Assembly: GCF_000971475.1 (NCBI RefSeq)
Contig: NZ_DF967585.1
Span: forward strand, 62,001 to 126,000
Direction: 5' to 3'
DNA: 64,000 nucleotides
Source: Sulfuricella sp. T08
GTDB lineage: Bacteria; Pseudomonadota; Gammaproteobacteria; Burkholderiales; Sulfuricellaceae
Shown here: positions 1 to 64,000 of the stretch, piece after piece
Position numbering within the stretch: the stretch's first letter is position 1
How the letters are laid out: every line of letters begins with the position of its first letter
Notes under the pieces: model-generated
Told to the model about the DNA's origin: nothing
Database searches by the model: none
Seen by the model: the letters and a program-made list of their open reading frames with translations, nothing else
Translations under genes and position numbers: made by a program

Positions 1-77
1 AGTGCGTTTCTCGGAAATACTAAGACGTGGACACCTGTTACACCAGGCGCCCACGTTTCCAGGTGTCTCTCTTGGAC

Positions 78-731
78 TTAGCCCCAACGTGGCGGTTGTT
101 TCCCTTTGACGCCGAATTGGCTGGAGGTGACATCGGTTCTTGCCCGTTTTTCATGATCCCGGGTCGGCGCCCTCAGCCGACGCGTCTCGACCTCCCAGAC
201 CCAGCCGCTGATGACCACATCCTTGGGAATGAGAGGATGGTTTTTGAATGCCTCTATGGTCTTCATGCAGGTTTCGTCCACGTCGTCCATCATCCCGATC
301 CACTTGGCGAACGCACCTTTCTCCAGTTTCAGTTCCGGCAGCGTCGGGTCCATCGCGATATTGTCCGTATCGACCCCCTTGTCGCGTAACATCTTTTCCA
401 GATCGGTCGCATTCGCAGACAGCATGCCGCATTGCGTATGCTGCACGATGACGATTTCCTTGGTGCCAAAGAAATTGCAAGTCAGCATCGCCGAGCGAAT
501 TGCATCGTCGGTGACGATTCCTCCGGCATTGCGGAAGCAGTGTGCATCCCCACCGCCGGCCGGTGTATCTACGTGAATGCCGAGCGCTTCGTCTACCGGC
601 AGGCGTTCGTCCATACAGGCAAGTACCCACAAGCTTCGGTTGTTATGCCCATCCGGTCCATAGCGGCGACGTTGTGCCCAGAGGTCATATGAGGCGACGT
701 GTGTGCTTAGTTGCTCTTTGAGAGTGGTCAT
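78..731 (-). CDS. Beta-carbonic anhydrase family protein
   Basis: The 217-residue product has the beta-carbonic anhydrase zinc signature: C39-x-D41-x-R43 (ACMDERL), a central RNAGG motif, and H98-x-x-C101 (QHTQCGM). The three zinc ligands and the Asp/Arg dyad are therefore present. The family hydrates CO2 to bicarbonate. The ACMDxR...RNAGG...HTxCG pattern is that of the short clade that also includes carbonyl sulfide and CS2 hydrolases, so the substrate need not be CO2. The start is supported by AAGGAG about 8 bases upstream. The last 40 or so residues are rich in Arg, Lys and Gly and look like an unstructured tail. It is the first of three beta-carbonic anhydrase types in the window and stands alone, with an AT-rich promoter region upstream. 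Confidence 0.85.
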   Translation of the reverse strand: MTTLKEQLSTHVASYDLWAQRRRYGPDGHNNRSLWVLACMDERLPVDEALGIHVDTPAGGGDAHCFRNAGGIVTDDAIRSAMLTCNFFGTKEIVIVQHTQCGMLSANATDLEKMLRDKGVDTDNIAMDPTLPELKLEKGAFAKWIGMMDDVDETCMKTIEAFKNHPLIPKDVVISGWVWEVETRRLRAPTRDHEKRARTDVTSSQFGVKGKQPPRWG

Positions 732-1043
732 TGATGAGTCTCCTTGCTAAAAGGCTACAAATTTAAAACCACTTGAGCAGCCTAATTTCTTTGGTAGCAT
801 CCCAAGTGGATTGGTAACGGGTGTTTTACCCGCAGAACTTACTTTAGCAAGTCTCATGCCAGATAATAACCATAGCAAATACAAAGACTTATGACATCTG
901 ACTCTCTCTCCATTGATCACAATTTCCTACTAATAACTAGTTTAGTTCACATAACATATTGAATAATTGAAATAATATTGAAATGAAGAAACACTTCATA
1001 GTGGGAAGTGATATTGCTTAGGGCGGGGGAAATTGGAGCTACC
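732..1043. other. AT-rich intergenic region
   Basis: AT-rich stretch between the carbonic anhydrase (minus strand) and the Excalibur remnant (plus strand). It presumably holds the promoter of the carbonic anhydrase gene. I see no convincing coding frame or RNA gene. Confidence 0.5.
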
Positions 1044-1214
1044 ATGGTCAATCAGCACTCAGAGGTTCACCAGTACATCTGCGACGGAAGAACGCATTGC
1101 TCTTAGATAGCATCATGCGAGGAAGCAACTTACTTCCTGAAAAACTGTTACGGAACAGAAATGGATGGAGACAACGATGGTGTTCCTTGCGAGCAGCAGT
1201 GGTGCAATCGATAA
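1044..1214 (+). pseudogene. Excalibur calcium-binding domain remnant with in-frame stop
   Basis: Reading from ATG 1044 gives a frame with YICDGRTHCS, a TAG stop at 1104-1106, then IASCEEATYFLKNC, MDGDNDGVPCEQQWC and TAA at 1212-1214. This is the Excalibur pattern: paired cysteines, CEEA, then a DxDxDG calcium loop followed by PCE. Excalibur domains are extracellular calcium-binding modules, usually at the C-terminus of secreted proteins. Known members have Gln or a similar residue where the TAG now lies, so one base change (CAG to TAG) would explain it. No signal peptide or N-terminal domain precedes it, so this is a broken fragment. The rest of the domain is well kept, which suggests recent inactivation. 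Confidence 0.7.
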
Positions 1215-1235
1215 CAAATTACCGAATGCCACAGT

Positions 1236-1311
1236 GCTAACACTCCGGTCATCCGGACGCCCTGTAAGCGGGACGTTTCGCATCGGCATGGCAGCGCGGG
1301 CGCCTGTTAGC
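1236..1311. repeat. 76-bp element bounded by inverted GCTAACA/TGTTAGC
   Basis: GCTAACA at 1236-1242 is the exact inverted complement of TGTTAGC at 1305-1311. The interior is GC-rich and partly self-complementary. The layout resembles an integron attC site (conserved AAC/GTT core ends around an imperfect palindrome), but the outer heptamers do not match the RYYYAAC/GTTRRRY consensus exactly. It could be a dispersed chromosomal repeat. No integrase gene is in the window. Confidence 0.35.
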
Positions 1312-1500
1312 TTCACGTTGAAGGTCCTAAGGGGTCGGGTACCGAAGTTCGAGTTTCCCGGTAGCAGACGCTGGAGTTGATCCACCAACCTTGCTGCGGC
1401 TTCAAGAATAGCGCGCTTTGAGCCCTGTTTCTATCATGGAATCCGGATACCCGAATTCGCTTTTGGCATTCGTGCTTTTTGCCGTGTTAAACTTTTCCAT

Positions 1501-2139
1501 ATGAACGCTGCCAAACGTCGCGAAATCTTCACCCGCTTTCGCTCAGCCAACCCCAAGCCCACCACTGAACTGGTCTACCGTACCCCCTTCGAACTGCTGG
1601 TGGCGGTGGTGCTGTCGGCCCAGGCCACGGACAAGAGCGTCAACCTCGCCACCGCCAAACTGTTTCCAGTGGCCAATACGCCGGCAGCCATACTGGCGCT
1701 CAGCCAGGAAGGGCTGGAGTCCTACGTCAAATCCATTGGCCTGTACAAGAGCAAGGCCAAACACCTGATCGCAACCTGCCGCCTGCTGCTGGAACAGCAC
1801 GACAGCGAAGTGCCGCAGAACCGGGAGCAACTGGAGAAGCTGCCCGGCGTTGGGCGCAAGACCGCGAATGTGATTTTGAACACCGCCTTCGGTCAGCCTA
1901 CCATCGCTGTAGACACCCACATCTTCCGCGTCGCCAACCGCATCGGCATCGCACCGGGCAAGACCGTGCTGGAAGTGGAAAAGAACCTGCTCAAGTTCAT
2001 CGCCCCGGAGTTCCGCCACGATGCACACCACTGGCTGATCCTGCACGGACGTTACGTATGCAAGGCGCGCAAGCCGGACTGCCCGCACTGTTTGATTAAC
2101 GACCTGTGCGAATACAAAGAGAAAACCTTACCCTTATGA
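1501..2139 (+). CDS. nth: Endonuclease III (DNA glycosylase/AP lyase)
   Basis: This base-excision-repair enzyme removes oxidised pyrimidines and cleaves the abasic site. The 212-residue length is normal. A helix-hairpin-helix is visible as LPGVGRKTANVIL, whose Lys is the catalytic residue, and the catalytic Asp is in AVDTHIFR. The C-terminus has the four-cysteine iron-sulfur loop in C-x6-C-x2-C-x5-C spacing (CKARKPDCPHCLINDLC). Its stop overlaps the ATG of the FIST gene (ATGA), so the two are probably co-transcribed. Nothing unusual is seen. Confidence 0.97.
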   Translation: MNAAKRREIFTRFRSANPKPTTELVYRTPFELLVAVVLSAQATDKSVNLATAKLFPVANTPAAILALSQEGLESYVKSIGLYKSKAKHLIATCRLLLEQHDSEVPQNREQLEKLPGVGRKTANVILNTAFGQPTIAVDTHIFRVANRIGIAPGKTVLEVEKNLLKFIAPEFRHDAHHWLILHGRYVCKARKPDCPHCLINDLCEYKEKTLPL

Positions 2140-3236
2140 GCATCGCCACCGGACTTGTCACCGCCCCCATCGCCGAACCGCAGCTTGCCGGACTAGCCGT
2201 TGCGGCCGCCATGGAGAAGGCTGGGCTGACTATCGCCAACAGCGTGCTGCTGTTCCTCACCCCGGAGTTCGCCCGCGACCCCAAGCCCGCCCTTCTGGCT
2301 GCGTCCCGGGCCAGCAACTGCACCCGCATTATCGGCTGTTCGGCAGCAGGCATTTTTACCGATCAGGACTGGGTGCTGGACGCTCCGGCCGCTGCCGCTA
2401 TGGTGTTTGGCGGCGACATCAGCCTGGCCCCGGCACCACAACCGCAGGCGGACGACCTGATACTGTCACTGGCCGCCCCGAATGCGCTCAACTCCGCCTG
2501 GATCAGTGAGCCGGGACGGCGCTTCGGCGGGGTGTCGGGAGATGCGACCGGTCAGGGCCCGTTCAAGGTTTGGTGCGGTGGCAGGACGGCCGAAAACGGC
2601 CGCTGCGAAACCCGGTTGGCCGGTGCAAGCGGTGTCGTCGGCGTTTCCCAGGGCATCCGCGCCCTGGGCGGTCCACTCGAAATTACCCAGGCCAGCGGCT
2701 ACGATGTAATCTCGCTCGGGCAGCAACCTGCCATGAACGTGCTGACGCGCGAACTGCCTCTCGATCTCCGCAGCGAAAACGGACTTCCCCTGCACCTGCT
2801 GATGGCCGGGATCATCCACGGCGATCCGGCAACGGCTATCGCAGATGGCCGCTTCCGCCTCGCACCGATCATTTCCGCCAATGCCGAGGATCGCTCGGTC
2901 ACCCTGTCGGCACGGCTTGCGCCCGGCGAGCAGATGTTCTGGGCGGTGCGCCAGCCGCTAGCCGCCGAGCGCGACATGCGCCTGACGATAGACCGCTTGC
3001 AGCAGGAACTCGATGCCCCGCCCGATTTCGGCCTGCTGTTCCCCTGCATGGGACGCGGCCCCTATTTCTACGGCGGGGTGGACCGTGACCTCGATCTGGT
3101 CAAGCAGCGCTTCCCGGACATGCCACTGATCGGCTTCTATGGCAATGGCGAAATCGGACCGCTGGACGGCGCCAACCAGTTGCTGCAGTACGCTGCCGTT
3201 CTCGGTCTGTTCGCCCGGATGAGCTCTCATGTTTAG
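2136..3236 (+). CDS. FIST domain sensor protein (FIST_N and FIST_C)
   Basis: The 366-residue protein has the FIST layout. The N-terminal half includes GCSAAGIFTDQ and GGVSGDATGQGPF. The C-terminal half ends in PLIGFYGNGEIGP, the hallmark of FIST_C. FIST domains are predicted intracellular small-ligand sensors, possibly for amino acids, and this protein has no output domain attached. I start it at ATG 2136, which overlaps the nth stop by four bases; a longer frame from 2106 would lie inside nth. The stop is TAG and overlaps the start of the DUF1841 gene by eight bases, which makes a tight three-gene unit with nth. Confidence 0.88.
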   Translation: MSIATGLVTAPIAEPQLAGLAVAAAMEKAGLTIANSVLLFLTPEFARDPKPALLAASRASNCTRIIGCSAAGIFTDQDWVLDAPAAAAMVFGGDISLAPAPQPQADDLILSLAAPNALNSAWISEPGRRFGGVSGDATGQGPFKVWCGGRTAENGRCETRLAGASGVVGVSQGIRALGGPLEITQASGYDVISLGQQPAMNVLTRELPLDLRSENGLPLHLLMAGIIHGDPATAIADGRFRLAPIISANAEDRSVTLSARLAPGEQMFWAVRQPLAAERDMRLTIDRLQQELDAPPDFGLLFPCMGRGPYFYGGVDRDLDLVKQRFPDMPLIGFYGNGEIGPLDGANQLLQYAAVLGLFARMSSHV

Positions 3237-3651
3237 CCCCAGTCGCGACCAGGCACGCCGTTTCTTCTTCGAGTCCTGGCAAAAATTCCGCGCCCGGCAG
3301 CCGCTGTCCGATCTCGAAGTCATCGCCCTGGAACTGATGCAGCAGCATCCGGAATACCACGCCATCTTCGACAACCCGGAACGCTACGTCGAGCGCGATT
3401 ATTTGCCTGAGTCGGGCGAAACCAACCCTTTCCTTCACTTGAGCCTGCATTTGGCAATCCGCGAGCAACTGCCGATCGACCAGCCTCGCGGCATCGCCGC
3501 CCACTACCGGCGCCTTCTGGAAAAAACGGGCAGCACGCACGACGCCGAGCATTTGATCATGGACTGCCTGGCGGAAATGATCTGGCAGGCGCAACGCAAC
3601 CATTCGGCGCCGGACGCCGAAATTTATCTTGGCTGCCTGACCAGATGTTAA
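3229..3651 (+). CDS. DUF1841 family protein
   Basis: A 140-residue soluble protein with the DUF1841 features: an N-terminal [12 protein letters not shown], a central [14 protein letters not shown] and a later [15 protein letters not shown]. The family is common in beta- and gammaproteobacteria and has no established role that I know of. It overlaps the FIST gene by eight bases, so it is probably translated from the same message. No signal peptide, membrane segment or metal cluster is visible. The family call is confident; the function is unknown. Confidence 0.85.
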
Positions 3652-3752
3652 AATCCATTTCATGTTCGATTGACAAAAATCGTAGCGCTTCAAAAAATTC
3701 CCAATTACCCTTCCACTATTTTTTAACTCCTACGAGACCGAAGGATCAACCG

Positions 3753-4328
3753 ATGAAAAAACAATTGCTTGCCTCAGCCACCCTGCTGCTCGCCACAACC
3801 ACCCTCCAGGCCGTAGCGGACGACATGGCCCAGTACCCGGAAGAAAGCCGCAAGATCGTCAAGGAATTCGCCTCGCAGCTGGGCGGTGAAATGCAGAAGG
3901 AAATGAAGGCCAACGGCCCGGTCGGCGCCATCAAGGTGTGCCGCGACATGGCGCCCACCATCGCCTCCGAAGTTTCGCGCAAGAACGGCTGGAGCGTTAG
4001 CCGTAAGTCCCTGAAGGTGCGCAACGCTGCGCTTGGCATGCCGGATGCTTGGGAACAGAAAGTGCTGGCCGACTTTGAAAAACGCATGGAGAAGGAAAAC
4101 CCGGTCAATATGGAATTCGTCGAAATCGTCACCGAACCGCAGGGCAAATTCTTCCGCTACATGAAGGCCATCCCGGTGCAGGATGTCTGCCTGAAATGCC
4201 ACGGCAGCGACGACACCATCGCCCCCAACGTGAAGGATGCGCTGAAGGCCGAATACCCCCACGACAAAGCCACCGGCTACACCCTGGGCCAGATCCGCGG
4301 CGGCTTCAGCATCAAGCGCCCTCTGTAA
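3753..4328 (+). CDS. Periplasmic c-type haem protein, Tll0287-like (DUF3365)
   Basis: The 191-residue product begins with a clear signal peptide ([20 protein letters not shown]), so it should be periplasmic. A single CxxCH motif (VCLKCHG) near the C-terminus marks covalent c-type haem. The body, with VCRDMAP and RYMKAIPVQ before the haem, matches the Tll0287-like/DUF3365 family, haem domains often used as redox or gas sensors. I chose ATG 3753 because it has AAGGA upstream and starts directly with the signal peptide. A strong hairpin terminator follows at 4344-4368. No sensor partner is fused or adjacent, so the haem could serve electron transfer or sensing. Confidence 0.85.
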
Positions 4329-4343
4329 TTTTTATTCACTGAG

Positions 4344-4368
4344 CGCCCCGCCCAAAGCGGGGCGTTTC
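4344..4368 (+). terminator. Rho-independent terminator
   Basis: Perfect 8-bp stem CGCCCCGC (4344-4351) and GCGGGGCG (4357-4364) with a CCAAA loop, followed by TTTCTATTT. It closes the haem-protein transcript. Confidence 0.85.
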
Positions 4369-4400
4369 TATTTCACCCGACCACCCGGCAGGACTCGCAC

Positions 4401-6116
4401 ATGCACACAGAAAGCTTTATCGCAGGCAAGGATGCCTCGCTGGAATCGTCAATCGGCACCATGCAATCCAGACTGGCCAATCTGGGTTTCCACATTGAAG
4501 AACGCTCATGGCTGAACCCGATAGACAGTGTCTGGTCAGTACATATCAGGGATCGCGACTGCCCCCTGCTGTTCACCAACGGCAAGGGCGCATCCAAACC
4601 GGCGGCCCTGGCAAGCGCGCTGGGCGAGTTTTTCGAGCGCCTTTCCTGCAACTATTTCTGGTCGCATTATTATCTGGGCGAAACGATTGCCAATCGCTCA
4701 TTCACCCATTATCCACAGGAACAATGGTTCAAGCCGGGTGACGATGGCGGCTGGCCAGAAGATCTGCTCACGCCGGAACTGCGCACGTTCTACAACCCGG
4801 AAGGCAGCATCGATGCCGACACACTGGTCGATCACAACTCCGGCAATATCGAGCGCGGAATTTGCGCCCTGCCCTACATCCGTAGCCGCGACGGCATCCG
4901 CGTCTGGTTCCCGGTCAACATCATCGGCAACCTGTACGTCAGCAATGGCATGTCGGCCGGCAACACTCCCGCCGAGGCGCGCACCCAGGCGCTGTCGGAA
5001 ATTTTCGAGCGCTACGTCAAATTCCGCATTATCAGCGAAGGGCTGTGCCTGCCGGAAGTACCGGATGAGGTGATCGCCCGCTACCCGCGCATAGAGGCGG
5101 GCATCCGCGCACTGCGCGCGGCGGGCTTCGGCATCCTGGTCAAAGACGCCTCGCTGGGCGGGCAATACCCGGTCATGAACGTGACCCTGCTCAACCCGCA
5201 CGACCAGGGCTGCTTCTCCAGCTTCGGCGCCCATCCGCGCTTCGAGATCGCCCTCGAGCGCTCCCTCACCGAACTGCTGCAAGGCCGTGCGCTGGATGCG
5301 CTGGGCGGCTTTCCAGAGCCGGGCTTCGACCTGGACGAAATCGCCAGCTCGCCGAATATCGAAATCCACTTCGTCGATTCCAGCGGCATCATCAGCTGGA
5401 ATTTCCTCGGCGACTCCCCGGATTTCGAGTTCAGCGACTGGAATTTCAGCACCACGACCGAAGAAGACTATGCCTGGCTGACCGAGCGCATCCACGCCGA
5501 GCAGCGCGACATCTATATCGCCGACTTCGCCCATCTGGGCGTCTACGCCTGCCGGATCATTGTGCCCGACATGTCCGAAATTTACCCGGTCGATGACCTG
5601 GAATGGGAAAACAACAGCGTCGGCAACGGCATCCGCCCTGCCATTCTGCAACTGACCGACCTGGACAACGACGGGTGCACCGACCTGCTGAACACGCTCA
5701 ACGAACTCGGCCTGGACGACCAGCGACCGGTTGCGGCACTGATCGGCCTGGCAGCCGATGCCGGCTCATTCTGGAAAGACTTGCGCGTAGGTGAGCTGAA
5801 AACCCTGCTGGCACTGGCGATTGGCGATGAAGAAGCGATCCGTGAAGGCTGCGACTGGGTACGCCATTTCGAGCAACTGAACGAACAGCGCCGCAAGGTT
5901 TACCGCTGTATTGAAAGCCTGCTCAACCTGGGCGATGCAGCCCCGTACAGCGATGCCCTGAAGCGCCTCTACGGCGCGGATACGCTGCAACAGGCGCAAG
6001 CCCTGCTCAGCGGGGAGCAACGCTTTTTTGGCCTGCACTCACCGGGGATGGCACTGGAAGGGTGTGACATGCACCAACGCTTGCTTGCGGCTTATGGAAA
6101 ACTGCACGTGATATAG
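4401..6116 (+). CDS. ycaO: YcaO-domain protein (ribosomal protein S12 methylthiotransferase accessory factor type)
   Basis: The 571-residue product matches the length and layout of E. coli YcaO (about 586 residues), the stand-alone YcaO thought to assist RimO in beta-methylthiolation of ribosomal protein S12. Visible landmarks are SKPAALASALGEFFERLSCNYFW, GNTPAEARTQALSEIFERYVKFR and IALERSLTELLQGR, the Glu-rich helices that form the ATP/Mg site in YcaO proteins. A C-terminal helical region follows. No azole-forming partner (dehydrogenase or cyclodehydratase E1) and no precursor peptide is nearby, so a housekeeping role is likelier than peptide natural-product synthesis. The stop is TAG. Confidence 0.92.
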   Translation: MHTESFIAGKDASLESSIGTMQSRLANLGFHIEERSWLNPIDSVWSVHIRDRDCPLLFTNGKGASKPAALASALGEFFERLSCNYFWSHYYLGETIANRSFTHYPQEQWFKPGDDGGWPEDLLTPELRTFYNPEGSIDADTLVDHNSGNIERGICALPYIRSRDGIRVWFPVNIIGNLYVSNGMSAGNTPAEARTQALSEIFERYVKFRIISEGLCLPEVPDEVIARYPRIEAGIRALRAAGFGILVKDASLGGQYPVMNVTLLNPHDQGCFSSFGAHPRFEIALERSLTELLQGRALDALGGFPEPGFDLDEIASSPNIEIHFVDSSGIISWNFLGDSPDFEFSDWNFSTTTEEDYAWLTERIHAEQRDIYIADFAHLGVYACRIIVPDMSEIYPVDDLEWENNSVGNGIRPAILQLTDLDNDGCTDLLNTLNELGLDDQRPVAALIGLAADAGSFWKDLRVGELKTLLALAIGDEEAIREGCDWVRHFEQLNEQRRKVYRCIESLLNLGDAAPYSDALKRLYGADTLQQAQALLSGEQRFFGLHSPGMALEGCDMHQRLLAAYGKLHVI

Positions 6117-6153
6117 GCGATTAACACTGCCCATTACCCTAGCGTATAAAACA

Positions 6154-6183
6154 CAGCCTGCGCAGGGAGCCCTGCGCGGGCTG
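6154..6183 (-). terminator. Terminator hairpin between convergent genes
   Basis: GC-rich inverted repeat CAGCCTGCGCAGGG / CCCTGCGCGGGCTG with a short AG loop. On the minus strand it is followed by TGTTTTAT, so it fits as the terminator of the OB-fold gene. It may also stop ycaO transcripts. Confidence 0.7.
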
Positions 6184-6193
6184 TCTCAACCGA

Positions 6194-6904
6194 TCACTGC
6201 TGCAGCGTCGCGTCTTCGATGAGCACCTTATACGCATAGCCTGCACCGAAATCCTTGTCGGTACGGACGACGCCCTTCACCGTCACGACATCCCCGGTCT
6301 TGGCCTGACTCATGGTCGTCACGAGTACGTCGTTCGAACCGGTCGCAGCAGAACCTGAGCCATCACGCAGATGGATCCAGTTTTTCCCCATGATCTGCGA
6401 GTTGTATTTCACGACCTTGCCGCGAACCAGAACAGGCTTGTCCTTCAGTTCGGCGCCCTTGGTCATGATTTCCGCAACGGTCCGTGCATTTGCGCCGCTG
6501 GCCTTGGGAACATGGATATCACCGGTGTCTGCCGTCTTGGCAACGCCGGAATGAGCCGTAGCCATGTCTTTGCCTGCAGCCTGCGCACTCCCTCCCGCAC
6601 CGCCCAAGGTACCGAAGACTATCGTCGGGAAAGTCTTCTTCAGCGCCTTGCTCTCGAAGTTCTTCATGATCATCACGTTTTCAATCGTGACTTCAGCGCC
6701 TTTCCTGACCGGTGACTTGTTGACCGCAGCCCAGGTCTCGCCGTCCTTGGTCTTGAGGCGGAGGTAGGTATAACTCTCGACGTCCTTGACCTCGAGGACC
6801 TCGCCCTTGACGACGGTGGGCGCAGGCGAAGAAAAGACAGGGGTTTCGCCTGCCCAAACGAATGCGGCAACAACAATCATGCAGATCGCCAACAGGGCTT
6901 TCAT
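6194..6904 (-). CDS. Exported OB-fold (NrfJ-like) protein
   Basis: A 236-residue secreted protein. It begins with a signal peptide (MKALLAICMIVVAAFVWA) and has two related beta-rich halves. The first contains GEVLEVKDVESYTYLRLKT, the second VRGKVVKYNSQIMGKNWIHLRDG and VVTVKGVVRTDKDFG. Both read as OB-fold strands, and the second is typical of the NrfJ-type nucleotide-binding family. NrfJ-like proteins occur near c-type cytochrome genes, and their exact role is unclear. The start at ATG 6904 has AAGGAG well placed. A longer frame upstream lacks a ribosome-binding site. It is monocistronic and converges on ycaO. Confidence 0.78.
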   Translation of the reverse strand: MKALLAICMIVVAAFVWAGETPVFSSPAPTVVKGEVLEVKDVESYTYLRLKTKDGETWAAVNKSPVRKGAEVTIENVMIMKNFESKALKKTFPTIVFGTLGGAGGSAQAAGKDMATAHSGVAKTADTGDIHVPKASGANARTVAEIMTKGAELKDKPVLVRGKVVKYNSQIMGKNWIHLRDGSGSAATGSNDVLVTTMSQAKTGDVVTVKGVVRTDKDFGAGYAYKVLIEDATLQQ

Positions 6905-6989
6905 GGTCTGGAAACTCCTTCTAAACAGGGCCTGTGAGTATAACAGAAGGCCGGTCAGCGGCACCGACTCCGGTATCACCCCTGGTTCT

Positions 6990-8315
6990 TCATCGCACCT
7001 GGTGGACGATCTGTCCGAGCATTTCCGGCGTGATCAGCGTGATTCCGCGCTCGGTGACGTGGAAACGCTGTTTGTCGCGCTCAGGGTCGAGGCCGGCCGA
7101 GAAACCGTCGGGGATCTTGCAGTGTTTGTCCACCACCACGCGCTTCAGTGTCACGTGGCGGCCGATCTGGACGTTGGACAGGATGACCGAGTCCTGTATC
7201 AGGCTGTAATCGCCGACACGCACTTTCAGGAACAACAGGGAGCGTTCGATGGTCGCTCCGCTGACGATGCAGCCGCTGGAGACCAGCGAATCCATCGCAT
7301 GGCCGCGCCTGCCGTCGTTGTTGAAAATAAACTTCGCTGGCGGTAATTGCTCCTGATGGGTCCAGATCGGCCAGGTGTCATCGTACAGGTTAAGCTCGGG
7401 CGACACCTGCACAAGATCCATGTTGGCTTCCCAGTAGGAGTCCACCGTGCCGACGTCGCGCCAGTACGGCACATCGCCCACCATGTTGACGCAGCTGTCG
7501 GCGAAGTGATGGGCAAAAACACGATGGCGCGGCACGAGATAGGGAATGAGATCCCTGCCGAAGTCGTGACCGGAATCCGGGTCGTCGTGGTCGCGGATGA
7601 GTTGCTCGTAGAGGAAGCGCGCGCCGAACACGTAAATGCCCATGCTCGCCAGCGCGCTGTCCGGCCTGCCGGGCATTGCTGCCGGGTGTTCCGGCTTTTC
7701 GTGGAAGTCGGTCACCCGCCCTTTCTCGTCCACGCCCATGATGCCGAACTCCCGCCCCTCCGCACGCGGCACCTCGATGCAGGCGACGGTGATATCCGCT
7801 GCTTTCGCGACATGGTCGGCAAGCATGCGGCTGTAATCCATCTTGTAGACATGGTCGCCGCCGAGGATCAGCACGTATTCCGGCGCACAATTGCGCAAAA
7901 TGTCCAGATTCTGAAAGACGGCGTTTGCCGTGCCCTGGTACCACCCCTCCTTGACACGCTGCTGGGCCGGCAGGACATCGATGAACTCGTTGCACTGGTC
8001 ATCGAGAAAGCTCCAGCCCCGCTGGATGTGGTGAATCAGGCTGTGCGCCATGTACTGGGTCGCCACCCCGATGCGCCGAATGCCGGAATTGATGCAGTTG
8101 CTGAGCGGAAAATCGATGATGCGCAGCTTGCCGCCGAACGGAACGGCCGGCTTGGCGCGCCAGTCGGTCATCTGCTGCAGCCGGCTGCCGCGTCCGCCGG
8201 CAAGCACCATGGCGTAAGTCTTCTTCGTCAGGGCGCTGATGAAGCGTGGGGCCGACTCCGCCTTGTATGGGCAGTAAGTAATGTGAGCACAGGTTTCGTT
8301 GACATGTTCGTTCAT
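6990..8315 (-). CDS. glgC: Glucose-1-phosphate adenylyltransferase
   Basis: ADP-glucose pyrophosphorylase, the committing step of glycogen synthesis (glucose-1-phosphate plus ATP to ADP-glucose). The 441-residue product shows the nucleotide-binding [12 protein letters not shown], the [15 protein letters not shown] region, the [12 protein letters not shown] motif, [12 protein letters not shown] with the catalytic Asp, and a left-handed beta-helix C-terminus ([15 protein letters not shown]). GGAGGT lies upstream of the chosen ATG at 8315; the longer frame from 8375 has no such site. No other glycogen genes are adjacent. It fits carbon storage in an autotroph. Confidence 0.96.
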
Positions 8316-8484
8316 CAGGCTACACCTCCGATTCTCCACGTGCCTCGTCACGGCAGGACGGGATTTTTTCGTCACTCACGCCAATAAAACACAGCTTGAC
8401 CTCGAACGGCACATCGAACGCGTGCAGCACGAGTGGCACCACCCAGCGGGCACGGGCAAGGGGGTGTCGTCATCCATCTTGCCC

Positions 8485-8640
8485 TCACGCCCACAAACTC
8501 AGGGGCGGGTTGGCGATGACAGCGCGCAGGATATCACCACGCTAGACGAAGGCCACCATCTCCCCCATCTCGTTCACCACCGGCACCTGAATTAACTGCT
8601 CCAAAGGGCCGTGGAAGGACTGGCCGGTGACGCCATATAT
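8485..8640 (-). pseudogene. CBS-domain remnant
   Basis: On the minus strand the frame reads LIQVPVVNEMGEMVAFV, a TAG codon, then RGDILRAVIANPPLSL and TGA at 8485-8487. This is the second half of a CBS domain (VPVVxExGxMxGFVxxGDILRAVI). The start of the domain and any partner domain are missing. The TAG lies where functional CBS domains usually carry Ser or Thr. It sits directly behind the catalase remnant, so this 0.5-kb patch holds two unrelated decayed genes. Confidence 0.6.
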
Positions 8641-8704
8641 GGAAAACATTTATCGCGACCTTTCCTTTTCATCACGATGAAGGCATAAATCTTATTGGGT
8701 GCTG

Positions 8705-8947
8705 TTATCCAGGAAGGATGGCGCGGGTGTATTGGGTGATGTCGTGCGTCACCGTGAAGCTGCCATAGGCTGCCTACCCCTTGGCATGCATGCGTCGCTA
8801 CGGGATCACCTCGCGATCGAAGTGCGCAAGTTTTTCCAGTAGCCAGACATCCTGGAGCAGCATGGGGCCGCGCGGGCCGGCAGTCATCACATTCTGGTTG
8901 TCGGGTACCGGCGAGTCGCCGGTGGGGGTGACTTTTTTCGTGTTCAT
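8705..8947 (-). pseudogene. Catalase N-terminal remnant (KatA/KatE-type)
   Basis: The minus-strand frame from ATG 8947 encodes [64 protein letters not shown] and then TAA at 8705-8707. This matches the start of monofunctional haem catalases, including the catalytic-His region (VHAKGxGAxG...VTxDIT). About 80 of the usual 480 or more residues remain, and two stops lie within even that part. A good ribosome-binding site (AAGGAG) and a promoter-like AT-rich region remain upstream. The gene is dead; no other catalase is in the window. Confidence 0.85.
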
Positions 8948-9155
8948 GGATTATCTCCTTGGCTTGCTGAACAATTTAGCACTTTCATACTTATGACTTT
9001 CATTATAGAGAGCATGTAGTCAATGCCACCAATTGATTAAACCAATTTCATTGATTACCAAAAGCTATCAATAAATAACGAAAGTATGTTCAGTCACCCA
9101 TTCCGGATTCCAGAGACCCGCTAAAAAGTTGATTAAATTCCTACCATAGCGCTTT
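8948..9155. promoter_or_regulatory. Former catalase promoter region
   Basis: AT-rich, with repeated ATTGATTA words (about 9030 and 9050) and TATCAATAAAT, lying between the catalase remnant's start and the 3' end of the rhodanese gene. It probably held the catalase promoter. No clear sigma-70 hexamers or regulator site could be assigned. Confidence 0.3.
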
Positions 9156-9560
9156 TCAGTTTCGGATGACCGGGTTGTTATCGTTCATCCAGTGGGTGAT
9201 GCCGTTGCGTACGTTGTAAACCTGCGTATAGCCCATCTTCGCCAGTTCACGCGCCGCGGCGTCGGTGCGGTTGCCGGAGCGGCAGATCAGGACGACCGGC
9301 GCATTCTTGTTCACCTCGGCGGTAAAGCGCGGCAAAAATTCCGGGTTCGTCCGTCCGGCTGCGTCAAAGAAGGTCAGTTTGCGGCTGCCTTCCACCACGC
9401 CGGTCTGGCGCCATTCCTCCGGCAAGCGGATGTCGTACAGGGGCACGCCCTGCGCCAGCAGCTCTTTCAACTTGGCGTTATCGACGTTGGTGTAGGGCGG
9501 CTCGGCGCAAGCGCCGAGACTAAGTGCAAAAAGTACGATGGCGAAGAGGCGAGCGATCAT
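9156..9560 (-). CDS. Rhodanese-like lipoprotein
   Basis: A 134-residue protein with a lipoprotein signal peptide ending in LSLGAC, so it should be anchored to a membrane through the Cys. The mature part is a single rhodanese domain: LYDIRLPEEW, then the active-site loop CRSGNRT with the catalytic Cys, then GYTQVYNVRNGITHW. Rhodaneses transfer sulfane sulfur or bind arsenate-like anions; an exported form suits sulfur handling in the periplasm. ATG 9560 has AAGGA upstream and begins the signal peptide. It lies 26 bases behind the TerC gene on the same strand, so the two may be co-transcribed. Confidence 0.88.
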   Translation of the reverse strand: MIARLFAIVLFALSLGACAEPPYTNVDNAKLKELLAQGVPLYDIRLPEEWRQTGVVEGSRKLTFFDAAGRTNPEFLPRFTAEVNKNAPVVLICRSGNRTDAAARELAKMGYTQVYNVRNGITHWMNDNNPVIRN

Positions 9561-9586
9561 GGGGTAATTCCTTTCATAAGTAGATT

Positions 9587-10558
9587 TCAATGGGATGGCT
9601 TGTCGCGCGTGGCGATCAGGCTGGCGACGACGCTAGCCCCGATCAGGACGGCGACGATGGCCAGCGAGGCTGCCACCGGCACGTGATACCACGGCGCGAT
9701 CAACATCTTGGCGCCGATGAAGGTGAGCACTATGGCCAGGCCGTATTTCAGCAGATGGAAGCGGTCCGCCACGTCGGCGAGCAGGAAATATAGCGCCCGC
9801 AAGCCCATGATGGCAAAGATGTTGGAGGTAAAGACGATGAAGGGGTCGGTGGTGATGGCAAAGATGGCCGGAATGGAGTCCACCGCGAACACCACGTCGG
9901 AGGTCTCGATCAGAATCAGCACCAGGAACAGCGGCGTGAAATAGCGCACGCCGTCCTTCATCACGGTGAATTCCTCGCCGTGATGGCCCTCGGAGATGCG
10001 CAGATGGCGGCGCGCGAATTTCAACACCGGGTTCTTGTTCAGGTCAGGCTCCTTCTCCGCCATCACCAGCATGCGCATACCGGTCACCACCAGAAATAAA
10101 CCGAAGATATACAGCACCCAGCTGAACTCCTGCACCAGCCAGGCCCCGGCCAGAATCATGACGGCGCGCAGGACGATGGCGCCCAGCACGCCGTAGACAA
10201 GCACCCGGCGCTGGAATTCGGCGGAGACGTGGAAGGACGAGAAAATCAGCAGGAAGATGAACACGTTGTCCACCGACAGCGACTTCTCGATCAGATAGCC
10301 GGTGAGGAATTCCAGCGCCTTGCGGTCGGCGATCTCCTGCCCGGCCGTGCCGTTCAGATACCACCACAGGCCGGCGTTGAACAGCAGCGCAAGGCTGACC
10401 CAGACCATCGACCAGGCGGCCGCCTCCCTGACGCTGACCTTGTGCGCCTTCCTGCCGCCGAAGACGAACAGGTCCAGCGCCAGCATGAACAGCACGAAAG
10501 CGATGAAGGCGGCCCACATCCAGGGTTCGCCGATGGAGATTGTGGTATTTGTATTCAT
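9587..10558 (-). CDS. TerC/Alx family integral membrane protein
   Basis: The 323-residue product has about nine hydrophobic segments and the TerC signatures: EKSLSVDNVFIFLLIFSSF near the middle and LILIETSDVVFAVDSIPAI later, with acidic residues inside membrane helices. The family exports or handles metal ions such as manganese; E. coli Alx is the best-known relative. The start at 10558 gives the usual N-terminus, although its ribosome-binding site is poor. I looked upstream for a yybP-ykoY manganese riboswitch and did not find one. Instead, tandem TTCGTA/TACGAA palindromes lie between this gene and the divergent ceramidase-like gene. Confidence 0.9.
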   Translation of the reverse strand: MNTNTTISIGEPWMWAAFIAFVLFMLALDLFVFGGRKAHKVSVREAAAWSMVWVSLALLFNAGLWWYLNGTAGQEIADRKALEFLTGYLIEKSLSVDNVFIFLLIFSSFHVSAEFQRRVLVYGVLGAIVLRAVMILAGAWLVQEFSWVLYIFGLFLVVTGMRMLVMAEKEPDLNKNPVLKFARRHLRISEGHHGEEFTVMKDGVRYFTPLFLVLILIETSDVVFAVDSIPAIFAITTDPFIVFTSNIFAIMGLRALYFLLADVADRFHLLKYGLAIVLTFIGAKMLIAPWYHVPVAASLAIVAVLIGASVVASLIATRDKPSH

Positions 10559-10613
10559 AAAAGGGAGCGGAATTTGACAGCGCCATAATACCGGCACTGT
10601 TCCATCAAGAAAA

Positions 10614-10651
10614 TTCGTATATTATTTACGAAGTGTTCGTTATTTACGAAG
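10614..10651. promoter_or_regulatory. Tandem palindromic operator-like sites
   Basis: Two copies of TTATTTACGAAG (10622-10633 and 10640-10651), spaced 18 bp apart. Each pairs with a preceding TTCGT (10614 and 10636) to form TTCGT-N-TACGAA palindromes. They lie between the divergent TerC and ceramidase-like genes. The arrangement suggests two dimer sites for a repressor or activator; the regulator is not identifiable here. Confidence 0.45.
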
Positions 10652-10732
10652 GCAATCTTGAAGCGCTCTCTGCACTGATGCCGATATTTTCCCCCGGATA
10701 CGCCCCCATGACCCATTCCACTTCGCCACACC

Positions 10733-11536
10733 GTGATGACGACTGATTCCCGCCGGGCGCGCCTGTTTCTGCTTGCCCTGCTTACCGGGGCGGTCGCGGC
10801 GATCATTGCGGCTCTCCCCCCTTTTCCGCAGCCGGCGGCCTATCACGACTTCGCCGACCAGCGCGCCTTCCTGGGCCTGCCCAACTTCCTTAATGTGGCT
10901 TCCAACGGCCTGTTCGTGCTGGTGAGCGCGGCCGGCCTGCGCTGGCTTACCGCCGCAGGAGGGGATGCGGCCTTCCGGGATCGCCGCGAACGCTGGATTT
11001 ATCTGGCATTCTTTCTCGGCCTGGCGCTGACCGGCATCGCTTCGGCCTGGTACCATCTGGACCCGGACAACGGGCGACTGCTGTGGGATCGCCTGGCGAT
11101 GACCATTGCCCTGATGTCCTGGCTGGCGGCAATTATCGCCGAGCGCATCGGCGGCGCAGTGGGGCTGGCGCTGTTGCCGACGCTGCTGGCCGCGGGCGCG
11201 GCCTCCGTACTCTACTGGGGCGCCACCGAGGCTTTGGGGGCAGGCGATCTGCGCGCCTATGGCATGGTGCATTTCTACCCGGCGCTGCTGATTCCGCTGC
11301 TTATTCTGCTGTTTCCTCCCCGCTACACCCGCGGCGGCGATACGCTGATGGTGCTCGGGTGGTATGCCGCGGCGCTCGGCGCCGAATTACTCGACCGGCA
11401 GATATTCGCCTTGGGCGGAATCGTCAGCGGCCATTCCGTCAAGCACGTCTTTGCCGCTCTGGCCGCCTGCTGGGTACTGCGCATGCTCAGGCTGCGGCGG
11501 CCCTGCGATCGTGGTGGGCGGCCGGCACTGGCGTAG
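10733..11536 (+). CDS. Alkaline ceramidase-like (CREST superfamily) membrane protein
   Basis: A 267-residue polytopic protein with about seven hydrophobic segments. It carries the CREST-type metal residues: Ser and His in SAWYHLDPDN, Asp in LLWDRLAM, and two His in SGHSVKHVFA near the C-terminus. CREST proteins are membrane hydrolases; bacterial members are annotated as alkaline phytoceramidase family, and their substrates are mostly unknown. The start could be ATG 10733 or the next ATG at 10736. It is divergent from terC across the palindromic sites, so the two could be co-regulated. Confidence 0.75.
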   Translation: MMTTDSRRARLFLLALLTGAVAAIIAALPPFPQPAAYHDFADQRAFLGLPNFLNVASNGLFVLVSAAGLRWLTAAGGDAAFRDRRERWIYLAFFLGLALTGIASAWYHLDPDNGRLLWDRLAMTIALMSWLAAIIAERIGGAVGLALLPTLLAAGAASVLYWGATEALGAGDLRAYGMVHFYPALLIPLLILLFPPRYTRGGDTLMVLGWYAAALGAELLDRQIFALGGIVSGHSVKHVFAALAACWVLRMLRLRRPCDRGGRPALA

Positions 11537-11676
11537 CTATCATGCAAGGCTGCTGCGCGTTGAGCCGTCCCTGTCGACACAATTATAAATGGAGAGCATG
11601 CGCCGCCACTGCCTATCCGCTGGCTCTGCTGTTCGATGTTACCATTGCCATCACACACCAGTTTTCCACGCCCCCC

Positions 11677-11935
11677 ATGTCCGGAACTGCATTACTGCCT
11701 CTGATCGTTGCAACCGCCTTCATCGGCTGTCTCCTTCCCGCTGCTGGCCCACTTCGGCAGGGGAGTGGCCGCCTTGGGCGCAGTCGGGATCATGGCGGGC
11801 TGCCTGGCATTGCTCGCCCCCCTGGTGCCGACCGTGCTGGCGGGGGAAAACCTGGTGACGGCCTACACATGGCTGCTCGCCTACGGCCTCGATCTTTCCT
11901 TCCGGCTCGACGGGCTGGGGCTGCTTTTCAATAAC
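11677..11935 (+). pseudogene. MrpA/MnhA-type antiporter N-terminal remnant, frameshifted
   Basis: The frame from ATG 11677 reads MSGTALLPLIVATAFIG. A shift near 11735-11745 moves into another frame that reads FPLLAHFGRGVAALGAVG and then LAYGLDLSFRLDGLGLLF. These are the first two membrane helices and the SFRLDGL motif of MrpA/NuoL-type antiporter subunits. Homology stops abruptly at about 11935, ten bases before the start of the GGDEF/EAL gene. Only about 85 of some 800-900 residues remain. It is a clear gene relic, broken by frameshift and truncation. Confidence 0.6.
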
Positions 11936-11945
11936 GGAGGCTGCA

Positions 11946-14642
11946 TTGATAGGCGGACAGACGACCTTAGAGCACCCATATTCACTGATGGAAGACCACT
12001 TGAAGGAAGCATCCACGACATACAGTCGCTTTTCCGGCTTGACGATGATTTCTGGTTTCGCCTGGCTGGCGGGGATCATTGCTCTGCTGGCTATAAGCCT
12101 CGCCAACGAATATCAGGAAGCTGACAAACATGCCCAGGTAGAGGTGGGTAATATCACACGGGTGCTGGAAGAGCATGCATTGGCAACCGTACATAAAGCT
12201 GACCTGCTGTTGCTCGAAGTACAAAGGAACGTGCGTCCAGACGACATGCGACTAGCTCCCGGCGTGAGCAGCTCACGTAGACAGGAACTCCACTCATTGA
12301 TGAAATCTCAGCTTGAGAGCATGCCAGAAGTGGCCGTGCTCCAAGTTACCAATGCTCTGGGAAATCACATTTACAGTTCGCTCGACACGGTTCCCCGTGT
12401 CAATATCGCCGACCGCTACCACTTCACGCGCCACAGAGACGACGGGGCGGCGGGGCTGGTGATTTCTCCACCTGTCGTCTCGCGCACCACCGGCAAATGG
12501 ACGCTAATATTGACTCGGCGGCTCAATTTCGAGGATGGTAGTTTCGCCGGCATCGTCAACGTCATATTGAACCTGGAATACTTCCAGCAATTCTACCAAA
12601 CCCTTAATCTAGGCACACATGGACTGGTGTCGCTGTACGACAAGGAGTTGCACCTCGCGGCGCGCTATCCGCCAAGTGAAAAAGATATGGGCAAGAAATT
12701 ACCTCAACTTAATGTAAGACCCTATATCGAGAAGGGGATAAAACACGGGGTCTACCACGGCAAGTCACCACTGGACGGCGTCGAGCGCCTGTACGGCTTC
12801 CGGCAGGTGAACGACCTTCCGCTGATCGTTATCGCTGGCATCGCCGAGGGCGACTATCTCGCCGAGTGGCATCGCCATATTTGGCAATACAGCGTTGGAG
12901 CAGTGATTTTCAGCTTGGTGATGATAGGTTTCGGATTGCGGCAGCGGCGGGCAGAGGAGGCTCTTAGCCAAAATGAGGTGAGATTCCGCTATATGCTGGA
13001 AACCAGCCCCATCGCAGTGCGAATTGCAGCATCCTCTGGTCACAATATTTTGTTTGCCAATCAGCGCTATGCTGAATTGATCAATTCGGCACGAGATAAG
13101 GTTATTGGCACAGATCCAAAACTGTTTTACGCCAACCCACAGGATTACGAAGATATTCTCCAGCAACTCGACAAAGGGTTATCGGTCACTAACAAGCTGG
13201 TCGAGTTGAAAATTCCCGGTGCCAGAAAAACCTGGGCCTTGGCCTCCTACTTCAGGATGGAATATGAAAATGAGCAGGCTGTTTTGGGCTGGTTCTATGA
13301 CGTGACCGACCTCAAGAATGCCGAGGATAAAATTTACAAAATGGCATTCTATGATGCACTGACGCAGCTACCTAATCGACGTCTGTTGATGGATCGCCTG
13401 AGCCAGGCGCTTGCAGCGAGCACGCGCAATGGGCAGTATGGCGCAGTACTGTTTATTGATCTCGATCACTTCAAAACCCTCAACGATACTAAAGGGCATG
13501 CCATTGGTGACCTGTTGCTTATCGATGTGGGAAAAAGGCTGCATTCCAGTGTGCGTGAAGGCGATACAGTGTCACGTTTGGGTGGTGACGAATTCCTGGT
13601 TGTGCTGGAAACGCTCAGTACTGATGCCGATGTCGCTGCAACGCAAGCCGAGATCGTTGCCGAGAAGATACGCACCACCCTGAGCGAAGCTTATACACTC
13701 AATGAACGCCTGTGCTATATCACGTCGAGTATCGGCATCGTTCTGTTTCGCGGTCATCAGGAAAGTACTGACGATTTGCTCCGGTATGCCGATACGGCGA
13801 TGTATCAAGCCAAAACGAGCGGCCGCAATACCATCCGTTTCTATGACTCAGCCATGCAGCGCGCCATCGATGCTCGCGCCAAACTTGATGATGAATTGCG
13901 TCTCGCACTCAAAAAACAACAATTTCATCTGTATTACCAAATTCAAGTGGACAACTTGCGCCGTTCTATTGGTGCAGAAGTATTATTGCGCTGGGAGCGC
14001 CCTGAACACGGCTTGGTATCCCCTGCGCAATTTATCCCGCTTGCCGAAGAAACCGGACTCATCATACCGATAGGGATATGGGTGCTTCAAACTGCCTGTG
14101 CGCAACTTGCAGCTTGGCAACATGATGCACTGACCCGCGATCTGACACTGGCGGTAAATGTCAGCGCCAAGCAATTCCATGAGGTTGACTTTGTTACCCA
14201 AGTACAGCGTGTGCTGCTGGAGAGTGGCGCAAAGCCTTCGCACCTGAAACTGGAATTGACCGAAAGCACCATGCTGGAAAATGTCGAGGACACCATCACC
14301 AAGATGCATGAAATACAAATGCTTGGTGTGAGTTTCTCGATGGATGATTTCGGCACCAGTTATTCTTCGCTGCAATACTTGAAACGCTTGCCGTTGAGTC
14401 AAATCAAGATTGACCAATCGTTTGTCCGTGACATCGTCAGCGACCCTAACGACGCCTCCATCGTGCAGACCATCATCGCGATGACTGAGGCGCTTGGGCT
14501 AAACGTGATCGCGGAAGGTGTGGAAAACGAAGCGCAGCGCCAATTCCTCGAGAAACGCGGCTGCAATGCTTTCCAGGGATACTTGTTTAGCAAACCTGTA
14601 CCGTTGGATGAGTTTATGGAATTCCTGAAAAACCGGATCTAA
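11946..14642 (+). CDS. Membrane-bound PAS-GGDEF-EAL protein
   Basis: An 898-residue signalling protein for cyclic di-GMP turnover. There is a membrane helix at about residues 31-53, a periplasmic sensor of about 250 residues (PDC/Cache-like by layout), a second helix near 312-332, a PAS domain (about 345-455), GGDEF (about 460-635) and EAL (about 640-890). The cyclase motif is intact (RLGGDEF). In the phosphodiesterase domain the signature is EVL (AEVLLRW), while LELTES, MDDFGTSYSS and IAEGVE are kept; EVL forms can be active. The gene starts with TTG at 11946, which has GGAGG at 11936-11940; an internal ATG at 11988 lacks such a site. The ligand is unknown. Confidence 0.93.
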   Translation: MIGGQTTLEHPYSLMEDHLKEASTTYSRFSGLTMISGFAWLAGIIALLAISLANEYQEADKHAQVEVGNITRVLEEHALATVHKADLLLLEVQRNVRPDDMRLAPGVSSSRRQELHSLMKSQLESMPEVAVLQVTNALGNHIYSSLDTVPRVNIADRYHFTRHRDDGAAGLVISPPVVSRTTGKWTLILTRRLNFEDGSFAGIVNVILNLEYFQQFYQTLNLGTHGLVSLYDKELHLAARYPPSEKDMGKKLPQLNVRPYIEKGIKHGVYHGKSPLDGVERLYGFRQVNDLPLIVIAGIAEGDYLAEWHRHIWQYSVGAVIFSLVMIGFGLRQRRAEEALSQNEVRFRYMLETSPIAVRIAASSGHNILFANQRYAELINSARDKVIGTDPKLFYANPQDYEDILQQLDKGLSVTNKLVELKIPGARKTWALASYFRMEYENEQAVLGWFYDVTDLKNAEDKIYKMAFYDALTQLPNRRLLMDRLSQALAASTRNGQYGAVLFIDLDHFKTLNDTKGHAIGDLLLIDVGKRLHSSVREGDTVSRLGGDEFLVVLETLSTDADVAATQAEIVAEKIRTTLSEAYTLNERLCYITSSIGIVLFRGHQESTDDLLRYADTAMYQAKTSGRNTIRFYDSAMQRAIDARAKLDDELRLALKKQQFHLYYQIQVDNLRRSIGAEVLLRWERPEHGLVSPAQFIPLAEETGLIIPIGIWVLQTACAQLAAWQHDALTRDLTLAVNVSAKQFHEVDFVTQVQRVLLESGAKPSHLKLELTESTMLENVEDTITKMHEIQMLGVSFSMDDFGTSYSSLQYLKRLPLSQIKIDQSFVRDIVSDPNDASIVQTIIAMTEALGLNVIAEGVENEAQRQFLEKRGCNAFQGYLFSKPVPLDEFMEFLKNRI

Positions 14643-15473
14643 CAGGATAATATTAGCCTTGACAGCACTTGTCTCAAATTGGCGCGGAAGTGCCGGCCAA
14701 GAAGCTGGAATTGGATGTCGACTTTAATATTGTATTCTAATGAAAAGCTCGTTGTCGTAGTCGGCCAGATGTCCAGACGGTGGATGTAGAGGAAGGAGTT
14801 CGCCCCTTTGAGGCCTGCAACCGGGTCTCGATGCCCGGTTTGATAGATAATTTAAGTGGTTTCTCCTCATGCGGGCACACCTATCCCGTTAAACGGAGGT
14901 GCTTGAGCGATCAGTTTGGCCAATCGCCGCAGATTTTGCACGGTTACAGATTTTAAGTGGAAATTGTTGGCGCTTGGAGGCCATGAACTTCGGATCGTCG
15001 GCCTGAACGGTCATACACCGAATGCCAAAAAGCGACCACTCAGTAGGCTGCTGGATGTCTGCTTTCCTGGAAGATGAGCTGGCGCTTTAGACGAAGCCGT
15101 CCTTAAGACGCTCTCCAAAGCTGCCTTTCAGAAGTGCCTAAGAAACCAGTGGCGATTGACTGCGGCTACCCGACTCAGTGATACTCTAGTAGCGTGTCGC
15201 TGCACTTCAGACCGGCCCTGAAATAAGGTAGGCCCCTTTTGTTTAAGCGCCCCTGAAAACGCCGATCTTTGGGAAAATAAGGGGGGCATAGGTACTTGCT
15301 GCGAACGCTGTTTCAGGTCTTGTTCCGGGTCAGGATTAAGGGCGAGATGGCGTCCTTGGCGGCACTTCGACCATGATTCGGCTCTCCAACGGTCTGGAAG
15401 ATGTCGCCGACCTGAAGCATGCGCCCGGATGATCTCCCGCAAAAACACCTATATTTAATGGAACTTTCTGACG
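14643..15473. other. Long gap without a recognisable gene
   Basis: About 830 bases with only short, arginine- and histidine-rich frames on both strands, none with a credible start, ribosome-binding site or family motif. The base composition is coding-like in places (14750-15100 and 15200-15450), so it may hold the worn remains of one or more genes. I could not identify them, and see no RNA gene or terminal inverted repeat. Confidence 0.4.
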
Positions 15474-16265
15474 ATGTGCGAGCTTTTTGGGATGTCTGCC
15501 AGCCAAGCCGTGACAGCAAGAGGCACACTCAGTGATTTTCGTCTGCGTGGCGGACTGGCGGCGGACAACCCTGACGGATGGGGACTCGCCTGGTGGGAGA
15601 ATGGTGTTTTTCGTCTTTCCAAGGAGCCGCTGCCGGCGCACCAGAGCGTGCTTTTCGCGTGTTTGTGCAAAACCACGCGCTCTAACCTGATTGTCGCTCA
15701 TGTGCGCAAAGCCAGGTTTCCGCCCGTCAACACCATGGACAATACGCATCCGTTCCAGCGGGTATGTTGCGGAAAAGAATGGGTGTTTGCCCACAATGGG
15801 CTGGTGCCTGATATCGTGGAGATGGAGCGCGCAAATAACGGTTCGGTCTGTCAACCTGCAGGAGAAACCGATTCGGAATATGCCTTTTGTCACCTCCTGA
15901 GCCATATCTCCCAGAACATCCTGGCCTCCCCTGCCGCGAATGCAAACTTCTCGTTCCCCATCGTGGCGATGATCAGTGAACTGATCGCATCGCACGGCAA
16001 GTTCAATTTTCTCATGTCGGACGGAGAGCATCTGATCGCATACGGCCATGACAGGCTCCACTATCTGGAACAGAGAGATTCGTATCCCCAAGACGGCACT
16101 CCGGCCGACAGCGCCATGATCGCCACGGAGCCTTTGTCCGGGAATAAAAACTGGACCGCTTTCGAGGCGGGGGAGTTGCGCATTTACCGTTTCGGCAGAG
16201 TAGTGTGGCGAATCCTGACTCGACCATCCAACCAGATTTCCGATCTGGGGAGGATGTCCACATGA
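15474..16265 (+). CDS. Class II glutamine amidotransferase (YafJ-like)
   Basis: The 263-residue product begins MCELFGMSA, so Cys2 becomes the N-terminal nucleophile after Met removal, as in Ntn-type glutamine amidotransferases. Further family marks are NPDGWGLAWW, VAHVRKAR, THPFQ and FAHNGLV. Stand-alone proteins of this YafJ type have no synthase domain and their acceptor substrate is unknown. The stop overlaps an ATG (ATGA at 16262-16265) that opens a decayed aminotransferase fragment, so the gene was probably once translationally coupled to a cysteine-desulfurase-like partner. Confidence 0.88.
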   Translation: MCELFGMSASQAVTARGTLSDFRLRGGLAADNPDGWGLAWWENGVFRLSKEPLPAHQSVLFACLCKTTRSNLIVAHVRKARFPPVNTMDNTHPFQRVCCGKEWVFAHNGLVPDIVEMERANNGSVCQPAGETDSEYAFCHLLSHISQNILASPAANANFSFPIVAMISELIASHGKFNFLMSDGEHLIAYGHDRLHYLEQRDSYPQDGTPADSAMIATEPLSGNKNWTAFEAGELRIYRFGRVVWRILTRPSNQISDLGRMST

Positions 16266-16332
16266 GCGATCCGGTTTTCTCGACTACAACGCATCCACTC
16301 CAGTGGCGCCAGAAGTGGCTGACGCCATCAAG
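16262..16332 (+). pseudogene. Class V aminotransferase (NifS-like) N-terminal remnant
   Basis: ATG 16262 overlaps the amidotransferase stop and starts MSDPVF. After a frame slip, the sequence from 16279 reads LDYNASTPVAPEVADAIK, the near-invariant start of NifS/IscS-like cysteine desulfurases (LDYNATTPV). Nothing homologous follows. Only about 18 residues remain, but the motif is distinctive. It indicates a deletion that removed almost all of the gene. Confidence 0.6.
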
Positions 16333-16811
16333 CTATCACCGTGGCCGGAATGGCCGAAAAACCGTCACATAAAATTAAGAAATCTTATTGACAGCAGACC
16401 TGATTCAGGGGCTTCCACAAAACCTGTGGATATCTCTGTGCAAAACCATGTAACAAAAAGATAACCTGATTGTTTGATAAAGGATTTATATAGTTTGTCC
16501 AAAAGATAAGCTAATATATTCATTATTAAATTCAAAGAGTTGAATAATAAGCAAGATCAATCAATGGGTTTGGGTAGTTATTAAAGTAAATTATTAAGTT
16601 GAAGCGGTAACTGTGGACAGTTTGCTCACTAAATCCAGCAAATATACTTGGAATCAGGACTATACTGCTTTTCAGCGGCATCGTTTTTATGATGGTCGCC
16701 GCTCCCAGGCGGACACGCTAAAGCGGGTCCGGTTATTTCAAACAGTGAACGTCTGCTCTTGTATGGTTAGGGTGGTGGCAACGGCTTTCTTATGTAACAG
16801 TTAAGTAGCCG
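16333..16811. other. AT-rich gap without a recognisable gene
   Basis: AT-rich sequence following the aminotransferase remnant. It has one near-match to a DnaA box (TGTGGATAT, about 16424) and two AAAGATAA words. A 63-codon frame at 16613-16804 lacks a ribosome-binding site and any family motif. Probably a deletion scar plus promoter sequence. Confidence 0.4.
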
Positions 16812-16877
16812 GGGTGGAGGGGCAGCGTCTGCACCTGTTCTCCCTACCGAGAGACAGGTATCGAAAGCCCTCCACCC
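16812..16877 (+). promoter_or_regulatory. Nested inverted repeat in the leader of the K+ channel gene
   Basis: GGGTGGAGGG (16812-16821) pairs with CCCTCCACCC (16868-16877). Inside, ACCTGTTCTC (from 16833) pairs with GAGAGACAGGT (to 16859). Together they can fold into a long two-part hairpin ending about 15 bases before the ribosome-binding site of the channel gene. It could be an RNA control element or a terminator for upstream transcription; no U-tract follows. Confidence 0.45.
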
Positions 16878-16908
16878 ACACCACTCAGCGTCGAGGAGGA
16901 ATCTAGCG

Positions 16909-17340
16909 GTGTTAATAGTTGGCACCTTTTGCATAGTGCTGCTCGTGCTCACCACTGTCATTCACTACGAAGTGCTCCGCGCGCTGAGTAGAGGACTTCC
17001 AGTGGCCGCTATTCCCGTGCGAGCAAAGCTTATTGTTGTCATCTTCGGAGCGTTCTTCGCACATGCTGTCGAGATCGTCCTGTACGCCCTCGCGATATAT
17101 GTACTCGTCCGCTACTTGGGCTTGGGTACACTGGGTGAATCAGGCAATTTCTCCATCAACACCTCTCTGTACTTCTCGACGGAGACGTATACATCTCTCG
17201 GCTACGGGGATGTTATTCCTAGCGGAGATTTGCGACTGCTCGCTGGTATGGAAGCTCTCAACGGCCTGCTATTAATCGGATGGTCGGCCTCATACACTTA
17301 CATTTCGATGGAGCGCTTCTGGGGGGATGACGACAGTTAA
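16909..17340 (+). CDS. Two-TM potassium channel pore protein
   Basis: A 143-residue membrane protein with an N-terminal helix (residues 2-19), a second helix (about 40-68), a pore loop and a C-terminal helix. The selectivity filter is explicit: TSLGYGDV (G98-Y99-G100-D101), as in Ion_trans_2 potassium channels. No cytoplasmic RCK or cyclic-nucleotide domain is present. It begins with GTG at 16909 behind a strong GAGGAGGA site. It overlaps by 14 bases a decayed DUF1451 gene that begins at ATG 17327. The role is potassium or general cation permeation; gating is unknown. Confidence 0.85.
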   Translation: MLIVGTFCIVLLVLTTVIHYEVLRALSRGLPVAAIPVRAKLIVVIFGAFFAHAVEIVLYALAIYVLVRYLGLGTLGESGNFSINTSLYFSTETYTSLGYGDVIPSGDLRLLAGMEALNGLLLIGWSASYTYISMERFWGDDDS

Positions 17341-17654
17341 TAAGGGTGGCCGCGACTTGGCGCAGACGGCGGAAGACATGAAGGTGTTGGGCCAGGAGGC
17401 CAAGGAGCATTTGCAACCAGCGCAGTCGGTACCGGCGCCCTGTCCTCGATAGCTCGGCTGCTCGAGGCGGCCGGCTTGGCGCTGCAGTTTCTCTCGCACA
17501 AGGCAGAGGACGCCCTGCACTACCATACCGGCGACATCACAGCGGCCGGGACGTAACCTGCACGCAATGTGGTCAGCAGAGGCACCTTAAACGCACCACC
17601 AAGATCCCGCCCTGCCCGAGTTGCCACGGCACCGAGTTCCGCAAGTGGTACTGA
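17327..17654 (+). pseudogene. DUF1451 zinc-ribbon gene broken by frameshifts
   Basis: ATG 17327 lies inside the end of the channel gene and reads GRDLAQTAEDMKVLGQEAKEH. The frame then shifts near 17410 to GALSSIARLLEAAGLALQFL and HYHTGDITAAGT. It shifts again near 17553 to TCTQCGQQRHLKRTTKIPPC, PSCHGTEFRKWY and TGA at 17652-17654. The order (acidic helical N-terminus, HTGxIT, CxxCG, PPCPxC, GTxFxR) is that of DUF1451 zinc-ribbon proteins. Two frame changes are needed to join it, so it is a pseudogene unless the sequence has indel errors. Confidence 0.75.
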
Positions 17655-17738
17655 GCGATGTGGCGGCGGTTGTCGCTTGAACCGCTGGCACGAGCGTGGC
17701 CTTTTCGTGCGCCTGCGAGTGCGTGCCGCCACGCTCAG

Positions 17739-18938
17739 TTACTCCTCCCTCTCCTCCGGCGGCTTGAGACCGCGAAATGCCCGATACAGCATCACGTCGT
17801 AGGCGATCTTCATCCCCGCCCCGATGAACAGTGGAGTAGAAAACGTCAGAAACTGCATCAGGAATCCCGCAAAAGAAGGCGCGACCGCCCAGCCTCCCAG
17901 CCGAACCAGGTGGGTGATGCCGGAAGCGAACGTGCGTTCCTCCGGCCGCACCATCGCCATCACGTAGGACTGCCGCGTCGGCACGTCCATCTCCACCAGC
18001 CCCTCGCGCAACAGAAACAGCACGGCCGCCACCCAGAAATTCGGCGCGAAGGCGACAGTCATCAATAACAAGCTTGAAGGAATGTGAGTAAAGACCATGG
18101 TGTTCACCAGCCCGATACGTTTGGCCAGCCAGGCCGCACCGAGGTGCGAGACGGCATTCATGCCACGGGCTCCGAAAAACAGCACGGCGATCACCGATTC
18201 GGACACGCCGAAGCGCTGGTAGAAGAAGTACGACAGCAGCGCCGTGCCGACGAAGCCGCCGGCTACGCTGTCAAGCCCGAAGAGTAGGGATATGCGCCAC
18301 AGCACCTTGCGGCTTTGCGGCGAGACAACCAGACTGGGCTGTTTCAGCGGCGCTTCCGACTGGGCCGAAAGACGCAGGTAGAGCAGGGCAGTAGCGAACA
18401 ACAGCAAGGCGTACAACATCACCGCAGCCTGGAACGATGCCAGCTCGCCCACTCCGGCCATGCGCAGAAAACCGGGGATCGCCGCCAGCAGGCCGCCGAG
18501 GCCATGGCCGACATCCTGCAACACGTTGTACCAGGCAAAGGCGCGGGTGCGCTCCTGATCGGTGGCGGTAGCAGGGATGATCGCCTGCTCCAGCACCAGT
18601 GCGGCGCCGCGATCCCGCCCCATGCCGTTGAGCATGCCGACGAAAGCAGCGATGCCCACCGCGACTGGACTGGAATACCATGCCGCCGCGGCGCCGCCCA
18701 GCGCACTCAGTAACGCCAGCCAGAACAGCAGGCGACGCCTGCCCAGACGGTCGCCGGCAAAGGTCACCAGCAACGCGGCCAGCGTTGCGCCCGCCAGGCC
18801 GGCACTGATTACCAGGCCGATTTGCGACGGCGTGAACGCCATGCGGGCGAGGTAAATGCCGAGCAGCACCCCCATCATGCCGGTGGCCAGTGCCCGCAGG
18901 AAGGCGGTTGTATAGAGAATGTAGCGGTCGCGAACCAT
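17739..18938 (-). CDS. Major facilitator superfamily transporter
   Basis: A 399-residue protein with about twelve hydrophobic segments and an MFS loop motif between helices 2 and 3 (GDRLGRRRLL). It is the last gene of the chromate cluster, starting nine bases after the ChrB-like gene ends. MFS proteins in such clusters have been proposed as additional effluxers, but the substrate cannot be read from sequence. I start at ATG 18938 (AGGCGG upstream, then MVRDRYILYTTAFLRAL), which places the first helix properly; a longer frame from 19004 would overlap the upstream gene and lacks a ribosome-binding site. Confidence 0.85.
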   Translation of the reverse strand: MVRDRYILYTTAFLRALATGMMGVLLGIYLARMAFTPSQIGLVISAGLAGATLAALLVTFAGDRLGRRRLLFWLALLSALGGAAAAWYSSPVAVGIAAFVGMLNGMGRDRGAALVLEQAIIPATATDQERTRAFAWYNVLQDVGHGLGGLLAAIPGFLRMAGVGELASFQAAVMLYALLLFATALLYLRLSAQSEAPLKQPSLVVSPQSRKVLWRISLLFGLDSVAGGFVGTALLSYFFYQRFGVSESVIAVLFFGARGMNAVSHLGAAWLAKRIGLVNTMVFTHIPSSLLLMTVAFAPNFWVAAVLFLLREGLVEMDVPTRQSYVMAMVRPEERTFASGITHLVRLGGWAVAPSFAGFLMQFLTFSTPLFIGAGMKIAYDVMLYRAFRGLKPPEEREE

Positions 18939-18946
18939 GTTTCCGC

Positions 18947-19408
18947 CTAGCTCACCGCGCGGCGCAGCAGCCCCACCACTTTCTGCAGCGGCGTTTCTGC
19001 ACACCAGGCATAGAGCGCATCGTAGATGACCATGCCGTGTTTGAGCATTTCGTGGTCATCCTCGAAATTGAGAGACAGTCCTTTCGAGATCGCCAGCAAC
19101 CCGGCCGCCTCCTTCGCCAGCTCGGGAGTGCCGGTATCGGCTGCACGCACAATGCGCGCAAGTTTGGCTAGCGCCGGGTCGGTCAGTTTATATTTATCGA
19201 TGAAAGCATCGAAGCTGCACTGGTCGCCATGATGGCCCAGTTCAATACCGGGCACGTCGTAGGGAACGGCGCCGGTGTCAGCGGCCATTTTCATCACGTC
19301 GCCACCCGGCACATACAGAAACTCCGGCGCTTCGTCGATGAAGCGCGCGATCAGCCAGGGACAGGCGATGCGGTCAATCCTGGGACGTTCTCGGGTGATC
19401 CACTTCAT
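18947..19408 (-). CDS. Chromate resistance protein, ChrB C-terminal-domain type
   Basis: The 153-residue protein matches the C-terminal domain of ChrB (Chrome_Resist family): RIDRIACPWLIARFIDEAPE, a central HHGDQCSFDAFIDKYKLTD, then a helical tail with ALYAWC. It has no N-terminal regulatory half, so it is a single-domain paralogue of the full ChrB encoded upstream. The role in chromate resistance is accepted for the family, but its chemistry is poorly known. It has a strong ribosome-binding site (CAGGAG). Having both forms in one operon suggests separate functions for the two halves. Confidence 0.85.
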   Translation of the reverse strand: MKWITRERPRIDRIACPWLIARFIDEAPEFLYVPGGDVMKMAADTGAVPYDVPGIELGHHGDQCSFDAFIDKYKLTDPALAKLARIVRAADTGTPELAKEAAGLLAISKGLSLNFEDDHEMLKHGMVIYDALYAWCAETPLQKVVGLLRRAVS

Positions 19409-19435
19409 GGTTTTCTCCTGAACGCGGAAATGGGT

Positions 19436-19756
19436 TTACTTGCTCACTGTATCGCCACCTGCCGCTTTCCAGCCTTCGATGCCGCCCTCGATGAAGCGGG
19501 CCTGAACGCCCTTAGCCTGCAAGACATCCACCACAGCATTGCTGACCGAACCGCCGCGCACGCAGTAGAGCACCACTTCGCGGTTCTTGGGTATCTTGTC
19601 TGCCCATTCTTCAATCACGTCCGGGTCGCACCAGGTAGCACCAAGGATTTTTTCCCGGGAGGCATCAAGATCGCTTTTTCGGCGCACATCAAGTAATGCA
19701 AAGGGCGATGAATTTCTTAGTTTCTTGAGGTCGTTGGGGGAAATTGTGCGGTCCAT
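19436..19756 (-). CDS. Rhodanese-domain protein in the chromate cluster
   Basis: A 106-residue single rhodanese domain: ALLDVRRKSDLDASREKILG at the N-terminus and the active-site loop CVRGGSVS with its catalytic Cys, ending RFIEGGIEGW. No signal peptide, so it is cytoplasmic. AAGGAG precedes the start. It lies between chrA and the ChrB-domain gene, all on one strand with short gaps. A role in thiol or sulfane-sulfur supply during oxyanion stress is plausible but inferred only from position. Confidence 0.9.
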   Translation of the reverse strand: MDRTISPNDLKKLRNSSPFALLDVRRKSDLDASREKILGATWCDPDVIEEWADKIPKNREVVLYCVRGGSVSNAVVDVLQAKGVQARFIEGGIEGWKAAGGDTVSK

Positions 19757-19768
19757 GCTCAGACTCCT

Positions 19769-21118
19769 TCAGGAAATGGCAAAAGTGTAAATCAATCCCA
19801 GCGCCGCGCAGGCGCCGATCACGCGCATGATGTCCTGCTTGTACTTCCACAGGGCGAAGAAGGCTGCGATGGAAATCAGGGCGTAGAACCATTCGAAGCT
19901 GCCGCTGAAAGGCGCAGCCTCGGTGGCCTTGGGCCATAAAACGTGCCAGCCGAAGAAAATGGCGAGGTTCAGGATTACGCCTACCACGGCGGCGGTAATA
20001 CCAGTCAACGGTGCGGTGAACTTGAGGTCGCCATGCGTCGCTTCCACCATCGGGCCACCGGCCAGGATAAAAAGGTAGCCCGGCAGGAAGGTAAAGAAGG
20101 TGGCGGCACAGGCACCAGCGAATCCTGCCAGCAACAGGCTCTCCGGACCAAATATTTCCTTCGTCCAGCCGCCGATGAAACCAACGAAAGCCACCACCAT
20201 GATGAGCGGGCCGGGGGTGGTTTCGCCCAGAGCCAGACCATCGATCATCTGCAGACCGGTGAGCCACTGGTAATGCTCGACACCACCCTGATAGACATAG
20301 GGCAACACCGCATATGCGCCGCCAAAGGTGACCAATGCGGCCTTGGTGAAGAATTCACCCATGTCCAGTAGCACCGGGCTCCCCATCAGCACCCACATCG
20401 CCGCCGCCCATATGGCGAGAAAAACGAGCGTCATGATGACCAAGCGCGACAGTTTGAATTTCGCGTGTTCCGGTGTCGGTGTGTCATCGTCAATCAGGGC
20501 CGGGCCATATTGCTTGCTGGATGCGCCATGACCACCGCCGACCTTGAACTTGCCCGGTGCGATCTTGCTGCCAATGAACCCCAGCACACCTGCAGCCAGC
20601 ACGATGGCCGGAAAGGGGATGTGCAGCGCAAAAATGGCGAAAAAAGAGGCCACGGCGAATCCCCACAACACCTTGTTTTTCAACGCTCGCGAGCCTATGC
20701 GCCAGGCGGCGAAAACAACAATCGCCACTACCGCCGGTTTGATACCGGAAAATACGCCTTGAACAAATTGTAGATCGCCGTAAGCCATATAGACATAGGA
20801 CAACGCCGAAAGAATGAACAACGAAGGCAGCAAAAACAGCGTGCCTGCGACGATACCACCCCAGGTGCGGTGCATCAGCCAGCCAATGTAAATCGCGAGT
20901 TGCTGTGCCTCCGGCCCCGGCAGCACCATGGCGTAGTTGAGGGCATGCAGGAAGCGGTGTTCGGAGATCCAGCGCCGTTTCTCCACTAGATCCTGATGCA
21001 TCATGGAAATCTGCCCGGCAGGGCCGCCAAAGCTGATGAAACCCAGTTTGAACCAGTAGACAAAAGCCTCCCAGAATGTGGGTTGGGCGGGGCGTGCCAG
21101 ATCCTTCGTCTCGCTCAT
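19769..21118 (-). CDS. chrA: Chromate efflux transporter ChrA
   Basis: The 449-residue long-chain CHR transporter has two homologous halves. The first has the diagnostic FKLGFISFGGPAGQISMMH and ALNYAMVLPGPEAQQLAIYI. The second repeats the pattern with KAALVTFGGAYAVLPYV and LALGETTPGPLI. ChrA exports chromate using the proton motive force. Its start overlaps the chrB stop by four bases (ATGA), with AGGAG upstream, so it is translationally coupled to chrB. Chromate is a sulfate analogue, and the divergent neighbour on the plus strand is a SulP-type anion transporter. Confidence 0.95.
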   Translation of the reverse strand: MSETKDLARPAQPTFWEAFVYWFKLGFISFGGPAGQISMMHQDLVEKRRWISEHRFLHALNYAMVLPGPEAQQLAIYIGWLMHRTWGGIVAGTLFLLPSLFILSALSYVYMAYGDLQFVQGVFSGIKPAVVAIVVFAAWRIGSRALKNKVLWGFAVASFFAIFALHIPFPAIVLAAGVLGFIGSKIAPGKFKVGGGHGASSKQYGPALIDDDTPTPEHAKFKLSRLVIMTLVFLAIWAAAMWVLMGSPVLLDMGEFFTKAALVTFGGAYAVLPYVYQGGVEHYQWLTGLQMIDGLALGETTPGPLIMVVAFVGFIGGWTKEIFGPESLLLAGFAGACAATFFTFLPGYLFILAGGPMVEATHGDLKFTAPLTGITAAVVGVILNLAIFFGWHVLWPKATEAAPFSGSFEWFYALISIAAFFALWKYKQDIMRVIGACAALGLIYTFAIS

Positions 21119-22083
21119 ATTGATTCTCCTGTTTTAAAATTCATATATATCCCGTCGAAAACACCACCTGCCGCCGCGAGCAGCGCATCATCATCCGACT
21201 GGCTGACGCGCAACCCGCCCAGCACCATCTCCACTCCCGCCGCTTCCGCCACCGGCATGCCGCCCACATCGAGGCAGTGCACCAGCGCACCCAGCTTTGT
21301 CAGAGAAGTGTCAGATTCCAGCCCGAAACTCGCCAGCAGAACCTCGAACGTCACCCGCTGGCCGACATGGGTAAACTCGGCGCCGTCAAAGTCAAAACCC
21401 AGGGCATCATCCGGGCAGTCTTCCGGCTGTTCAAGCCACAGGAAGCGCGCTTCCGGATCGATGAAGCGGCGAATCAGCCAGGCGCTGGCCATGCGATCCA
21501 CCCACAGATGACGGCGGGTTGCCCACTGGCAGCCCTGATAGTCCGCCGCATCGCGCAGGGTGACACTGCCCGGCACTGCTTTGGGTTCGTCGGCGGACAG
21601 ACTGGCCAGAAAAAGTGTTTCTGCATCTGTCAGCAGGGCATCAGCTTCGACCTTGCCATGACTTGAAAAATAATCCAGCGCTACCAGCGCCTCGAAATCC
21701 CGCCACAATGCCTTGAGCTGACGCCGTCCGGCAGCCGCGTCGATGCTGCCGATGGCGGTCTTGAACTCGGTTATCCGCCCCATCAATTTGAAATAGTCCT
21801 CACTGCGGTCGAACAGTCCCTGAAAATCGATCTTCTCCTCGGTAGAGGGGTGGGTAACATTCAACAGATAGGCGCTGCCGCCGCCCTGCTTGATGTCTTC
21901 GGCATGCATGCGCAACGCCTGCCGCAGCCCCCGTCCAGCGGGGAGCAGGTAAACGCCATCGCGCAGCACGGCGCAGCCCAACCCCTTCATGGCACGCCAC
22001 ACCCGCATGCGCAGGGTGGCATTGACTGTCGGCAGGCTGACTACCAATGCCAACCATTTCTCCGTGCTAAAAGCCGGCTTCAT
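21115..22083 (-). CDS. chrB: Chromate resistance regulator/protein ChrB
   Basis: A 322-residue two-part protein. The N-terminal half (MKPAFSTEKWLALVVSLP, RVWRAMKGLGCAVLRDGVYL) matches the ChrB N-terminal domain, which in studied strains makes ChrB a chromate-responsive repressor. The C-terminal half (HLWVDRMASAWLIRRFIDPE, FTHVGQRVTFEVLLASF) is the same domain found alone at 18947-19408. It is the first gene of the operon chrB-chrA-rhodanese-chrB'-MFS. I start at ATG 22083; an upstream extension to 22143 would run through the AT-rich promoter region. Autoregulation through the 22084-22263 intergenic region is likely. Confidence 0.88.
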   Translation of the reverse strand: MKPAFSTEKWLALVVSLPTVNATLRMRVWRAMKGLGCAVLRDGVYLLPAGRGLRQALRMHAEDIKQGGGSAYLLNVTHPSTEEKIDFQGLFDRSEDYFKLMGRITEFKTAIGSIDAAAGRRQLKALWRDFEALVALDYFSSHGKVEADALLTDAETLFLASLSADEPKAVPGSVTLRDAADYQGCQWATRRHLWVDRMASAWLIRRFIDPEARFLWLEQPEDCPDDALGFDFDGAEFTHVGQRVTFEVLLASFGLESDTSLTKLGALVHCLDVGGMPVAEAAGVEMVLGGLRVSQSDDDALLAAAGGVFDGIYMNFKTGESI

Positions 22084-22263
22084 AATTTGCACCCGAACAT
22101 AATCTGTTCTATTTATAACATCAATTGGTAACAATGTGAACAATATTACAGATTCATGATCTATCAGGCATGCTGAAAATCAAGTAAAATCAAACAATAT
22201 TAGTAAAATCAAAATATCAACCGACTTTCATTTTTTCCTTTTTAAGACCTACTCCAAATCAAG

Positions 22264-24063
22264 ATGAGTATCTCACTAGACAACTGCCCCACCTGCAAAC
22301 TCTGGATGTACCGAGTATTCCCCTTCCTGCGTTGGTGGCCAACGGTCAACAAGGATTCCAACAAGGCCGACATGATTGCCGGCATCACCGGTGCCATGAT
22401 CGTGCTGCCACAGGGTGTAGCCTTCGCCACCATCGCTGGCATGCCGCCTGAATACGGCCTCTACGCCGCTATGGTGCCGGCCATCATCGCCGCCCTGTTC
22501 GGATCGAGCTGGCATCTGGTTTCAGGACCGACCACCGCCATCTCGATTGCGGTGTTTGCCGCCGTGAGCCATCTTGCCGACCCAGGATCACCCCAGTTTG
22601 TCAGCATGGTACTCACTCTCACCTTCCTGACCGGCGTATTTCAGCTTGCGCTGGGGCTGGCGCGCATGGGGGTGCTGGTCAACTTCATTTCCCACACCGT
22701 GGTGATCGGCTTTACCGCAGGCGCGGCATTGCTGATCGCTGCGAGTCAGGTAAAGAGCTTCTTCGGTATTGCCATCGAGCGCGGCGCACACTTCCATGTC
22801 GTGATCGAACAGCTGATTCTGCAGATTGGCAACCTCAACCCCTATGTCACGACAGTCGGCGTGGTCACGTTGGCGACCGGCATTCTGGCCAGGAAATTCA
22901 TCCCAAAATTCCCCTATATGATCGTCGCCATGGTGGTAGGTAGCATCGTGGCTTTTTTCATCAACATGGAATTCGGCGTCGAACTCACCAAGATCAAGAC
23001 GGTGGGCGCGCTGCCGGCCCATCTGCCGCCGCTGTCGCTACCCGATTTTTCCTATGCCACCATCCACAAGGTGCTGTTCCCGGCGCTGGTGGTCACCATG
23101 CTGGCGCTGACTGAAGCGGTTTCCATATCCCGCGCCATTGCCACCAAATCCGAGCAGCGCATCGATGGCAACCAGGAATTTGTCGGCCAGGGACTGGCTA
23201 ACATGATCGGCAGCTTTTTCTCCGGCTACGCTTCCTGCGGTTCCTTCAACCGCAGCGGCGTCAACTACGCTTCCGGCGCACAGACCCCGTTGGCAACGGT
23301 TTACGCCTCGATCTTCCTGGTGCTGATCCTGCTGCTGGTCGCGCCGCTCGCCTCCTATCTGCCGAACGCCGCCATGGCCGGCATCCTGTTTCTGGTGGCA
23401 TGGAGTCTGATCGACTTTCACCACATCAGCTCCATCGGCAAGACCAGCAAGGCTGAAACCGTGGTGCTGTGGGTGACCCTGCTCGGTACTCTGGTTGACT
23501 TGGAGAAGGGTATTTTCTTCGGCATCCTTCTCTCCCTTACGCTCTACCTGTACCGCGTTTCGCGCCCTGCGATTATTCCAGTGGTGCCGGCCAAGGAAGA
23601 AGGCGCCTACCACCTCATCGACGCTCACGGCCATCATGAATGCCCCCAGTTCCGCATTGTGCGCATCAACGGAGCGATCTTCTTCGGAGCGGTGGACTAC
23701 GTACAGAACGGCCTGACCCAGATCGACGAAGCCAACCCGGATCAAAAATCAGTGATGATTGTCGCCAGCGGCATCAGCTTCGTTGACGTGGCAGGCGCGG
23801 AAATGCTGGCCCAGGAAGCGCGTCGCCGGCGCAAACTGGGTGGCGGCCTGTATTTCTACCGATGCAAGGATTCCATCTACAAATTCCTGCGCAAATCCGA
23901 CAAGCTGGATGACATCGGCGAGGGTGCCTTCTTCCCCGCCATGTCGAACTGGATCAAACCGATCTACAGTACCCTCAACCCGGAAATCTGCCGCAACTGC
24001 AAATACCGCATTTTCCCCGAGTGCCAAACCCATTTGCCAGATGGCGAAGCAAGAAAAGAATGA
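22264..24063 (+). CDS. SulP family anion transporter with STAS domain and C-terminal Cys cluster
   Basis: A 599-residue SulP permease. The core has the family motif LPQGVAFATIAGMPPEYGLY, then EAVSISRAIATKSEQRIDG and the FFSGYASCGSFNRSGVNY loop. A STAS domain follows at about 470-570 (FGAVDYVQNGLTQID). The last 30 residues add CRNC and a third Cys seven residues later, a possible metal site. SulP proteins carry sulfate, bicarbonate or other anions. It is closely related along its length to the SulP at 26056-27861, including the Cys tail. The position divergent from the chr operon could suggest sulfate; the nearby carbon genes suggest bicarbonate. The substrate is unresolved. Confidence 0.9.
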   Translation: MSISLDNCPTCKLWMYRVFPFLRWWPTVNKDSNKADMIAGITGAMIVLPQGVAFATIAGMPPEYGLYAAMVPAIIAALFGSSWHLVSGPTTAISIAVFAAVSHLADPGSPQFVSMVLTLTFLTGVFQLALGLARMGVLVNFISHTVVIGFTAGAALLIAASQVKSFFGIAIERGAHFHVVIEQLILQIGNLNPYVTTVGVVTLATGILARKFIPKFPYMIVAMVVGSIVAFFINMEFGVELTKIKTVGALPAHLPPLSLPDFSYATIHKVLFPALVVTMLALTEAVSISRAIATKSEQRIDGNQEFVGQGLANMIGSFFSGYASCGSFNRSGVNYASGAQTPLATVYASIFLVLILLLVAPLASYLPNAAMAGILFLVAWSLIDFHHISSIGKTSKAETVVLWVTLLGTLVDLEKGIFFGILLSLTLYLYRVSRPAIIPVVPAKEEGAYHLIDAHGHHECPQFRIVRINGAIFFGAVDYVQNGLTQIDEANPDQKSVMIVASGISFVDVAGAEMLAQEARRRRKLGGGLYFYRCKDSIYKFLRKSDKLDDIGEGAFFPAMSNWIKPIYSTLNPEICRNCKYRIFPECQTHLPDGEARKE

Positions 24064-24129
24064 TCCGCAAGAAGCTCAGTGGCGATTTTCAGACCATCCA
24101 TAAACCGCCTATCAGGAACTAACAAGATC

Positions 24130-24228
24130 AACCAGGCTTCACCACAGGCCAGCGATTTCTCTGAATCTGTGCTGAAAGCCAATCGCGAACCGGTTAATGG
24201 GCACAAGAAATTCAGAACGAATTCCAGG
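24130..24228 (+). pseudogene. Remnant shared with the region before the third SulP gene
   Basis: The frame here reads INQASPQASDFSESVLKANR then EPVNGHKKF. The same pattern recurs at 31584-31682 (QVSTQVSDFSEDVLRANH then ELVKGYKRLQNEF), also beside a SulP gene. The DNA matches too (AGCGATTTCTC in both). No credible start codon or ribosome-binding site is present. I do not recognise the family. It looks like the C-terminal end of a small helical protein once linked to SulP genes. Confidence 0.4.
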
Positions 24229-24342
24229 TCTGATTTGTGCAGACCAAACTTTCAGCCAACTTGATCCAGACAAGAGAAAAAATGAAGCACGCCCCGGAAA
24301 CAACATCCAGCAGCAGCATTTCCAATCACTCCGGAGCCAGCC

Positions 24343-25218
24343 ATGTACCAGCGTAAGACCTTTCTATCCATTGTCGTTGCCGCAGTACTCATAGCTTCAA
24401 CGGCACACGCCATGACTCAGGAAGAGGACACCATGGTGACCTACGCGGCACAGCGTGGCAGCGATGGCGCTCAGGTATTGCTGGCCGTCATGTACCTGCA
24501 TGGCGATCCCACGCACGCAAAAAACGAATCCCTCGCCGCGAACTGGTTTGAAAGAGCAGCTGGACAAGGCAATGCCTATGCGCAAAAAATGCTGGGCGAT
24601 CTCTATGAGCAGGGACGAGGCGTGCCCAAAAACCTCAAACTGTCCGCCGACTGGCGCGAAAAAGCCGCCAACCGCGGCAACACCGAAGCTCAATTGATAT
24701 TGGGAAAAATGTATCTCAACGGTCAGGGAGTCAATCAGGACTTGAACAAGGCGGAAGAATGGTTGAACCGCGCTTCGGTCGCAGGGAACAGCGAGGCCCA
24801 ATTCCTCTTGGGCAAGTTATATCATCTCCAGAAAAAACCCGGAATGGCCGGTGACTGGCTAGCCAAGTCTGCGGCACAAGGTTATGAGAGCGCCATCAAG
24901 TTTCTGCATTTCATGGAAGGCATCGGTTTCCAGTCGGAGGAGTCTTTGCACCAGCGCCCAGCCGATCTGCACCAACTCGCTGCAGACGGCGATGGTGAAG
25001 CACAGTATCAGCTCGCCATACGCTACGAAAGTGGTGCTTATGGGGAAAAGCTGGATCATAAGCAAGCCTTGCACTGGTTTAACCAGGCTGCAAATGGCGG
25101 CCATGTGATGGCGATGAAAAGCCTCGCCCATATTTACGAAAAGGGCCTGGATGGCATTCCACCTGATGCAAAGTCAGCTGAATACTGGCAAAAAAAAGCG
25201 GCTGAGCATGCCAGGTAA
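24343..25218 (+). CDS. Exported Sel1-repeat protein
   Basis: A 291-residue protein with a signal peptide (hydrophobic stretch to TAHA). It is composed of Sel1-like helical repeats of about 36 residues, for example AQKMLGDLYEQGRGVPKN, AQLILGKMYLNGQGVNQD and AQYQLAIRYESGAYGEKL. Such alpha-solenoids bind proteins and act as scaffolds; those with signal peptides often work in the envelope. It sits between two SulP regions and just before a DUF599 membrane gene on the same strand, with 63 bases between them. No enzymatic motif is seen, and the partner is unknown. Confidence 0.88.
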   Translation: MYQRKTFLSIVVAAVLIASTAHAMTQEEDTMVTYAAQRGSDGAQVLLAVMYLHGDPTHAKNESLAANWFERAAGQGNAYAQKMLGDLYEQGRGVPKNLKLSADWREKAANRGNTEAQLILGKMYLNGQGVNQDLNKAEEWLNRASVAGNSEAQFLLGKLYHLQKKPGMAGDWLAKSAAQGYESAIKFLHFMEGIGFQSEESLHQRPADLHQLAADGDGEAQYQLAIRYESGAYGEKLDHKQALHWFNQAANGGHVMAMKSLAHIYEKGLDGIPPDAKSAEYWQKKAAEHAR

Positions 25219-25281
25219 TGCTGCGCGCACGACCTTTATTCGTACGCAACCTGACCGAATTTAAATTTTAAGGCCAATATC

Positions 25282-25974
25282 GTGTCATCCCTTTTCGAAA
25301 TTTTCGGCAACGACCTCTTGAGCCTGATGGCAAGCATACTGCTTGTCATCGCCTATCATCTGTTTCTACGCCGCAAAATCAGGAAAGATCCCGCCTACAC
25401 CGTGGGGGCAATCAACAGGATTGCCCGCACCGCATGGGTAGAGACCATCATGCACGATGGCAACAAGGAGCTTCTGGCGGTACAGACCTTGCGCAATTCC
25501 ACCATGGCCGCCACTTTTCTCGCCTCCACTTCGGTGCTGCTTGTCATTGGCGTACTTACCCTGAGCGAGCAGGGCGGGAAGCTCGAAGCCACATGGCATG
25601 TGCTTAACGTTGTAGGCGCGAAGCATCCTGCGCTATGGTTGACGAAATTGATTTTCCTGCTGCTCGACCTGTTTGTCGCCTTCTTCAGCTTCGCCATGTC
25701 CATTCGGGTATTCAACCATGTCGGATACATGATCAATGTCCCCCTCGGGCTGAATCACAAGATGATCACCCCGGCGCATGTGGCCACCCACCTCAATCGA
25801 GCCGGACGTTTTTACAGCATTGGCATGCGAGCCTACTATTTTCTGGTACCCCTGGTGTTCTGGCTGTTCGGGCCGCATTTCATGCTCGTCTCGACCGTTG
25901 GCCTGCTGTTTGTTTTATATCGCATCGACCGTGCACCCAAAATACTGGTCATGGATTACAGCGATACAGATTAA
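25282..25974 (+). CDS. DUF599 family membrane protein
   Basis: A 230-residue integral membrane protein with about four to five hydrophobic segments. It shows the DUF599 signatures: an N-terminal helix followed by AYHLFLRRKIRKDP, then the central TLRNSTMAATFLASTSVLLV and a later NHVGYMINVP. No function is established for the family. Translation starts at GTG 25282, with AAGG nine to ten bases upstream. It converges on the second SulP gene, leaving only about 80 bases between the two stops. It follows the Sel1 gene closely and may share its transcript. Confidence 0.85.
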   Translation: MSSLFEIFGNDLLSLMASILLVIAYHLFLRRKIRKDPAYTVGAINRIARTAWVETIMHDGNKELLAVQTLRNSTMAATFLASTSVLLVIGVLTLSEQGGKLEATWHVLNVVGAKHPALWLTKLIFLLLDLFVAFFSFAMSIRVFNHVGYMINVPLGLNHKMITPAHVATHLNRAGRFYSIGMRAYYFLVPLVFWLFGPHFMLVSTVGLLFVLYRIDRAPKILVMDYSDTD

Positions 25975-26055
25975 ACTCCGCCGCCGCACAAACTTTCCCA
26001 CATTTGCGACAAATATATCCATAAAGCGTTTTTTACACCTCGACTCGATTTAGGC

Positions 26056-27861
26056 TTAGCGTGGCTCGCCGCCGGGCAGTGTAGTTTTGCACTCCTTGAA
26101 AATCCTGGCTTGGCACTTGCGACAAATTTCCGGGTCGAGGGTGTTGAAAACCGCCATGGTCACGTTCGACTTGGCCGGGAAAAAACCGCCCACGCCAATA
26201 TCTTTCAGATAACGCCCCTGCTTCAGGAAATTATACACCGTATCCTTTAGCCTGTAGAAATACAGTCCGCCGCCCATTTTCCTGCGCCGTTTGGCTTCCT
26301 GAGCCAGCATTTCCGCGCCGGCGACATCAATGAAATTGATGCCGCCGCCGATAATCAGCACGCTTTTCTGCTGCGGATTTATTTCGTCGATCTGCAGCAA
26401 GCTGCGCTGGACGTGATCAACCGCACCGAAGAAAATCGAACCGTTGATACGCACCATGCAGAACTGCGGACATTCCACGTGACCCTTGGCATCTTCGAAA
26501 TGGTAGGAGCCTTCTTCTCCGGCGGGCACCACCGGCACGACGGCGGGTTGGGAGGTACGGGCGAGGTACAGCATCAGCGAAAGCATCACGCCGACATAGA
26601 TGGCGAACTCCAGCTCGACGAACAGCGTTGACAGCAGCGTGGTGAACAGCACCACGGTTTCAGACCGGCTGGTGTGAAAAATGGAATGGATGTGATGGAA
26701 GTCGATCAGTCCCCACGCCACCAGGAACAATATCGCCGCCATCGCCGGAATCGGCAGGTAAGCGGCGAGCGGTGCCACCAGCAGCAGGGTGGCGGCAAGG
26801 AACAGTGCGGAGAACACCGCAGCCAGAGGGGTTAGCGCCCCGGCAGCATAGTTCAAACCGCTGCGGTTGAACGAGCCGCTCGATGCATAGCCGGAGAAAA
26901 AACTGCCGAAAATATTCGCCAGGCCCTGTCCGATGAATTCCTGATTGCCATCGATGCGCTGCTCCGAGCGTACCGCCACTGAGCGGGCTATCGAAACCGC
27001 CTCGGTCAGCGCCAGCATGGTGACCGCCAAGGCGGTCGATGACATTTTCTTGATAGTCACCAGGGAAAGGTCGGGCAGGGAGAACGGCGGCAGGTGGGCG
27101 GGCAGAGCGCCGACGGTAAGGATGTGGGTAGCCTCATTGCCAAACAGGCTGTCCAGAAGCAGCGCAAACAGGCTGCCGATCAGCATTGCCGCGATCATGT
27201 AGGGGATTTTCGGAAAAAACTTTTTTACCAGGATACCCGAGGCCAATGTCGCCACTGCGACCGAGGTGACGTAAGGATTGATGTCGCCGATTTGCAGCAC
27301 GAGTTGGCGGATGATCTCGTAAAAGTGCGAGCCGCGCGGGATGTCGATGCCGAAGAAATTCTTGATCTGGCTGGCGGCGATCAGTACCGACGCCCCGGCG
27401 GTGAAGCCGATCACCACAGTATGGGAAATGAAGTTGACCAGCACGCCCATGCGCGCCAGTCCCATGACGAGCTGGAATACGCCAACAAGGAAAGTCAGGG
27501 TCAGCACCAGGCTGATGAACTGCGCACTGCCCGGCTCGGCAAGCGGGCTGACCGCAGCGAAGATCACGATGGAAATCGCAGTGGTCGGGCCGGATACCAG
27601 ATGCCAGCTGGAGCCGAACAGCGCGGCGATAATGGTCGGCACCATCGCAGCGTAAAGGCCGTATTCCGGCGGTAACCCGGCGATAGTGGCGAACGCCACG
27701 CCCTGGGGCAGCACGATGATCGCGCCGGTCAGCCCGGCGACCAGATCGGTGCGGGCGGCCTGCGCGTCCACCATCGGCCACCAGCGCAAGAAGGGGAAAA
27801 CTTTATAGAGCCAGAGATTACAGGCGAGAATATCCTTCAACGCACATCCTATATGTTGCAA
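26056..27861 (-). CDS. SulP family anion transporter (kinase/activator operon member)
   Basis: A 601-residue SulP permease with a STAS domain, clearly a paralogue of the one at 22264-24063: LPQGVAFATIAGLPPEYGLY, EAVSIARSVAVRSEQRIDGN, FSGYASSGSFNRSGLNYAAG and a C-terminal CRKC-x7-C cluster. It lies 56 bases downstream of the sigma-54 activator gene on the same strand, so kinase, activator and transporter probably form one operon. That suggests the two-component system controls, or senses the need for, this transporter's substrate. The start is uncertain: TTG at 27861 gives the longest frame, while TTG at 27840 with AGGATG upstream aligns better with the paralogue. Confidence 0.88.
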   Translation of the reverse strand: MQHIGCALKDILACNLWLYKVFPFLRWWPMVDAQAARTDLVAGLTGAIIVLPQGVAFATIAGLPPEYGLYAAMVPTIIAALFGSSWHLVSGPTTAISIVIFAAVSPLAEPGSAQFISLVLTLTFLVGVFQLVMGLARMGVLVNFISHTVVIGFTAGASVLIAASQIKNFFGIDIPRGSHFYEIIRQLVLQIGDINPYVTSVAVATLASGILVKKFFPKIPYMIAAMLIGSLFALLLDSLFGNEATHILTVGALPAHLPPFSLPDLSLVTIKKMSSTALAVTMLALTEAVSIARSVAVRSEQRIDGNQEFIGQGLANIFGSFFSGYASSGSFNRSGLNYAAGALTPLAAVFSALFLAATLLLVAPLAAYLPIPAMAAILFLVAWGLIDFHHIHSIFHTSRSETVVLFTTLLSTLFVELEFAIYVGVMLSLMLYLARTSQPAVVPVVPAGEEGSYHFEDAKGHVECPQFCMVRINGSIFFGAVDHVQRSLLQIDEINPQQKSVLIIGGGINFIDVAGAEMLAQEAKRRRKMGGGLYFYRLKDTVYNFLKQGRYLKDIGVGGFFPAKSNVTMAVFNTLDPEICRKCQARIFKECKTTLPGGEPR

Positions 27862-27917
27862 ATTTAAACATCGTAGTTCTAATTTGCATCATATTCTACA
27901 GAACTCACCCCTTGCCA

Positions 27918-29291
27918 TCAAGAACCGTTTCCCTCCTCCATTTCATAAACCTTCAGCTTGCGCCACAGCGACACGCGGTTGATGCCGAGCATCTGAGCGG
28001 CAAACGTCTGATTCCCGCCCGCCTCGTTCAACACCCAACGGATATAAGCCTTTTCCTGCTCCTCAAGTGAGGGAATGCGCCCCTCCTTTTTCTTGAATGA
28101 GCGCGCGCTCAATTCCCGCAAATTGTCGGGCAGGTGAGCCACCTGGATGACATGGCCGGTGTTGATCGCCACCCCGCGCTCAATAACGTTTTCGAGTTCG
28201 CGCACATTGCCGGGGAAGTCGTGGCTTTCCAGGATGGCGATCGCCTCGGCCGAAATTTCAGTGACCTCCTTTTTCATCAGGGTGGCGAATTTTTTCAGGA
28301 AGAAGTAGCTGAGCAGCACCACGTCGCCGCCGCGTTCGCACAAGGGCGGAATATGCAGGTTCACGACATTGAGGCGGAAAAACAGGTCCTGTCGGAATGA
28401 CCCATCTTTGGTCACCTCCTGCATGTCCCGGTTGGTGGCGGCGATGTAGCGGGCATCCGCCTTCACTGGCGAGGTGCCACCCAGACGCAGCACCTCGCGT
28501 TCCTGGATTACGCGCAACAGCTTGACCTGCATCGCCGACGACATTTCGGTAATCTCATCGAGGAACAGCGTACCGCCCTCTGCCGACTCGATCAGCCCTT
28601 TCTTCAGCGTCAGCGCACCGGTGAACGCGCCCTTCTCGTGGCCGAACAACTCGTTCGACAGCAACTGCTCGCTGAACGCGCCACAGTTCACCGCCAGGAA
28701 CGGCCCGTCCGCCCGATTGCTGTTGTAGTGAAGATAGCGCGCGAACAGTTCCTTGCCGGTGCCGGACTCGCCGGTGATCAGCACGTTGCAGTCGGTCGGC
28801 GCCACCTGCCTGGCCATCTCCAGCAACTTCAGCATGCTCGGATCCTGGGTGATGATCTTGACCCGGCCTTCGTAGCTTTCGATCTGCTCACGCAGTTGGC
28901 GGTTCTCACGTTTCAGGCTGATTTTCTCCATCGCCTCACCAACCACCTGGCGCACCTCGTCGAGACGGAACGGCTTGGCAATATAATAAAACGCGCCTTG
29001 CTTCATGGCCTCCACCGCCGACTCCGGCGTCGCATAACCGGTAATCACGATCACCTCGGTTTCCGAGTTGCGCTCGCGGCACTTCTTCAACACCTGCATG
29101 CCGTCCACTTTTTCCATCTTGAGGTCGGTCAGCACCACATCGAATGACTGGCTCTCGATCAATACCAAGGCAGCCATACCGCTCTGGGCGCCGGTCACGT
29201 CATAGCCATCCTTTTTCAGGACGTGGACAAGGCTTTTCAGTGCAATCTTCTCGTCATCAACGATCAACAACTTTCCCTTACTTTGAATCAT
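27918..29291 (-). CDS. Sigma-54-dependent response regulator (NtrC family)
   Basis: A 457-residue three-domain activator. The receiver domain (1 to about 125) has VDDE and the phospho-acceptor D56 in VVLTDLKM. The AAA+ domain (about 140-370) has Walker A GESGTGKE, the sigma-54-contacting GAFTGA loop, Walker B GGTLFLDEI and an arginine-finger region. A FIS-type helix-turn-helix (QTFAAQMLGINRVSLWRKL) ends the protein. It is encoded 25 bases after the histidine kinase and upstream of a SulP gene. A -24/-12 promoter at 31049-31064, across the divergent intergenic region, is the obvious local target. I start at ATG 29291, just before the receiver domain. Confidence 0.95.
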   Translation of the reverse strand: MIQSKGKLLIVDDEKIALKSLVHVLKKDGYDVTGAQSGMAALVLIESQSFDVVLTDLKMEKVDGMQVLKKCRERNSETEVIVITGYATPESAVEAMKQGAFYYIAKPFRLDEVRQVVGEAMEKISLKRENRQLREQIESYEGRVKIITQDPSMLKLLEMARQVAPTDCNVLITGESGTGKELFARYLHYNSNRADGPFLAVNCGAFSEQLLSNELFGHEKGAFTGALTLKKGLIESAEGGTLFLDEITEMSSAMQVKLLRVIQEREVLRLGGTSPVKADARYIAATNRDMQEVTKDGSFRQDLFFRLNVVNLHIPPLCERGGDVVLLSYFFLKKFATLMKKEVTEISAEAIAILESHDFPGNVRELENVIERGVAINTGHVIQVAHLPDNLRELSARSFKKKEGRIPSLEEQEKAYIRWVLNEAGGNQTFAAQMLGINRVSLWRKLKVYEMEEGNGS

Positions 29292-29316
29292 GTTCCATTC
29301 TCTTCCATCAATAATC

Positions 29317-30822
29317 TTATTGCTGCGGCCCGTCAGCAGGTTCCAGCGGCAGCCGGATATGAAACACCGTACCGTGCCCGGGTTCACTATTTACCGAAAT
29401 GCTGCCGTTGTATTCCTCGACGATTTCATAAACGATGAACAGACCGAGCCCCATTCCCCGGCCTACGTCCTTGGTGGTAAAGAAGGGGTCGAAGATGCGC
29501 GGCAGGACGTCGGCTGGAATGCCTGGGCCACTGTCGCGAATTTCAATGTCGATTGCTTCCACTCCCGGATAACCCTTGCCGAGAAAGCGGGTGTCGTGCC
29601 CTTGTCCGGCCACGAAACTCTCTTTGGTCAGACCATGCCTGGCTGCCCCGATTCGAATCTCACCAGATTCGCCGGTCGCCTCCAGTGCATTCTTGATCAA
29701 ATTCAGGAACGCCTGCTCCAGCCTTCGCCGATCCGCCTGCAGCACGATGTCAGCAGGAATTTCGGTGACAATGCTAACGCCAGGCGGCGTTTCACCCTTG
29801 AGAAACAGCAAGACCTCTTCGAACAAAGCCGCAAGGCGCACCGTTTCCCGCTTGACCGGCTTGTCCCGCGCAAAATCCAGCAACGCCCGCACAATCTTCC
29901 GTGCCCGTTCCGTCTGCTCGTCGATCTGCTCCAGCAGTTCCTTACCCTGTTCCGGGCAGCACTCGCCGACTTCCTCCAGCAGAATCTGGCAGGACAGTGA
30001 AATATTCGACAGCGGGTTGTTCAGCTCATGCGCCACGCCAGCAAGCATGGTGCCAAGCGAGGCAAGCTTCTCCGAGCGTAGCAGCCTTTTCTGGCGCAGC
30101 TCGAGCTCGCCGATCATGTGATTGAACGCCTGGGTGATCGAAATGATTTCCCTATCCCCGGAAGGCACGACCAGCTTGTCCAGCCTGCCACTCGAAACCG
30201 CTTCTACGCAGCGATCCAGGTGCCTCAGGGGACGCGCCACCAGGCGCGACAGCATCCAGCCGATGGCGGCCATCAACAGGGAAATCAGCACAATGGAAAC
30301 CACCAGCGTAGTGCGAAACCGGTCCAGCGACTCGCGGATCATGCGCCGCTCGGCATCCGCCATCCCCTCGGCAATGGTCACGACATCCTTGCCCACCCTC
30401 CTGACTTGCACTTCCAGCAACGTCTTCTGGTGGGCATTAGCCAAACCTGCTCGCCCGTATTCAGCCATCAGGGCACGGTAAGCCCGCACATCGTTTAGCA
30501 GCCTTGCAATACGTGGCGCTGAGGCCAGCACGGAAAAATCCGCGGCATTGCCCTCAAGTAACTCCACCACCTTGGCGGCATAGCGGTTGCCTTCCTGCCA
30601 ATCGCTGTCCTGCCGGTAGAGAAAATAGTTCTTCTCGAAGCGACGAATTTCCAGCGTTGCATCGAACAATTCCGTGATGCGCCCCCCCAGTTTGATTTTC
30701 TGCTCGATCAAACGCAACTCGATATAGGTGAACAGGGACAGAGCTATGATCAGCAGGGCCATGGCGTAATAGCCCAGGTAACCAAGCGTGATTTTTTGCC
30801 GCAGCGAGGATTGTAGCTTCAT
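29317..30822 (-). CDS. Membrane sensor histidine kinase
   Basis: A 501-residue kinase of the NtrB-like class. It has a membrane helix at residues 12-33, a helical periplasmic sensor of about 135 residues, a second helix at 171-192, HAMP, a phosphorylation site H265 in GVAHELNNPLS, and the ATPase domain with NLIKNALEAT, DSGPGIP, FFTTKD and GMGLGLFI motifs. It is first in the unit kinase-activator-SulP. The sensor region has no recognisable small-ligand motif, so the signal is unknown; carbon or anion status is a guess from the neighbours. A strong inverted repeat sits 10 bases upstream of its start. Confidence 0.94.
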   Translation of the reverse strand: MKLQSSLRQKITLGYLGYYAMALLIIALSLFTYIELRLIEQKIKLGGRITELFDATLEIRRFEKNYFLYRQDSDWQEGNRYAAKVVELLEGNAADFSVLASAPRIARLLNDVRAYRALMAEYGRAGLANAHQKTLLEVQVRRVGKDVVTIAEGMADAERRMIRESLDRFRTTLVVSIVLISLLMAAIGWMLSRLVARPLRHLDRCVEAVSSGRLDKLVVPSGDREIISITQAFNHMIGELELRQKRLLRSEKLASLGTMLAGVAHELNNPLSNISLSCQILLEEVGECCPEQGKELLEQIDEQTERARKIVRALLDFARDKPVKRETVRLAALFEEVLLFLKGETPPGVSIVTEIPADIVLQADRRRLEQAFLNLIKNALEATGESGEIRIGAARHGLTKESFVAGQGHDTRFLGKGYPGVEAIDIEIRDSGPGIPADVLPRIFDPFFTTKDVGRGMGLGLFIVYEIVEEYNGSISVNSEPGHGTVFHIRLPLEPADGPQQ

Positions 30823-30832
30823 GGGTTTCTAT

Positions 30833-30873
30833 GGTAGCTCCGATTGTTGCATTTAGCAACGATCGGAGCTACC
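30833..30873. repeat. 41-bp near-perfect inverted repeat in the divergent control region
   Basis: GGTAGCTCCGATTGTTGC (30833-30850) and GCAACGATCGGAGCTACC (30856-30873) pair at 17 of 18 positions around an ATTTA loop. It lies 10 bases upstream of the kinase start and about 175 bases upstream of the sigma-54 promoter. It could be an enhancer site for the activator (inner core GTTGC-N5-GCAAC) or a hairpin in the kinase mRNA leader. Confidence 0.6.
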
Positions 30874-31048
30874 AATGTAACCAATCGATAAAAAACGCAA
30901 CGCCTTTATCTACAAAGGAAATTTTGCTTGTAAATCACTGTAGCAAACCGTGGCATTACTAATTGTAACAAAAAAATGCATTTCCATGAATCCGCAAACA
31001 CCACAACAAATCATTAATAATCATTATGTTAATTAATTAATGCAAGCG

Positions 31049-31064
31049 TGGCACAGATAATGCT
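31049..31064 (+). promoter_or_regulatory. Sigma-54 (-24/-12) promoter
   Basis: TGGCACAGATAATGCT carries the full TGGCAC -24 element and GC at -12 with the required GG-N10-GC spacing. Transcription would begin near 31075 and run into the small gene at 31119 and on toward the third SulP and Hyf-like genes. It sits opposite the NtrC-type activator operon. Confidence 0.75.
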
Positions 31065-31118
31065 CTATTTTCAAGCATGAAAACCGACAAGTATCGTAGA
31101 TACGGAAGGAATAAAATC

Positions 31119-31286
31119 ATGCACAATATAATTAACCAACTAAAAAACCTGTTCGCCGCTATGGCCTATGCCGAGGCCGGCGATCTGGATGCAGTCAAAC
31201 AAATACTTCAGGGGAACCCCAGCATACCAGCAAAAGAAAAAAGCTCTGAAACAACTGCGCGTCACCCTGCAGTCCCAGCTTTTTAA
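31119..31286 (+). CDS. Small protein downstream of the sigma-54 promoter
   Basis: A 55-residue frame starting at ATG 31119, with AAGGA nine bases upstream. The N-terminal 30 residues (MHNIINQLKNLFAAMAYAEA, then GDLDAVKQILQ) form a convincing amphipathic helix pair. The C-terminal part is low-complexity, and another frame (from about 31210: AYQQKKKALKQLRVTLQ) looks equally helical, so a frameshift may have truncated the protein. I do not recognise the family. Its place as the first gene after the sigma-54 promoter makes it worth noting as a possible regulator or partner of the transporter genes. Confidence 0.5.
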   Translation: MHNIINQLKNLFAAMAYAEAGDLDAVKQILQGNPSIPAKEKSSETTARHPAVPAF

Positions 31287-31559
31287 GGCCCAATCTGTAG
31301 ATTTACAGTTACTACAATCCACTGAAATTCGGCTCCAGGAACTTGGGCGCCGGCTCCGAAAAGCCCGGCACGTACAACGAACTCCCCGGCTTCACCCGGC
31401 CGTCGTAGCAGATCGCGATACACCCCATCAACGTGAGGCTTTACTGCGGACGGGCCACTCCGGGTAGCCTTGGTGTCGCCTATGTGGACCAGACCGCCAT
31501 CATCTGCGGCTACGATTCCCGAGCGCTTCTATAAAAATACCCTCTACCACCAATATTCA
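31287..31559. other. Degenerate region between the small gene and the SulP remnant
   Basis: Contains a coding-like patch on the minus strand, read from about 31437 to 31311 (LTLMGCIAICYDGRVKPGSS, VPGFSEPAPKFLEPNFSG), flanked by stops. No start codon or family could be assigned. It is probably gene debris inside the sigma-54 leader region. Confidence 0.35.
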
Positions 31560-31583
31560 CTCCTTGCCGATTTGTGCCGGATC

Positions 31584-31682
31584 GAGCAAGTTTCGACGCA
31601 AGTAAGCGATTTCTCCGAGGACGTGTTGCGCGCTAATCATGAATTGGTGAAGGGCTACAAAAGACTGCAAAATGAATTCTGA
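31584..31682 (+). pseudogene. Remnant paralogous to 24130-24228
   Basis: Reads RIEQVSTQVSDFSEDVLRAN then HELVKGYKRLQNEF and TGA. It parallels the fragment downstream of the first SulP gene. It ends about 150 bases before the third SulP start. The upstream frame has no ATG or ribosome-binding site, so it is likely the 3' end of a truncated small gene. Confidence 0.4.
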
Positions 31683-31830
31683 TTCGCCCGACAAATGCCG
31701 TCAAAATCCAATTAATAAGGCCATAAAGCATTCCTATTCCTAATCCCTCTCCAGCCTGATATTATTGGACTCTAAAACAAGACCTCCATGGCGGAATATC
31801 TTTCCGCACTAAAAATATGATGAGTCAGGG

Positions 31831-33993
31831 ATGGGCAATATGAATCAACAAGTAGCGCGTTTTTTTCCGTTTCTGCGCTGGTTCCCACTGCGCGGTGAGA
31901 ACATCAAGGCCGACCTGATCGCCGGCATCACCGTTGCACTGGTGCTGATTCCCCAGTCCATGGCCTACGCCCAGCTCGCCGGCCTGCCTCCCTACTACGG
32001 ACTTTACGCAGCTTTCCTGCCCGGCGTCATCGCCGCCCTGTGGGGCTCGTCAGCGCAACTGGCCACCGGCCCGGTTGCGGTGGTCTCGCTGCTGACAGCA
32101 TCCGCTCTTGCTCCGCTGGCCGCCTCCGGCTCCAGCCAGTTCATCGCGCTGGCGATCATGATGGCTCTGATGGTCGGCATCATCCAGCTCTCCCTGGGAG
32201 TGTTCAAACTCGGGGTGGTGGTGAATTTTCTTTCCCACCCTGTCATCGTCGGCTTCACCAATGCTGCGGCCATCATCATCGGCCTTTCCCAGCTCAACAA
32301 GCTGTTCGGCGTATCGATGGGGCGCAGCGAACATTTCATCCAGGATATCTGGGGCGTGCTGCAGCAGGTCGGCGACACCCATCTCCCGACGTTGCTAATG
32401 GGCGTCTCGGCCTTCGCCATCATGTGGGGGCTAAAAAAATTCGCTCCCAAGATGCCCGGCGTATTGATCGCTGTTGCCCTCACCACCATCGTCAGCTGGT
32501 CGATCGGCTTCGAACACAACAGCAATGGCAAGGTCGAGGAGATCATGGATGCAGACGTTAAAACCTTGGCCAGTGAATTCGCCCAGACTGAAACCAAGAT
32601 CGACGAACTGAACAACAAGATCAGCGCCAAATCAGCCGAACTCAAGCAGCATCAAAAGAGCCATGAAGGCAGCTCGCAGCGCACCGCCGCGCTGAACTAC
32701 GAAATCGAGCTGCTCAAGCTGGAACACAAGGATACGGAAGGCGAAAACCGCAAGCTCGCCCGCTCCTTGCGCAAGTTCATTTTCGAGCAAGTACCCACAG
32801 CCGATGGCCAAGCCGCCAGGCTTTACCTGGTCGGCCAGGTGCCTCAGGGCGAGAAGTCCGACGGCTACCGCTGGCGCATCAAGAAAGTAAGCAAGGGCGA
32901 ACTCAAGCTGGTCGGTGGCGGTGAGGTAGTGGGTTCCATCCCCGCTGGCCTTCCCAAACTGGACCTGCCCAAGTTCAGCTGGGACATGATGGTGACCTTG
33001 TTTTCCGGGGCACTGGTGATTTCCCTGGTAGGTTTCATGGAAGCCATTTCCATTGCCAAAGCGATGGCCGCCAAGACCAAGGATCGCATCGACCCGAACA
33101 AGGAACTGATCGGCCAGGGCATCGGCAATATTGTCGGCAGCTTCAGTCAAGCCTTCCCGACCAGTGGCTCATTCTCCCGTTCGGCGGTTAACCTCAACGC
33201 CGGCGCCAGAACCGGCATGTCCTCGGTGTTTGCCGGTGCAATCGTGCTGATCACCCTGCTGTTCCTCACCCCGCTGCTCTACCACCTGCCCCAGGCAGTG
33301 CTGGCCGCGGTGATCATGATGGCGGTGATCGGCCTGGTCAATTTCAAGGCGATCAAACATGCCTGGCACACCCACAAGCACGACGGCATCGCCTCGGCCG
33401 TGACTTTTGTCGCCACCCTGGCTTTCGCACCTCACCTTGACAACGGCATCATGGTCGGTGCCGGCTTGGCCATCATCCTCTACCTCTACCGCACCATGTC
33501 GCCGCGCGTCGCCATCCTTGGACGCGCTCAAGATGGCACACTGCGCGACTCTAAAGTACATAACCTGCCGGTCAGCGATTACATCATCGCCATCCGCTAC
33601 GACGGTTCCCTCTACTTCGCCAACGTACCCTATTTCGAAGACACTATCCTGGAAGCGGTATCCAACAGCCCCTGCGCCAAGCACCTGCTGATCGTGTCGG
33701 ATGGCATTAATCAGCTCGACGCCTCGGGTGATGAAGTCATCCACCACATGGTGGAAAGGCTACGTTCCAACGGCATCCGGGTGGTTTTCAGCGGCCTCAA
33801 GAAACAGGTGATCGACGTCATGCGCCATTCCGGCCTGTTCGATTTCATCGGCCAGGAAAACATTTATCCCGACGAGGACAAGGCGCTGGATTCAATTTAT
33901 GCCGAGGTCCTCGAAACCGATCCCAATGCCCAGTGCCGCCTGATGAAGGGCGGCCACATTGGCGGTGCCGATGGGGTGAAAACCTGGCTATAA
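31831..33993 (+). CDS. SulP family transporter with a 140-residue helical insert
   Basis: A 720-residue SulP permease, about 120 longer than its relatives here. The core is standard: LIPQSMAYAQLAGLPPYYGL, EAISIAKAMAAKTKDRIDPN, and a C-terminal STAS domain (about 585-690; LLIVSDGINQLDASGDE). At residues 229-368 a charged insert breaks a loop that is normally short. It contains a coiled-coil-like stretch (TKIDELNNKISAKSAELKQH) and a beta-rich part, then rejoins at GSIPAGLPKLDLPKF. It lacks the Cys tail of the other two SulPs. It is 34 bases upstream of the Hyf-like operon, so co-transcription is likely. A bicarbonate substrate is inferred from context. Confidence 0.9.
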   Translation: MGNMNQQVARFFPFLRWFPLRGENIKADLIAGITVALVLIPQSMAYAQLAGLPPYYGLYAAFLPGVIAALWGSSAQLATGPVAVVSLLTASALAPLAASGSSQFIALAIMMALMVGIIQLSLGVFKLGVVVNFLSHPVIVGFTNAAAIIIGLSQLNKLFGVSMGRSEHFIQDIWGVLQQVGDTHLPTLLMGVSAFAIMWGLKKFAPKMPGVLIAVALTTIVSWSIGFEHNSNGKVEEIMDADVKTLASEFAQTETKIDELNNKISAKSAELKQHQKSHEGSSQRTAALNYEIELLKLEHKDTEGENRKLARSLRKFIFEQVPTADGQAARLYLVGQVPQGEKSDGYRWRIKKVSKGELKLVGGGEVVGSIPAGLPKLDLPKFSWDMMVTLFSGALVISLVGFMEAISIAKAMAAKTKDRIDPNKELIGQGIGNIVGSFSQAFPTSGSFSRSAVNLNAGARTGMSSVFAGAIVLITLLFLTPLLYHLPQAVLAAVIMMAVIGLVNFKAIKHAWHTHKHDGIASAVTFVATLAFAPHLDNGIMVGAGLAIILYLYRTMSPRVAILGRAQDGTLRDSKVHNLPVSDYIIAIRYDGSLYFANVPYFEDTILEAVSNSPCAKHLLIVSDGINQLDASGDEVIHHMVERLRSNGIRVVFSGLKKQVIDVMRHSGLFDFIGQENIYPDEDKALDSIYAEVLETDPNAQCRLMKGGHIGGADGVKTWL

Positions 33994-34027
33994 TGCGCGT
34001 CAATAACAAGATGCTGGAGAACCACTC

Positions 34028-36040
34028 GTGATATTTGCTTCAACCCTGCTGCCCATCGACGTCACCTTTGGTGTCATCGTCTATTGGTTGCTACTGGGCT
34101 TGGCAGGCCTGCTGCTGCAAAACACCCGCGCCATCACGCAGTATATTTTCCCCGCCGGCGCCCTGGGTGCACTGATCCTGGCGGCTGCCGCTTTGGGCAG
34201 CTTGGGTGGCGCCGTCAATGTTGCTGTGCTACCGCTCGGCCTGCCCGACCTGCCCTTCCATCTGCGTCTGGATGCTCTGTCCGCATTTTTCCTGCTCCTG
34301 CTCGGCGCTGCCAGCATCGGCATTTCGCTTTATTCGGCTGGCTATTTCCGCGACATGCCAGGAAACACCCTCGGGCTGCTGTGCTTCGAATACCACGTCT
34401 TCCTCGCCAGCATGGCCCTGGTTCTGATGGCGGATGATGCTTATATGTTCATGGTGGCATGGGAAACCATGGCACTGTCTTCCTATTTCCTGGTCACCAC
34501 CGACCACAAGGTGCCGGAAATCCGCCAGGCAGGCTTCATCTACCTGCTGGTCGCCCACGTCGGCGCAATCGCCATCCTGATGTGCTTTGGCGTGATGCAG
34601 GGCGGCCACGGAGATTACACCTTCGCCACCATGCGCTCAGCGCACCTGACCGAATTCTGGTCCAGCGTCACCTTCCTGCTCGCCCTGTTCGGCTTCGGCG
34701 CAAAGGCCGGCATCCTGCCCCTCCACATCTGGCTGCCGGAAGCGCACCCAGCCGCTCCTTCCCCGGTTTCGGCGCTGATGAGCGGCATCATGCTGAAAAC
34801 CGCAATTTACGGCATCCTGCGTGTTTCTCTCGACCTTCTCGATGCGCACATCTGGTGGTGGGGCGTACTGGCCTTGACGCTGGGCCTGATCACCGCGCTG
34901 TTCGGCGTGATCTTCGCCGCCGTGCAGACGGACATGAAGCGCCTGCTCGCCTACTCCTCGATCGAGAACATCGGCATTATTCTGGTTGGCATCGGCCTCG
35001 CCCTCACCTTTCACGCCTTCGAAAAGGACGCACTGGCCGCACTGGCGCTCACCGCGACCTTGTATCACGCCCTCAACCACGCATTCATGAAGGGTCTTCT
35101 GTTCATCGGCACCGGTTCGGTGCTGCACGCCACCGGGGAGCGGAATCTTGGCAAACTGGGCGGGCTCATCCATCACATGCCGAAACTGGCGCTGCTGATG
35201 CTGGTAGGCGCCCTCGCGATTGCCGGGCTGCCCCCGCTCAACGGCTTTGTATCCGAATGGCTGCTGCTGCAGGCTTTCCTGCTCTCGCCGGGGCTACCCC
35301 ATTCCTATCTCAACATGCTGATTCCGGTCGCTGCGGCCGCGCTGGTCCTGGCTTCGGCGCTGTCCGGCTATGTCATGGTCAAATTCTACGGGGTGATTTT
35401 CCTTGGGCAGCCGCGCGAAAAGACCCTGCACGAGGCCCACGACATTGGCATCTTTGAACGACTGGGGCTGACCTGGCTTGCACTGGGCTGCATCCTGCTG
35501 GGGGTGTTCCCGGTATTCGTCATCCTGCTTATCGACCCAGTCACCCAAATGCTGCTCGGCCAAACCCTTGGAAGCACCGCCGCGCAGACCGGCTGGCTGT
35601 TGCTCACTCCGATCCAGCCCGAGCGTGCCAGTTACAGCCCGCTAATCCTGTTCCTGATCATTGTCGTCGGCGTTATTTTCACGATATTCCTAGTAAAAAA
35701 ATTCTATCACGGCCGTTTGCGCCGCGGCCCAGCCTGGGACTGCGGCTTTCCTGAGCAGACGGCACGGATGCAGGATACCGCCGAAGGTTTCGGCCAGCCT
35801 ATCCGCCAGATTTTCGAGCCCTTTCTCGGGGTGACCCGCATCGTCCCATCCCCTTTCGACAAAAAACCCCACTATCACGGTGAATCACGCGACCGCCTGT
35901 GGAACCTGCTATACCTGCCGATCGCCAGAGTCACCGAAAAAATTTCCGTCATGGTTGGCAAGTTGCAGCACGGCCGCATCCATGTTTACCTGCTATATAG
36001 TTTTGTCACCCTGCTCGCACTACTGGCGTTTATCCGATGA
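34028..36040 (+). CDS. hyfB: Hyf-like/complex-I-like antiporter subunit (HyfB/NuoL family)
   Basis: A 670-residue polytopic subunit of the NuoL/HyfB family, which pumps protons or sodium in energy-converting complexes. Key residues are kept: E146 in MVAWETMALSSYF, K226 in FGFGAKAGILPLHIWLPEAH, K257, and MKRLLAYSSIENIG. The C-terminal extension ends in a further membrane helix. Translation starts at GTG 34028 with GGAG upstream. It overlaps the next gene by four bases. It opens an operon B-C-E-F-G-I in the order of hydrogenase-4, but without the HyfA and HyfH ferredoxin subunits. Confidence 0.92.
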   Translation: MIFASTLLPIDVTFGVIVYWLLLGLAGLLLQNTRAITQYIFPAGALGALILAAAALGSLGGAVNVAVLPLGLPDLPFHLRLDALSAFFLLLLGAASIGISLYSAGYFRDMPGNTLGLLCFEYHVFLASMALVLMADDAYMFMVAWETMALSSYFLVTTDHKVPEIRQAGFIYLLVAHVGAIAILMCFGVMQGGHGDYTFATMRSAHLTEFWSSVTFLLALFGFGAKAGILPLHIWLPEAHPAAPSPVSALMSGIMLKTAIYGILRVSLDLLDAHIWWWGVLALTLGLITALFGVIFAAVQTDMKRLLAYSSIENIGIILVGIGLALTFHAFEKDALAALALTATLYHALNHAFMKGLLFIGTGSVLHATGERNLGKLGGLIHHMPKLALLMLVGALAIAGLPPLNGFVSEWLLLQAFLLSPGLPHSYLNMLIPVAAAALVLASALSGYVMVKFYGVIFLGQPREKTLHEAHDIGIFERLGLTWLALGCILLGVFPVFVILLIDPVTQMLLGQTLGSTAAQTGWLLLTPIQPERASYSPLILFLIIVVGVIFTIFLVKKFYHGRLRRGPAWDCGFPEQTARMQDTAEGFGQPIRQIFEPFLGVTRIVPSPFDKKPHYHGESRDRLWNLLYLPIARVTEKISVMVGKLQHGRIHVYLLYSFVTLLALLAFIR

Positions 36041-36978
36041 ACGGCATACTTTTACAGCTCTTTCAGGACACGCTGGTAGTGTTGATCGCACCCCTGCTTC
36101 TAGGCTGGGTCAATCAGTGCCGAGCCTGGCTGCAGAATCGCAGCGGCCCTGGCGTGTTGCGGCCTTACCTGAACATGGTGAAGCTGTTTCACAAAGATGC
36201 GGTGCTGGCGCACAATGCCTCGCCGATGTTCCGCTTTCACCCTTATATCCTGTTTGCCTGTATGTGGCTGGCAGCATCCCTGGTGCCAGTAATCGCGACC
36301 GACCTGCCGCTCTCCCCGGCAGTGGACGTGATCGCGCTGGTTGGCATTTTCGCCCTGGCACGCGTCTTCGTCTCCTTGGCGGCCATGGATATCGGCACCT
36401 CATTCGGCACGCTCGGCGCACGACGCGAAATGCTGGTCGGCTTCCTTGCCGAGCCGGCACTGCTGATGGTGTTTTTCACCGCTGCCGCAATCAGCCACTC
36501 CACCTCGCTTACCACCATCGTCGAGACCCTCGCACACAAGCAGTTCATCATCCATCCCAGCCTGGCCTTCGCCGCCGTCGCCTTCATCATGGTGCTGCTG
36601 GCAGAAAACGCGCGCATCCCGGTGGACAACCCCTCCACCCACCTCGAACTGACCATGATCCACGAAGCCATGATTCTGGAATACTCCGCCCGCCACCTTG
36701 CCCTGATCGAATGGGCGAGCGCACTCAAGCTGCTCGCCTTCACCACCATCGGCTTCGCCCTGTTCATGCCATGGGGCATCGCCGAGGCCGGCAACTGGGG
36801 CGCGCTACCGCTTGCCCTTGCCGCCCTGTTCATCAAATTAACGGTAGCGGGAGCCGGCCTGGCGCTGCTCGAGACCATCTCCGCCAAGATGCGCATTTTC
36901 CGCGTACCGGAATTCATGGGTACTGCCTTTCTGCTGGCCGTTTTGGGTCTGCTCGTCCATTTCCTGCATGGAAACTGA
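36037..36978 (+). CDS. hyfC: Hyf-like membrane anchor subunit (HyfC/NuoH family)
   Basis: The 313-residue membrane protein corresponds to NuoH/HyfC, the subunit that links the soluble arm to the pump modules. Marks are LQNRSGPGVLRPY near the N-terminus, DIGTSFGTLGARREMLVGFL, and LLAENARIPVDNPSTHLELT, the conserved loop that faces the quinone-like cavity. There are about eight hydrophobic segments. It overlaps hyfB by four bases and the next gene by eleven, as expected for strict co-translation. Nothing is missing relative to family members. Confidence 0.93.
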   Translation: MNGILLQLFQDTLVVLIAPLLLGWVNQCRAWLQNRSGPGVLRPYLNMVKLFHKDAVLAHNASPMFRFHPYILFACMWLAASLVPVIATDLPLSPAVDVIALVGIFALARVFVSLAAMDIGTSFGTLGARREMLVGFLAEPALLMVFFTAAAISHSTSLTTIVETLAHKQFIIHPSLAFAAVAFIMVLLAENARIPVDNPSTHLELTMIHEAMILEYSARHLALIEWASALKLLAFTTIGFALFMPWGIAEAGNWGALPLALAALFIKLTVAGAGLALLETISAKMRIFRVPEFMGTAFLLAVLGLLVHFLHGN

Positions 36979-37639
36979 GATGGAAAATTTCTCCGGACAA
37001 CTCATCAACCTGTTTGCAGCACTGCTGCTGCTGATTTCCTTTGGCATGCTGTCACAGCGCCGGGTGTTGTCACTGATCAACCTGTTTGCGCTGCAGGGGT
37101 TAATGCTCACCATCAGCACCGTGATCGTGGCCTATTCCTCGCACCAGCATCACCTTTACTACTCGGCGGCGCTGACACTGGTACTGAAAGTGATTATCCT
37201 GCCGTGGATCCTGCACCGCCTGATGCGCAAACTGAACGTCAAATGGGACATCGAGACGTTGTTCAACATCCCGACCACCATGCTGGTCGGCATCGCCCTG
37301 GTGGTATTCGCCTTCAACCTGGCGGCGCCGATCTCCATGATGGGTGGAGCCATCACCAAGAGCACCCTGGGGATTGCCATGGCCAGCGTACTGCTCTCTT
37401 TCCTGATGATGATCACGCGCAGCAAGGCGGTGCCGCAGGTAATCGGCTTTCTTGCCATGGAAAACGGCCTGTTTTTCGCCGCTACCAGCGCCACTTACGG
37501 CATGCCTATGGTGGTGGAACTGGGGATTGCACTCGACGTGCTGGTGGGCATGTTCATCCTGGGCATCTTCTTCTTCCAGATCCGGGAAACCTTCGACAGC
37601 CTGGACTTGAAGCACATGGAAAAACTCAAGGAAGATTGA
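36968..37639 (+). CDS. hyfE: Hyf-like membrane subunit (HyfE, NuoK-like)
   Basis: The 223-residue membrane protein matches HyfE, which resembles NuoK with extra helices. It contains LSLINLFALQGLMLTIS in the N-terminal part and GFLAMENGLFFAATSA with a membrane Glu in the second half, then a C-terminal helix and a charged tail. Its start lies within the end of hyfC; an in-frame ATG at 36980 is a possible alternative. It is followed two bases later by hyfF. Confidence 0.88.
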   Translation: METEMENFSGQLINLFAALLLLISFGMLSQRRVLSLINLFALQGLMLTISTVIVAYSSHQHHLYYSAALTLVLKVIILPWILHRLMRKLNVKWDIETLFNIPTTMLVGIALVVFAFNLAAPISMMGGAITKSTLGIAMASVLLSFLMMITRSKAVPQVIGFLAMENGLFFAATSATYGMPMVVELGIALDVLVGMFILGIFFFQIRETFDSLDLKHMEKLKED

Positions 37640-37640
37640 C

Positions 37641-39089
37641 GTGGAAATTCTCTGGATACTGGTGATTCCCCTGATCGGCGGCCTGTTGCTGGCGCTGTTC
37701 GGCGGCCAGCGCTTCGCGCCCGAACTGAACTCCATCATGAGCTTCGGCACCTTCGTAGCCTCCGCATTCCTCACCGTCAGGGTCATCACCGATGGCCCGA
37801 TGACCGCACTGAACGAGCAGTTCTTCGTCGATTCCTTCAACGTCTTCCTGGTCGCCCTTACCGCTTTCGTTGCCTTCACTACCTCGCTATTCTCGCGCCC
37901 CTACATGCGCATCGAGCAAGTACACGGCAAGCTCACCATCAACATGCTGCGGCTCTACCACAGCATGTACCAGCTGTTTACCTTCACCATGCTGCTGGCA
38001 CTGCTCACCAACAACCTCGGCATCATGTGGGTGGCGATGGAAGCAGCAACCCTGACTACCGTGCTGCTGGTCTCGCTCTACCGCACTCCGGCCAGCCTGG
38101 AAGCGGCATGGAAATATTTCATCCTGTGCGGCGTCGGCATCGCCCAGGCACTGTTCGGCACCATCCTGCTCTATTTTGCGGCGGAAAAAGTGCTCGGTGC
38201 AGGCGGTACGGCGCTGCTATGGACACACCTTGACGCCGTCAAAACCCAGTTGGAACCGACCGTGCTGTCACTAGCATTTGTCTTCCTGCTAGTTGGCTAT
38301 GGCACCAAAGTTGGTTTGGCACCGCTGCACAACTGGCTGCCCGACGCACATGCCGAAGGCCCGACACCGGTTTCCGCCGTGCTTTCCGGCCTGCTGCTCA
38401 ATGTTGCGCTATACGCCGTGGTTCGCTCCAAAGTACTGGTAGATGGCGCACTCGGCAGCCATCTCGCCGGCAACCTGATGATGGGCTTCGGATTGCTCAG
38501 TGTAGTCATGGCCGCGTTTTTTCTGTCGCGCCAGAAGGACGTCAAGCGCATGTTCGCCTATTCCTCGATCGAGCACATGGGGCTGATGACTTTTGCCTTC
38601 GGCATGGGCGGCCCGGTAGCGACCTTCGCCGGCATGCTGCACATGACCGTGCACTCCCTCACCAAATCGGCGATCTTTTTTGCCGTCGGTCATGCCACGC
38701 AGAAATCCGGCACCCAGCTAATGGAAAATATCCGCGGCCTGATCACGACCAACCCCACTATAGGCTGGGGCTTGGCGATCGGCTCCCTGGCCATACTCGG
38801 CATGCCGCCATTCGGCGTGTTCGCCAGCGAGTTCCTGATCATAACCACCGCCATGCACGCCTACCCATGGACCACGCCGTTCCTGCTCGCCGCGCTGGGC
38901 GTAGCATTCGCCGCGATATTCAGCCGGGTACAGAGCATGGTCTTCGGCGAAACCACCGACGAACGCCTGCCCCACCCGCCCGCGCTGGTTCCGGTGTTCG
39001 TGCATCTGGGATTGGTACTGCTACTCGGGCTGTATATCCCGCCCTACCTGGCAGACTGGTATCGCCAGGCGGCTGCGTTGATCGGATAA
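37641..39089 (+). CDS. hyfF: Hyf-like antiporter subunit (HyfF/HyfD, NuoN/M family)
   Basis: The 482-residue antiporter-like subunit has the expected Glu in IMWVAMEAATLTTVLLVSLY, Lys in GYGTKVGLAPLHNWLPDAHA and KRMFAYSSIEHMGLMTF. The HxxxHSLTKSAIFFAVGH segment is typical of HyfF. Together with hyfB this gives the complex two pump-like subunits. Translation begins at GTG 37641; the ribosome-binding site (GGAAG) lies in the end of hyfE. Operon spacing is minimal on both sides. Confidence 0.92.
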   Translation: MEILWILVIPLIGGLLLALFGGQRFAPELNSIMSFGTFVASAFLTVRVITDGPMTALNEQFFVDSFNVFLVALTAFVAFTTSLFSRPYMRIEQVHGKLTINMLRLYHSMYQLFTFTMLLALLTNNLGIMWVAMEAATLTTVLLVSLYRTPASLEAAWKYFILCGVGIAQALFGTILLYFAAEKVLGAGGTALLWTHLDAVKTQLEPTVLSLAFVFLLVGYGTKVGLAPLHNWLPDAHAEGPTPVSAVLSGLLLNVALYAVVRSKVLVDGALGSHLAGNLMMGFGLLSVVMAAFFLSRQKDVKRMFAYSSIEHMGLMTFAFGMGGPVATFAGMLHMTVHSLTKSAIFFAVGHATQKSGTQLMENIRGLITTNPTIGWGLAIGSLAILGMPPFGVFASEFLIITTAMHAYPWTTPFLLAALGVAFAAIFSRVQSMVFGETTDERLPHPPALVPVFVHLGLVLLLGLYIPPYLADWYRQAAALIG

Positions 39090-39095
39090 AGAATC

Positions 39096-40643
39096 ATGAG
39101 ACTCGACGAATTCCCGACAAAATTTCCCAAGCTACCCGGCGCCATGCCGATCTGGCACGGCACGGTCGATGCTGAAGAATTCCGCAACCTGTGCGAGCAG
39201 GTCGCGCGCGGCGGCGGCAAGCTGGTCGCGCTGTGGGGCAGCGACGAACTGGCGCATGATGCCGGCTATGCCCTGCATGTCTCGCTGGTCACCGCGCTGG
39301 GCATGCTGTGCCTGACCCTGCCTCTTTCCGCCGAGCGCCCTTCATATCCCAGGATCAGTGACCTGTTCCCTTGCGCCAACCGCATGCAGCGCACCGCTGC
39401 TGACATGCTCGGCCTTCATGCCAGCGGCAGCAACGACCGCCGCAAATGGTTGCGCCACAAATCCTGGCCAAATACTGTACACCCGCTGCGCAAGAACTTT
39501 GATGGCAGCACGGTTTTCCCCACGGAAACGGATGGCTACCAGTTCGTGACGGTTACCGGCGACGGCGTCCATGAAATCCCGGTCGGCCCGGTCCATGCCG
39601 GCACCATCGAACCAGGCCACTTCCGTTTCTCGATCATTGGCGAGCGCGTGCTGCGACTGGAAGAGCGCCTTGGCTACAAGCACAAGGGCATCGAAAAGCT
39701 TTTCGAGCGCATGAACCTGGAACAGGGCGCGAAGCTTGCCGGGCGGGTCAGCGGCGACAGTACCGTAGCCTATGCCTGGGCTTACGCCCAAGCGGTGGAA
39801 AGCGTTACCGGCACCACGCCATCGCCTCGCGCCTTGGCGTTGCGCGCTGTGCTACTCGAGCTGGAACGCATCCACAACCACCTCGGCGACCTCGGCTACC
39901 TGGGCAACGACGTGGCGCTGGCATTCGGCTTCGCCCAGTTCTGGATACTCAAGGAAGATGTGCTTCGCTTGAACGGCGAACTGTTCGGCCACCGCTACCT
40001 GATGGACAAAGTGGTACCCGGCGGCGTCGCCAGCGACCTTGACGACAAGGGTTGCGAACGTATCCGACTGGTGTTCAGGCATCTCGAACATGGGATCAAG
40101 ATCCTGAAAGACATTTATGACGAACACGCCGGAGCCCAGGATCGCTTCCTCACTACCGGCAAAGTCTCGCCAGACTTGGCTGCGCAACTGGGATTAACCG
40201 GTTTGCCTGGACGGGCCAGCGGCCAAGCCTGGGACCTGCGCGCACAGTTCCCCTGCGCACCCTATGATAGTCTCGATGTGCGCATGGCCACTCATCGCAA
40301 TGGCGACGTTGCGGCCCGGGTCACGGTACGTTTCGAAGAAGTACTGGAATCGATGCGCTTGATCCGCCTGATCATTGATCAGCTACCGGCAGGGGAGCTC
40401 CGCACAACCGTCGGCGATGCGCCGGAAAACGCGTTGGGGCTGGGCTGGGTGGAAGGCTGGCGCGGTGAGATTCTGATTGCGCTGCATACCGGCAAGAACA
40501 ACGCGATCCATCGCCTGCACCCGCATGATCCATCATGGCAGAACTGGCCTGTTCTGGAACACGCGATTATCGGCAACATCGTGCCGGATTTCCCGCTCAT
40601 CAACAAATCGTTCAACCTGAGCTATACCGGGGTCGATTTATGA
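39096..40643 (+). CDS. hyfG: Hyf-like large subunit (NuoC-NuoD fusion) lacking NiFe cysteines
   Basis: The 515-residue protein fuses a NuoC-like domain (1 to about 155) to a NuoD/hydrogenase-like large-subunit domain. The latter is recognisable from VGPVHAGTIEPGHFRFSIIG, ERLGYKHKGIEKLFE and LLELERIHNHLGDLGYLGND. In hydrogenases the first NiFe motif RxCGxC should follow; here it is R217-V-S-G-D-S. The C-terminal DPCxxC motif is replaced by SFNLSYTGVDL. All four NiFe-binding cysteines are absent, so it cannot be an ordinary hydrogenase. It fits the 'energy-converting hydrogenase-related' (Ehr) group described between complex I and group 4 hydrogenases. Confidence 0.92.
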   Translation: MRLDEFPTKFPKLPGAMPIWHGTVDAEEFRNLCEQVARGGGKLVALWGSDELAHDAGYALHVSLVTALGMLCLTLPLSAERPSYPRISDLFPCANRMQRTAADMLGLHASGSNDRRKWLRHKSWPNTVHPLRKNFDGSTVFPTETDGYQFVTVTGDGVHEIPVGPVHAGTIEPGHFRFSIIGERVLRLEERLGYKHKGIEKLFERMNLEQGAKLAGRVSGDSTVAYAWAYAQAVESVTGTTPSPRALALRAVLLELERIHNHLGDLGYLGNDVALAFGFAQFWILKEDVLRLNGELFGHRYLMDKVVPGGVASDLDDKGCERIRLVFRHLEHGIKILKDIYDEHAGAQDRFLTTGKVSPDLAAQLGLTGLPGRASGQAWDLRAQFPCAPYDSLDVRMATHRNGDVAARVTVRFEEVLESMRLIRLIIDQLPAGELRTTVGDAPENALGLGWVEGWRGEILIALHTGKNNAIHRLHPHDPSWQNWPVLEHAIIGNIVPDFPLINKSFNLSYTGVDL

Positions 40644-40745
40644 GCGTTAGCTGTCAGCTCTGAGCCTTCAGCTAACCCCCCACGCGGCAAGCCGCGCACA
40701 AAACCAAACTGACAGCTGATAGCTGATTACTGAAAGCTGGAAATC
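40644..40745. repeat. Palindromic repeat element inside the Hyf-like operon
   Basis: The gap between hyfG and hyfI consists of reiterated AGCTnTCAG-like words on both flanks around a perfect hairpin CGCGGC-AA-GCCGCG (40683-40696). Its inverted form resembles 51855-51935 behind cbbO (AGCTTTCAGT, GCCGCG, AGCTnAAnGCT in the same order). Likely a dispersed repeat; it may also fold in the mRNA and adjust expression of the last gene. Confidence 0.55.
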
Positions 40746-41279
40746 ATGTACCAGATCATCAAACAAATACTGAACACCGGCATCAAGACCGAAGCGCCTC
40801 CTCAGCCCGACGAGGCGCTACGCGTGGAAGCCCAGAACCTGCAGGAAGAAATCCTGCGGCACCTTGGCAGTGCACTCGCCATCCGCCACGTCGACGCGGG
40901 CTCCTGCAACGGTTGCGAACTGGAAATCCACGCCCTCAACAACGCCTACTACAACATCGAAGGCTTGGGCATCCATTTTGTCGCCAGCCCACGACATGCC
41001 GACATGCTGCTGGTGACCGGACCGGTATCTCGCCACATGGAAATTGCGCTCAAGCGCACCTACGATGCAACCCCTGACCCCAAGCTGGTGGTCGCCGTCG
41101 GCGACTGTGGCTGCGACGGCGGCATCTTCGGCGAGAGCTACGCCAGCTGCGGAAAAATCTCCAACGTGATCCCTGTGGACATCGCGGTACCCGGCTGCCC
41201 ACCCACACCGATTGCTCTGTTGCAGGGCATCCTCACCGCCGTAACCGGCGGCGTCAAAAAGGAAAAAGACTCAAAATAG
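40746..41279 (+). CDS. hyfI: Hyf-like iron-sulfur subunit (HyfI/NuoB family)
   Basis: The 177-residue small subunit keeps the ligands for the proximal [4Fe-4S] cluster: C54 and C57 in GSCNGCELE, C121 in VGDCGCDGG and C151 in VPGCPPTP. The spacing is that of group 4 hydrogenase small subunits and NuoB. So the complex still has a buried cluster next to the site where the large subunit has lost NiFe. An extra N-terminal helix of about 40 residues precedes the core. It is separated from hyfG by a 100-base repeat element but on the same strand. A carbonic anhydrase gene converges on it from the other side. Confidence 0.92.
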   Translation: MYQIIKQILNTGIKTEAPPQPDEALRVEAQNLQEEILRHLGSALAIRHVDAGSCNGCELEIHALNNAYYNIEGLGIHFVASPRHADMLLVTGPVSRHMEIALKRTYDATPDPKLVVAVGDCGCDGGIFGESYASCGKISNVIPVDIAVPGCPPTPIALLQGILTAVTGGVKKEKDSK

Positions 41280-41308
41280 CCATCGCCTCTCCGGGTAAGC
41301 AAGCCTGC

Positions 41309-42370
41309 TCAATCAGCACTAACCAGTTCCAGTTCGCGCGAACGCCAGTCGAGCACCGCAGTGCGTTCATACATCCGGCCGGCGAGATCCTTGAATTCCC
41401 TGCGTATCACCTCGGCGGCAAACTGTGACAGAAAGCGCGACTTGAGTTCGGCACGCGCCCGGTCCACGCCGATTTCCTTGTAAGGTACCGAAGCCAGCAG
41501 CAGGAAGCCGTCGTCCGGAATGCGACCGGCCGCCATGTTGCTCTGGATGATGCCCGCCGCCTTGCGGATCGGATCAGCCAGGTCCGGGCTGTAGGGGCCG
41601 ATGATCAGGGCGAGGTTGGGTATATGCAGGAAATCGAAACCGCGTCCCAGGCAGATCATCCATTCGCGGTGCTCGATATCCAGGGTGCGCTGGATGTGCC
41701 GGATTTCGGTGACGTGCTGCATGTTGCCGATGAGCAGCGGCAGAAGATCGCTGCTCACCCGCTGCGGCATATCCGGGAACAGGGCTTCGAGACGCCGTCC
41801 CAAGGTGTTTTCGTCTTTTTCAGTCAGCTTCGCCACCTCCAGGGTATCGCCGTTGTTGCCGTGCAGAATAATGGCGTCCTCGTCGGTTTCGAATCCGCAG
41901 ACGATCGGATATACGGTAGCGTGGCCGGTGCCGAAGACATGTTCGACCTGCGCCTTGATCGCGCAGGTATGCGCTATTGCCGCCTCGGTGTCATAGCAAA
42001 AACCGGCGCAGCCGCGATGGGGATCGCCCTTGGAAAAGTGGTAGGTGATCAGCATCAGCACCCGGCGGCCGGTCGTGACGATGTCCTGTACGTGGTTGGC
42101 CAGCACCTCGCCGAGATGCGGCCAGCCCAGGTTGAACATGCCGCCGAGGTTGCGGATCGGCATGATGATGCCGGGCGGCGTATTGGTGGCGACGGGGATA
42201 TTGATGCGCCCGTCCATGCACTTGAGCACCACGATATCGGTCGGGTGTTCAGCCAGATAGCGCTCCCGTGCGAGATATTGTTCGGGGCTGCAGAAAGATG
42301 ACGAGTGCCTGCTGGCATGGCCGATCAGCCATTCGATACGTTGCTGGATCGGTTTGCTATGGATATCCAT
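41309..42370 (-). CDS. Long beta-carbonic anhydrase-like protein (353 aa)
   Basis: The protein has the beta-carbonic anhydrase zinc signature C51-x-D53-x-R55 (KCMDGRI), a central PIRNLGG motif and H118-x-x-C121 (DPHRGCAGF), but is much longer than the usual 200-220 residues. The C-terminal 200 residues form an unfamiliar domain with LGRGFDFLHIPNLALIIGPY and EIGVDRARAELKSRFLSQF. I therefore expect CO2/bicarbonate chemistry plus an extra binding role. It converges on the Hyf-like operon. A decayed copy of its C-terminus lies at 45207-45424 behind cbbR. GGGAG precedes the start at 42370. Confidence 0.8.
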   Translation of the reverse strand: MDIHSKPIQQRIEWLIGHASRHSSSFCSPEQYLARERYLAEHPTDIVVLKCMDGRINIPVATNTPPGIIMPIRNLGGMFNLGWPHLGEVLANHVQDIVTTGRRVLMLITYHFSKGDPHRGCAGFCYDTEAAIAHTCAIKAQVEHVFGTGHATVYPIVCGFETDEDAIILHGNNGDTLEVAKLTEKDENTLGRRLEALFPDMPQRVSSDLLPLLIGNMQHVTEIRHIQRTLDIEHREWMICLGRGFDFLHIPNLALIIGPYSPDLADPIRKAAGIIQSNMAAGRIPDDGFLLLASVPYKEIGVDRARAELKSRFLSQFAAEVIRREFKDLAGRMYERTAVLDWRSRELELVSAD

Positions 42371-42446
42371 TTATAATCTCCCTGTAACACTTGCCCTGCA
42401 CCGCGATGAACGCACACCATAACTAATCCATCTGCCGGCTCTAGGA

Positions 42447-45086
42447 TTATTTGAACAAGGTCTGATTGTTCTGGAGCAGGCTGCCGCACATCCCGCCCGG
42501 TAATGCAGCGCTGAAATAATGGCCCTGCATCTGACAGACGCCAAGACTTCGAAGGTATAACACGGTTTCAAGCTTTTCGACACCTTCCACAACCATCTTC
42601 AGGTTGAGCGCATCAGCCATTTGCACAATGGCCTGAACAATACGGCGGCCATCTTCCATGTCCAGACGGGATGTGAATGATGTGTCAATTTTCAGGATGT
42701 CCACGGGCATTTTGTGCAACTGGGACAGCGAAGAGTAGCCCGTGCCAAAATCGTCGATGGCAATGGAGAATCCTGCATCATGAAGCTCGTGCAGGCGCTT
42801 CGATTCGTAGTTAAGGTCCAGAAGCGCCACGCTTTCGGTAATTTCCAGTACAACATCCTGCGGCTTAAGCCCATGATCATCGACTTTTCTCAACAGGTTC
42901 TGCACAAATGCGGGCGCAAACAATTGTAGTCGCGAGATATTGACTGAGGCCTGAACGAGCTTATTCACCTCCCGCCAGCTTTTTAGCCGTTGCAGGCTAT
43001 GGTCGAATACCTGTTCTCCCAGTTCCTGAATAATTCCCAGATGTTCCGCCATGGGTATAAAGACATCCGGCGCGACCCAGCCGTTAGAGTCGTCATGCCA
43101 GCGGGCCAATGCCTCGAACGTAATGATCCGCTGGGTTTCGACATCCACCACCGGCTGATAAAACACCTGCAGCGCGCCATCCTGGATGGCACGGTTGAGG
43201 CGAGTCTGCAACTGGACATTCTCCCGATCCAGCGTCTTGTCGTGGATGTCCTGGTAAAACTGCACATTGTTGCGTCCAACGCTCTTGGCATGAAACATGG
43301 TATGGTCCGCGACACTCATCAGCGTTTCCGGGCCATCTGCGTCATCCGGAAAAATCGCAAAGCCGATGCTGAGCGTTACCTTGGTTTCCACGCCATCCAG
43401 GTCGATGCTATCCCGGGCCACATCACGCAGGCGTTCGGCTACCCTGCGGAAGTCTTCTTCATTGCTGACATCCGGCAACAAGACAACGAATTCATCGCCA
43501 CCCCAGCGCGACAGGGTATCGATTTCCCGCAGCACGGATTGCAGGCGCATGCTTAAAGCAACGAGTACCGTATCTCCGGCGTTATGCCCCAGCGTGTCGT
43601 TGATATGCTTGAAGTGGTCCAGATCGATAAAGCCTAGCGCGACCTTGGTCTTGTTTCTCTGCGCACGGGCAATGGCCTGCTGCAGATGATCCTCAAGCAG
43701 GATGCGATTAGGTAGCTGGGTGAGCGCATCGTGCAGGGCAAGCTGTGTAATGCGCTGCTCCTGCAGGTGGCTAGAGGTAATGTCGCGCAGCACCCCGCGC
43801 AAGGCGATGACATTTCCTTGGCGGGAGCAGTGTGCCAGCAGGCGAGCCTCCACCCAGATCGGGTCTTCCTGAATGGGCAGCAGTCGAAAACGGATTACAT
43901 CGGAATGTTTCTGTGCGGAAACCAGCTGCTCGATGAGCTCGCCCAGCGATGTGCGATCATCTGGATAAATGTATTCAGACAAGGGAGTTCCGATACACTT
44001 ATTCCCGTTTTCTACCGATATGTCACACAGCTTGCTCCAGGCAGAACTGAAGTTGAGCAGCCAGCCCTCGGGGGATAGATCGACAATGGCTTCCTCAAGC
44101 AGATTCATCGTCTCGAGCATGGACTGGCGCCGCGCCTCTTCCTGAATCAGCTCTGTAGCATCACGTATCAAAGCAACCAGGTTTCTGGCCTGGCCGGTTT
44201 CGGATGGCAGCATTTGCAGCCTTCCCATGAAGAACCGGTCTTCTTCATTAATGCTCAGGGTAAATTCAAAGATTTCCCGGCTGCTGCTGGCAAGCACTCG
44301 GGGCGTCGCCAGCAGTATGGCCTGCGCCATGTCGTCAGGCAGTGACTGCTGCAGGGATGTTCCAGCAAGGTTCGCATCGAGCCCGAGAGAGAAGGTCTGA
44401 TTGTCAGTCCAGATATTGAGAATCTGGCCCATCAGGTCATATTCAATGACCAGATCTTCGGTTGCGCCCACCAGCGCCCTGAGACGGGTAGCACCCGCTT
44501 CCAGGCTTTGCTCGACCCGTTTGCGCGCCAAAGCCAGCGCCAGGCTGTTGGCAATCGTGCACAGCACCTTGATCTCCAGCGGCAACCAGTTGCGCGTTGT
44601 GTCGCGGCTGAACAGACCAACGAATCCTTCCATTTCACCGCTGACCAGGAGAGGGATGCAAAGCACGGTGTGAATCTGTTGCCCGGCAAAAAGGGTGGCT
44701 TCGGCCTGAGGAAGTTCGGAAATCTGTTTTGAAAGCACCATACCCACATGCAGGGTATCGGAAAGCAAAGGATAGTTCTGGTACTGGAACTCGTGGAATT
44801 GGGGCAAATCCGACAAGAGCCTTACACCCATGGAGGAAGAAGAAGTGCAATGAAGTTTTGCACAGGCTAACCCGCTTTCATCGGGTTGGTTAAGGAAAAG
44901 GGAGCAACAGCTCACACCGGTAGTTTCAGCAAGTAGCCGCATGACTTCCGTCAGATTGTGCTCGCTGGATTCTTCCAGCAGCAATCCGGCAACTAGGCCC
45001 AGAGTCTCAAGGTACCCCCGATATAAATCCAGCTCTTCATCGGCTTGGGCTGCCGCAAACTTCACACTGTCGGGCTTAATAAACAT
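42447..45086 (-). CDS. GAF-PAS-PAS-GGDEF-EAL cyclic di-GMP protein
   Basis: An 879-residue soluble signalling protein with no membrane segment. It has a GAF domain (about 45-190), two PAS domains (about 205-310 and 325-445), GGDEF (about 450-610) and EAL (about 620-870). Both catalytic signatures are intact: RWGGDEF and FEALARW, with LEITES, IDDFGTGYSS and VVEGVE. It could therefore make or degrade cyclic di-GMP, with the balance set by its sensors. The ribosome-binding site is weak. It sits between the intact long carbonic anhydrase gene and the decayed copy of the same gene, so it may have entered during a local duplication. Confidence 0.94.
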   Translation of the reverse strand: MFIKPDSVKFAAAQADEELDLYRGYLETLGLVAGLLLEESSEHNLTEVMRLLAETTGVSCCSLFLNQPDESGLACAKLHCTSSSSMGVRLLSDLPQFHEFQYQNYPLLSDTLHVGMVLSKQISELPQAEATLFAGQQIHTVLCIPLLVSGEMEGFVGLFSRDTTRNWLPLEIKVLCTIANSLALALARKRVEQSLEAGATRLRALVGATEDLVIEYDLMGQILNIWTDNQTFSLGLDANLAGTSLQQSLPDDMAQAILLATPRVLASSSREIFEFTLSINEEDRFFMGRLQMLPSETGQARNLVALIRDATELIQEEARRQSMLETMNLLEEAIVDLSPEGWLLNFSSAWSKLCDISVENGNKCIGTPLSEYIYPDDRTSLGELIEQLVSAQKHSDVIRFRLLPIQEDPIWVEARLLAHCSRQGNVIALRGVLRDITSSHLQEQRITQLALHDALTQLPNRILLEDHLQQAIARAQRNKTKVALGFIDLDHFKHINDTLGHNAGDTVLVALSMRLQSVLREIDTLSRWGGDEFVVLLPDVSNEEDFRRVAERLRDVARDSIDLDGVETKVTLSIGFAIFPDDADGPETLMSVADHTMFHAKSVGRNNVQFYQDIHDKTLDRENVQLQTRLNRAIQDGALQVFYQPVVDVETQRIITFEALARWHDDSNGWVAPDVFIPMAEHLGIIQELGEQVFDHSLQRLKSWREVNKLVQASVNISRLQLFAPAFVQNLLRKVDDHGLKPQDVVLEITESVALLDLNYESKRLHELHDAGFSIAIDDFGTGYSSLSQLHKMPVDILKIDTSFTSRLDMEDGRRIVQAIVQMADALNLKMVVEGVEKLETVLYLRSLGVCQMQGHYFSAALPGGMCGSLLQNNQTLFK

Positions 45087-45206
45087 AGGAAATTTTATCT
45101 GCGCAAAAAAAGAAGGGGCAAATGTATGAAAATATTCGGATATTGCATATGTTATCAGGGTAATCGATGAATTCTACGCTCATCATAAGCGATTTTTGCT
45201 CTTAAT

Positions 45207-45424
45207 CTGCAGTGACCCTTTCCAGATCTCTGGAGTGCCAGTTAAGCACCGCTTTGCATGAACATCTTGCACAACAGCTCCGGGTGCTCGGCGCATATCA
45301 CTTAGACCACAAACCGGGAAAGGAAGCGCGACTTGTGCTTTGCACGCGCACGGCCCACACCGATCTCGACATCAGGAGCGGATGATTCAGACTGAATTGG
45401 CGCCAGAATTAGCGCGATCCCTCT
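45207..45424 (-). pseudogene. Decayed second copy of the long carbonic anhydrase (C-terminus)
   Basis: In one minus-strand frame the sequence reads GIALILAPIQSES, EIGVGRARAKHKSRFLSRF, TAA (45302-45304), VICAEHPELLCKMFMQSGA, TAA, LALQRS. It aligns in order with the C-terminal part of the 41309-42370 product (NLALIIGPYSPDL, EIGVDRARAELKSRFLSQF, VIRREFKDLAGRMYERTAV, LDWRS), with an internal deletion and two stop codons. The catalytic domain is gone. The copy directly follows cbbR, and the cbbR C-terminus runs into it in another frame. Confidence 0.75.
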
Positions 45425-46394
45425 TGGCACATTTTTTTTTGCACCCATCGTCACAGGCAAGAGCCTGGAATCCGGGAATGCACTGCATGTAACTGAGTGA
45501 GATTTTCTGGCTTTCATGTAGCAAAAAATCAAGGAAAGCCCGTGCCACCACCGTCAACTGCTTGTCGCGTGCATACACCGCATACCACTGGCGCCGGATG
45601 GGAAAACCCTCGACATCCAGCACCACCAGTTCGTCCGAGCTTTTTTCCAGGGCCAGGGTATGGGCGGACAGCACGGCCACGCCCAAGCCGCCGGCAACCG
45701 CCTGCTTGATGGCCTCGTTGCTGCCCAGTTCCATCCGGACCTTGAGGCTGAGCCCCTGTTCGGCGAAGAAGCGCTCGGTGGCCAGGCGCGTTCCCGAGCC
45801 AGCCTCGCGCATCAGGAAAGGCTCTTCGGCCAAGCGCTTGATCGAAATATTCTTTTCCCTGGCCAGTGGATGGCCACCGTGTGCCAGCACCACCAGCGGG
45901 TTTTCCAGGAAAGGCTCGACCTGCATATCCATGTGTTCGGGCGGCTGACCGAGGATGTAGAGATCGTCCTCGTTATCCATCAGGCGCTGCAATATCCGCT
46001 CCCGATTGGTCACCTTGAGCGACACATCGATACCGGGATAAAGATCACAGAATGGACCGAGCAAACGAGGCACAAAATATTTGGCGGTGGTGATCACTGC
46101 CAGACGCAGCTTGCCGGCCTTCACCCCTTTCATATCGGAAACCAGCATCTCGAAGCGCGACAGCCCGTCGAAAACCTCGTGGCACACGGCAAGCAACTCG
46201 CGCCCCACCTCGGTCAGATGGATGCGCTTTCCGACCTGCTCCAGCATGGGTAGGCCGACGATGTCGGTCAACTGCCTGATCTGTATCGACACGGTCGGCT
46301 GAGTCAGGTGCAGTTCCTCGGCGGCGCGAGTAAAACTCAGGTTGCGCGCAACCGCTTCGAAAACCCTGAGTTGGTGCAGGGTCGCATGTTTCAT
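45387..46394 (-). CDS. cbbR: LysR-type regulator of RuBisCO genes
   Basis: The 335-residue protein has an N-terminal winged helix-turn-helix (LHQLRVFEAVARNLSFTRAA, LHLTQPTVSIQIRQL) and the LysR effector-binding domain (KLRLAVITTAKYFVPRLLGP, SNEAIKQAVAGGLGVAVLSA). CbbR proteins activate the Calvin-cycle operon in response to metabolites. It is divergent from cbbL with 167 bases between, the classic arrangement. The last 20-25 residues (ACDDGCKKKCAKRDRANSG) look unlike the family and are probably acquired from the carbonic anhydrase remnant that the frame runs into. Confidence 0.93.
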   Translation of the reverse strand: MKHATLHQLRVFEAVARNLSFTRAAEELHLTQPTVSIQIRQLTDIVGLPMLEQVGKRIHLTEVGRELLAVCHEVFDGLSRFEMLVSDMKGVKAGKLRLAVITTAKYFVPRLLGPFCDLYPGIDVSLKVTNRERILQRLMDNEDDLYILGQPPEHMDMQVEPFLENPLVVLAHGGHPLAREKNISIKRLAEEPFLMREAGSGTRLATERFFAEQGLSLKVRMELGSNEAIKQAVAGGLGVAVLSAHTLALEKSSDELVVLDVEGFPIRRQWYAVYARDKQLTVVARAFLDFLLHESQKISLSYMQCIPGFQALACDDGCKKKCAKRDRANSGANSV

Positions 46395-46418
46395 TGCAAT
46401 TTATCGCTCGGCATTAAC

Positions 46419-46471
46419 ATAGATAATTATCTATCGTTTATATAATAAATCACAATTATTATTTATGATTT
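46419..46471. promoter_or_regulatory. CbbR operator/promoter region
   Basis: Two palindromes lie between cbbR and cbbL: perfect 16-bp ATAGATAATTATCTAT (46419-46434), and AAATCA-N13-TGATTT (46447-46471). Both offer T-N11-A cores as expected for LysR-type proteins. The surrounding 100 bases are strongly AT-rich. They are the best candidates for CbbR binding. Confidence 0.55.
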
Positions 46472-46561
46472 TACTTGATTATAGTTACACCACGCTCAAA
46501 CGAGCCACAAGCTTTCCATACCGGAAAGCATACGTTTTAACCTGAAATCAAGGAGCTTGCA

Positions 46562-47983
46562 ATGGCAGTCAAGACCTACAACGCTGGTGTCAAAGAATAC
46601 CGGCAAACTTACTGGACCCCGGAATACACCCCGCTGGACACCGATATCCTTGCCTGTTTCAAAATCACGCCACAGGCTGGCGTACCCCGCGAAGAAGTTG
46701 CCGCAGCCGTTGCTGCCGAATCTTCAACCGGCACCTGGACCACCGTGTGGACCGACCTGCTGACCGACCTGGATTACTACAAAGGCCGCGCCTATCGCAT
46801 CGAGGACGTACCTGGCGATGATACCTGCTTCTACGCTTTCGTGGCATACCCGATCGACCTGTTCGAAGAGGGTTCCGTCGTTAACGTGCTGACCTCGCTG
46901 GTGGGTAACGTGTTCGGCTTCAAGGCACTGCGCGCACTGCGCCTGGAAGATATCCGCTTCCCGATCGCCTACGTCAAGACCTGCGGTGGTCCACCCCAGG
47001 GCATCCAGGTCGAGCGCGACAAGATGAACAAGTATGGCCGTCCACTGCTGGGCTGCACCATCAAGCCCAAGCTGGGTCTGTCCGCCAAGAACTACGGCCG
47101 CGCCGTGTACGAGTGCCTGCGTGGTGGTCTGGACTTCACCAAGGACGACGAGAATGTTAACAGTCAGCCGTTCATGCGGTGGCGCGATCGTTTCGAGTTC
47201 GTGCACGAAGCCACCCTGAAAGCTCAGCGCGAAACCGGCGAACGCAAGGGCCACTACCTGAACGTCACCGCTCCAACGCCGGAAATGATGTACGAGCGTG
47301 CCGAGTTTGCCAAGGAAATCGGCGCGCCGATCATCATGCACGACTACCTCACCGGCGGTCTGACGGCCAACACGGGTCTGGCCAACTGGTGCCGAAAAAA
47401 CGGGATGCTGCTGCACATCCACCGCGCCATGCACGCTGTGCTGGATCGCAACCCGCACCACGGTATCCATTTCCGCGTCTTGACCAAAATTCTGCGCCTG
47501 TCCGGTGGCGACCACCTGCACTCCGGTACCGTGGTGGGCAAGCTGGAAGGCGACCGCGAAGCAACTCTGGGCTGGATCGACACCATGCGTGACGAATTCA
47601 TCAAGGAAGACCGCAGCCGTGGCCTGTTCTTCGATCAGGACTGGGGCTCCATGCCCGGCGTGATGCCGGTTGCATCCGGCGGTATCCACGTCTGGCACAT
47701 GCCCGCACTGGTGAACATCTTCGGTGATGATTCGGTGTTGCAGTTCGGCGGCGGCACGCTGGGTCACCCCTGGGGTAACGCAGCCGGTGCAGCGGCCAAC
47801 CGTGTCGCACTGGAAGCCAGCGTGGCAGCGCGTAACCAGGGTCGTAATATCGAGAAAGAAGGCAAGGACATCCTGACCAAGGCAGCCGCCAGCAGCCCGG
47901 AACTGAAGATCGCCATGGAAACCTGGAAAGAGATCAAGTTCGAGTTCGATACCGTCGACAAACTGGACGTGGCACATAAGTAA
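46562..47983 (+). CDS. cbbL: RuBisCO large subunit, form IA
   Basis: The 473-residue large subunit fixes CO2 onto ribulose bisphosphate. Signatures include the carbamylated-lysine motif [20 protein letters not shown], the catalytic TIKPKLGLS, and HIHRAMHAV and [12 protein letters not shown] of the phosphate-binding sites. The N-terminus ([20 protein letters not shown]) and the downstream cbbS-cbbQ-cbbO order indicate form I, type IA of proteobacteria without an adjacent carboxysome cluster (IAq type). AAGGAG lies well placed before ATG 46562. It is divergent from cbbR and begins the Calvin-cycle operon. Confidence 0.98.
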
Positions 47984-47988
47984 TGAAT

Positions 47989-48065
47989 TACGGTGAGGGG
48001 TGAGGGGTAATGGGTGAGGCGAAAAAGCCAACCCGCCTCACGCCTCCCGTCTCACCCCTAACGTG
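47989..48065. repeat. GGGTGAG-reiterated inverted repeat between cbbL and cbbS
   Basis: Left arm ACGGTGAGGGGTGAGGGGTA continues as ATGGGTGAGG; right arm has CGCCTCACGCCTCCCGTCTC followed by ACCCCTAACGTG. Each arm is itself made of short reiterated units. It fills the cbbL-cbbS gap and could form a strong mRNA hairpin. A similar element lies between cbbQ and cbbO. Confidence 0.6.
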
Positions 48066-48083
48066 ATACTTAAGGAGCAAATC

Positions 48084-48440
48084 ATGAGTGAAGTAATGGA
48101 TTACAAATCGCGCCTGTCTGACCCTGCCAGCCGCAAGTTCGAGACCTTCTCCTACTTGCCGGCCATGACTGCGGACGAGATCAAGACGCAAGTGGAATAC
48201 CTGGTTTCCAAAGGCTGGAACCCGGCTATCGAGCACATCGAGCCGGAATACCTGATGGATTCCTACTGGTATATGTGGAAACTGCCGATGTTCGGCGAAA
48301 CCGACGTGACCAAGGTGCTGGCTGAAGCGGAAGCCTGTCACAAGGCCAACCCCAACAACCACGTGCGTCTGATTGGTTACAACAACTTCAACCAGTCACA
48401 GGGCGCGGCGATGGTGATTTTCCGCGGCAAGACCGTTTGA
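48084..48440 (+). CDS. cbbS: RuBisCO small subunit
   Basis: The 118-residue form I small subunit has the family marks: [20 protein letters not shown], the [20 protein letters not shown] stretch, [11 protein letters not shown] and a C-terminal [18 protein letters not shown]. It caps the L8 core in the L8S8 enzyme. I start at ATG 48084 with AAGGAG upstream; a longer frame from 48063 includes that site and is unlikely. It is followed by a strong hairpin terminator at 48450, which may set a lower level for cbbQ and cbbO. Confidence 0.97.
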
Positions 48441-48449
48441 TGTAGCACT

Positions 48450-48487
48450 TTCCCCGCCGTCACCCCCTTTCGGCGGCGGGGAATTTT
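48450..48487 (+). terminator. Terminator or attenuator between cbbS and cbbQ
   Basis: TTCCCCGCCG (48450-48459) pairs perfectly with CGGCGGGGAA (48474-48483), followed by TTTTAAT. A Rho-independent terminator inside the cbb operon would let cbbLS be made in excess of the activase genes. Confidence 0.8.
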
Positions 48488-48589
48488 AATTCCACCGCAA
48501 TTTTTATTTCGTTTTCCGCGCATGGACGCAAGCGGCTGCCAAAGTCGGCCCTTTCCGCCCCTGTGTTGACCGATAGATGGAGACAAGTC

Positions 48590-49393
48590 ATGAGCGACAT
48601 CATCCAGCAGTACCGGATCGAAAATGAACCCTACTACCGCCCCGTCTCGGACGAGGTGGAACTGTACGAAGCCGCCTATAGTGTGCGCATGCCGATGATG
48701 CTGAAAGGCCCGACCGGCTGCGGCAAGACCCGCTTCGTCGAACACATGGCCTGGAAGCTGGGCAAGCCTCTGATCACCGTGGCCTGCAACGAAGACATGA
48801 CCGCCTCCGACCTGGTCGGCCGCTTCCTGCTCGACGCCAGCGGCACCCGCTGGCAGGACGGCCCGCTCGCCCTCGCCGCCCGCTACGGCGCGATCTGCTA
48901 CCTGGACGAAGTGGTGGAGGCGCGTCAGGACACCACCGTGGTGATTCACCCGCTGACCGACAACCGCCGCGTGTTGCCGCTGGAAAAGAAGGGTGAACTG
49001 GTCCATGCCCATCCCGATTTCCAATTGGTGATTTCCTACAACCCCGGCTATCAGAGCCTGATGAAGGATCTCAAGCAGTCCACCAAGCAGCGTTTCGGCG
49101 GCCTCGACTTCAACTATCCAGAGCACGCCATAGAAACCGAGATCGTCGCCCATGAAACCGGCGTCAATGCGGAAGTGGCCGGCAAACTGGTTTCCATCGC
49201 CGAACGCGCCCGCAACCTCAAGGGGCATGGTCTGGACGAAGGCATCTCGACGCGCATGCTGATTTACGCCGGCAGCCTCATCGCCACTGGTGTTGACCCG
49301 GTCAAAGCCTGTCGCGTGGCGCTGGTGCGCCCGATCACCGACGATCCCGACATGCGCGATGCGCTCGACGCGGCAGTAACGACATTTTTTTAG
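48590..49393 (+). CDS. cbbQ: RuBisCO activase ATPase CbbQ
   Basis: The 267-residue MoxR-type AAA+ ATPase has Walker A in [18 protein letters not shown], a Walker B-like [16 protein letters not shown], sensor 1 in [10 protein letters not shown] and a C-terminal helical lid. With CbbO it forms the activase that strips inhibitory sugar phosphates from RuBisCO. I start at ATG 48590, which has GGAGA upstream. The stop is TAG. It lies after the cbbS terminator and before cbbO, the standard order in IAq-type operons. Confidence 0.96.
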
Positions 49394-49394
49394 T

Positions 49395-49472
49395 AATGGG
49401 TAAATAGCGATGGGCAATGGGTAGAACCTAGCGGTTTTAACACATCACCCATTCTACATCACCCATCACAGG
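49395..49472. repeat. GGGTAA-reiterated inverted repeat between cbbQ and cbbO
   Basis: Left arm ATGGGTAAATAGCGATGGGC then AATGGGTAG; right arm CATCACCCATTCTACATCAC then CCATCAC. It belongs with the cbbL-cbbS element in style (TGGGT units facing ACCCA units) and again fills an operon-internal gap. Confidence 0.6.
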
Positions 49473-49480
49473 GCTTTACC

Positions 49481-51820
49481 ATGGCTATCAATCTCGAAGA
49501 CTATCAGGAACTGTTAGACTCGCTTTCACCGGCATTGCAGGAAAGCCTGCATTCCGCATGGCATGAAGCGGCCAAGGTGTTCAGCGCACGCGGCCTGGAC
49601 AATTACCTCAAGGGTGCCGCCGCCCTGAAGACTCTGGGCAAGGGCGACGATCTGATCGCCACCTGGATCGACCATGCGCCGCTGGTGGCCAAAGAAATTG
49701 GCGAAGACGTTATTCCGGATCTGGTGCAAACCGCGCTGGAGCTGGCCTCCAAGACCTCGGGAGGGGTGATCGAGCTGGTTCTCAGCACTGCGCCCACGGC
49801 GGCCAACCGCCTCGGCGACGAAGTCCTGTTCCGCTCCTACCTGCAATTCATCAACACCCTGCTGTCCCAGGCGCCGCGCGGCGTGCGCCCGATGCTGGAA
49901 AACCTGGAGATGCTGTTCAGCCAGCTCACCCTGGGAGGTCTGCGCCGCTGGGCGCTGTGGGGTGCGCATACCCATCGCACCAATTACCCGGAGCAGGGTA
50001 ACTATTTCAGCCTGCAATCCAGGGAATCCCTGGCCATGCTGCAGAAGGAGCGCAAGGGTACGCTGTTCATCGACGTGCAGCGCCGCATCAACATGTATCT
50101 GCGCGCCCTGTGGGCACGAGATTTCTTCATGAAACCCACTTCCGGCGATTTCGAGACGCGGGAAGGCTACCGGCCCTATGTGGAGGGTTATTTCATTCAT
50201 CTGCCGGATGCCTATGATGATCACAGCATCGGTGAAACCAAGCTGCCAGGCCTGGAAATGTACCGCGCCGCCGCCGCCCATAGCGCCGCGCATATCGTCT
50301 ATACCCGCGACCCGATCTCGGCCGAGGCGCTCAATCCCTGGCAGATGGCGGTGATCAGCGTGATCGAGGATGCCCGGGTGGAAACCCTGGCAGTACGCAA
50401 GTTCCCCGGACTCAAGCACCTGTGGGCACAGTTGCACACGATCGAATCCGGGCAGGGCAAGTCTGCCGGAGATTATCTCAACCGCCTGGCACGTGCCCTG
50501 CTGGATGATGGCTACCAGGACAACGACCCGTGGATCGCCCAAGGGCGTGTATTATTCAAGCAGGCTGCGGATCGCCTCGACACCAACCAGGTATCCTGGG
50601 ACATTGGCGTGCAACTGGCGCATGAATTCATGAGCAAGCGCATTCCATTCAATCCCCGCAGCGACCTGCTCACCGCACTCTACCGCGATGACAACCGCTA
50701 TTTCTGGGAATTCGAGGAATTCGATTTCGAAAAGGCCATGGCAGCCGGTTATGAAGCACCAAAGCAGGTGCGCAAGCACGTCAGCCTGATGGAATTCGCC
50801 AACGAAATCGACGTCGAGAACGCCGGCGACGATGCGGAAGAAATCTGGATGCTGGACACCGAGCTGTTCCCCTATGAAGACATGGGAAAATCCTTCAACG
50901 AACTGGAAGGCAAGGAACCCGTTTCCGAACCCTATCATTATTCCGAATGGGATTACCAGATTCAACTTGAGCGTCCGGCTTGGGCCACGGTGCTGGAAAA
51001 GCGCCCGAAAGCCGGCGATTTGCAGCTCATCGACGACATCACCTCCCAGCACAAGCGCACCATCGGCCGCCTGAAGTTCTTGCTCGACGCCCTGCAACCG
51101 CAGGGGGTGACACGCATCCGCAAGCTGGAAGACGGCGACGAGGTCGACGTCAACGCCGCCATCCGCGCCATGATCGACATCCGCATGGGGCAGCAGCCCG
51201 ACCCGCGCATCATGATGCGTTCGGTGCGCAAGGTACGCGACATTTCGGTGATGGTGCTGCTGGACCTGTCGGAATCCACCAACGATAAAGTGAGCGGGCA
51301 AGATTACAGCGTGCTCGACTTGCAGCGCCAGGCCACGGTTTTGCTGGCGGACGCGATCAACAAGATCGGCGACCCCTTCGCGATTCACGGTTTTTGCTCG
51401 GATGGGCGCCACAACGTCGAATATTCCCGTTTCAAAGACTTCGATCAGGCTTATAATGACGAGCCAAAATCGCGACTGGCGGGAATGAGCGGACAGCTCT
51501 CCACGCGCATGGGCGCCGCGATCCGCCATGCCGGGCATTACCTGAAATTGCAGAAATCAGCCAAGAAGCTGCTGCTGGTGATTACCGACGGCGAACCGGC
51601 AGACGTGGACGTGCGCGACCCGCAATACTTGCGCTTTGACACCAAGAAGGCGGTAGAGGAAATGGCCCGTGGCGGCGTGACCACTTTCTGCATGTCGCTC
51701 GACCCGAGAGCGGATCAATATGTCTCCCGGATTTTCGGGGCCAAAAACTACATGGTGGTGGATCATGTGGAACGGTTGCCAGAAAAGCTCCCGCTGCTCT
51801 ACGCTGGATTAACGCGGTAA
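49481..51820 (+). CDS. cbbO: RuBisCO activase adaptor CbbO (VWA domain)
   Basis: The 779-residue partner of CbbQ. Its C-terminal von Willebrand A domain carries an intact MIDAS motif, DLSES, at about residue 596 (VMVLLDLSESTND), followed by the later MIDAS Thr/Asp regions (STRMGAAIRHAG, LLVITDGEPAD). The long N-terminal helical part (SPALQESLHSAWHEAAKVFS) binds the CbbQ ring in studied systems, while the VWA domain recognises RuBisCO. Its length is normal. It follows cbbQ across an 87-base repeat element. Confidence 0.95.
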   Translation: MAINLEDYQELLDSLSPALQESLHSAWHEAAKVFSARGLDNYLKGAAALKTLGKGDDLIATWIDHAPLVAKEIGEDVIPDLVQTALELASKTSGGVIELVLSTAPTAANRLGDEVLFRSYLQFINTLLSQAPRGVRPMLENLEMLFSQLTLGGLRRWALWGAHTHRTNYPEQGNYFSLQSRESLAMLQKERKGTLFIDVQRRINMYLRALWARDFFMKPTSGDFETREGYRPYVEGYFIHLPDAYDDHSIGETKLPGLEMYRAAAAHSAAHIVYTRDPISAEALNPWQMAVISVIEDARVETLAVRKFPGLKHLWAQLHTIESGQGKSAGDYLNRLARALLDDGYQDNDPWIAQGRVLFKQAADRLDTNQVSWDIGVQLAHEFMSKRIPFNPRSDLLTALYRDDNRYFWEFEEFDFEKAMAAGYEAPKQVRKHVSLMEFANEIDVENAGDDAEEIWMLDTELFPYEDMGKSFNELEGKEPVSEPYHYSEWDYQIQLERPAWATVLEKRPKAGDLQLIDDITSQHKRTIGRLKFLLDALQPQGVTRIRKLEDGDEVDVNAAIRAMIDIRMGQQPDPRIMMRSVRKVRDISVMVLLDLSESTNDKVSGQDYSVLDLQRQATVLLADAINKIGDPFAIHGFCSDGRHNVEYSRFKDFDQAYNDEPKSRLAGMSGQLSTRMGAAIRHAGHYLKLQKSAKKLLLVITDGEPADVDVRDPQYLRFDTKKAVEEMARGGVTTFCMSLDPRADQYVSRIFGAKNYMVVDHVERLPEKLPLLYAGLTR

Positions 51821-51854
51821 ATGTAATTATTGCTCTATCGAACTATTCAATTTG

Positions 51855-51935
51855 ATGTGCTGGAGCTTTCAGTGATGGCTAACTTGCTCACGCAACTTAA
51901 GCCGCGATGCGGCGGCCGCAGCTAAAAGCTGCCGG
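51855..51935. repeat. Second copy of the AGCTTTCAG palindromic element
   Basis: Contains AGCTTTCAGTGATGGCTA, a GCCGCG-AT-GCGGC hairpin and GCAGCTAAAAGCT. These are the same words, in the same order, as in the inverted 40644-40745 element of the Hyf-like operon. It lies between cbbO and the next small gene. Confidence 0.5.
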
Positions 51936-51958
51936 TACTTTTTTGCAGGGCTTACACG

Positions 51959-52261
51959 ATGACACAACAAACTTATGTCGGTATCGATCAGGACACCAAC
52001 GCGGGCCTGACCCATCTCGGACGCATGGTGCGCGACGCCTGGGTATTCGGCATCCTGCCCGAAACGGAAACCTGCACGGGATGGGATTCTGCGCGCATGC
52101 AAAACCTGTACGAACAGGTTTATGCCGCCTGGGAACCCTATGCCCATCTGCCCAGCCGTCTGCCTGAAGAGTTGCGCGAGCGGCACACCCGGTTTTATGC
52201 CCAAGCCATCACGGCCGCCCGTGACGAGGGATGGGACCCGGAACTGGGCGAGGACGAATAA
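51959..52261 (+). CDS. Small conserved-looking protein of unknown function
   Basis: A 100-residue acidic, soluble, probably helical protein: NAGLTHLGRMVRDAWVFGIL, GWDSARMQNLYEQVYAAWE and a tail FYAQAITAARDEGWDPELGE. I do not recognise the family. The sequence is clearly protein-like, with no signal peptide or membrane segment. It lies downstream of cbbO on the same strand, separated by a repeat element, so it could be the last gene of the cbb operon. It converges with the next gene, three bases away. Confidence 0.7.
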   Translation: MTQQTYVGIDQDTNAGLTHLGRMVRDAWVFGILPETETCTGWDSARMQNLYEQVYAAWEPYAHLPSRLPEELRERHTRFYAQAITAARDEGWDPELGEDE

Positions 52262-52264
52262 GGC

Positions 52265-52675
52265 TTACTTGCGCTCGGGCGCGGGAAACTTGATCACCCG
52301 CGCCGCGCCGTCAAAGCGCCCCTTTGCAGCCAAATCGTTCAGGGCGCGGGGCAGTTCAACTTGCAGGCGTTCCATGAGTTGCGCCGCATCGGGCTGGTAA
52401 TAAACCGCCTGGTATGGAACCGGATCGTCGAGGGAGGCGCGCGTCTGGGGACGAAATTCCTGCCAGGCGATGTCGATCCAGCATTTGCGCTCGCCATCGA
52501 GGAACACGAATTCCTCCGCATCCAGAATCGCCAGGTACTGCATGGCGCGGATCGGGACGAACAGACAGCCGGAAGGACTGCGGGCGAGCAAGGTATGCGC
52601 CAGGTTGTAGGTTGCGGCTGGCAGAAAGCGGGGTTCGCGCGCTAGTTCAGTGTTGCGATAGCAGCTGATTTCCAT
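52265..52675 (-). CDS. Hypothetical protein
   Basis: A 136-residue protein without signal peptide or membrane segment. It contains SPSGCLFVPIRAMQYLAILD, EEFVFLDGERKCWIDIAWQE and a C-terminal LNDLAAKGRFDGAARVIKFP. The strand pattern suggests a compact alpha/beta domain. I cannot assign a family. GGAG precedes the start. It is the only minus-strand gene between the cbb and pur genes, and its start region is back to back with psiE. Confidence 0.7.
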   Translation of the reverse strand: MEISCYRNTELAREPRFLPAATYNLAHTLLARSPSGCLFVPIRAMQYLAILDAEEFVFLDGERKCWIDIAWQEFRPQTRASLDDPVPYQAVYYQPDAAQLMERLQVELPRALNDLAAKGRFDGAARVIKFPAPERK

Positions 52676-52757
52676 GAGTGCTCCATGAGTATGGGCAAGT
52701 ATGCAATAATTTCAGAACAAATTATCCCTGCTTTGCACGAGCTTGAGGAGATGAACG

Positions 52758-53186
52758 ATGAAAAAACCGATCCAGGCATTCAACAAGTGGATGCTCTCGC
52801 TGGTGGAGCACATCGGCCTGCTGGTAATCGCCATTGCCACAGTGTACGCCATGGCAAGCGAAGTCATGGTCATGGTGCGGGCAGCGCAGGTAACCCTGGC
52901 CGACCTGCTGCTGTTATTCCTCTACCTGGAAGTGCTGGCGATGGTCGGGCTGTATTACGGGACAGGCAAGCTGCCAGTGCGCTTCCCCCTTTATATCGGC
53001 ATGGTGGCGCTGGCGCGCTACCTGATCCTGGACATGAAGGCCATGGACGACTGGCGCATGCTCGCTGTGAGCGGCTCGATCCTGATGCTGACGGTGGCGG
53101 TACTGCTGATCCGTTTTGGCCATGTCCGCTATCCGTATCCGGGTGACGAGCCGGCTGCAGAGTTACACAACACTATTAAAAACTGA
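52758..53186 (+). CDS. psiE: PsiE-family phosphate-starvation-inducible membrane protein
   Basis: A 142-residue protein with four hydrophobic segments. It carries the PsiE pattern: an acidic, hydrophobic middle LADLLLLFLYLEVLAMVGLY, then KLPVRFPLYIGMVALARYL and DDWRMLAVSGSILMLT. PsiE is induced by phosphate starvation in E. coli, and its role is not known. AGGAG precedes ATG 52758. It lies 18 bases before purC on the same strand and may be read into the purine genes. No PHO box was identified. Confidence 0.85.
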   Translation: MKKPIQAFNKWMLSLVEHIGLLVIAIATVYAMASEVMVMVRAAQVTLADLLLLFLYLEVLAMVGLYYGTGKLPVRFPLYIGMVALARYLILDMKAMDDWRMLAVSGSILMLTVAVLLIRFGHVRYPYPGDEPAAELHNTIKN

Positions 53187-53204
53187 GACTTACGGAACCT
53201 TGCC

Positions 53205-54095
53205 ATGACTACACCCATGTATCAATCCAGCATCGAAAGCCTGCCCCTGCTCAACCGCGGCAAGGTGCGCGACATCTACGCCGTAGACGACAAGCACCTG
53301 CTGATTGTCACCACCGACCGCCTTTCCGCCTTCGACGTCATCCTCCCTACGCCGATTCCCGGCAAAGGCGAGGTGCTGACCAAAATCTCCGATTTCTGGT
53401 TTTCCAGACTCGGCCACATCATCCCCAACCAGCTTACCGGCATCGCGCCTGAAAGTGTGGTGGCGGACAATGAAAAGGACCAGGTGGCAGGGCGGGCGAT
53501 CGTGGTGAAAAAACTCAAGCCTCTGCCGATCGAGGCCATCGTGCGCGGCTACCTGGTCGGCTCGGGCTGGAAGGAGTACAAGGCAAGCCGTAGCGTCTGT
53601 GGCATTCCCCTGCCTGCGGACCTGCGTGAAGCCGACAGGCTGCCGCAGCCGCTGTTCACCCCCTCCACCAAGGCGGAAGAAGGTGCCCACGACGAGAACA
53701 TCAGCTTCGAGAAGACGGAAGAACTGCTCGGCAAGGCACTGGCCGCGCAGGTGCGAGACGCCACCATCGCCTTGTACCAGGCAGCGGCGGAGTATGCGCT
53801 CAGCAAAGGCATCATCATTGCCGATACCAAATTCGAGTTCGGACTGGATGGCGCGGGCAAGCTGCATTTGATCGACGAGGCGCTGACGCCGGACTCCTCC
53901 CGTTTCTGGCCGGCTGACCAATACCAACCCGGTTCCAATCCACCCAGCTTCGACAAGCAGTACGTGCGCGACTGGCTGGAAAGCAGCGGCTGGAACAAGC
54001 AAGCCCCGGCTCCCGAACTTCCGCCCGACGTGGCCGTCAAAACCGGCGAGAAATACCGTGAGGCATTGAAGCGCCTGACGGATGCCAACCCATGA
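53205..54095 (+). CDS. purC: SAICAR synthase
   Basis: This enzyme joins CAIR and aspartate with ATP to form SAICAR in purine synthesis. The 296-residue product has the expected [54 protein letters not shown] and [14 protein letters not shown] motifs. It is the longer form (about 290-300 residues) common in betaproteobacteria. Its stop overlaps the start of a carbonic anhydrase gene by four bases, and purE follows that. So the enzyme that uses CAIR, a carbonic anhydrase, and the enzyme that makes CAIR are in one operon. Confidence 0.97.
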
Positions 54096-54730
54096 GCCAT
54101 ATCGAAAAATTGGTTGACGGCTTCAAACGCTTCCGCAGCAACAATTATGAAGAAAATCACAACCTCTTCGACCGCCTTACCAAGCAGGGCCAGTCGCCCA
54201 AGACGATCGTGGTGGGATGTTGCGATTCCAGGGTGGATCCCGCCATTGTCACCGACTGCGACCCTGGCGATTTATTCATCATTCGCAACGTGGCCAACCT
54301 GGTGCCGCCGTTCGAGACCAGCGGCAACTATCATGGCACCAGCGCAGCGCTGGAGTTCGGGGTGCGAAATCTGGAAGTGGAAAACATTATCGTGCTGGGA
54401 CATGCCCACTGTGGCGGCATCCGGGCATTGCTGAACGAGACACCCGGCGCTGAACCTCAGGAAGGGTTTGTGACCAACTGGATGAGAGTTGCCGCCAATG
54501 CGCGCAACCGTGTCCTGTCCCGGATGCATGGTGAATCACAGGAATACCAGCAGCGCGCCTGCGAGCAGGAGGCCATTCTGGTTTCCCTGGATAATTTACT
54601 GACTTTTCCCTGGATACTGAAGCGCGTCGCCCAGAAGAAACTGGTGTTGCATGGCTGGTATTTTGATCTGGAGCATGGTGAATTGCTCCACTACAACTCG
54701 GACAGCAAACGCTTTGAAGCCTTTTCCTGA
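54092..54730 (+). CDS. Beta-carbonic anhydrase (canonical)
   Basis: A 212-residue canonical beta-carbonic anhydrase. The zinc ligands are C43 ([10 protein letters not shown]), H104 and C107 ([10 protein letters not shown]), with the D45/R47 dyad and the [10 protein letters not shown] loop. It interconverts CO2 and bicarbonate in the cytoplasm. ATG 54092 overlaps the purC stop (ATGA), so translation is coupled to purC, and purE starts 35 bases downstream. Beta-carbonic anhydrases near purine genes could supply the one-carbon substrate of AIR carboxylation; this is inference from position. Confidence 0.95.
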
Positions 54731-54765
54731 CACAAATACCCTGAAACGCATTTGGAGAATTTAGC

Positions 54766-55311
54766 ATGCAGAAATCACGCAATGCAAAAAAGCCGCCTAC
54801 CGGTGTTAGCGGCAAAACGTTGGTCGGGATTGTCACCGGCAGCCCCAATGACCTGCCCACCGTAGTCAAGGTGCGCGACACCCTGACCGAACTGGGTATC
54901 CCCAGCGAAATCGTGGTGGCTTCCGCCCACCGCACCCCGGATAAGGTGCTGGCTTACCTCAAGCGCGCCCATGAGGAAGACGTACAGGTGCTGATCGGCT
55001 GCGCCGGCGTGGCCGCCCATCTGGCCGGTGTAATCGCCGGCCACACCCGCCTGCCGGTGATCGGCCTGCCGCTCTCGGGCGGAATCATGTCCGGCCTGGA
55101 CGCCCTGCTCTCTACAGTGCAGATGCCGCCGGGCGTGCCCGTTGCCACGGTGGCGGTGGATGGCGCCAAGAATGCCGCCATGCTGGCCGCCCGGATCCTG
55201 GCGCTGAAATTCCCGGAAATAAATCAAGCACTGGAAGATGCGGCCAAGAAGGAACGCGCACGCTACGACCAGACCGCGGATGAAGCACTGGCAAAACTGA
55301 CGACAAAATAA
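54766..55311 (+). CDS. purE: N5-CAIR mutase / AIR carboxylase PurE
   Basis: The 181-residue PurE protein has VASAHRTPDKVLAYL, IGCAGVAAHLAGVIAG and SGLDALLSTVQMPPGVPVAT, matching class I enzymes that use N5-CAIR from PurK. However, the N-terminal loop is TGSPNDL rather than the usual MGSxSD. No purK lies beside it; a carbonic anhydrase lies directly upstream instead. GGAGAA precedes the start. Class I by overall pattern, with the loop difference worth noting. Confidence 0.93.
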   Translation: MQKSRNAKKPPTGVSGKTLVGIVTGSPNDLPTVVKVRDTLTELGIPSEIVVASAHRTPDKVLAYLKRAHEEDVQVLIGCAGVAAHLAGVIAGHTRLPVIGLPLSGGIMSGLDALLSTVQMPPGVPVATVAVDGAKNAAMLAARILALKFPEINQALEDAAKKERARYDQTADEALAKLTTK

Positions 55312-55321
55312 GGAAACCACC

Positions 55322-56494
55322 ATGCCCCTGGTCCACTCCGCCGACATGCTCAACCACGCCTACCGCCACAATTACGCGGTCGGGGCGTTCGGGGTGGTTA
55401 ACCTGGATTTTCTGGAAGGGGTCATGCAGGCTGCGGAGAACTGCCGCGCTCCAGTCATCATCAACCTGATCGAAGCCCATTTCACTCATTACGATTTCGA
55501 ACTGCTGATGCCCTCCGTCTTGACGGCGGCGCGGCGTGCCAAGATACCGGTGGCGATCCATCTCGACCACGGCATCAGCATCGAATCGGCCCAGCGCGGC
55601 ATCCAGGCTGGCTGCAACGGGGTGATGGTGGATACCTCGCTGCTGCCCCTGGACGAGAATCTCAAGCTCACCCGGGAGGTCGTCGCCATGGCCCATTCCT
55701 GCGGTGTAGCGGTGGAGGGAGAACTGGGCTACGTGCCAGAAACCGCGGAAGAGGGCGTGGAAACCAATCCGGAAGGACTGGCCTATACCCTGCCGGCCGA
55801 AGCCAGGGCCATGGTGGAACGCACCGGCATTGACAGCCTGGCGGTATCGATCGGCACCGTGCATGGCCGCATGAAGGGCACCCCAAAACTGGATTTCACG
55901 CGGCTAGCCAAGGTCAGCGAGGCAGCCGGCATCCCGCTGGTAATCCACGGCGGCACCGGTCTTTCCGACGATCAGTGCAGAAAGTTGATCGCCTATGGCG
56001 TGGCCAAGATCAACTACTACACGGCACTGTCGGAAACCGCCGCCGAATACATCAAAACTCACGCCACCCCAGACAGGAAAAGCTATAAAGCCATCACCGG
56101 CGGCGTAAGGAGCGCCATCCGCGAAGAAGTGGAGCGCTGCATCCACGCCTGGGGTAGCAGCGGCCGCGCCGCGGAAGTGCTGGAGCAATGCCGGCCGTGG
56201 CGTGAAGTCGAGCACGTGGTGATGTACAATGCGCCTGAACCGCTATCCGCAAACGCCATCGATTTGATGACCCGCCAGGGTAGGGAAACCTTGGCCGCCA
56301 TCCCCGGCGTGCGGCGCGTACTGGCGGGCACGGTCGCCAACGGTAACGGCAAGTATTGCTGGCTGGTCCGCCTCGCCAGCCCGGTAGTGATTGAGAGCTT
56401 TAACCAGCACCCCAAACAAGCCCAATTTGCCAAATACCTCTCCCAGCATGGCACCCTGGAGCGGGCTGCCCTCAATTTCGAGCTGCGCGAGTAA
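55322..56494 (+). CDS. Class II fructose-bisphosphate-aldolase-family protein with C-terminal Dabb-like domain
   Basis: The first 285 residues or so are a class II (zinc) aldolase of the FBP/tagatose-bisphosphate family: YAVGAFGVVNLDFLEGVMQA, AIHLDHG, VEGELGYV, SIGTVHG, LVIHGGTGL and INYYTALS. The last 80 or so residues (VEHVVMYNAPEPLS, IPGVRRVLAG, FNQHPKQAQFAKYLS) look like a Dabb stress-responsive alpha/beta barrel, an addition not usual for aldolases. AAGGAAA precedes ATG 55322, ten bases after purE. It could serve the Calvin cycle or gluconeogenesis, but the substrate may differ from fructose bisphosphate. Confidence 0.85.
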   Translation: MPLVHSADMLNHAYRHNYAVGAFGVVNLDFLEGVMQAAENCRAPVIINLIEAHFTHYDFELLMPSVLTAARRAKIPVAIHLDHGISIESAQRGIQAGCNGVMVDTSLLPLDENLKLTREVVAMAHSCGVAVEGELGYVPETAEEGVETNPEGLAYTLPAEARAMVERTGIDSLAVSIGTVHGRMKGTPKLDFTRLAKVSEAAGIPLVIHGGTGLSDDQCRKLIAYGVAKINYYTALSETAAEYIKTHATPDRKSYKAITGGVRSAIREEVERCIHAWGSSGRAAEVLEQCRPWREVEHVVMYNAPEPLSANAIDLMTRQGRETLAAIPGVRRVLAGTVANGNGKYCWLVRLASPVVIESFNQHPKQAQFAKYLSQHGTLERAALNFELRE

Positions 56495-56576
56495 ATCATC
56501 CCCATCACCTTGCGCGTGACTGCCAGACCGAGGCAAGGGCGTGCCGCAAGGCGGCTTTAATCTTGAAAGAACCATC

Positions 56577-59384
56577 ATGTCCAGAATCCCCGGCGATGCC
56601 CAGTTGCGCGCCCGCGTAAAATTGTTCGGCAACATACTCGGCAACGTGCTGCGTCCCCTGCAGGACGGACGCGTACTGGATGCAGTGGAAGCCCTGCGCA
56701 TAGGCTATATCGGCCTGCGAAAAAAAGATTCCCCACAGCGGCGGCAGCGCCTGGAGAAAATCATCGAATCCCTGGATGCGGAAACGCTCACCCATGTGGT
56801 GCGGGCATTCAGCATTTACTTCAGCCTGGTCAGCCTGGCCGAGGAATCCTTCCAGCACCAAACCCGCCGCGCCCAAGTGCAGCGTGGCGGTCCCTTGTGG
56901 CAGGGCTCTTTCGACGCCACCCTCAGGGAGTTCCATGATCAGGGCATCAGCGCCGCCGAACTCCAGGCCCTGCTCGACCAAGCTGCCTACATCCCGGTAT
57001 TTACGGCGCACCCCACAGAAGCCAAGCGCCGCACCGTCATGGAACATCTGCGCCACATCTTTCTCGCCGCCGAGCAACTGGACGATCCGCGCCTCAGCAA
57101 GGAGCCGCGCCTTGAACTGATCGGGCAGCTGGAGCAGCAAATACAGACCTTGTGGAAGACCGATGAAGTGCGATCCCAGAAACCGCAGGTCCGGGACGAA
57201 ATCAAGAACGGGCTGTACTACTTCCGCGAAAGTTTATTCAAGGCCGTGCCGGAAACCTACCGCTACCTGGAAAAGGCCATCCAGCGCACCTATGGGCCAG
57301 AGCTGGTGGAGGGCCAGCGTATCCGGGTGCCGAGCATTCTGCGCTTTGGTTCATGGATCGGCGGCGACCGTGACGGCAATCCCTTCGTCACGCCCGAAAC
57401 CACCGTCCTCGCCCTGCGCTTGCAAAAGAGGGAAATCCTGCGCCATTACCTGCTTGAAATAAGAAATCTCAGCCACGTGCTGACGCACTCGAAACGCCTG
57501 TGCACAATCAGCGAATCGATGGCTGACAGCTTGGCGCAGGACGAGCAGAGTTTCACCGCTGCCTTCGGCGATTTCCCCCAGCATTTCAGCCAGGAACCCT
57601 ACCGCCGCAAGCTTTACGTGATGCAGCACCGGCTACGCCACAACCTGAACGCGGTGGACGCCCATCTTGAAGGCCAGAGCGACACCCCGTTTACGGACGG
57701 CTATCAGTCAGAACAGGAATTCCTCGCCGATCTCTACCTGATCCGCGATTCGCTCCTCAGCCATGGCGACCACGGCGCCGCTCACGGCGAACTGCAGGAC
57801 CTGATCCGCAAGGCGGAAACTTTTGGCTTTTACCTGGTGCACCTCGATATCCGTCAGGAATCGACCCGCCATAGCGAAGCCGTTGCCGAACTGCTGGCAC
57901 AACAGCCGGGGCTGCCGGATTACAACGTACTGAACGAAACCGGCCGGCTCGAAATACTGGCTGACCTGATCGCCCGCACCCAGAACCTTGAAATTGACCG
58001 GAGCAGACTCAGCGACGCCACTCGCGAGACCTTCGAAGTGTTTGAAGTAATGGCACGCATGCGCCATGAAATCAGCCCCAGAGCCTTCGGCTCCTATGTT
58101 ATCTCGATGACCCATGCCGCCAGCCACGTCATGGAAGTCATGCTCCTCGCCAGTCTGGCCGGGCTGGCCGGCTACAACGGTCGCGACTGGTTCTGCATGA
58201 TCGGCATCTCCCCCCTGTTCGAGACCATAGTCGACCTGGAACATATCCAGCCGGTAATGACGGCGCTCCTCGACAACCCGACTTATGCGGCGCTGCTCCG
58301 CTGCTCCGGCAACCTGCAGGAAGTGATGCTGGGCTATTCCGACTCGGCCAAGGACGGCGGCATTCTGGCCTCGGCCTGGTCGCTCTACGACGCGCAGATC
58401 AAGATCACCGCCCTGGCTAAGTCACGCGGCATCCAATGCCGCCTGTTCCATGGACGCGGCGGCACGGTCGGACGCGGCGGCGGCCCGACCCATGAAGCCA
58501 TCCTTTCCCAGCCTGAAGGCACCGTGCGCGGCCAGATCAAACTCACCGAACAGGGCGAGGTGCTGTCATTCAAATACAGCAACGCAGAAACCGCATCCTA
58601 CGAATTATCGATGGGGATGACCGGCCTGCTCAAGGCGAGCACCAGCCTGATCCGCGAAGAGGCCAGGGATCGCCGGAATTACCTCGACATCATGGACAGG
58701 CTGGCGGAAGACGGCGAAGCGGCATTCCGCGGCCTGACCGACCAAACACCGGGCTTTATCGACTATTTCTACGAAGCCACGCCATTGACCGAAATCGGCC
58801 TGCTCAACATCGGCTCGCGCCCCTCCCATCGCAAGAAGGGCGACCGCTCCAAGGGGTCGGTACGGGCCATCGCCTGGATATTCAGCTGGGCCCAGTCGCG
58901 TCACACCATGCCAGCCTGGTTCGGCATCGGCACCGCGCTGCAGCACTGGCGCAGCAACGATCCGGAACGCCTCGCCACGCTGCAGCGCATGCATCAGGAA
59001 TGGCCATTTTTCCGCGCACTGCTCAGTAACACCCAGATGGCCCTGTTCAAGGCCGACATGAACATTGCGGCCCGCTATGCGGAACTGGCCGAAAACCGGG
59101 AAACCGCCAATGCGATCTACCAGACGATCAGCGATGAATATTACCGTACCGTCGACCAGGTGCTGCGTATAGCAGATGCCACCAGCCTGATGCAGGAAAC
59201 ACCTGAGAGCGCTTTGTCGCTTGCTCGCCGCAACCCGTATCTGGATCCGCTTAACCATATCCAGGTCGTGCTGCTGAAACGCTACCGCGACGAAAACCTG
59301 CCACAATCGGAACGCGACAGCTGGCTCAGACCCCTGCTGCGCTCGATCAACGCCATTGCTGCCGGATTGCGAAACACCGGTTGA
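56577..59384 (+). CDS. ppc: Phosphoenolpyruvate carboxylase
   Basis: The 935-residue enzyme adds bicarbonate to PEP to make oxaloacetate. Catalytic and signature segments are FTAHPTEAKRRTVMEHL with the essential His, GSWIGGDRDGNPFVTPET, LGYSDSAKDGGIL and LFHGRGGTVGRGGGPTHEAI. The C-terminus ends in LNHIQVVLLKRYRDE and a short NTG tail. I start at ATG 56577 because the family begins shortly before its sequence; the longer frame from 56541 has no ribosome-binding site. It replenishes the citric-acid cycle intermediates needed for biosynthesis in an autotroph. Confidence 0.97.
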   Translation: MSRIPGDAQLRARVKLFGNILGNVLRPLQDGRVLDAVEALRIGYIGLRKKDSPQRRQRLEKIIESLDAETLTHVVRAFSIYFSLVSLAEESFQHQTRRAQVQRGGPLWQGSFDATLREFHDQGISAAELQALLDQAAYIPVFTAHPTEAKRRTVMEHLRHIFLAAEQLDDPRLSKEPRLELIGQLEQQIQTLWKTDEVRSQKPQVRDEIKNGLYYFRESLFKAVPETYRYLEKAIQRTYGPELVEGQRIRVPSILRFGSWIGGDRDGNPFVTPETTVLALRLQKREILRHYLLEIRNLSHVLTHSKRLCTISESMADSLAQDEQSFTAAFGDFPQHFSQEPYRRKLYVMQHRLRHNLNAVDAHLEGQSDTPFTDGYQSEQEFLADLYLIRDSLLSHGDHGAAHGELQDLIRKAETFGFYLVHLDIRQESTRHSEAVAELLAQQPGLPDYNVLNETGRLEILADLIARTQNLEIDRSRLSDATRETFEVFEVMARMRHEISPRAFGSYVISMTHAASHVMEVMLLASLAGLAGYNGRDWFCMIGISPLFETIVDLEHIQPVMTALLDNPTYAALLRCSGNLQEVMLGYSDSAKDGGILASAWSLYDAQIKITALAKSRGIQCRLFHGRGGTVGRGGGPTHEAILSQPEGTVRGQIKLTEQGEVLSFKYSNAETASYELSMGMTGLLKASTSLIREEARDRRNYLDIMDRLAEDGEAAFRGLTDQTPGFIDYFYEATPLTEIGLLNIGSRPSHRKKGDRSKGSVRAIAWIFSWAQSRHTMPAWFGIGTALQHWRSNDPERLATLQRMHQEWPFFRALLSNTQMALFKADMNIAARYAELAENRETANAIYQTISDEYYRTVDQVLRIADATSLMQETPESALSLARRNPYLDPLNHIQVVLLKRYRDENLPQSERDSWLRPLLRSINAIAAGLRNTG

Positions 59385-59405
59385 TTTTAGGGATTTCAGA
59401 ATAAA

Positions 59406-59421
59406 ATTGGTGCACACCAAT
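59406..59421. promoter_or_regulatory. Perfect 16-bp palindrome upstream of the cobalamin adenosyltransferase gene
   Basis: ATTGGTGCACACCAAT is a perfect palindrome between ppc and the next gene, 33 bases before its start. It may be an operator. No known consensus was matched. Confidence 0.35.
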
Positions 59422-59454
59422 CCGCAGCTTTATTACTTTCGCCAGGACTGAATC

Positions 59455-59991
59455 ATGCGCCTCAGCAAAATCACTACCCGCACCGGCGACGACGGCACCA
59501 CCGGCCTTGCCGACGGCAGCCGCCTGTCCAAGGACAGCCCGCGCATCGAAGCCATCGGTGCGGTGGACGAACTCAATAGCCAGATCGGATTGCTGCTGAC
59601 GGAGGAACTCCCGCTGGAGGTGCGAGACTGCCTCGCCGCCATCCAGCACGATTTGTTCGACCTGGGCGGCGAACTGGCGCTGCCGCAACGCCCCGCCATC
59701 ACCGATACACAGGTGGCAAGGCTGGAAATGCTGACCGGGCAATTCAACGCCGACCTGTCCTCGCTCAAGGAATTCATCCTGCCCGGCGGCAGCCGCTCAG
59801 CAGCACTGTGCCATGTCGCCCGCACCATCTGCCGCCGCACCGAGTGCGCCTGCGTGCGGTTGAACCATGTGGAAACGCTAGCGCCCTTCCTGCTGCAATA
59901 TCTCAACCGCCTGTCCGACCTGCTGTTCGTACTTGCCCGCGTCATCAACCGCGACGATGGGGTTGGCGAAACGCTGTGGCAGAAACGCTGA
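59455..59991 (+). CDS. PduO-type cob(I)alamin adenosyltransferase
   Basis: The 178-residue product transfers adenosyl from ATP to cob(I)alamin or corrinoids. It shows the PduO signature: an N-terminal KITTRTGDDGTTGLADGSRL, the ATP-binding RIEAIGAVDELNSQIGLLL, and later RTICRRTECACV and LNRLSDLLFVLAR. Its length matches the family. It stands near, but on the opposite strand to, btuF, cobC and the CobD/CbiB-like gene, which together suggest corrinoid uptake and conversion. Confidence 0.94.
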   Translation: MRLSKITTRTGDDGTTGLADGSRLSKDSPRIEAIGAVDELNSQIGLLLTEELPLEVRDCLAAIQHDLFDLGGELALPQRPAITDTQVARLEMLTGQFNADLSSLKEFILPGGSRSAALCHVARTICRRTECACVRLNHVETLAPFLLQYLNRLSDLLFVLARVINRDDGVGETLWQKR

Positions 59992-60177
59992 CGATCCTCA
60001 GTAATATAACAAACAACCGGGCGCAAATTACCCATTTGACATACACGGCTTGGTGCTGTCTATAGTGACCGGGTAACTGCACCCCTGCGGTATCTGACTG
60101 CAAAGGGGCAATTGCCGAAATAATCTGGATGTAAAAACTTCAGAAAGTTAATTGAAAGATAATCAAGTCTGAACCTC

Positions 60178-61107
60178 TCACCCTCTGGCCGCCACCAGAC
60201 TCAAATCAGGCTGCGACGGGACCGGCTCCATGTTCGGCGGGAAGCTGACCCGGTCGATTTCGTTGCCGTCCCCATTGCGGTAGATCAGTTCGCTGGTTTC
60301 AAAATTGAAATCGGGGTGGCGCGGATCTTTCCACTGGTCGAGAAAGTGCTTGTAAAAGGGCGCGAAAAACCCGCGCTGGGGGTTGTCATGCTGTAGCCCG
60401 AATACATACTCCGGCTGGGTCTTGACCTCGTGGCCGTCATGGCAGTACTGGACCCAGACATATTCGCCGGTCACCACCAGCTTCCAGAATGGCGGCTCTT
60501 CATAGAATTTGAGTTTGACCTTTTTTCCTGCGGCGGCAAGCTTGCGCAGATAGGCGATGCTCACCTCCGTTTCCTGGCGAAAGGCTTGGAGCATGGCCTC
60601 CGGGTCTTCCAGCGATTGGGCCCGGCTAGCGATACCTTTGCCATAGGGGTTTGCCAGCATCACACGAATTTCATACGCCAATTCCAGCGGCTTCTGCAAC
60701 TCGCTGTTTTCCGAGCTGAAGGTGTCGCCGGTGATCGACATGATGTACACGTCACGCGCGCTGGCAATCTTCTTGCGCATATCCCGCTCCTTCCAGCGCG
60801 ACATCCAGCCACGCCCCTCCCGTGCATACACAAGCGATGCGATCTTGTTCATGTGCATGCTGCGCCGTCCGTCCCAGGCGATCTTCGAGATGTTGAACAG
60901 CAGCACCAGCACCGTAGCAAAGCTGATTTCCGTGATCATCAGCAATTGCGAGTTGTCTTCTACCTTCGGCCACCAATAAAACAGGATGTATTTCGCCACC
61001 ACCGGCAGGGAAAAAGCGATACCCACCGCCAGCAGAGTAATCAGCACATGGGAGAAGGCGTGATGGATGCCCTCGGTGAAGCTGTGAAAATGTTTGTTGT
61101 GGTCCAC
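60178..61107 (-). CDS. Two-TM protein with a large cytoplasmic domain
   Basis: A 309-residue protein with two membrane helices near the N-terminus (HVLITLLAVGIAFSLPVVA and ISFATVLVLLFNIS), followed by a soluble domain of about 230 residues. That domain has a PLD-superfamily-like layout: ARDVYIMSITGDTF, EIRVMLANPYGKGIA, VSIAYLRKLAAAGKKVKLKF and KLVVTGEYVWVQY. The HxKx4D catalytic motif of phospholipase D is absent, so binding or regulation is likelier than hydrolysis. I start at GTG 61107, with a strong AAGGAGGT upstream; the longer frame to 61218 has no ribosome-binding site. Function unknown. Confidence 0.75.
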   Translation of the reverse strand: MDHNKHFHSFTEGIHHAFSHVLITLLAVGIAFSLPVVAKYILFYWWPKVEDNSQLLMITEISFATVLVLLFNISKIAWDGRRSMHMNKIASLVYAREGRGWMSRWKERDMRKKIASARDVYIMSITGDTFSSENSELQKPLELAYEIRVMLANPYGKGIASRAQSLEDPEAMLQAFRQETEVSIAYLRKLAAAGKKVKLKFYEEPPFWKLVVTGEYVWVQYCHDGHEVKTQPEYVFGLQHDNPQRGFFAPFYKHFLDQWKDPRHPDFNFETSELIYRNGDGNEIDRVSFPPNMEPVPSQPDLSLVAARG

Positions 61108-61290
61108 GATGCAACCTCCTTTTTGAAATAAGCGTGCCAGCCGAAAAACGGCGGCAACTTTGATCGGGAATAAGCGAGGGGGGAATGGGTTGAAGCGATC
61201 TCCCACGCACACCACCAATAGGTGTGGGGAAACTTGAGTAAATTGATTGTACTTTATACCGGACTCGGGCGCCGCGTTTGTTACGAAAAA

Positions 61291-62193
61291 TTAATCCTGG
61301 TACTTTTGATCAAGGCCCCGCCGCACCTGCTCGATCTGCTCGCACATCTGCTGCGCACCCTGAAGGATGCGCGGGGTCTGACGCTGGATCAGGTCAGGAT
61401 GGATGAAGAACACATGGCCCCGGCGCACTGCCGCGAGGCGTGGGTAGCGTCGCCAGCCTTCGAGCAGACCACGATCGCTATAGAGCGCACCGCTGGCGAT
61501 GATCGCTTCGGGATCTTCCGCAAGCACGCTCTCCATCGCCACCGCCGGCGTCAGGCTGGAGACTCCGGCGAAAACATTCCTGCCGCCGCACAACCCGAGT
61601 ACGTCGCTGATCAGATGTTCGCCATTGACCGTAATCAGCGGCTCATGCCAGATCTCGTAGAACACCCGCACTGGCCGCCGGCCGGCGTAGCGCCGCTTCA
61701 GTTCGGCCACGCCAGCGCGGAAATCTTCCGCCGCTACTGTGGCCGTCTGTTCCGTTCCTGCCAGCTTGCCGATGATTTCGAGCAGGCGCGGGATGTCGTC
61801 GAGACGACGAGGTTCGGTGAGGAAAAGCGGGATCCCCAGGCGTTCCAGCGTGGCAATATCAGCGGCGCTGTTACCGCTGTGCCAGCCGATGATCAGGTCC
61901 GGCCTCAGGGCGAGAAGGCGCTCGGCATCGGCCTTGCCGCCATCGCCAATATGCGGGATGAGTTTGGCGGCGGCGGGGTAATCGCTGAAGGAGGAAACGC
62001 CGACCAGTTTGTTTCCCGCACCGGCAGCGAAGACCAGCTCGGTGACATGGGGTGACAAGGCAACGATGCGCACGGCGGGCAGATTCATCACTACCGCCCT
62101 GCCGGCATCGTCGACCAGCTTGAGCGGGGAGGCAACGGCTGCAGTGGCTGCGAGGAGAAGCAGCAGGATTGCGCTAGGGTGCCAGCCTGCCAT
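61291..62193 (-). CDS. btuF: Periplasmic vitamin B12-binding protein (BtuF-like)
   Basis: The 300-residue binding protein of an ABC importer has an N-terminal signal peptide (ILLLLLAATAAVA). The two lobes carry the family patterns RIVALSPHVTELVFAAGAGN, VGVSSFSDYPAAAKLIPHIG, LLALRPDLIIGWHSG and SVLAEDPEAIIASGA. Neighbouring corrinoid genes support B12 or cobinamide as ligand. It overlaps the end of cobC by 20 bases on the same strand. The permease and ATPase genes are not in the window. Confidence 0.9.
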   Translation of the reverse strand: MAGWHPSAILLLLLAATAAVASPLKLVDDAGRAVVMNLPAVRIVALSPHVTELVFAAGAGNKLVGVSSFSDYPAAAKLIPHIGDGGKADAERLLALRPDLIIGWHSGNSAADIATLERLGIPLFLTEPRRLDDIPRLLEIIGKLAGTEQTATVAAEDFRAGVAELKRRYAGRRPVRVFYEIWHEPLITVNGEHLISDVLGLCGGRNVFAGVSSLTPAVAMESVLAEDPEAIIASGALYSDRGLLEGWRRYPRLAAVRRGHVFFIHPDLIQRQTPRILQGAQQMCEQIEQVRRGLDQKYQD

Positions 62194-62782
62194 TATGGAA
62201 AATCAGGCTGGCAAAGGCATCAGCCCCTTCGCCCTCGACCGTATAGCGGCTGATCGCGGCATTACCCACCTGAATCCGGAACAGATGACTGAGCGGCATG
62301 GCCAGCGCCTGTGCCATGATCATGCGGATCACCCCGGCATGGGCCACTACCAGCACATGTCGGCCACGCTGCTCCTCGATGATCTGCCGCCATGCGGCGG
62401 ACACGCGCACGGCGAAACCCTCAAGACCTTCCGCTCCCTGGGGCCGGTTGTTGAGCGGATCGCGGCGGTAGCGCAGCAACAGGTCGGGGTCGTGCGCAGT
62501 GAGTTCCGCCGGCGTCTTGCCTTCCCACTCGCCGTAGCCCAGTTCGGCCAGGCGCTCGTCTATACTGACGGGAATGTCCACCTTCCCGCCCAGTTCATGA
62601 GCGAACCGGGAGCAACGTAGCAGCGGCGAAGAAACGATCTGCTGCCAGCCTCGATAATCCCCCACTGCTGCCCACATCTGGTTCCAGCCCTTTTCGCTCA
62701 GGGGATCGTCGGTGCGGCCACGGTAGCGTCGACCGCCTACTGGCTCGCCATGGCGTATCAGGTCAATGATCGTCGATATCAT
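62174..62782 (-). CDS. cobC: Alpha-ribazole phosphatase / histidine phosphatase
   Basis: A 202-residue histidine phosphatase. The catalytic motif DLIRHGEPVGG is near the N-terminus, with the second His in VVAHAGVIRMIMAQ; ERLAELGYGEWEGKTPAEL is the usual central acidic loop. In cobalamin clusters this family dephosphorylates alpha-ribazole-5'-phosphate. Its place between btuF and a CobD/CbiB-like gene makes that role likely over general phosphatase activity. It starts 15 bases after the CobD/CbiB-like gene stops. Confidence 0.9.
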   Translation of the reverse strand: MISTIIDLIRHGEPVGGRRYRGRTDDPLSEKGWNQMWAAVGDYRGWQQIVSSPLLRCSRFAHELGGKVDIPVSIDERLAELGYGEWEGKTPAELTAHDPDLLLRYRRDPLNNRPQGAEGLEGFAVRVSAAWRQIIEEQRGRHVLVVAHAGVIRMIMAQALAMPLSHLFRIQVGNAAISRYTVEGEGADAFASLIFHNGRLAP

Positions 62783-62797
62783 GGAAAAAGGAGGACG

Positions 62798-63721
62798 CTA
62801 GCCACCGGCCCAACCGGCGAGGGTGAGTAGCAAAAGCAGCACCAGCCACAGCACCACCGTGCGCCATACCAGGCTGACGGCGCTATCCAGGTAGTCGGCA
62901 TCTGCATCGTCACCCAGACCGAGCTCAGGTCGGAACTCAATGTTGCCGCCATAGCTCAGAGGTTCTCCCAGTTTGACACCCAAGGCGCCCGCGCCGCTTG
63001 CCAGCACGATGCCGATGCCCTGCTGCGCCCAGGCCGATGCCTGGGAGCGCCAGCAATATACGGCATCCTCAAAATCGCCGACCACCGCAAAGCTGATGGC
63101 GCTCAGGCGCAACGGCACCCAGTCCATCAGGTCAAAAGCCTGCGTGGAGAACTTGCCGAATTCCCCAAAATCGAGCTGGTCCAGGCCGCCCCATTTCTGG
63201 CTAAGCAGTTGGGAAAAGCGGTAGAGCACAGCGCCTGCAGGGCCGAGCACGACGAACCAGATAATGACGCCAAACAGATTTTTATGCGCGCAGCTCAGCG
63301 TTTGCTCGATACCCACGCGGGCGATTTCCGCAGATCCAAACTCGTCGGCCGGGCGTCCATGCCACTGGGAAAGCTGACGGCGCGCGTCGTCCAGATCGGC
63401 CACACGCAGTGCAGCCGCAACTCTCTCGGCTTGCCCACCCAACTGCTTCAGGCTTAATAGTGGATACAGCACAACTGCGCTAAACGCCCAGGCCAACAAC
63501 GAGTTGAGGGTGTACAGTCCGCCATAAATGCCGCCGACCACTACCACCGGCAGCAACACCGCCAGTAGCCACGCCACCGTACCGTGCACATTCTCGCCGG
63601 CGTTGAAATGGCGCTCGAGATAATTCGCATAGCGGGTAAACAGCAAGTTAACCGGATTGCTTCCACCCAGCGGGCGGAAATGTTCGAGCAGCAAGGCGGC
63701 AATCAGGGAAAACAAACTCAT
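62798..63721 (-). CDS. CobD/CbiB-like membrane protein
   Basis: The 307-residue integral membrane protein has about five hydrophobic segments and CobD/CbiB-like features: SLFSLIAALLLEHFRPLGGS, a charged AALRVADLDDARRQLSQWHG, EIARVGIEQTLSCAHKNLFG with VIIWFVVLGPAGAVLYRF, and DLMDWVPLRLSAISFAVVGD. The second half (PAGAVLYR...WVPxRLxAxxF) is typical of CbiB/CobD, which joins aminopropanol to cobyric acid. The N-terminal region is closer to the AmpE-like branch found in betaproteobacteria, so the corrinoid role is likely but not certain. It lies in an operon with cobC and btuF. Confidence 0.8.
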   Translation of the reverse strand: MSLFSLIAALLLEHFRPLGGSNPVNLLFTRYANYLERHFNAGENVHGTVAWLLAVLLPVVVVGGIYGGLYTLNSLLAWAFSAVVLYPLLSLKQLGGQAERVAAALRVADLDDARRQLSQWHGRPADEFGSAEIARVGIEQTLSCAHKNLFGVIIWFVVLGPAGAVLYRFSQLLSQKWGGLDQLDFGEFGKFSTQAFDLMDWVPLRLSAISFAVVGDFEDAVYCWRSQASAWAQQGIGIVLASGAGALGVKLGEPLSYGGNIEFRPELGLGDDADADYLDSAVSLVWRTVVLWLVLLLLLTLAGWAGG

Positions 63722-63729
63722 AGGCGTTC

Positions 63730-64000
63730 TCAGATATCCATTTCAACAGTCAAAGTACTATTCTGGTAAATTTCCAGCGTCGGCAGCTTGAGCTTCATGC
63801 CTTGCTCATCCAGGTATTTCAGCAGCGCCGCATAGACCTTGCCAGCTGCCAGCCTGGGGTGCGCCCGCAGTTGTACAACGACCACTGGCCGGGCGGGAAC
63901 ATCCGCCAGCTTGAGCGGTTCGCCCACGCTGGCTCCGGCCTCCACCAGATAGCCGGTCTGCGCCTTCAGCATGGACTTTGCGGTGGTGCGCGGGTCATTC
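63730..64000 (-). CDS. GyrI-like small-molecule-binding protein (partial, cut by window edge)
   Basis: The frame is open to the window edge. The visible 89 codons carry DPRTTAKSMLKAQTGYLV, then VVVVQLRAHPRLAAGKVYAA, LLKYLDEQGMKLKLPTLEIY and a C-terminal end. This matches the GyrI-like/effector-binding domain of the SOUL/BmrR group, which binds small molecules. An ATG at 63972 exists, but the frame runs through it into clearly homologous sequence, so the start is outside. It ends eight bases before the CobD/CbiB-like gene, so it heads this operon or lies within it. Confidence 0.75.
   Translation of the reverse strand, partial: NDPRTTAKSMLKAQTGYLVEAGASVGEPLKLADVPARPVVVVQLRAHPRLAAGKVYAALLKYLDEQGMKLKLPTLEIYQNSTLTVEMDI

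Follow-up and report, generated by a model that had tools for sequence, protein, structure and literature searches.

The hyf locus of Sulfuricella sp. T08 is best read, with a probability that we put at about 0.68 from comparison of sequences, as a regulated module for the accumulation of inorganic carbon (Ci) in an autotroph without carboxysome genes, in which an Ehr-type complex, HyfBCEFGI, would do the job performed elsewhere by DAB. The complex is probably a third way in which proteins achieve energy-coupled uptake of Ci, DAB-like in its action and Ehr-built in its composition. The gene content of the locus, the loss of the NiFe site, the occurrence of DAB in the same slot in other genomes, the mutual exclusion of Hyf and DabA and the carbonic anhydrase (CA) context were observed directly.

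Organization of the locus

Within the window, the whole 64,000-nucleotide stretch of DNA that was analyzed, every part named in the original prediction was found in its expected place on one strand between 31049 and 41279, namely, a sigma-54 site, a small gene, an insert-bearing SulP transporter and hyfBCEFGI; the anhydrase converging on the hyf operon and the cbbR/cbbLSQO genes beyond it are likewise present. The cluster is wider than first noted and also takes in a sensor histidine kinase divergent from the hyf operon (29317..30822), an NtrC-type sigma-54 response regulator (27918..29387) and a second transporter, SulP2, all on the minus strand, together with a third SulP, a Chr-family transporter and, between the small gene and SulP, the remnants of a gamma-carbonic anhydrase (gammaCA) gene. 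The small gene is a 55-aa frame (31119..31286, plus strand) conserved in the related loci L112 (45%) and L126 (48%), whereas a 99-aa open reading frame at 31168, also considered for this role, had no convincing match in relatives and was rejected. Beyond hyf lie cbbR (45387..46394, minus strand) and, on the plus strand, cbbL, encoding the form I RuBisCO large subunit (46562..47983), cbbS (48063..48440; a weak, small-subunit-like match to the CcmM model, with orthologues behind cbbL in relatives), cbbQ (48563..49393) and cbbO (49481..51820), which encodes a VWA-domain protein and is named from its position. The genome that contains the window gave no match to DabA (PF10070), and neither a BMC shell protein nor CsoS2 was found in it. 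Genes of the compared loci were predicted with a codon-model caller rather than by ORF length. As originally supposed, the combination appears to be undescribed, none having been seen in the portions of the open-licence PMC literature that were covered.

The promoter-like site (-24/-12; TGGCAC-N5-ATGC; 31049..31063, plus strand) matches 9 of 10 consensus letters and has the exact GG/GC spacing. Taken alone it is weak, because nine sites of equal quality occur in the window, where simple shuffles average 3.3; a similar site lies directly 5' of the operon in five genomes (L112, L141, L142, L049 and L050; 24 other loci scanned).

SulP transporters

The SulP gene of the operon (31831..33993, plus strand) encodes a transporter with a STAS domain (TIGR00815, 445 bits against a cut-off of 380) and an insert at residues ~228 to 366. 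SulP2 (26056..27861, minus strand) has orthologues that pair with gammaCA, SulP or hyfB in relatives, and the third SulP (22264..24063, plus strand) is 70% identical to it. Like BicA and the carboxysome-adjacent SulP proteins (PMC12628692, in excerpt), the insert-bearing SulP combines SulP and STAS domains in a Ci context, but it differs in its long insert, scores 156.6 bits against the 880 bits of the BicA equivalog and is, by its context, a candidate bicarbonate carrier. The SulP and Chr families each include bicarbonate transporters, according to the part of PMC10880623 available; belonging to either family is no proof of Ci transport, however, since one member of each from Thiomicrospira pelophila did not rescue CA-deficient E. 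coli (PMC12628692, same excerpt). The insert itself was considered as a Hyf-specific feature and discarded, as 33 of the 200 genomes carry it, at 39 places in all. Nineteen of these 39 have Hyf, DabA, CsoS2, RuBisCO, gammaCA or the CsoSCA-like CA no more than 20 kb away. At eight further insert-SulP loci that were fetched, SulP2 was within 6 kb in seven, and the surrounding stretches contained no Hyf, DabA, RuBisCO or gammaCA.

An Ehr-type complex without a NiFe site

The six hyf genes follow SulP on the plus strand. The products of hyfB (34028..36040; NuoL/HycC-like) and hyfF (37641..39089; NuoN/M-like), both antiporter-like subunits, scored above their NCBIfam cut-offs; those of hyfC (36037..36978; NuoH-like), hyfG (39096..40643; fused NuoCD/HycE-like) and hyfI (40746..41279; NuoB/HycG-like) fell under the cut-offs of the NuoH-like, NuoD-like and NuoB-like models, respectively, and above those of Pfam, and HyfE (36968..37639) reached 97 bits, under its model cut-off of 136. 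The best two solved relatives of HyfG, HyfI and HyfB are subunits of FHL (7z0s) and MBH (6cfw). The four Ni-ligating cysteines of group 4 [NiFe] hydrogenase/hydrogenase-4 are absent from HyfG, which has RVSGDST and NLSYTG in place of the RVCGICG and DPCYSC of HycE. None of the 14 aligned HyfG sequences, drawn from many more that were found, has a cysteine at these positions; residues 219 and 509 are always Ser, 222 is Ser or Ala, and 512 is Gly in 13. By alignment, this loss is settled and conserved. HyfI keeps its cluster-motif cysteines 54, 57, 121 and 151.

HyfBCEFGI is an Ehr-type complex by sequence, because HyfG has lost its Ni ligands and HyfI has kept its cluster cysteines: its subunits are homologous to those of group 4 [NiFe] hydrogenases and complex I, and its large subunit is devoid of Ni-binding CxxC motifs. 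It shares with known Ehr complexes group-4-hydrogenase-like subunits without NiFe-ligating motifs but differs in its association with SulP, carbonic anhydrases and RuBisCO, and there is no formate dehydrogenase among its annotated neighbours. The function of Ehr complexes is described as unknown in the excerpt of PMC10284858, and redox-driven ion translocation is suggested in that of PMC6349859. The ferredoxin-like electron-input subunits HyfA and HyfH are absent from the genes of the operon, and no HyfA, HyfH, HyfD or HyfJ occurs among the genes annotated between 26 and 52 kb. Hydrogenase-like genes are present elsewhere in the genome.

Carbonic anhydrases

Two families of carbonic anhydrase are represented. 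A decayed gammaCA-like gene (31483..31687, plus strand) consists of an N-terminal scrap and residues 130 to 186 (tblastn E=8e-10 for the C-terminal part), and the 3' remnant of a second gammaCA lies 3' of the third SulP (24113..24223, plus strand; DNA match of 79% over 113 columns). An intact gammaCA stands between the regulators and hyfB or SulP at L112, L126, L118, L127 and L139, whereas none was found in genomes G000 or G106 (E<=1e-40). H72, H89, H94 and Q66 are kept in all seven of the gammaCA sequences aligned, out of many more found.

The gene that converges on hyfI (41309..42370, minus strand) encodes a CsoSCA-like beta-carbonic anhydrase of 353 aa. It passes the Pfam CsoSCA_cat threshold (30.8 against 21.5 bits), does not reach the CsoSCA equivalog cut-off (39 against 241 bits) and, by Foldseek with its predicted model, has CsoSCA as its top match (E=8e-15); the model is weak at the active site, with pLDDT <50 at residues 53 to 55 and 116 to 125. 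C51-x-D53-x-R55, H111 and C121, which we take to form the beta-CA active site, are invariant in 9 of 9 aligned sequences out of 11 found, the alignment excluding the G088 copy and that of G106, which is split into two frames. The protein was not found in G014. It is like CsoSCA in its fold and catalytic residues and differs from carboxysomal CsoSCA in its 353-aa length, in scoring far under the equivalog cut-off and in residing in a genome without shell proteins. The C-terminal remnant of a second such anhydrase lies beside cbbR (45200..45400, approximate ends, minus strand).

DAB in the hyf slot

Relatives hold all or parts of the cluster. In G035 the order is HK-NtrC-SulP2-gammaCA-SulP-hyfBCEFGI, whereas G062 and G182, members of the same family as the window without a Hyf orthologue, have SulP2-gammaCA-SulP followed by DabB, DabA and three NuoL-like genes; between G062 and G035, SulP is 71%, gammaCA 77% and SulP2 66% identical. 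The same exchange is seen in G088 (HK-NtrC-SulP-[DAB]-CsoSCA-like) and G043 (HK-NtrC-SulP-[DAB]). In four genomes from two families, one of them the window's own, a DabA/DabB operon thus stands in the place of hyf, after the same SulP, the swap having been seen in four of the seven DabA loci (of 40) inspected for gene order. Other arrangements also occur: in L112, gammaCA rather than SulP lies directly 5' of hyfB and the operon is without SulP; in G167, a CsoSCA-like CA separates cbbO from hyf; in a Thiomonas MAG, hyf continues directly into a RuBisCO-cbbQ-cbbO set; and in an Accumulibacter MAG, hyf adjoins dabA. In G043, gammaCA lies inside a cbbLSQ-gammaCA-cbbO cluster. Among 80 named hyf loci, SulP was near hyf in 8, with 1 more doubtful, and the RuBisCO large subunit in 1.

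Genome survey

Among 200 genomes, those with a best HyfG match of E<1e-100 were scored as Hyf positive; some Hyf loci, including those of G011, G126 and G131, were split or cut by contig ends. RuBisCO-like matches starting near residue 94 with 28 to 31% identity were taken as form IV and left uncounted, and those of 34 to 37% over residues ~26 to 425 were taken, without a separate model, as form II; matches of this type sit with cbbQ/cbbO in G014 and a Thiomonas MAG. RuBisCO is present in 36 of 55 Hyf genomes and 38 of 145 others (P=5e-7). This plain co-occurrence was rejected as a strong argument, since it vanishes within families (36 genomes with both, where chance would give 34.8, P=0.24; at the level of families, P=0.05). 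Of the 54 RuBisCO-positive genomes without CsoS2, 28 have Hyf, 7 have DabA and none has both (P=0.0037; within-family permutation, P=0.012); over all 200, the two coexist in 9, 7 of them carboxysomal. Furthermore, 16 of 36 RuBisCO-positive Hyf genomes, but 0 of 19 RuBisCO-negative ones, have SulP, gammaCA, the CsoSCA-like CA or DabA no more than 8 kb from hyf (P=0.00035). Eight of the 55 loci, four in each group, show at most 1.5 kb upstream of hyfB or have no hyfB; without them the comparison is 15/32 against 0/15 (P=0.0008). The supported branches of a HyfF tree (a quick tree without bootstraps) require at least seven gains or losses of Ci neighbours; the Ci label of L110, a 22% SulP match only, is to be discounted. 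With such neighbours at just 16 of 55 loci, the idea of SulP as an obligate partner of Hyf fails.

Discussion

We suggest that the two-component system and sigma-54 probably switch on the operon and that the six-subunit Ehr-type complex is the energy-coupled component, in the role held by DAB in sister genomes. Proton-motive force through HyfB and HyfF would drive one-way CO2 hydration at the membrane, perhaps with a contribution from quinone redox via HyfG and HyfI; the SulP proteins would add bicarbonate import, and the CsoSCA-like anhydrase would return bicarbonate to CO2 for a non-encapsulated RuBisCO. We infer the substrate of the complex and the direction in which it works, as well as its energy source, its catalytic site and a response to CO2. 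Like DAB/DAC (DabA-DabB) of chemoautotrophs, the complex has antiporter-like membrane subunits, and the two share their position in the operon after a common SulP, with common regulators as well in two genomes; the window locus, however, is without DabA and encodes six Hyf subunits, including a hydrophilic arm of NuoCD/NuoB-like type. The cyanobacterial NDH-1 CO2-uptake complexes are also complex-I-like machines and drive vectorial CO2 hydration (PMC10880623, in excerpt); the window complex differs in its Hyf-type subunit set.

The claim of energy-coupled Ci uptake is supported, by evidence that the original prediction did not have, through the DAB swap, the exclusion of DabA, the two CA families in the same clusters and the restriction of Ci neighbours to RuBisCO-positive genomes, while the dispensability of SulP, the 19 of 55 Hyf genomes without RuBisCO and the loss of the association within families weigh against it. 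The Hyf genomes without RuBisCO, together with the 39 of 55 hyf loci (20 of 36 in RuBisCO-positive genomes) that have no Ci gene within 8 kb, the occurrence of the SulP2-SulP pair without hyf or DAB nearby and the retained cluster cysteines of HyfI, would fit a general redox- or ion-translocating Ehr complex, quinone or ferredoxin linked, that has come by chance to lie in islands where SulP and the CAs are the Ci machinery. We regard this as rather unlikely; the recurrent Ci genes beside hyf, the swap and the exclusion would all be unexpected, and a Ci role is compatible with the lack of RuBisCO, which is missing from 16 of 40 DabA genomes too. A slightly less probable alternative, which shares the Ci role and whose odds overlap those of the preferred reading, is that the complex leaves CO2 alone and exchanges or pumps Na+/H+, energizing Na+-coupled bicarbonate import by SulP. 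HyfB and HyfF are indeed Mrp/NuoL-like, bicarbonate SulP and Sbt need Na+ (PMC12628692, excerpt) and the Thiobacillus MAG L049 has an Mrp-like operon on the far side of a cbbO fragment, but the L112 operon has gammaCA ahead of hyfB and no SulP, and DAB, the occupant of the same slot, is reported in the excerpt of PMC13144422 as a CO2-hydrating complex.

The repeated grouping of SulP2, SulP, Chr-family and TauE/SafE-Usp proteins raises the further prospect of a sulfur-oxyanion island in a lithotroph, with SulP, Chr and TauE/SafE moving sulfate or sulfite in or out and the complex supplying power. This is improbable, given that DAB, RuBisCO and two families of carbonic anhydrase share these contexts, that five related-insert SulPs lie within 12 kb of CsoS2 across four genomes and that the SulP and Chr families include bicarbonate transporters. 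A working or recently broken formate hydrogenlyase or hydrogenase-4, suggested by the NCBIfam names of the subunits, is very improbable given the loss of Ni ligands in all 14 aligned HyfG sequences, the lack of HyfA, HyfH, HyfD and HyfJ among the genes annotated between 26 and 52 kb and the location of hydrogenase-like genes elsewhere in the genome.

A bolder and decidedly tentative extension of the preferred Ci uptake reading is that, in the NuoD-like subunit, the vacated [NiFe] pocket became a CO2 hydration site, perhaps through H121, H159, H344, H475 and H477, which are invariant in the 14 aligned HyfG sequences and missing from HycE. The predicted HyfG model has a mean pLDDT of 76, with residues 145 to 188 and 481 to 515 below 50, and no recognized CO2-hydrating site was found in any Hyf subunit. 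Ehr complexes of this clade could then form a third class, of separate evolutionary origin, among the machines that couple CO2 hydration to energy, after cyanobacterial NDH-1MS and DAB, and a hydrogenase would have been turned into a vectorial carbonic anhydrase.

The locus offers a testable function for Ehr complexes. It may also explain how lithoautotrophs that lack carboxysomes, such as Gallionellaceae, Thiobacillus and relatives of Sulfuritalea, supply RuBisCO at low CO2. If the proposed role is correct, relatives of complex I would have been drawn into Ci uptake on at least three occasions, and the complex would represent a new transferable pump for the engineering of carbon fixation.

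Results

The arrangement described in the original prediction, a sigma-54 site, a small gene, SulP and hyfBCEFGI with a converging carbonic anhydrase and cbbR/cbbLSQO nearby, was present in full in a 3.4-Mb genome with a completeness rating of 100%. The operon starts at the sigma-54 site (31049), followed by the small gene (31119-31286), a decayed gamma-carbonic anhydrase (gammaCA; 31483-31687), the SulP transporter gene (31831-33993) directly ahead of hyfB, and hyfB, hyfC, hyfE, hyfF, hyfG and hyfI in that order, ending at 41279. A CsoSCA-like carbonic anhydrase gene (41309-42370) converges on the operon, and past it lie genes for a GGDEF/EAL protein, cbbR, adjoined by a CsoSCA-like scrap, and cbbLSQO; genes for a histidine kinase, an NtrC-type regulator (together HK-NtrC) and a second transporter, SulP2, diverge from the operon. 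The region at 19.8-24.2 kb contains a chrBA pair and a third SulP gene, which is followed by another gammaCA scrap. The genome contained no matches to DabA, the BMC shell family or CsoS2, and hydrogenase-like genes were present elsewhere in it. Downstream of hyfI there is also a beta-carbonic-anhydrase-like gene below its NCBIfam cut-off (54092-54730), at a distance of approximately 13 kb, and a PEP carboxylase gene (56541-59384), at approximately 15 kb.

HyfG could be aligned with HycE of formate hydrogenlyase over about 440 residues, and in this alignment the HycE motifs RVCGICG and DPCYSC are replaced by RVSGDST and NLSYTG. An alignment of 14 homologues showed Ser without exception at positions 219 and 509, Ser (11) or Ala (3) at position 222, and Gly at position 512 in 13 sequences. 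HyfI retained cysteines 54, 57, 121 and 151 at the HycG cluster motif positions, and HyfA, HyfD, HyfH and HyfJ were not encoded within the operon. Judged by sequence, the anatomy of the complex is that of the group-4-hydrogenase-like Ehr complexes, which, like the HyfG of the window, lack Ni-ligand cysteines; the module is a member of neither DAB nor hydrogenase-4. Five histidines of HyfG (H121, H159, H344, H475 and H477), invariant in the aligned homologues and absent from HycE in the pairwise alignment, may point to a candidate site, as a lead only. Among the 80 best-matching HyfG relatives in named genomes, out of at least 581, the closest came from Gallionella/Gallionellales MAGs (82-83%). 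Two tandem hyf-like operons occurred in loci L060, L131 (genome G132), L036 and L063, with second-copy HyfG identities of about 44-46% in the first two and 32-38% in the others.

In 200 genomes of the order, evenly drawn from a larger group, 55 carried a HyfG orthologue (E<1e-100). RuBisCO was found in 36 of these 55 versus 38 of the 145 without Hyf (P=5e-7); for DabA, chosen as a yardstick because it is a known inorganic carbon (Ci) system, the figures were 24/40 versus 50/160 (P=0.0016). At the family level, RuBisCO accompanied Hyf in 17/25 versus 10/26 (P=0.05) and DabA in 15/24 versus 12/27 (P=0.26). The association of Hyf with RuBisCO seen across genomes was lost on within-family shuffling (P=0.24), and plain co-occurrence is weak evidence, since neither association survives strict testing. 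Among 54 RuBisCO-positive genomes lacking CsoS2, 28 had Hyf, 7 had DabA and none had both (P=0.0037; P=0.012 within families). Overall, Hyf and DabA occurred together in 9/200 genomes, versus 12.1 expected within families (P=0.034), and 7 of these 9 possessed CsoS2.

Loci were fetched from 54 other Hyf genomes, some ended by contig edges, and the window served for its own genome. SulP, gammaCA, CsoSCA-like anhydrase or DabA lay within 8 kb of hyf in 16/36 RuBisCO-positive versus 0/19 RuBisCO-negative genomes (P=0.00035; by family, 6/16 versus 0/9). These neighbours are not a single inherited block, because the SulPs apparently belong to three subfamilies, gammaCA stands ahead of hyfB with or without SulP, and the CsoSCA-like gene lies behind hyfI. 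Of the 123 rows in a HyfF tree, 25 (including one doubtful) bore the Ci label; this distribution required 12 changes of the label, versus 23.0 in shuffles, and supported branches forced at least 7 of the 12. Among the named loci (the best 80 of at least 581, with flanks that reached 10 kb at most and were often truncated), SulP was near hyf in 8 plus one doubtful case, including a Thiobacillus, a Sulfuritalea and two Rhodocyclaceae MAGs, the RuBisCO large subunit in one (Thiomonas) and DabA in one (Accumulibacter), so that most such hyf loci have no visible Ci gene. In a Thiomonas MAG (L082:3-10899), a divergent hyfBCEFGI is followed directly, on the same strand, by RuBisCO-cbbQ-cbbO, the RuBisCO being 33% identical to form I.

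The complete order HK-NtrC-SulP2-gammaCA-SulP-hyfBCEFGI was found only in genome G035. In G062 and G182, members of the window's family without Hyf, SulP2-gammaCA-SulP is followed by DabB, DabA and three NuoL-like genes; G062 and G035 share 71% identity in SulP, 77% in gammaCA and 66% in SulP2. The orders were HK-NtrC-SulP-[DAB]-CsoSCA-like in G088 and HK-NtrC-SulP-[DAB] in G043. DAB therefore occupied the position held elsewhere by Hyf in 4 of 7 DabA loci inspected, which were picked by kinship or RuBisCO from 40 DabA genomes; the swap was not seen in G111, G063 or G170, the latter two on short contigs. In those four genomes, DAB follows the same SulP as hyf does elsewhere.

The CsoSCA-like anhydrase conserved C51-x-D53-x-R55, H111 and C121 in 9/9 aligned orthologues, residues that we equate with the zinc ligands and the Asp-Arg pair of CsoSCA; CsoSCA structures were the first matches for its predicted model (mean pLDDT 73, poor around the active site). 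High-scoring orthologues occurred in 10/200 genomes, and because 5 of these (G062, G182, G043, G088 and G017) lack Hyf, the protein is Ci linked and not a Hyf subunit. The gammaCA kept three histidines and one glutamine, presumably the gamma-CA site, in 7/7 aligned sequences; its best model was CcmM, under the cut-off (130 versus 550 bits), and in G043 it sits within a cbbLSQ-gammaCA-cbbO operon. It is decayed in the window, with no good match left in the window's genome or G106, and the module can therefore do without it.

Other neighbours recurred. A Chr-family transporter with chrB lies beside the Ci cluster in the window (19769-22143, minus strand) and in L183, L184 and L175, and Chr without chrB in L126/L181, L122 and L198; one article passage reports bicarbonate carriage by a Chr protein (PMC10880623), and another the failure of a T. 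pelophila Chr protein in E. coli (PMC12628692). A conserved pair encoding an approximately 88-residue protein and a TauE/SafE protein adjoins SulP/gammaCA genes (L179:4154-6352, with Usp domains on the TauE/SafE protein; L112:3435-4888, between the sigma-54 site and gammaCA; L177:18949-19998; L182:4469-6664). A family of about 130 residues without a Pfam match precedes SulP, where the window has a 55-residue gene (L180:5614-5994, L049:2203-2595, L141:2026-2406 and L050:1599-1937; behind a sigma-54 site in the last three). Insert-bearing SulP and SulP2 were also within 6 kb of each other in 7 of 8 inspected loci (L195-L202) away from Hyf, DAB and RuBisCO.

Discussion

An account of the DAB2 structure proposes that its NuoL-like subunit links proton flow to the hydration of CO2 in one direction (PMC13144422). 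We assign this task to HyfBCEFGI because it holds the same slot as DAB; by analogy, proton flow would be coupled to one-way CO2 hydration, which might take place in the emptied NiFe pocket of HyfG or be performed by a recruited carbonic anhydrase. Alternatively, the complex would hydrate nothing and merely give SulP a Na+ or H+ gradient; the odds of this version and of the DAB-like one overlap, since both share the Ci role. The function of Ehr is called still unknown in a passage on comammox Nitrospira (PMC10284858), and elsewhere these complexes are suspected of coupling redox reactions to ion translocation (PMC6349859). The original prediction knew of no description of this combination, and likewise none of the open-licence PMC papers returned by our searches describes a SulP-hyfBCEFGI Ci module. 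We infer that the module works like DAB, and it is probably an energy-coupled Ci uptake system built on an Ehr complex.
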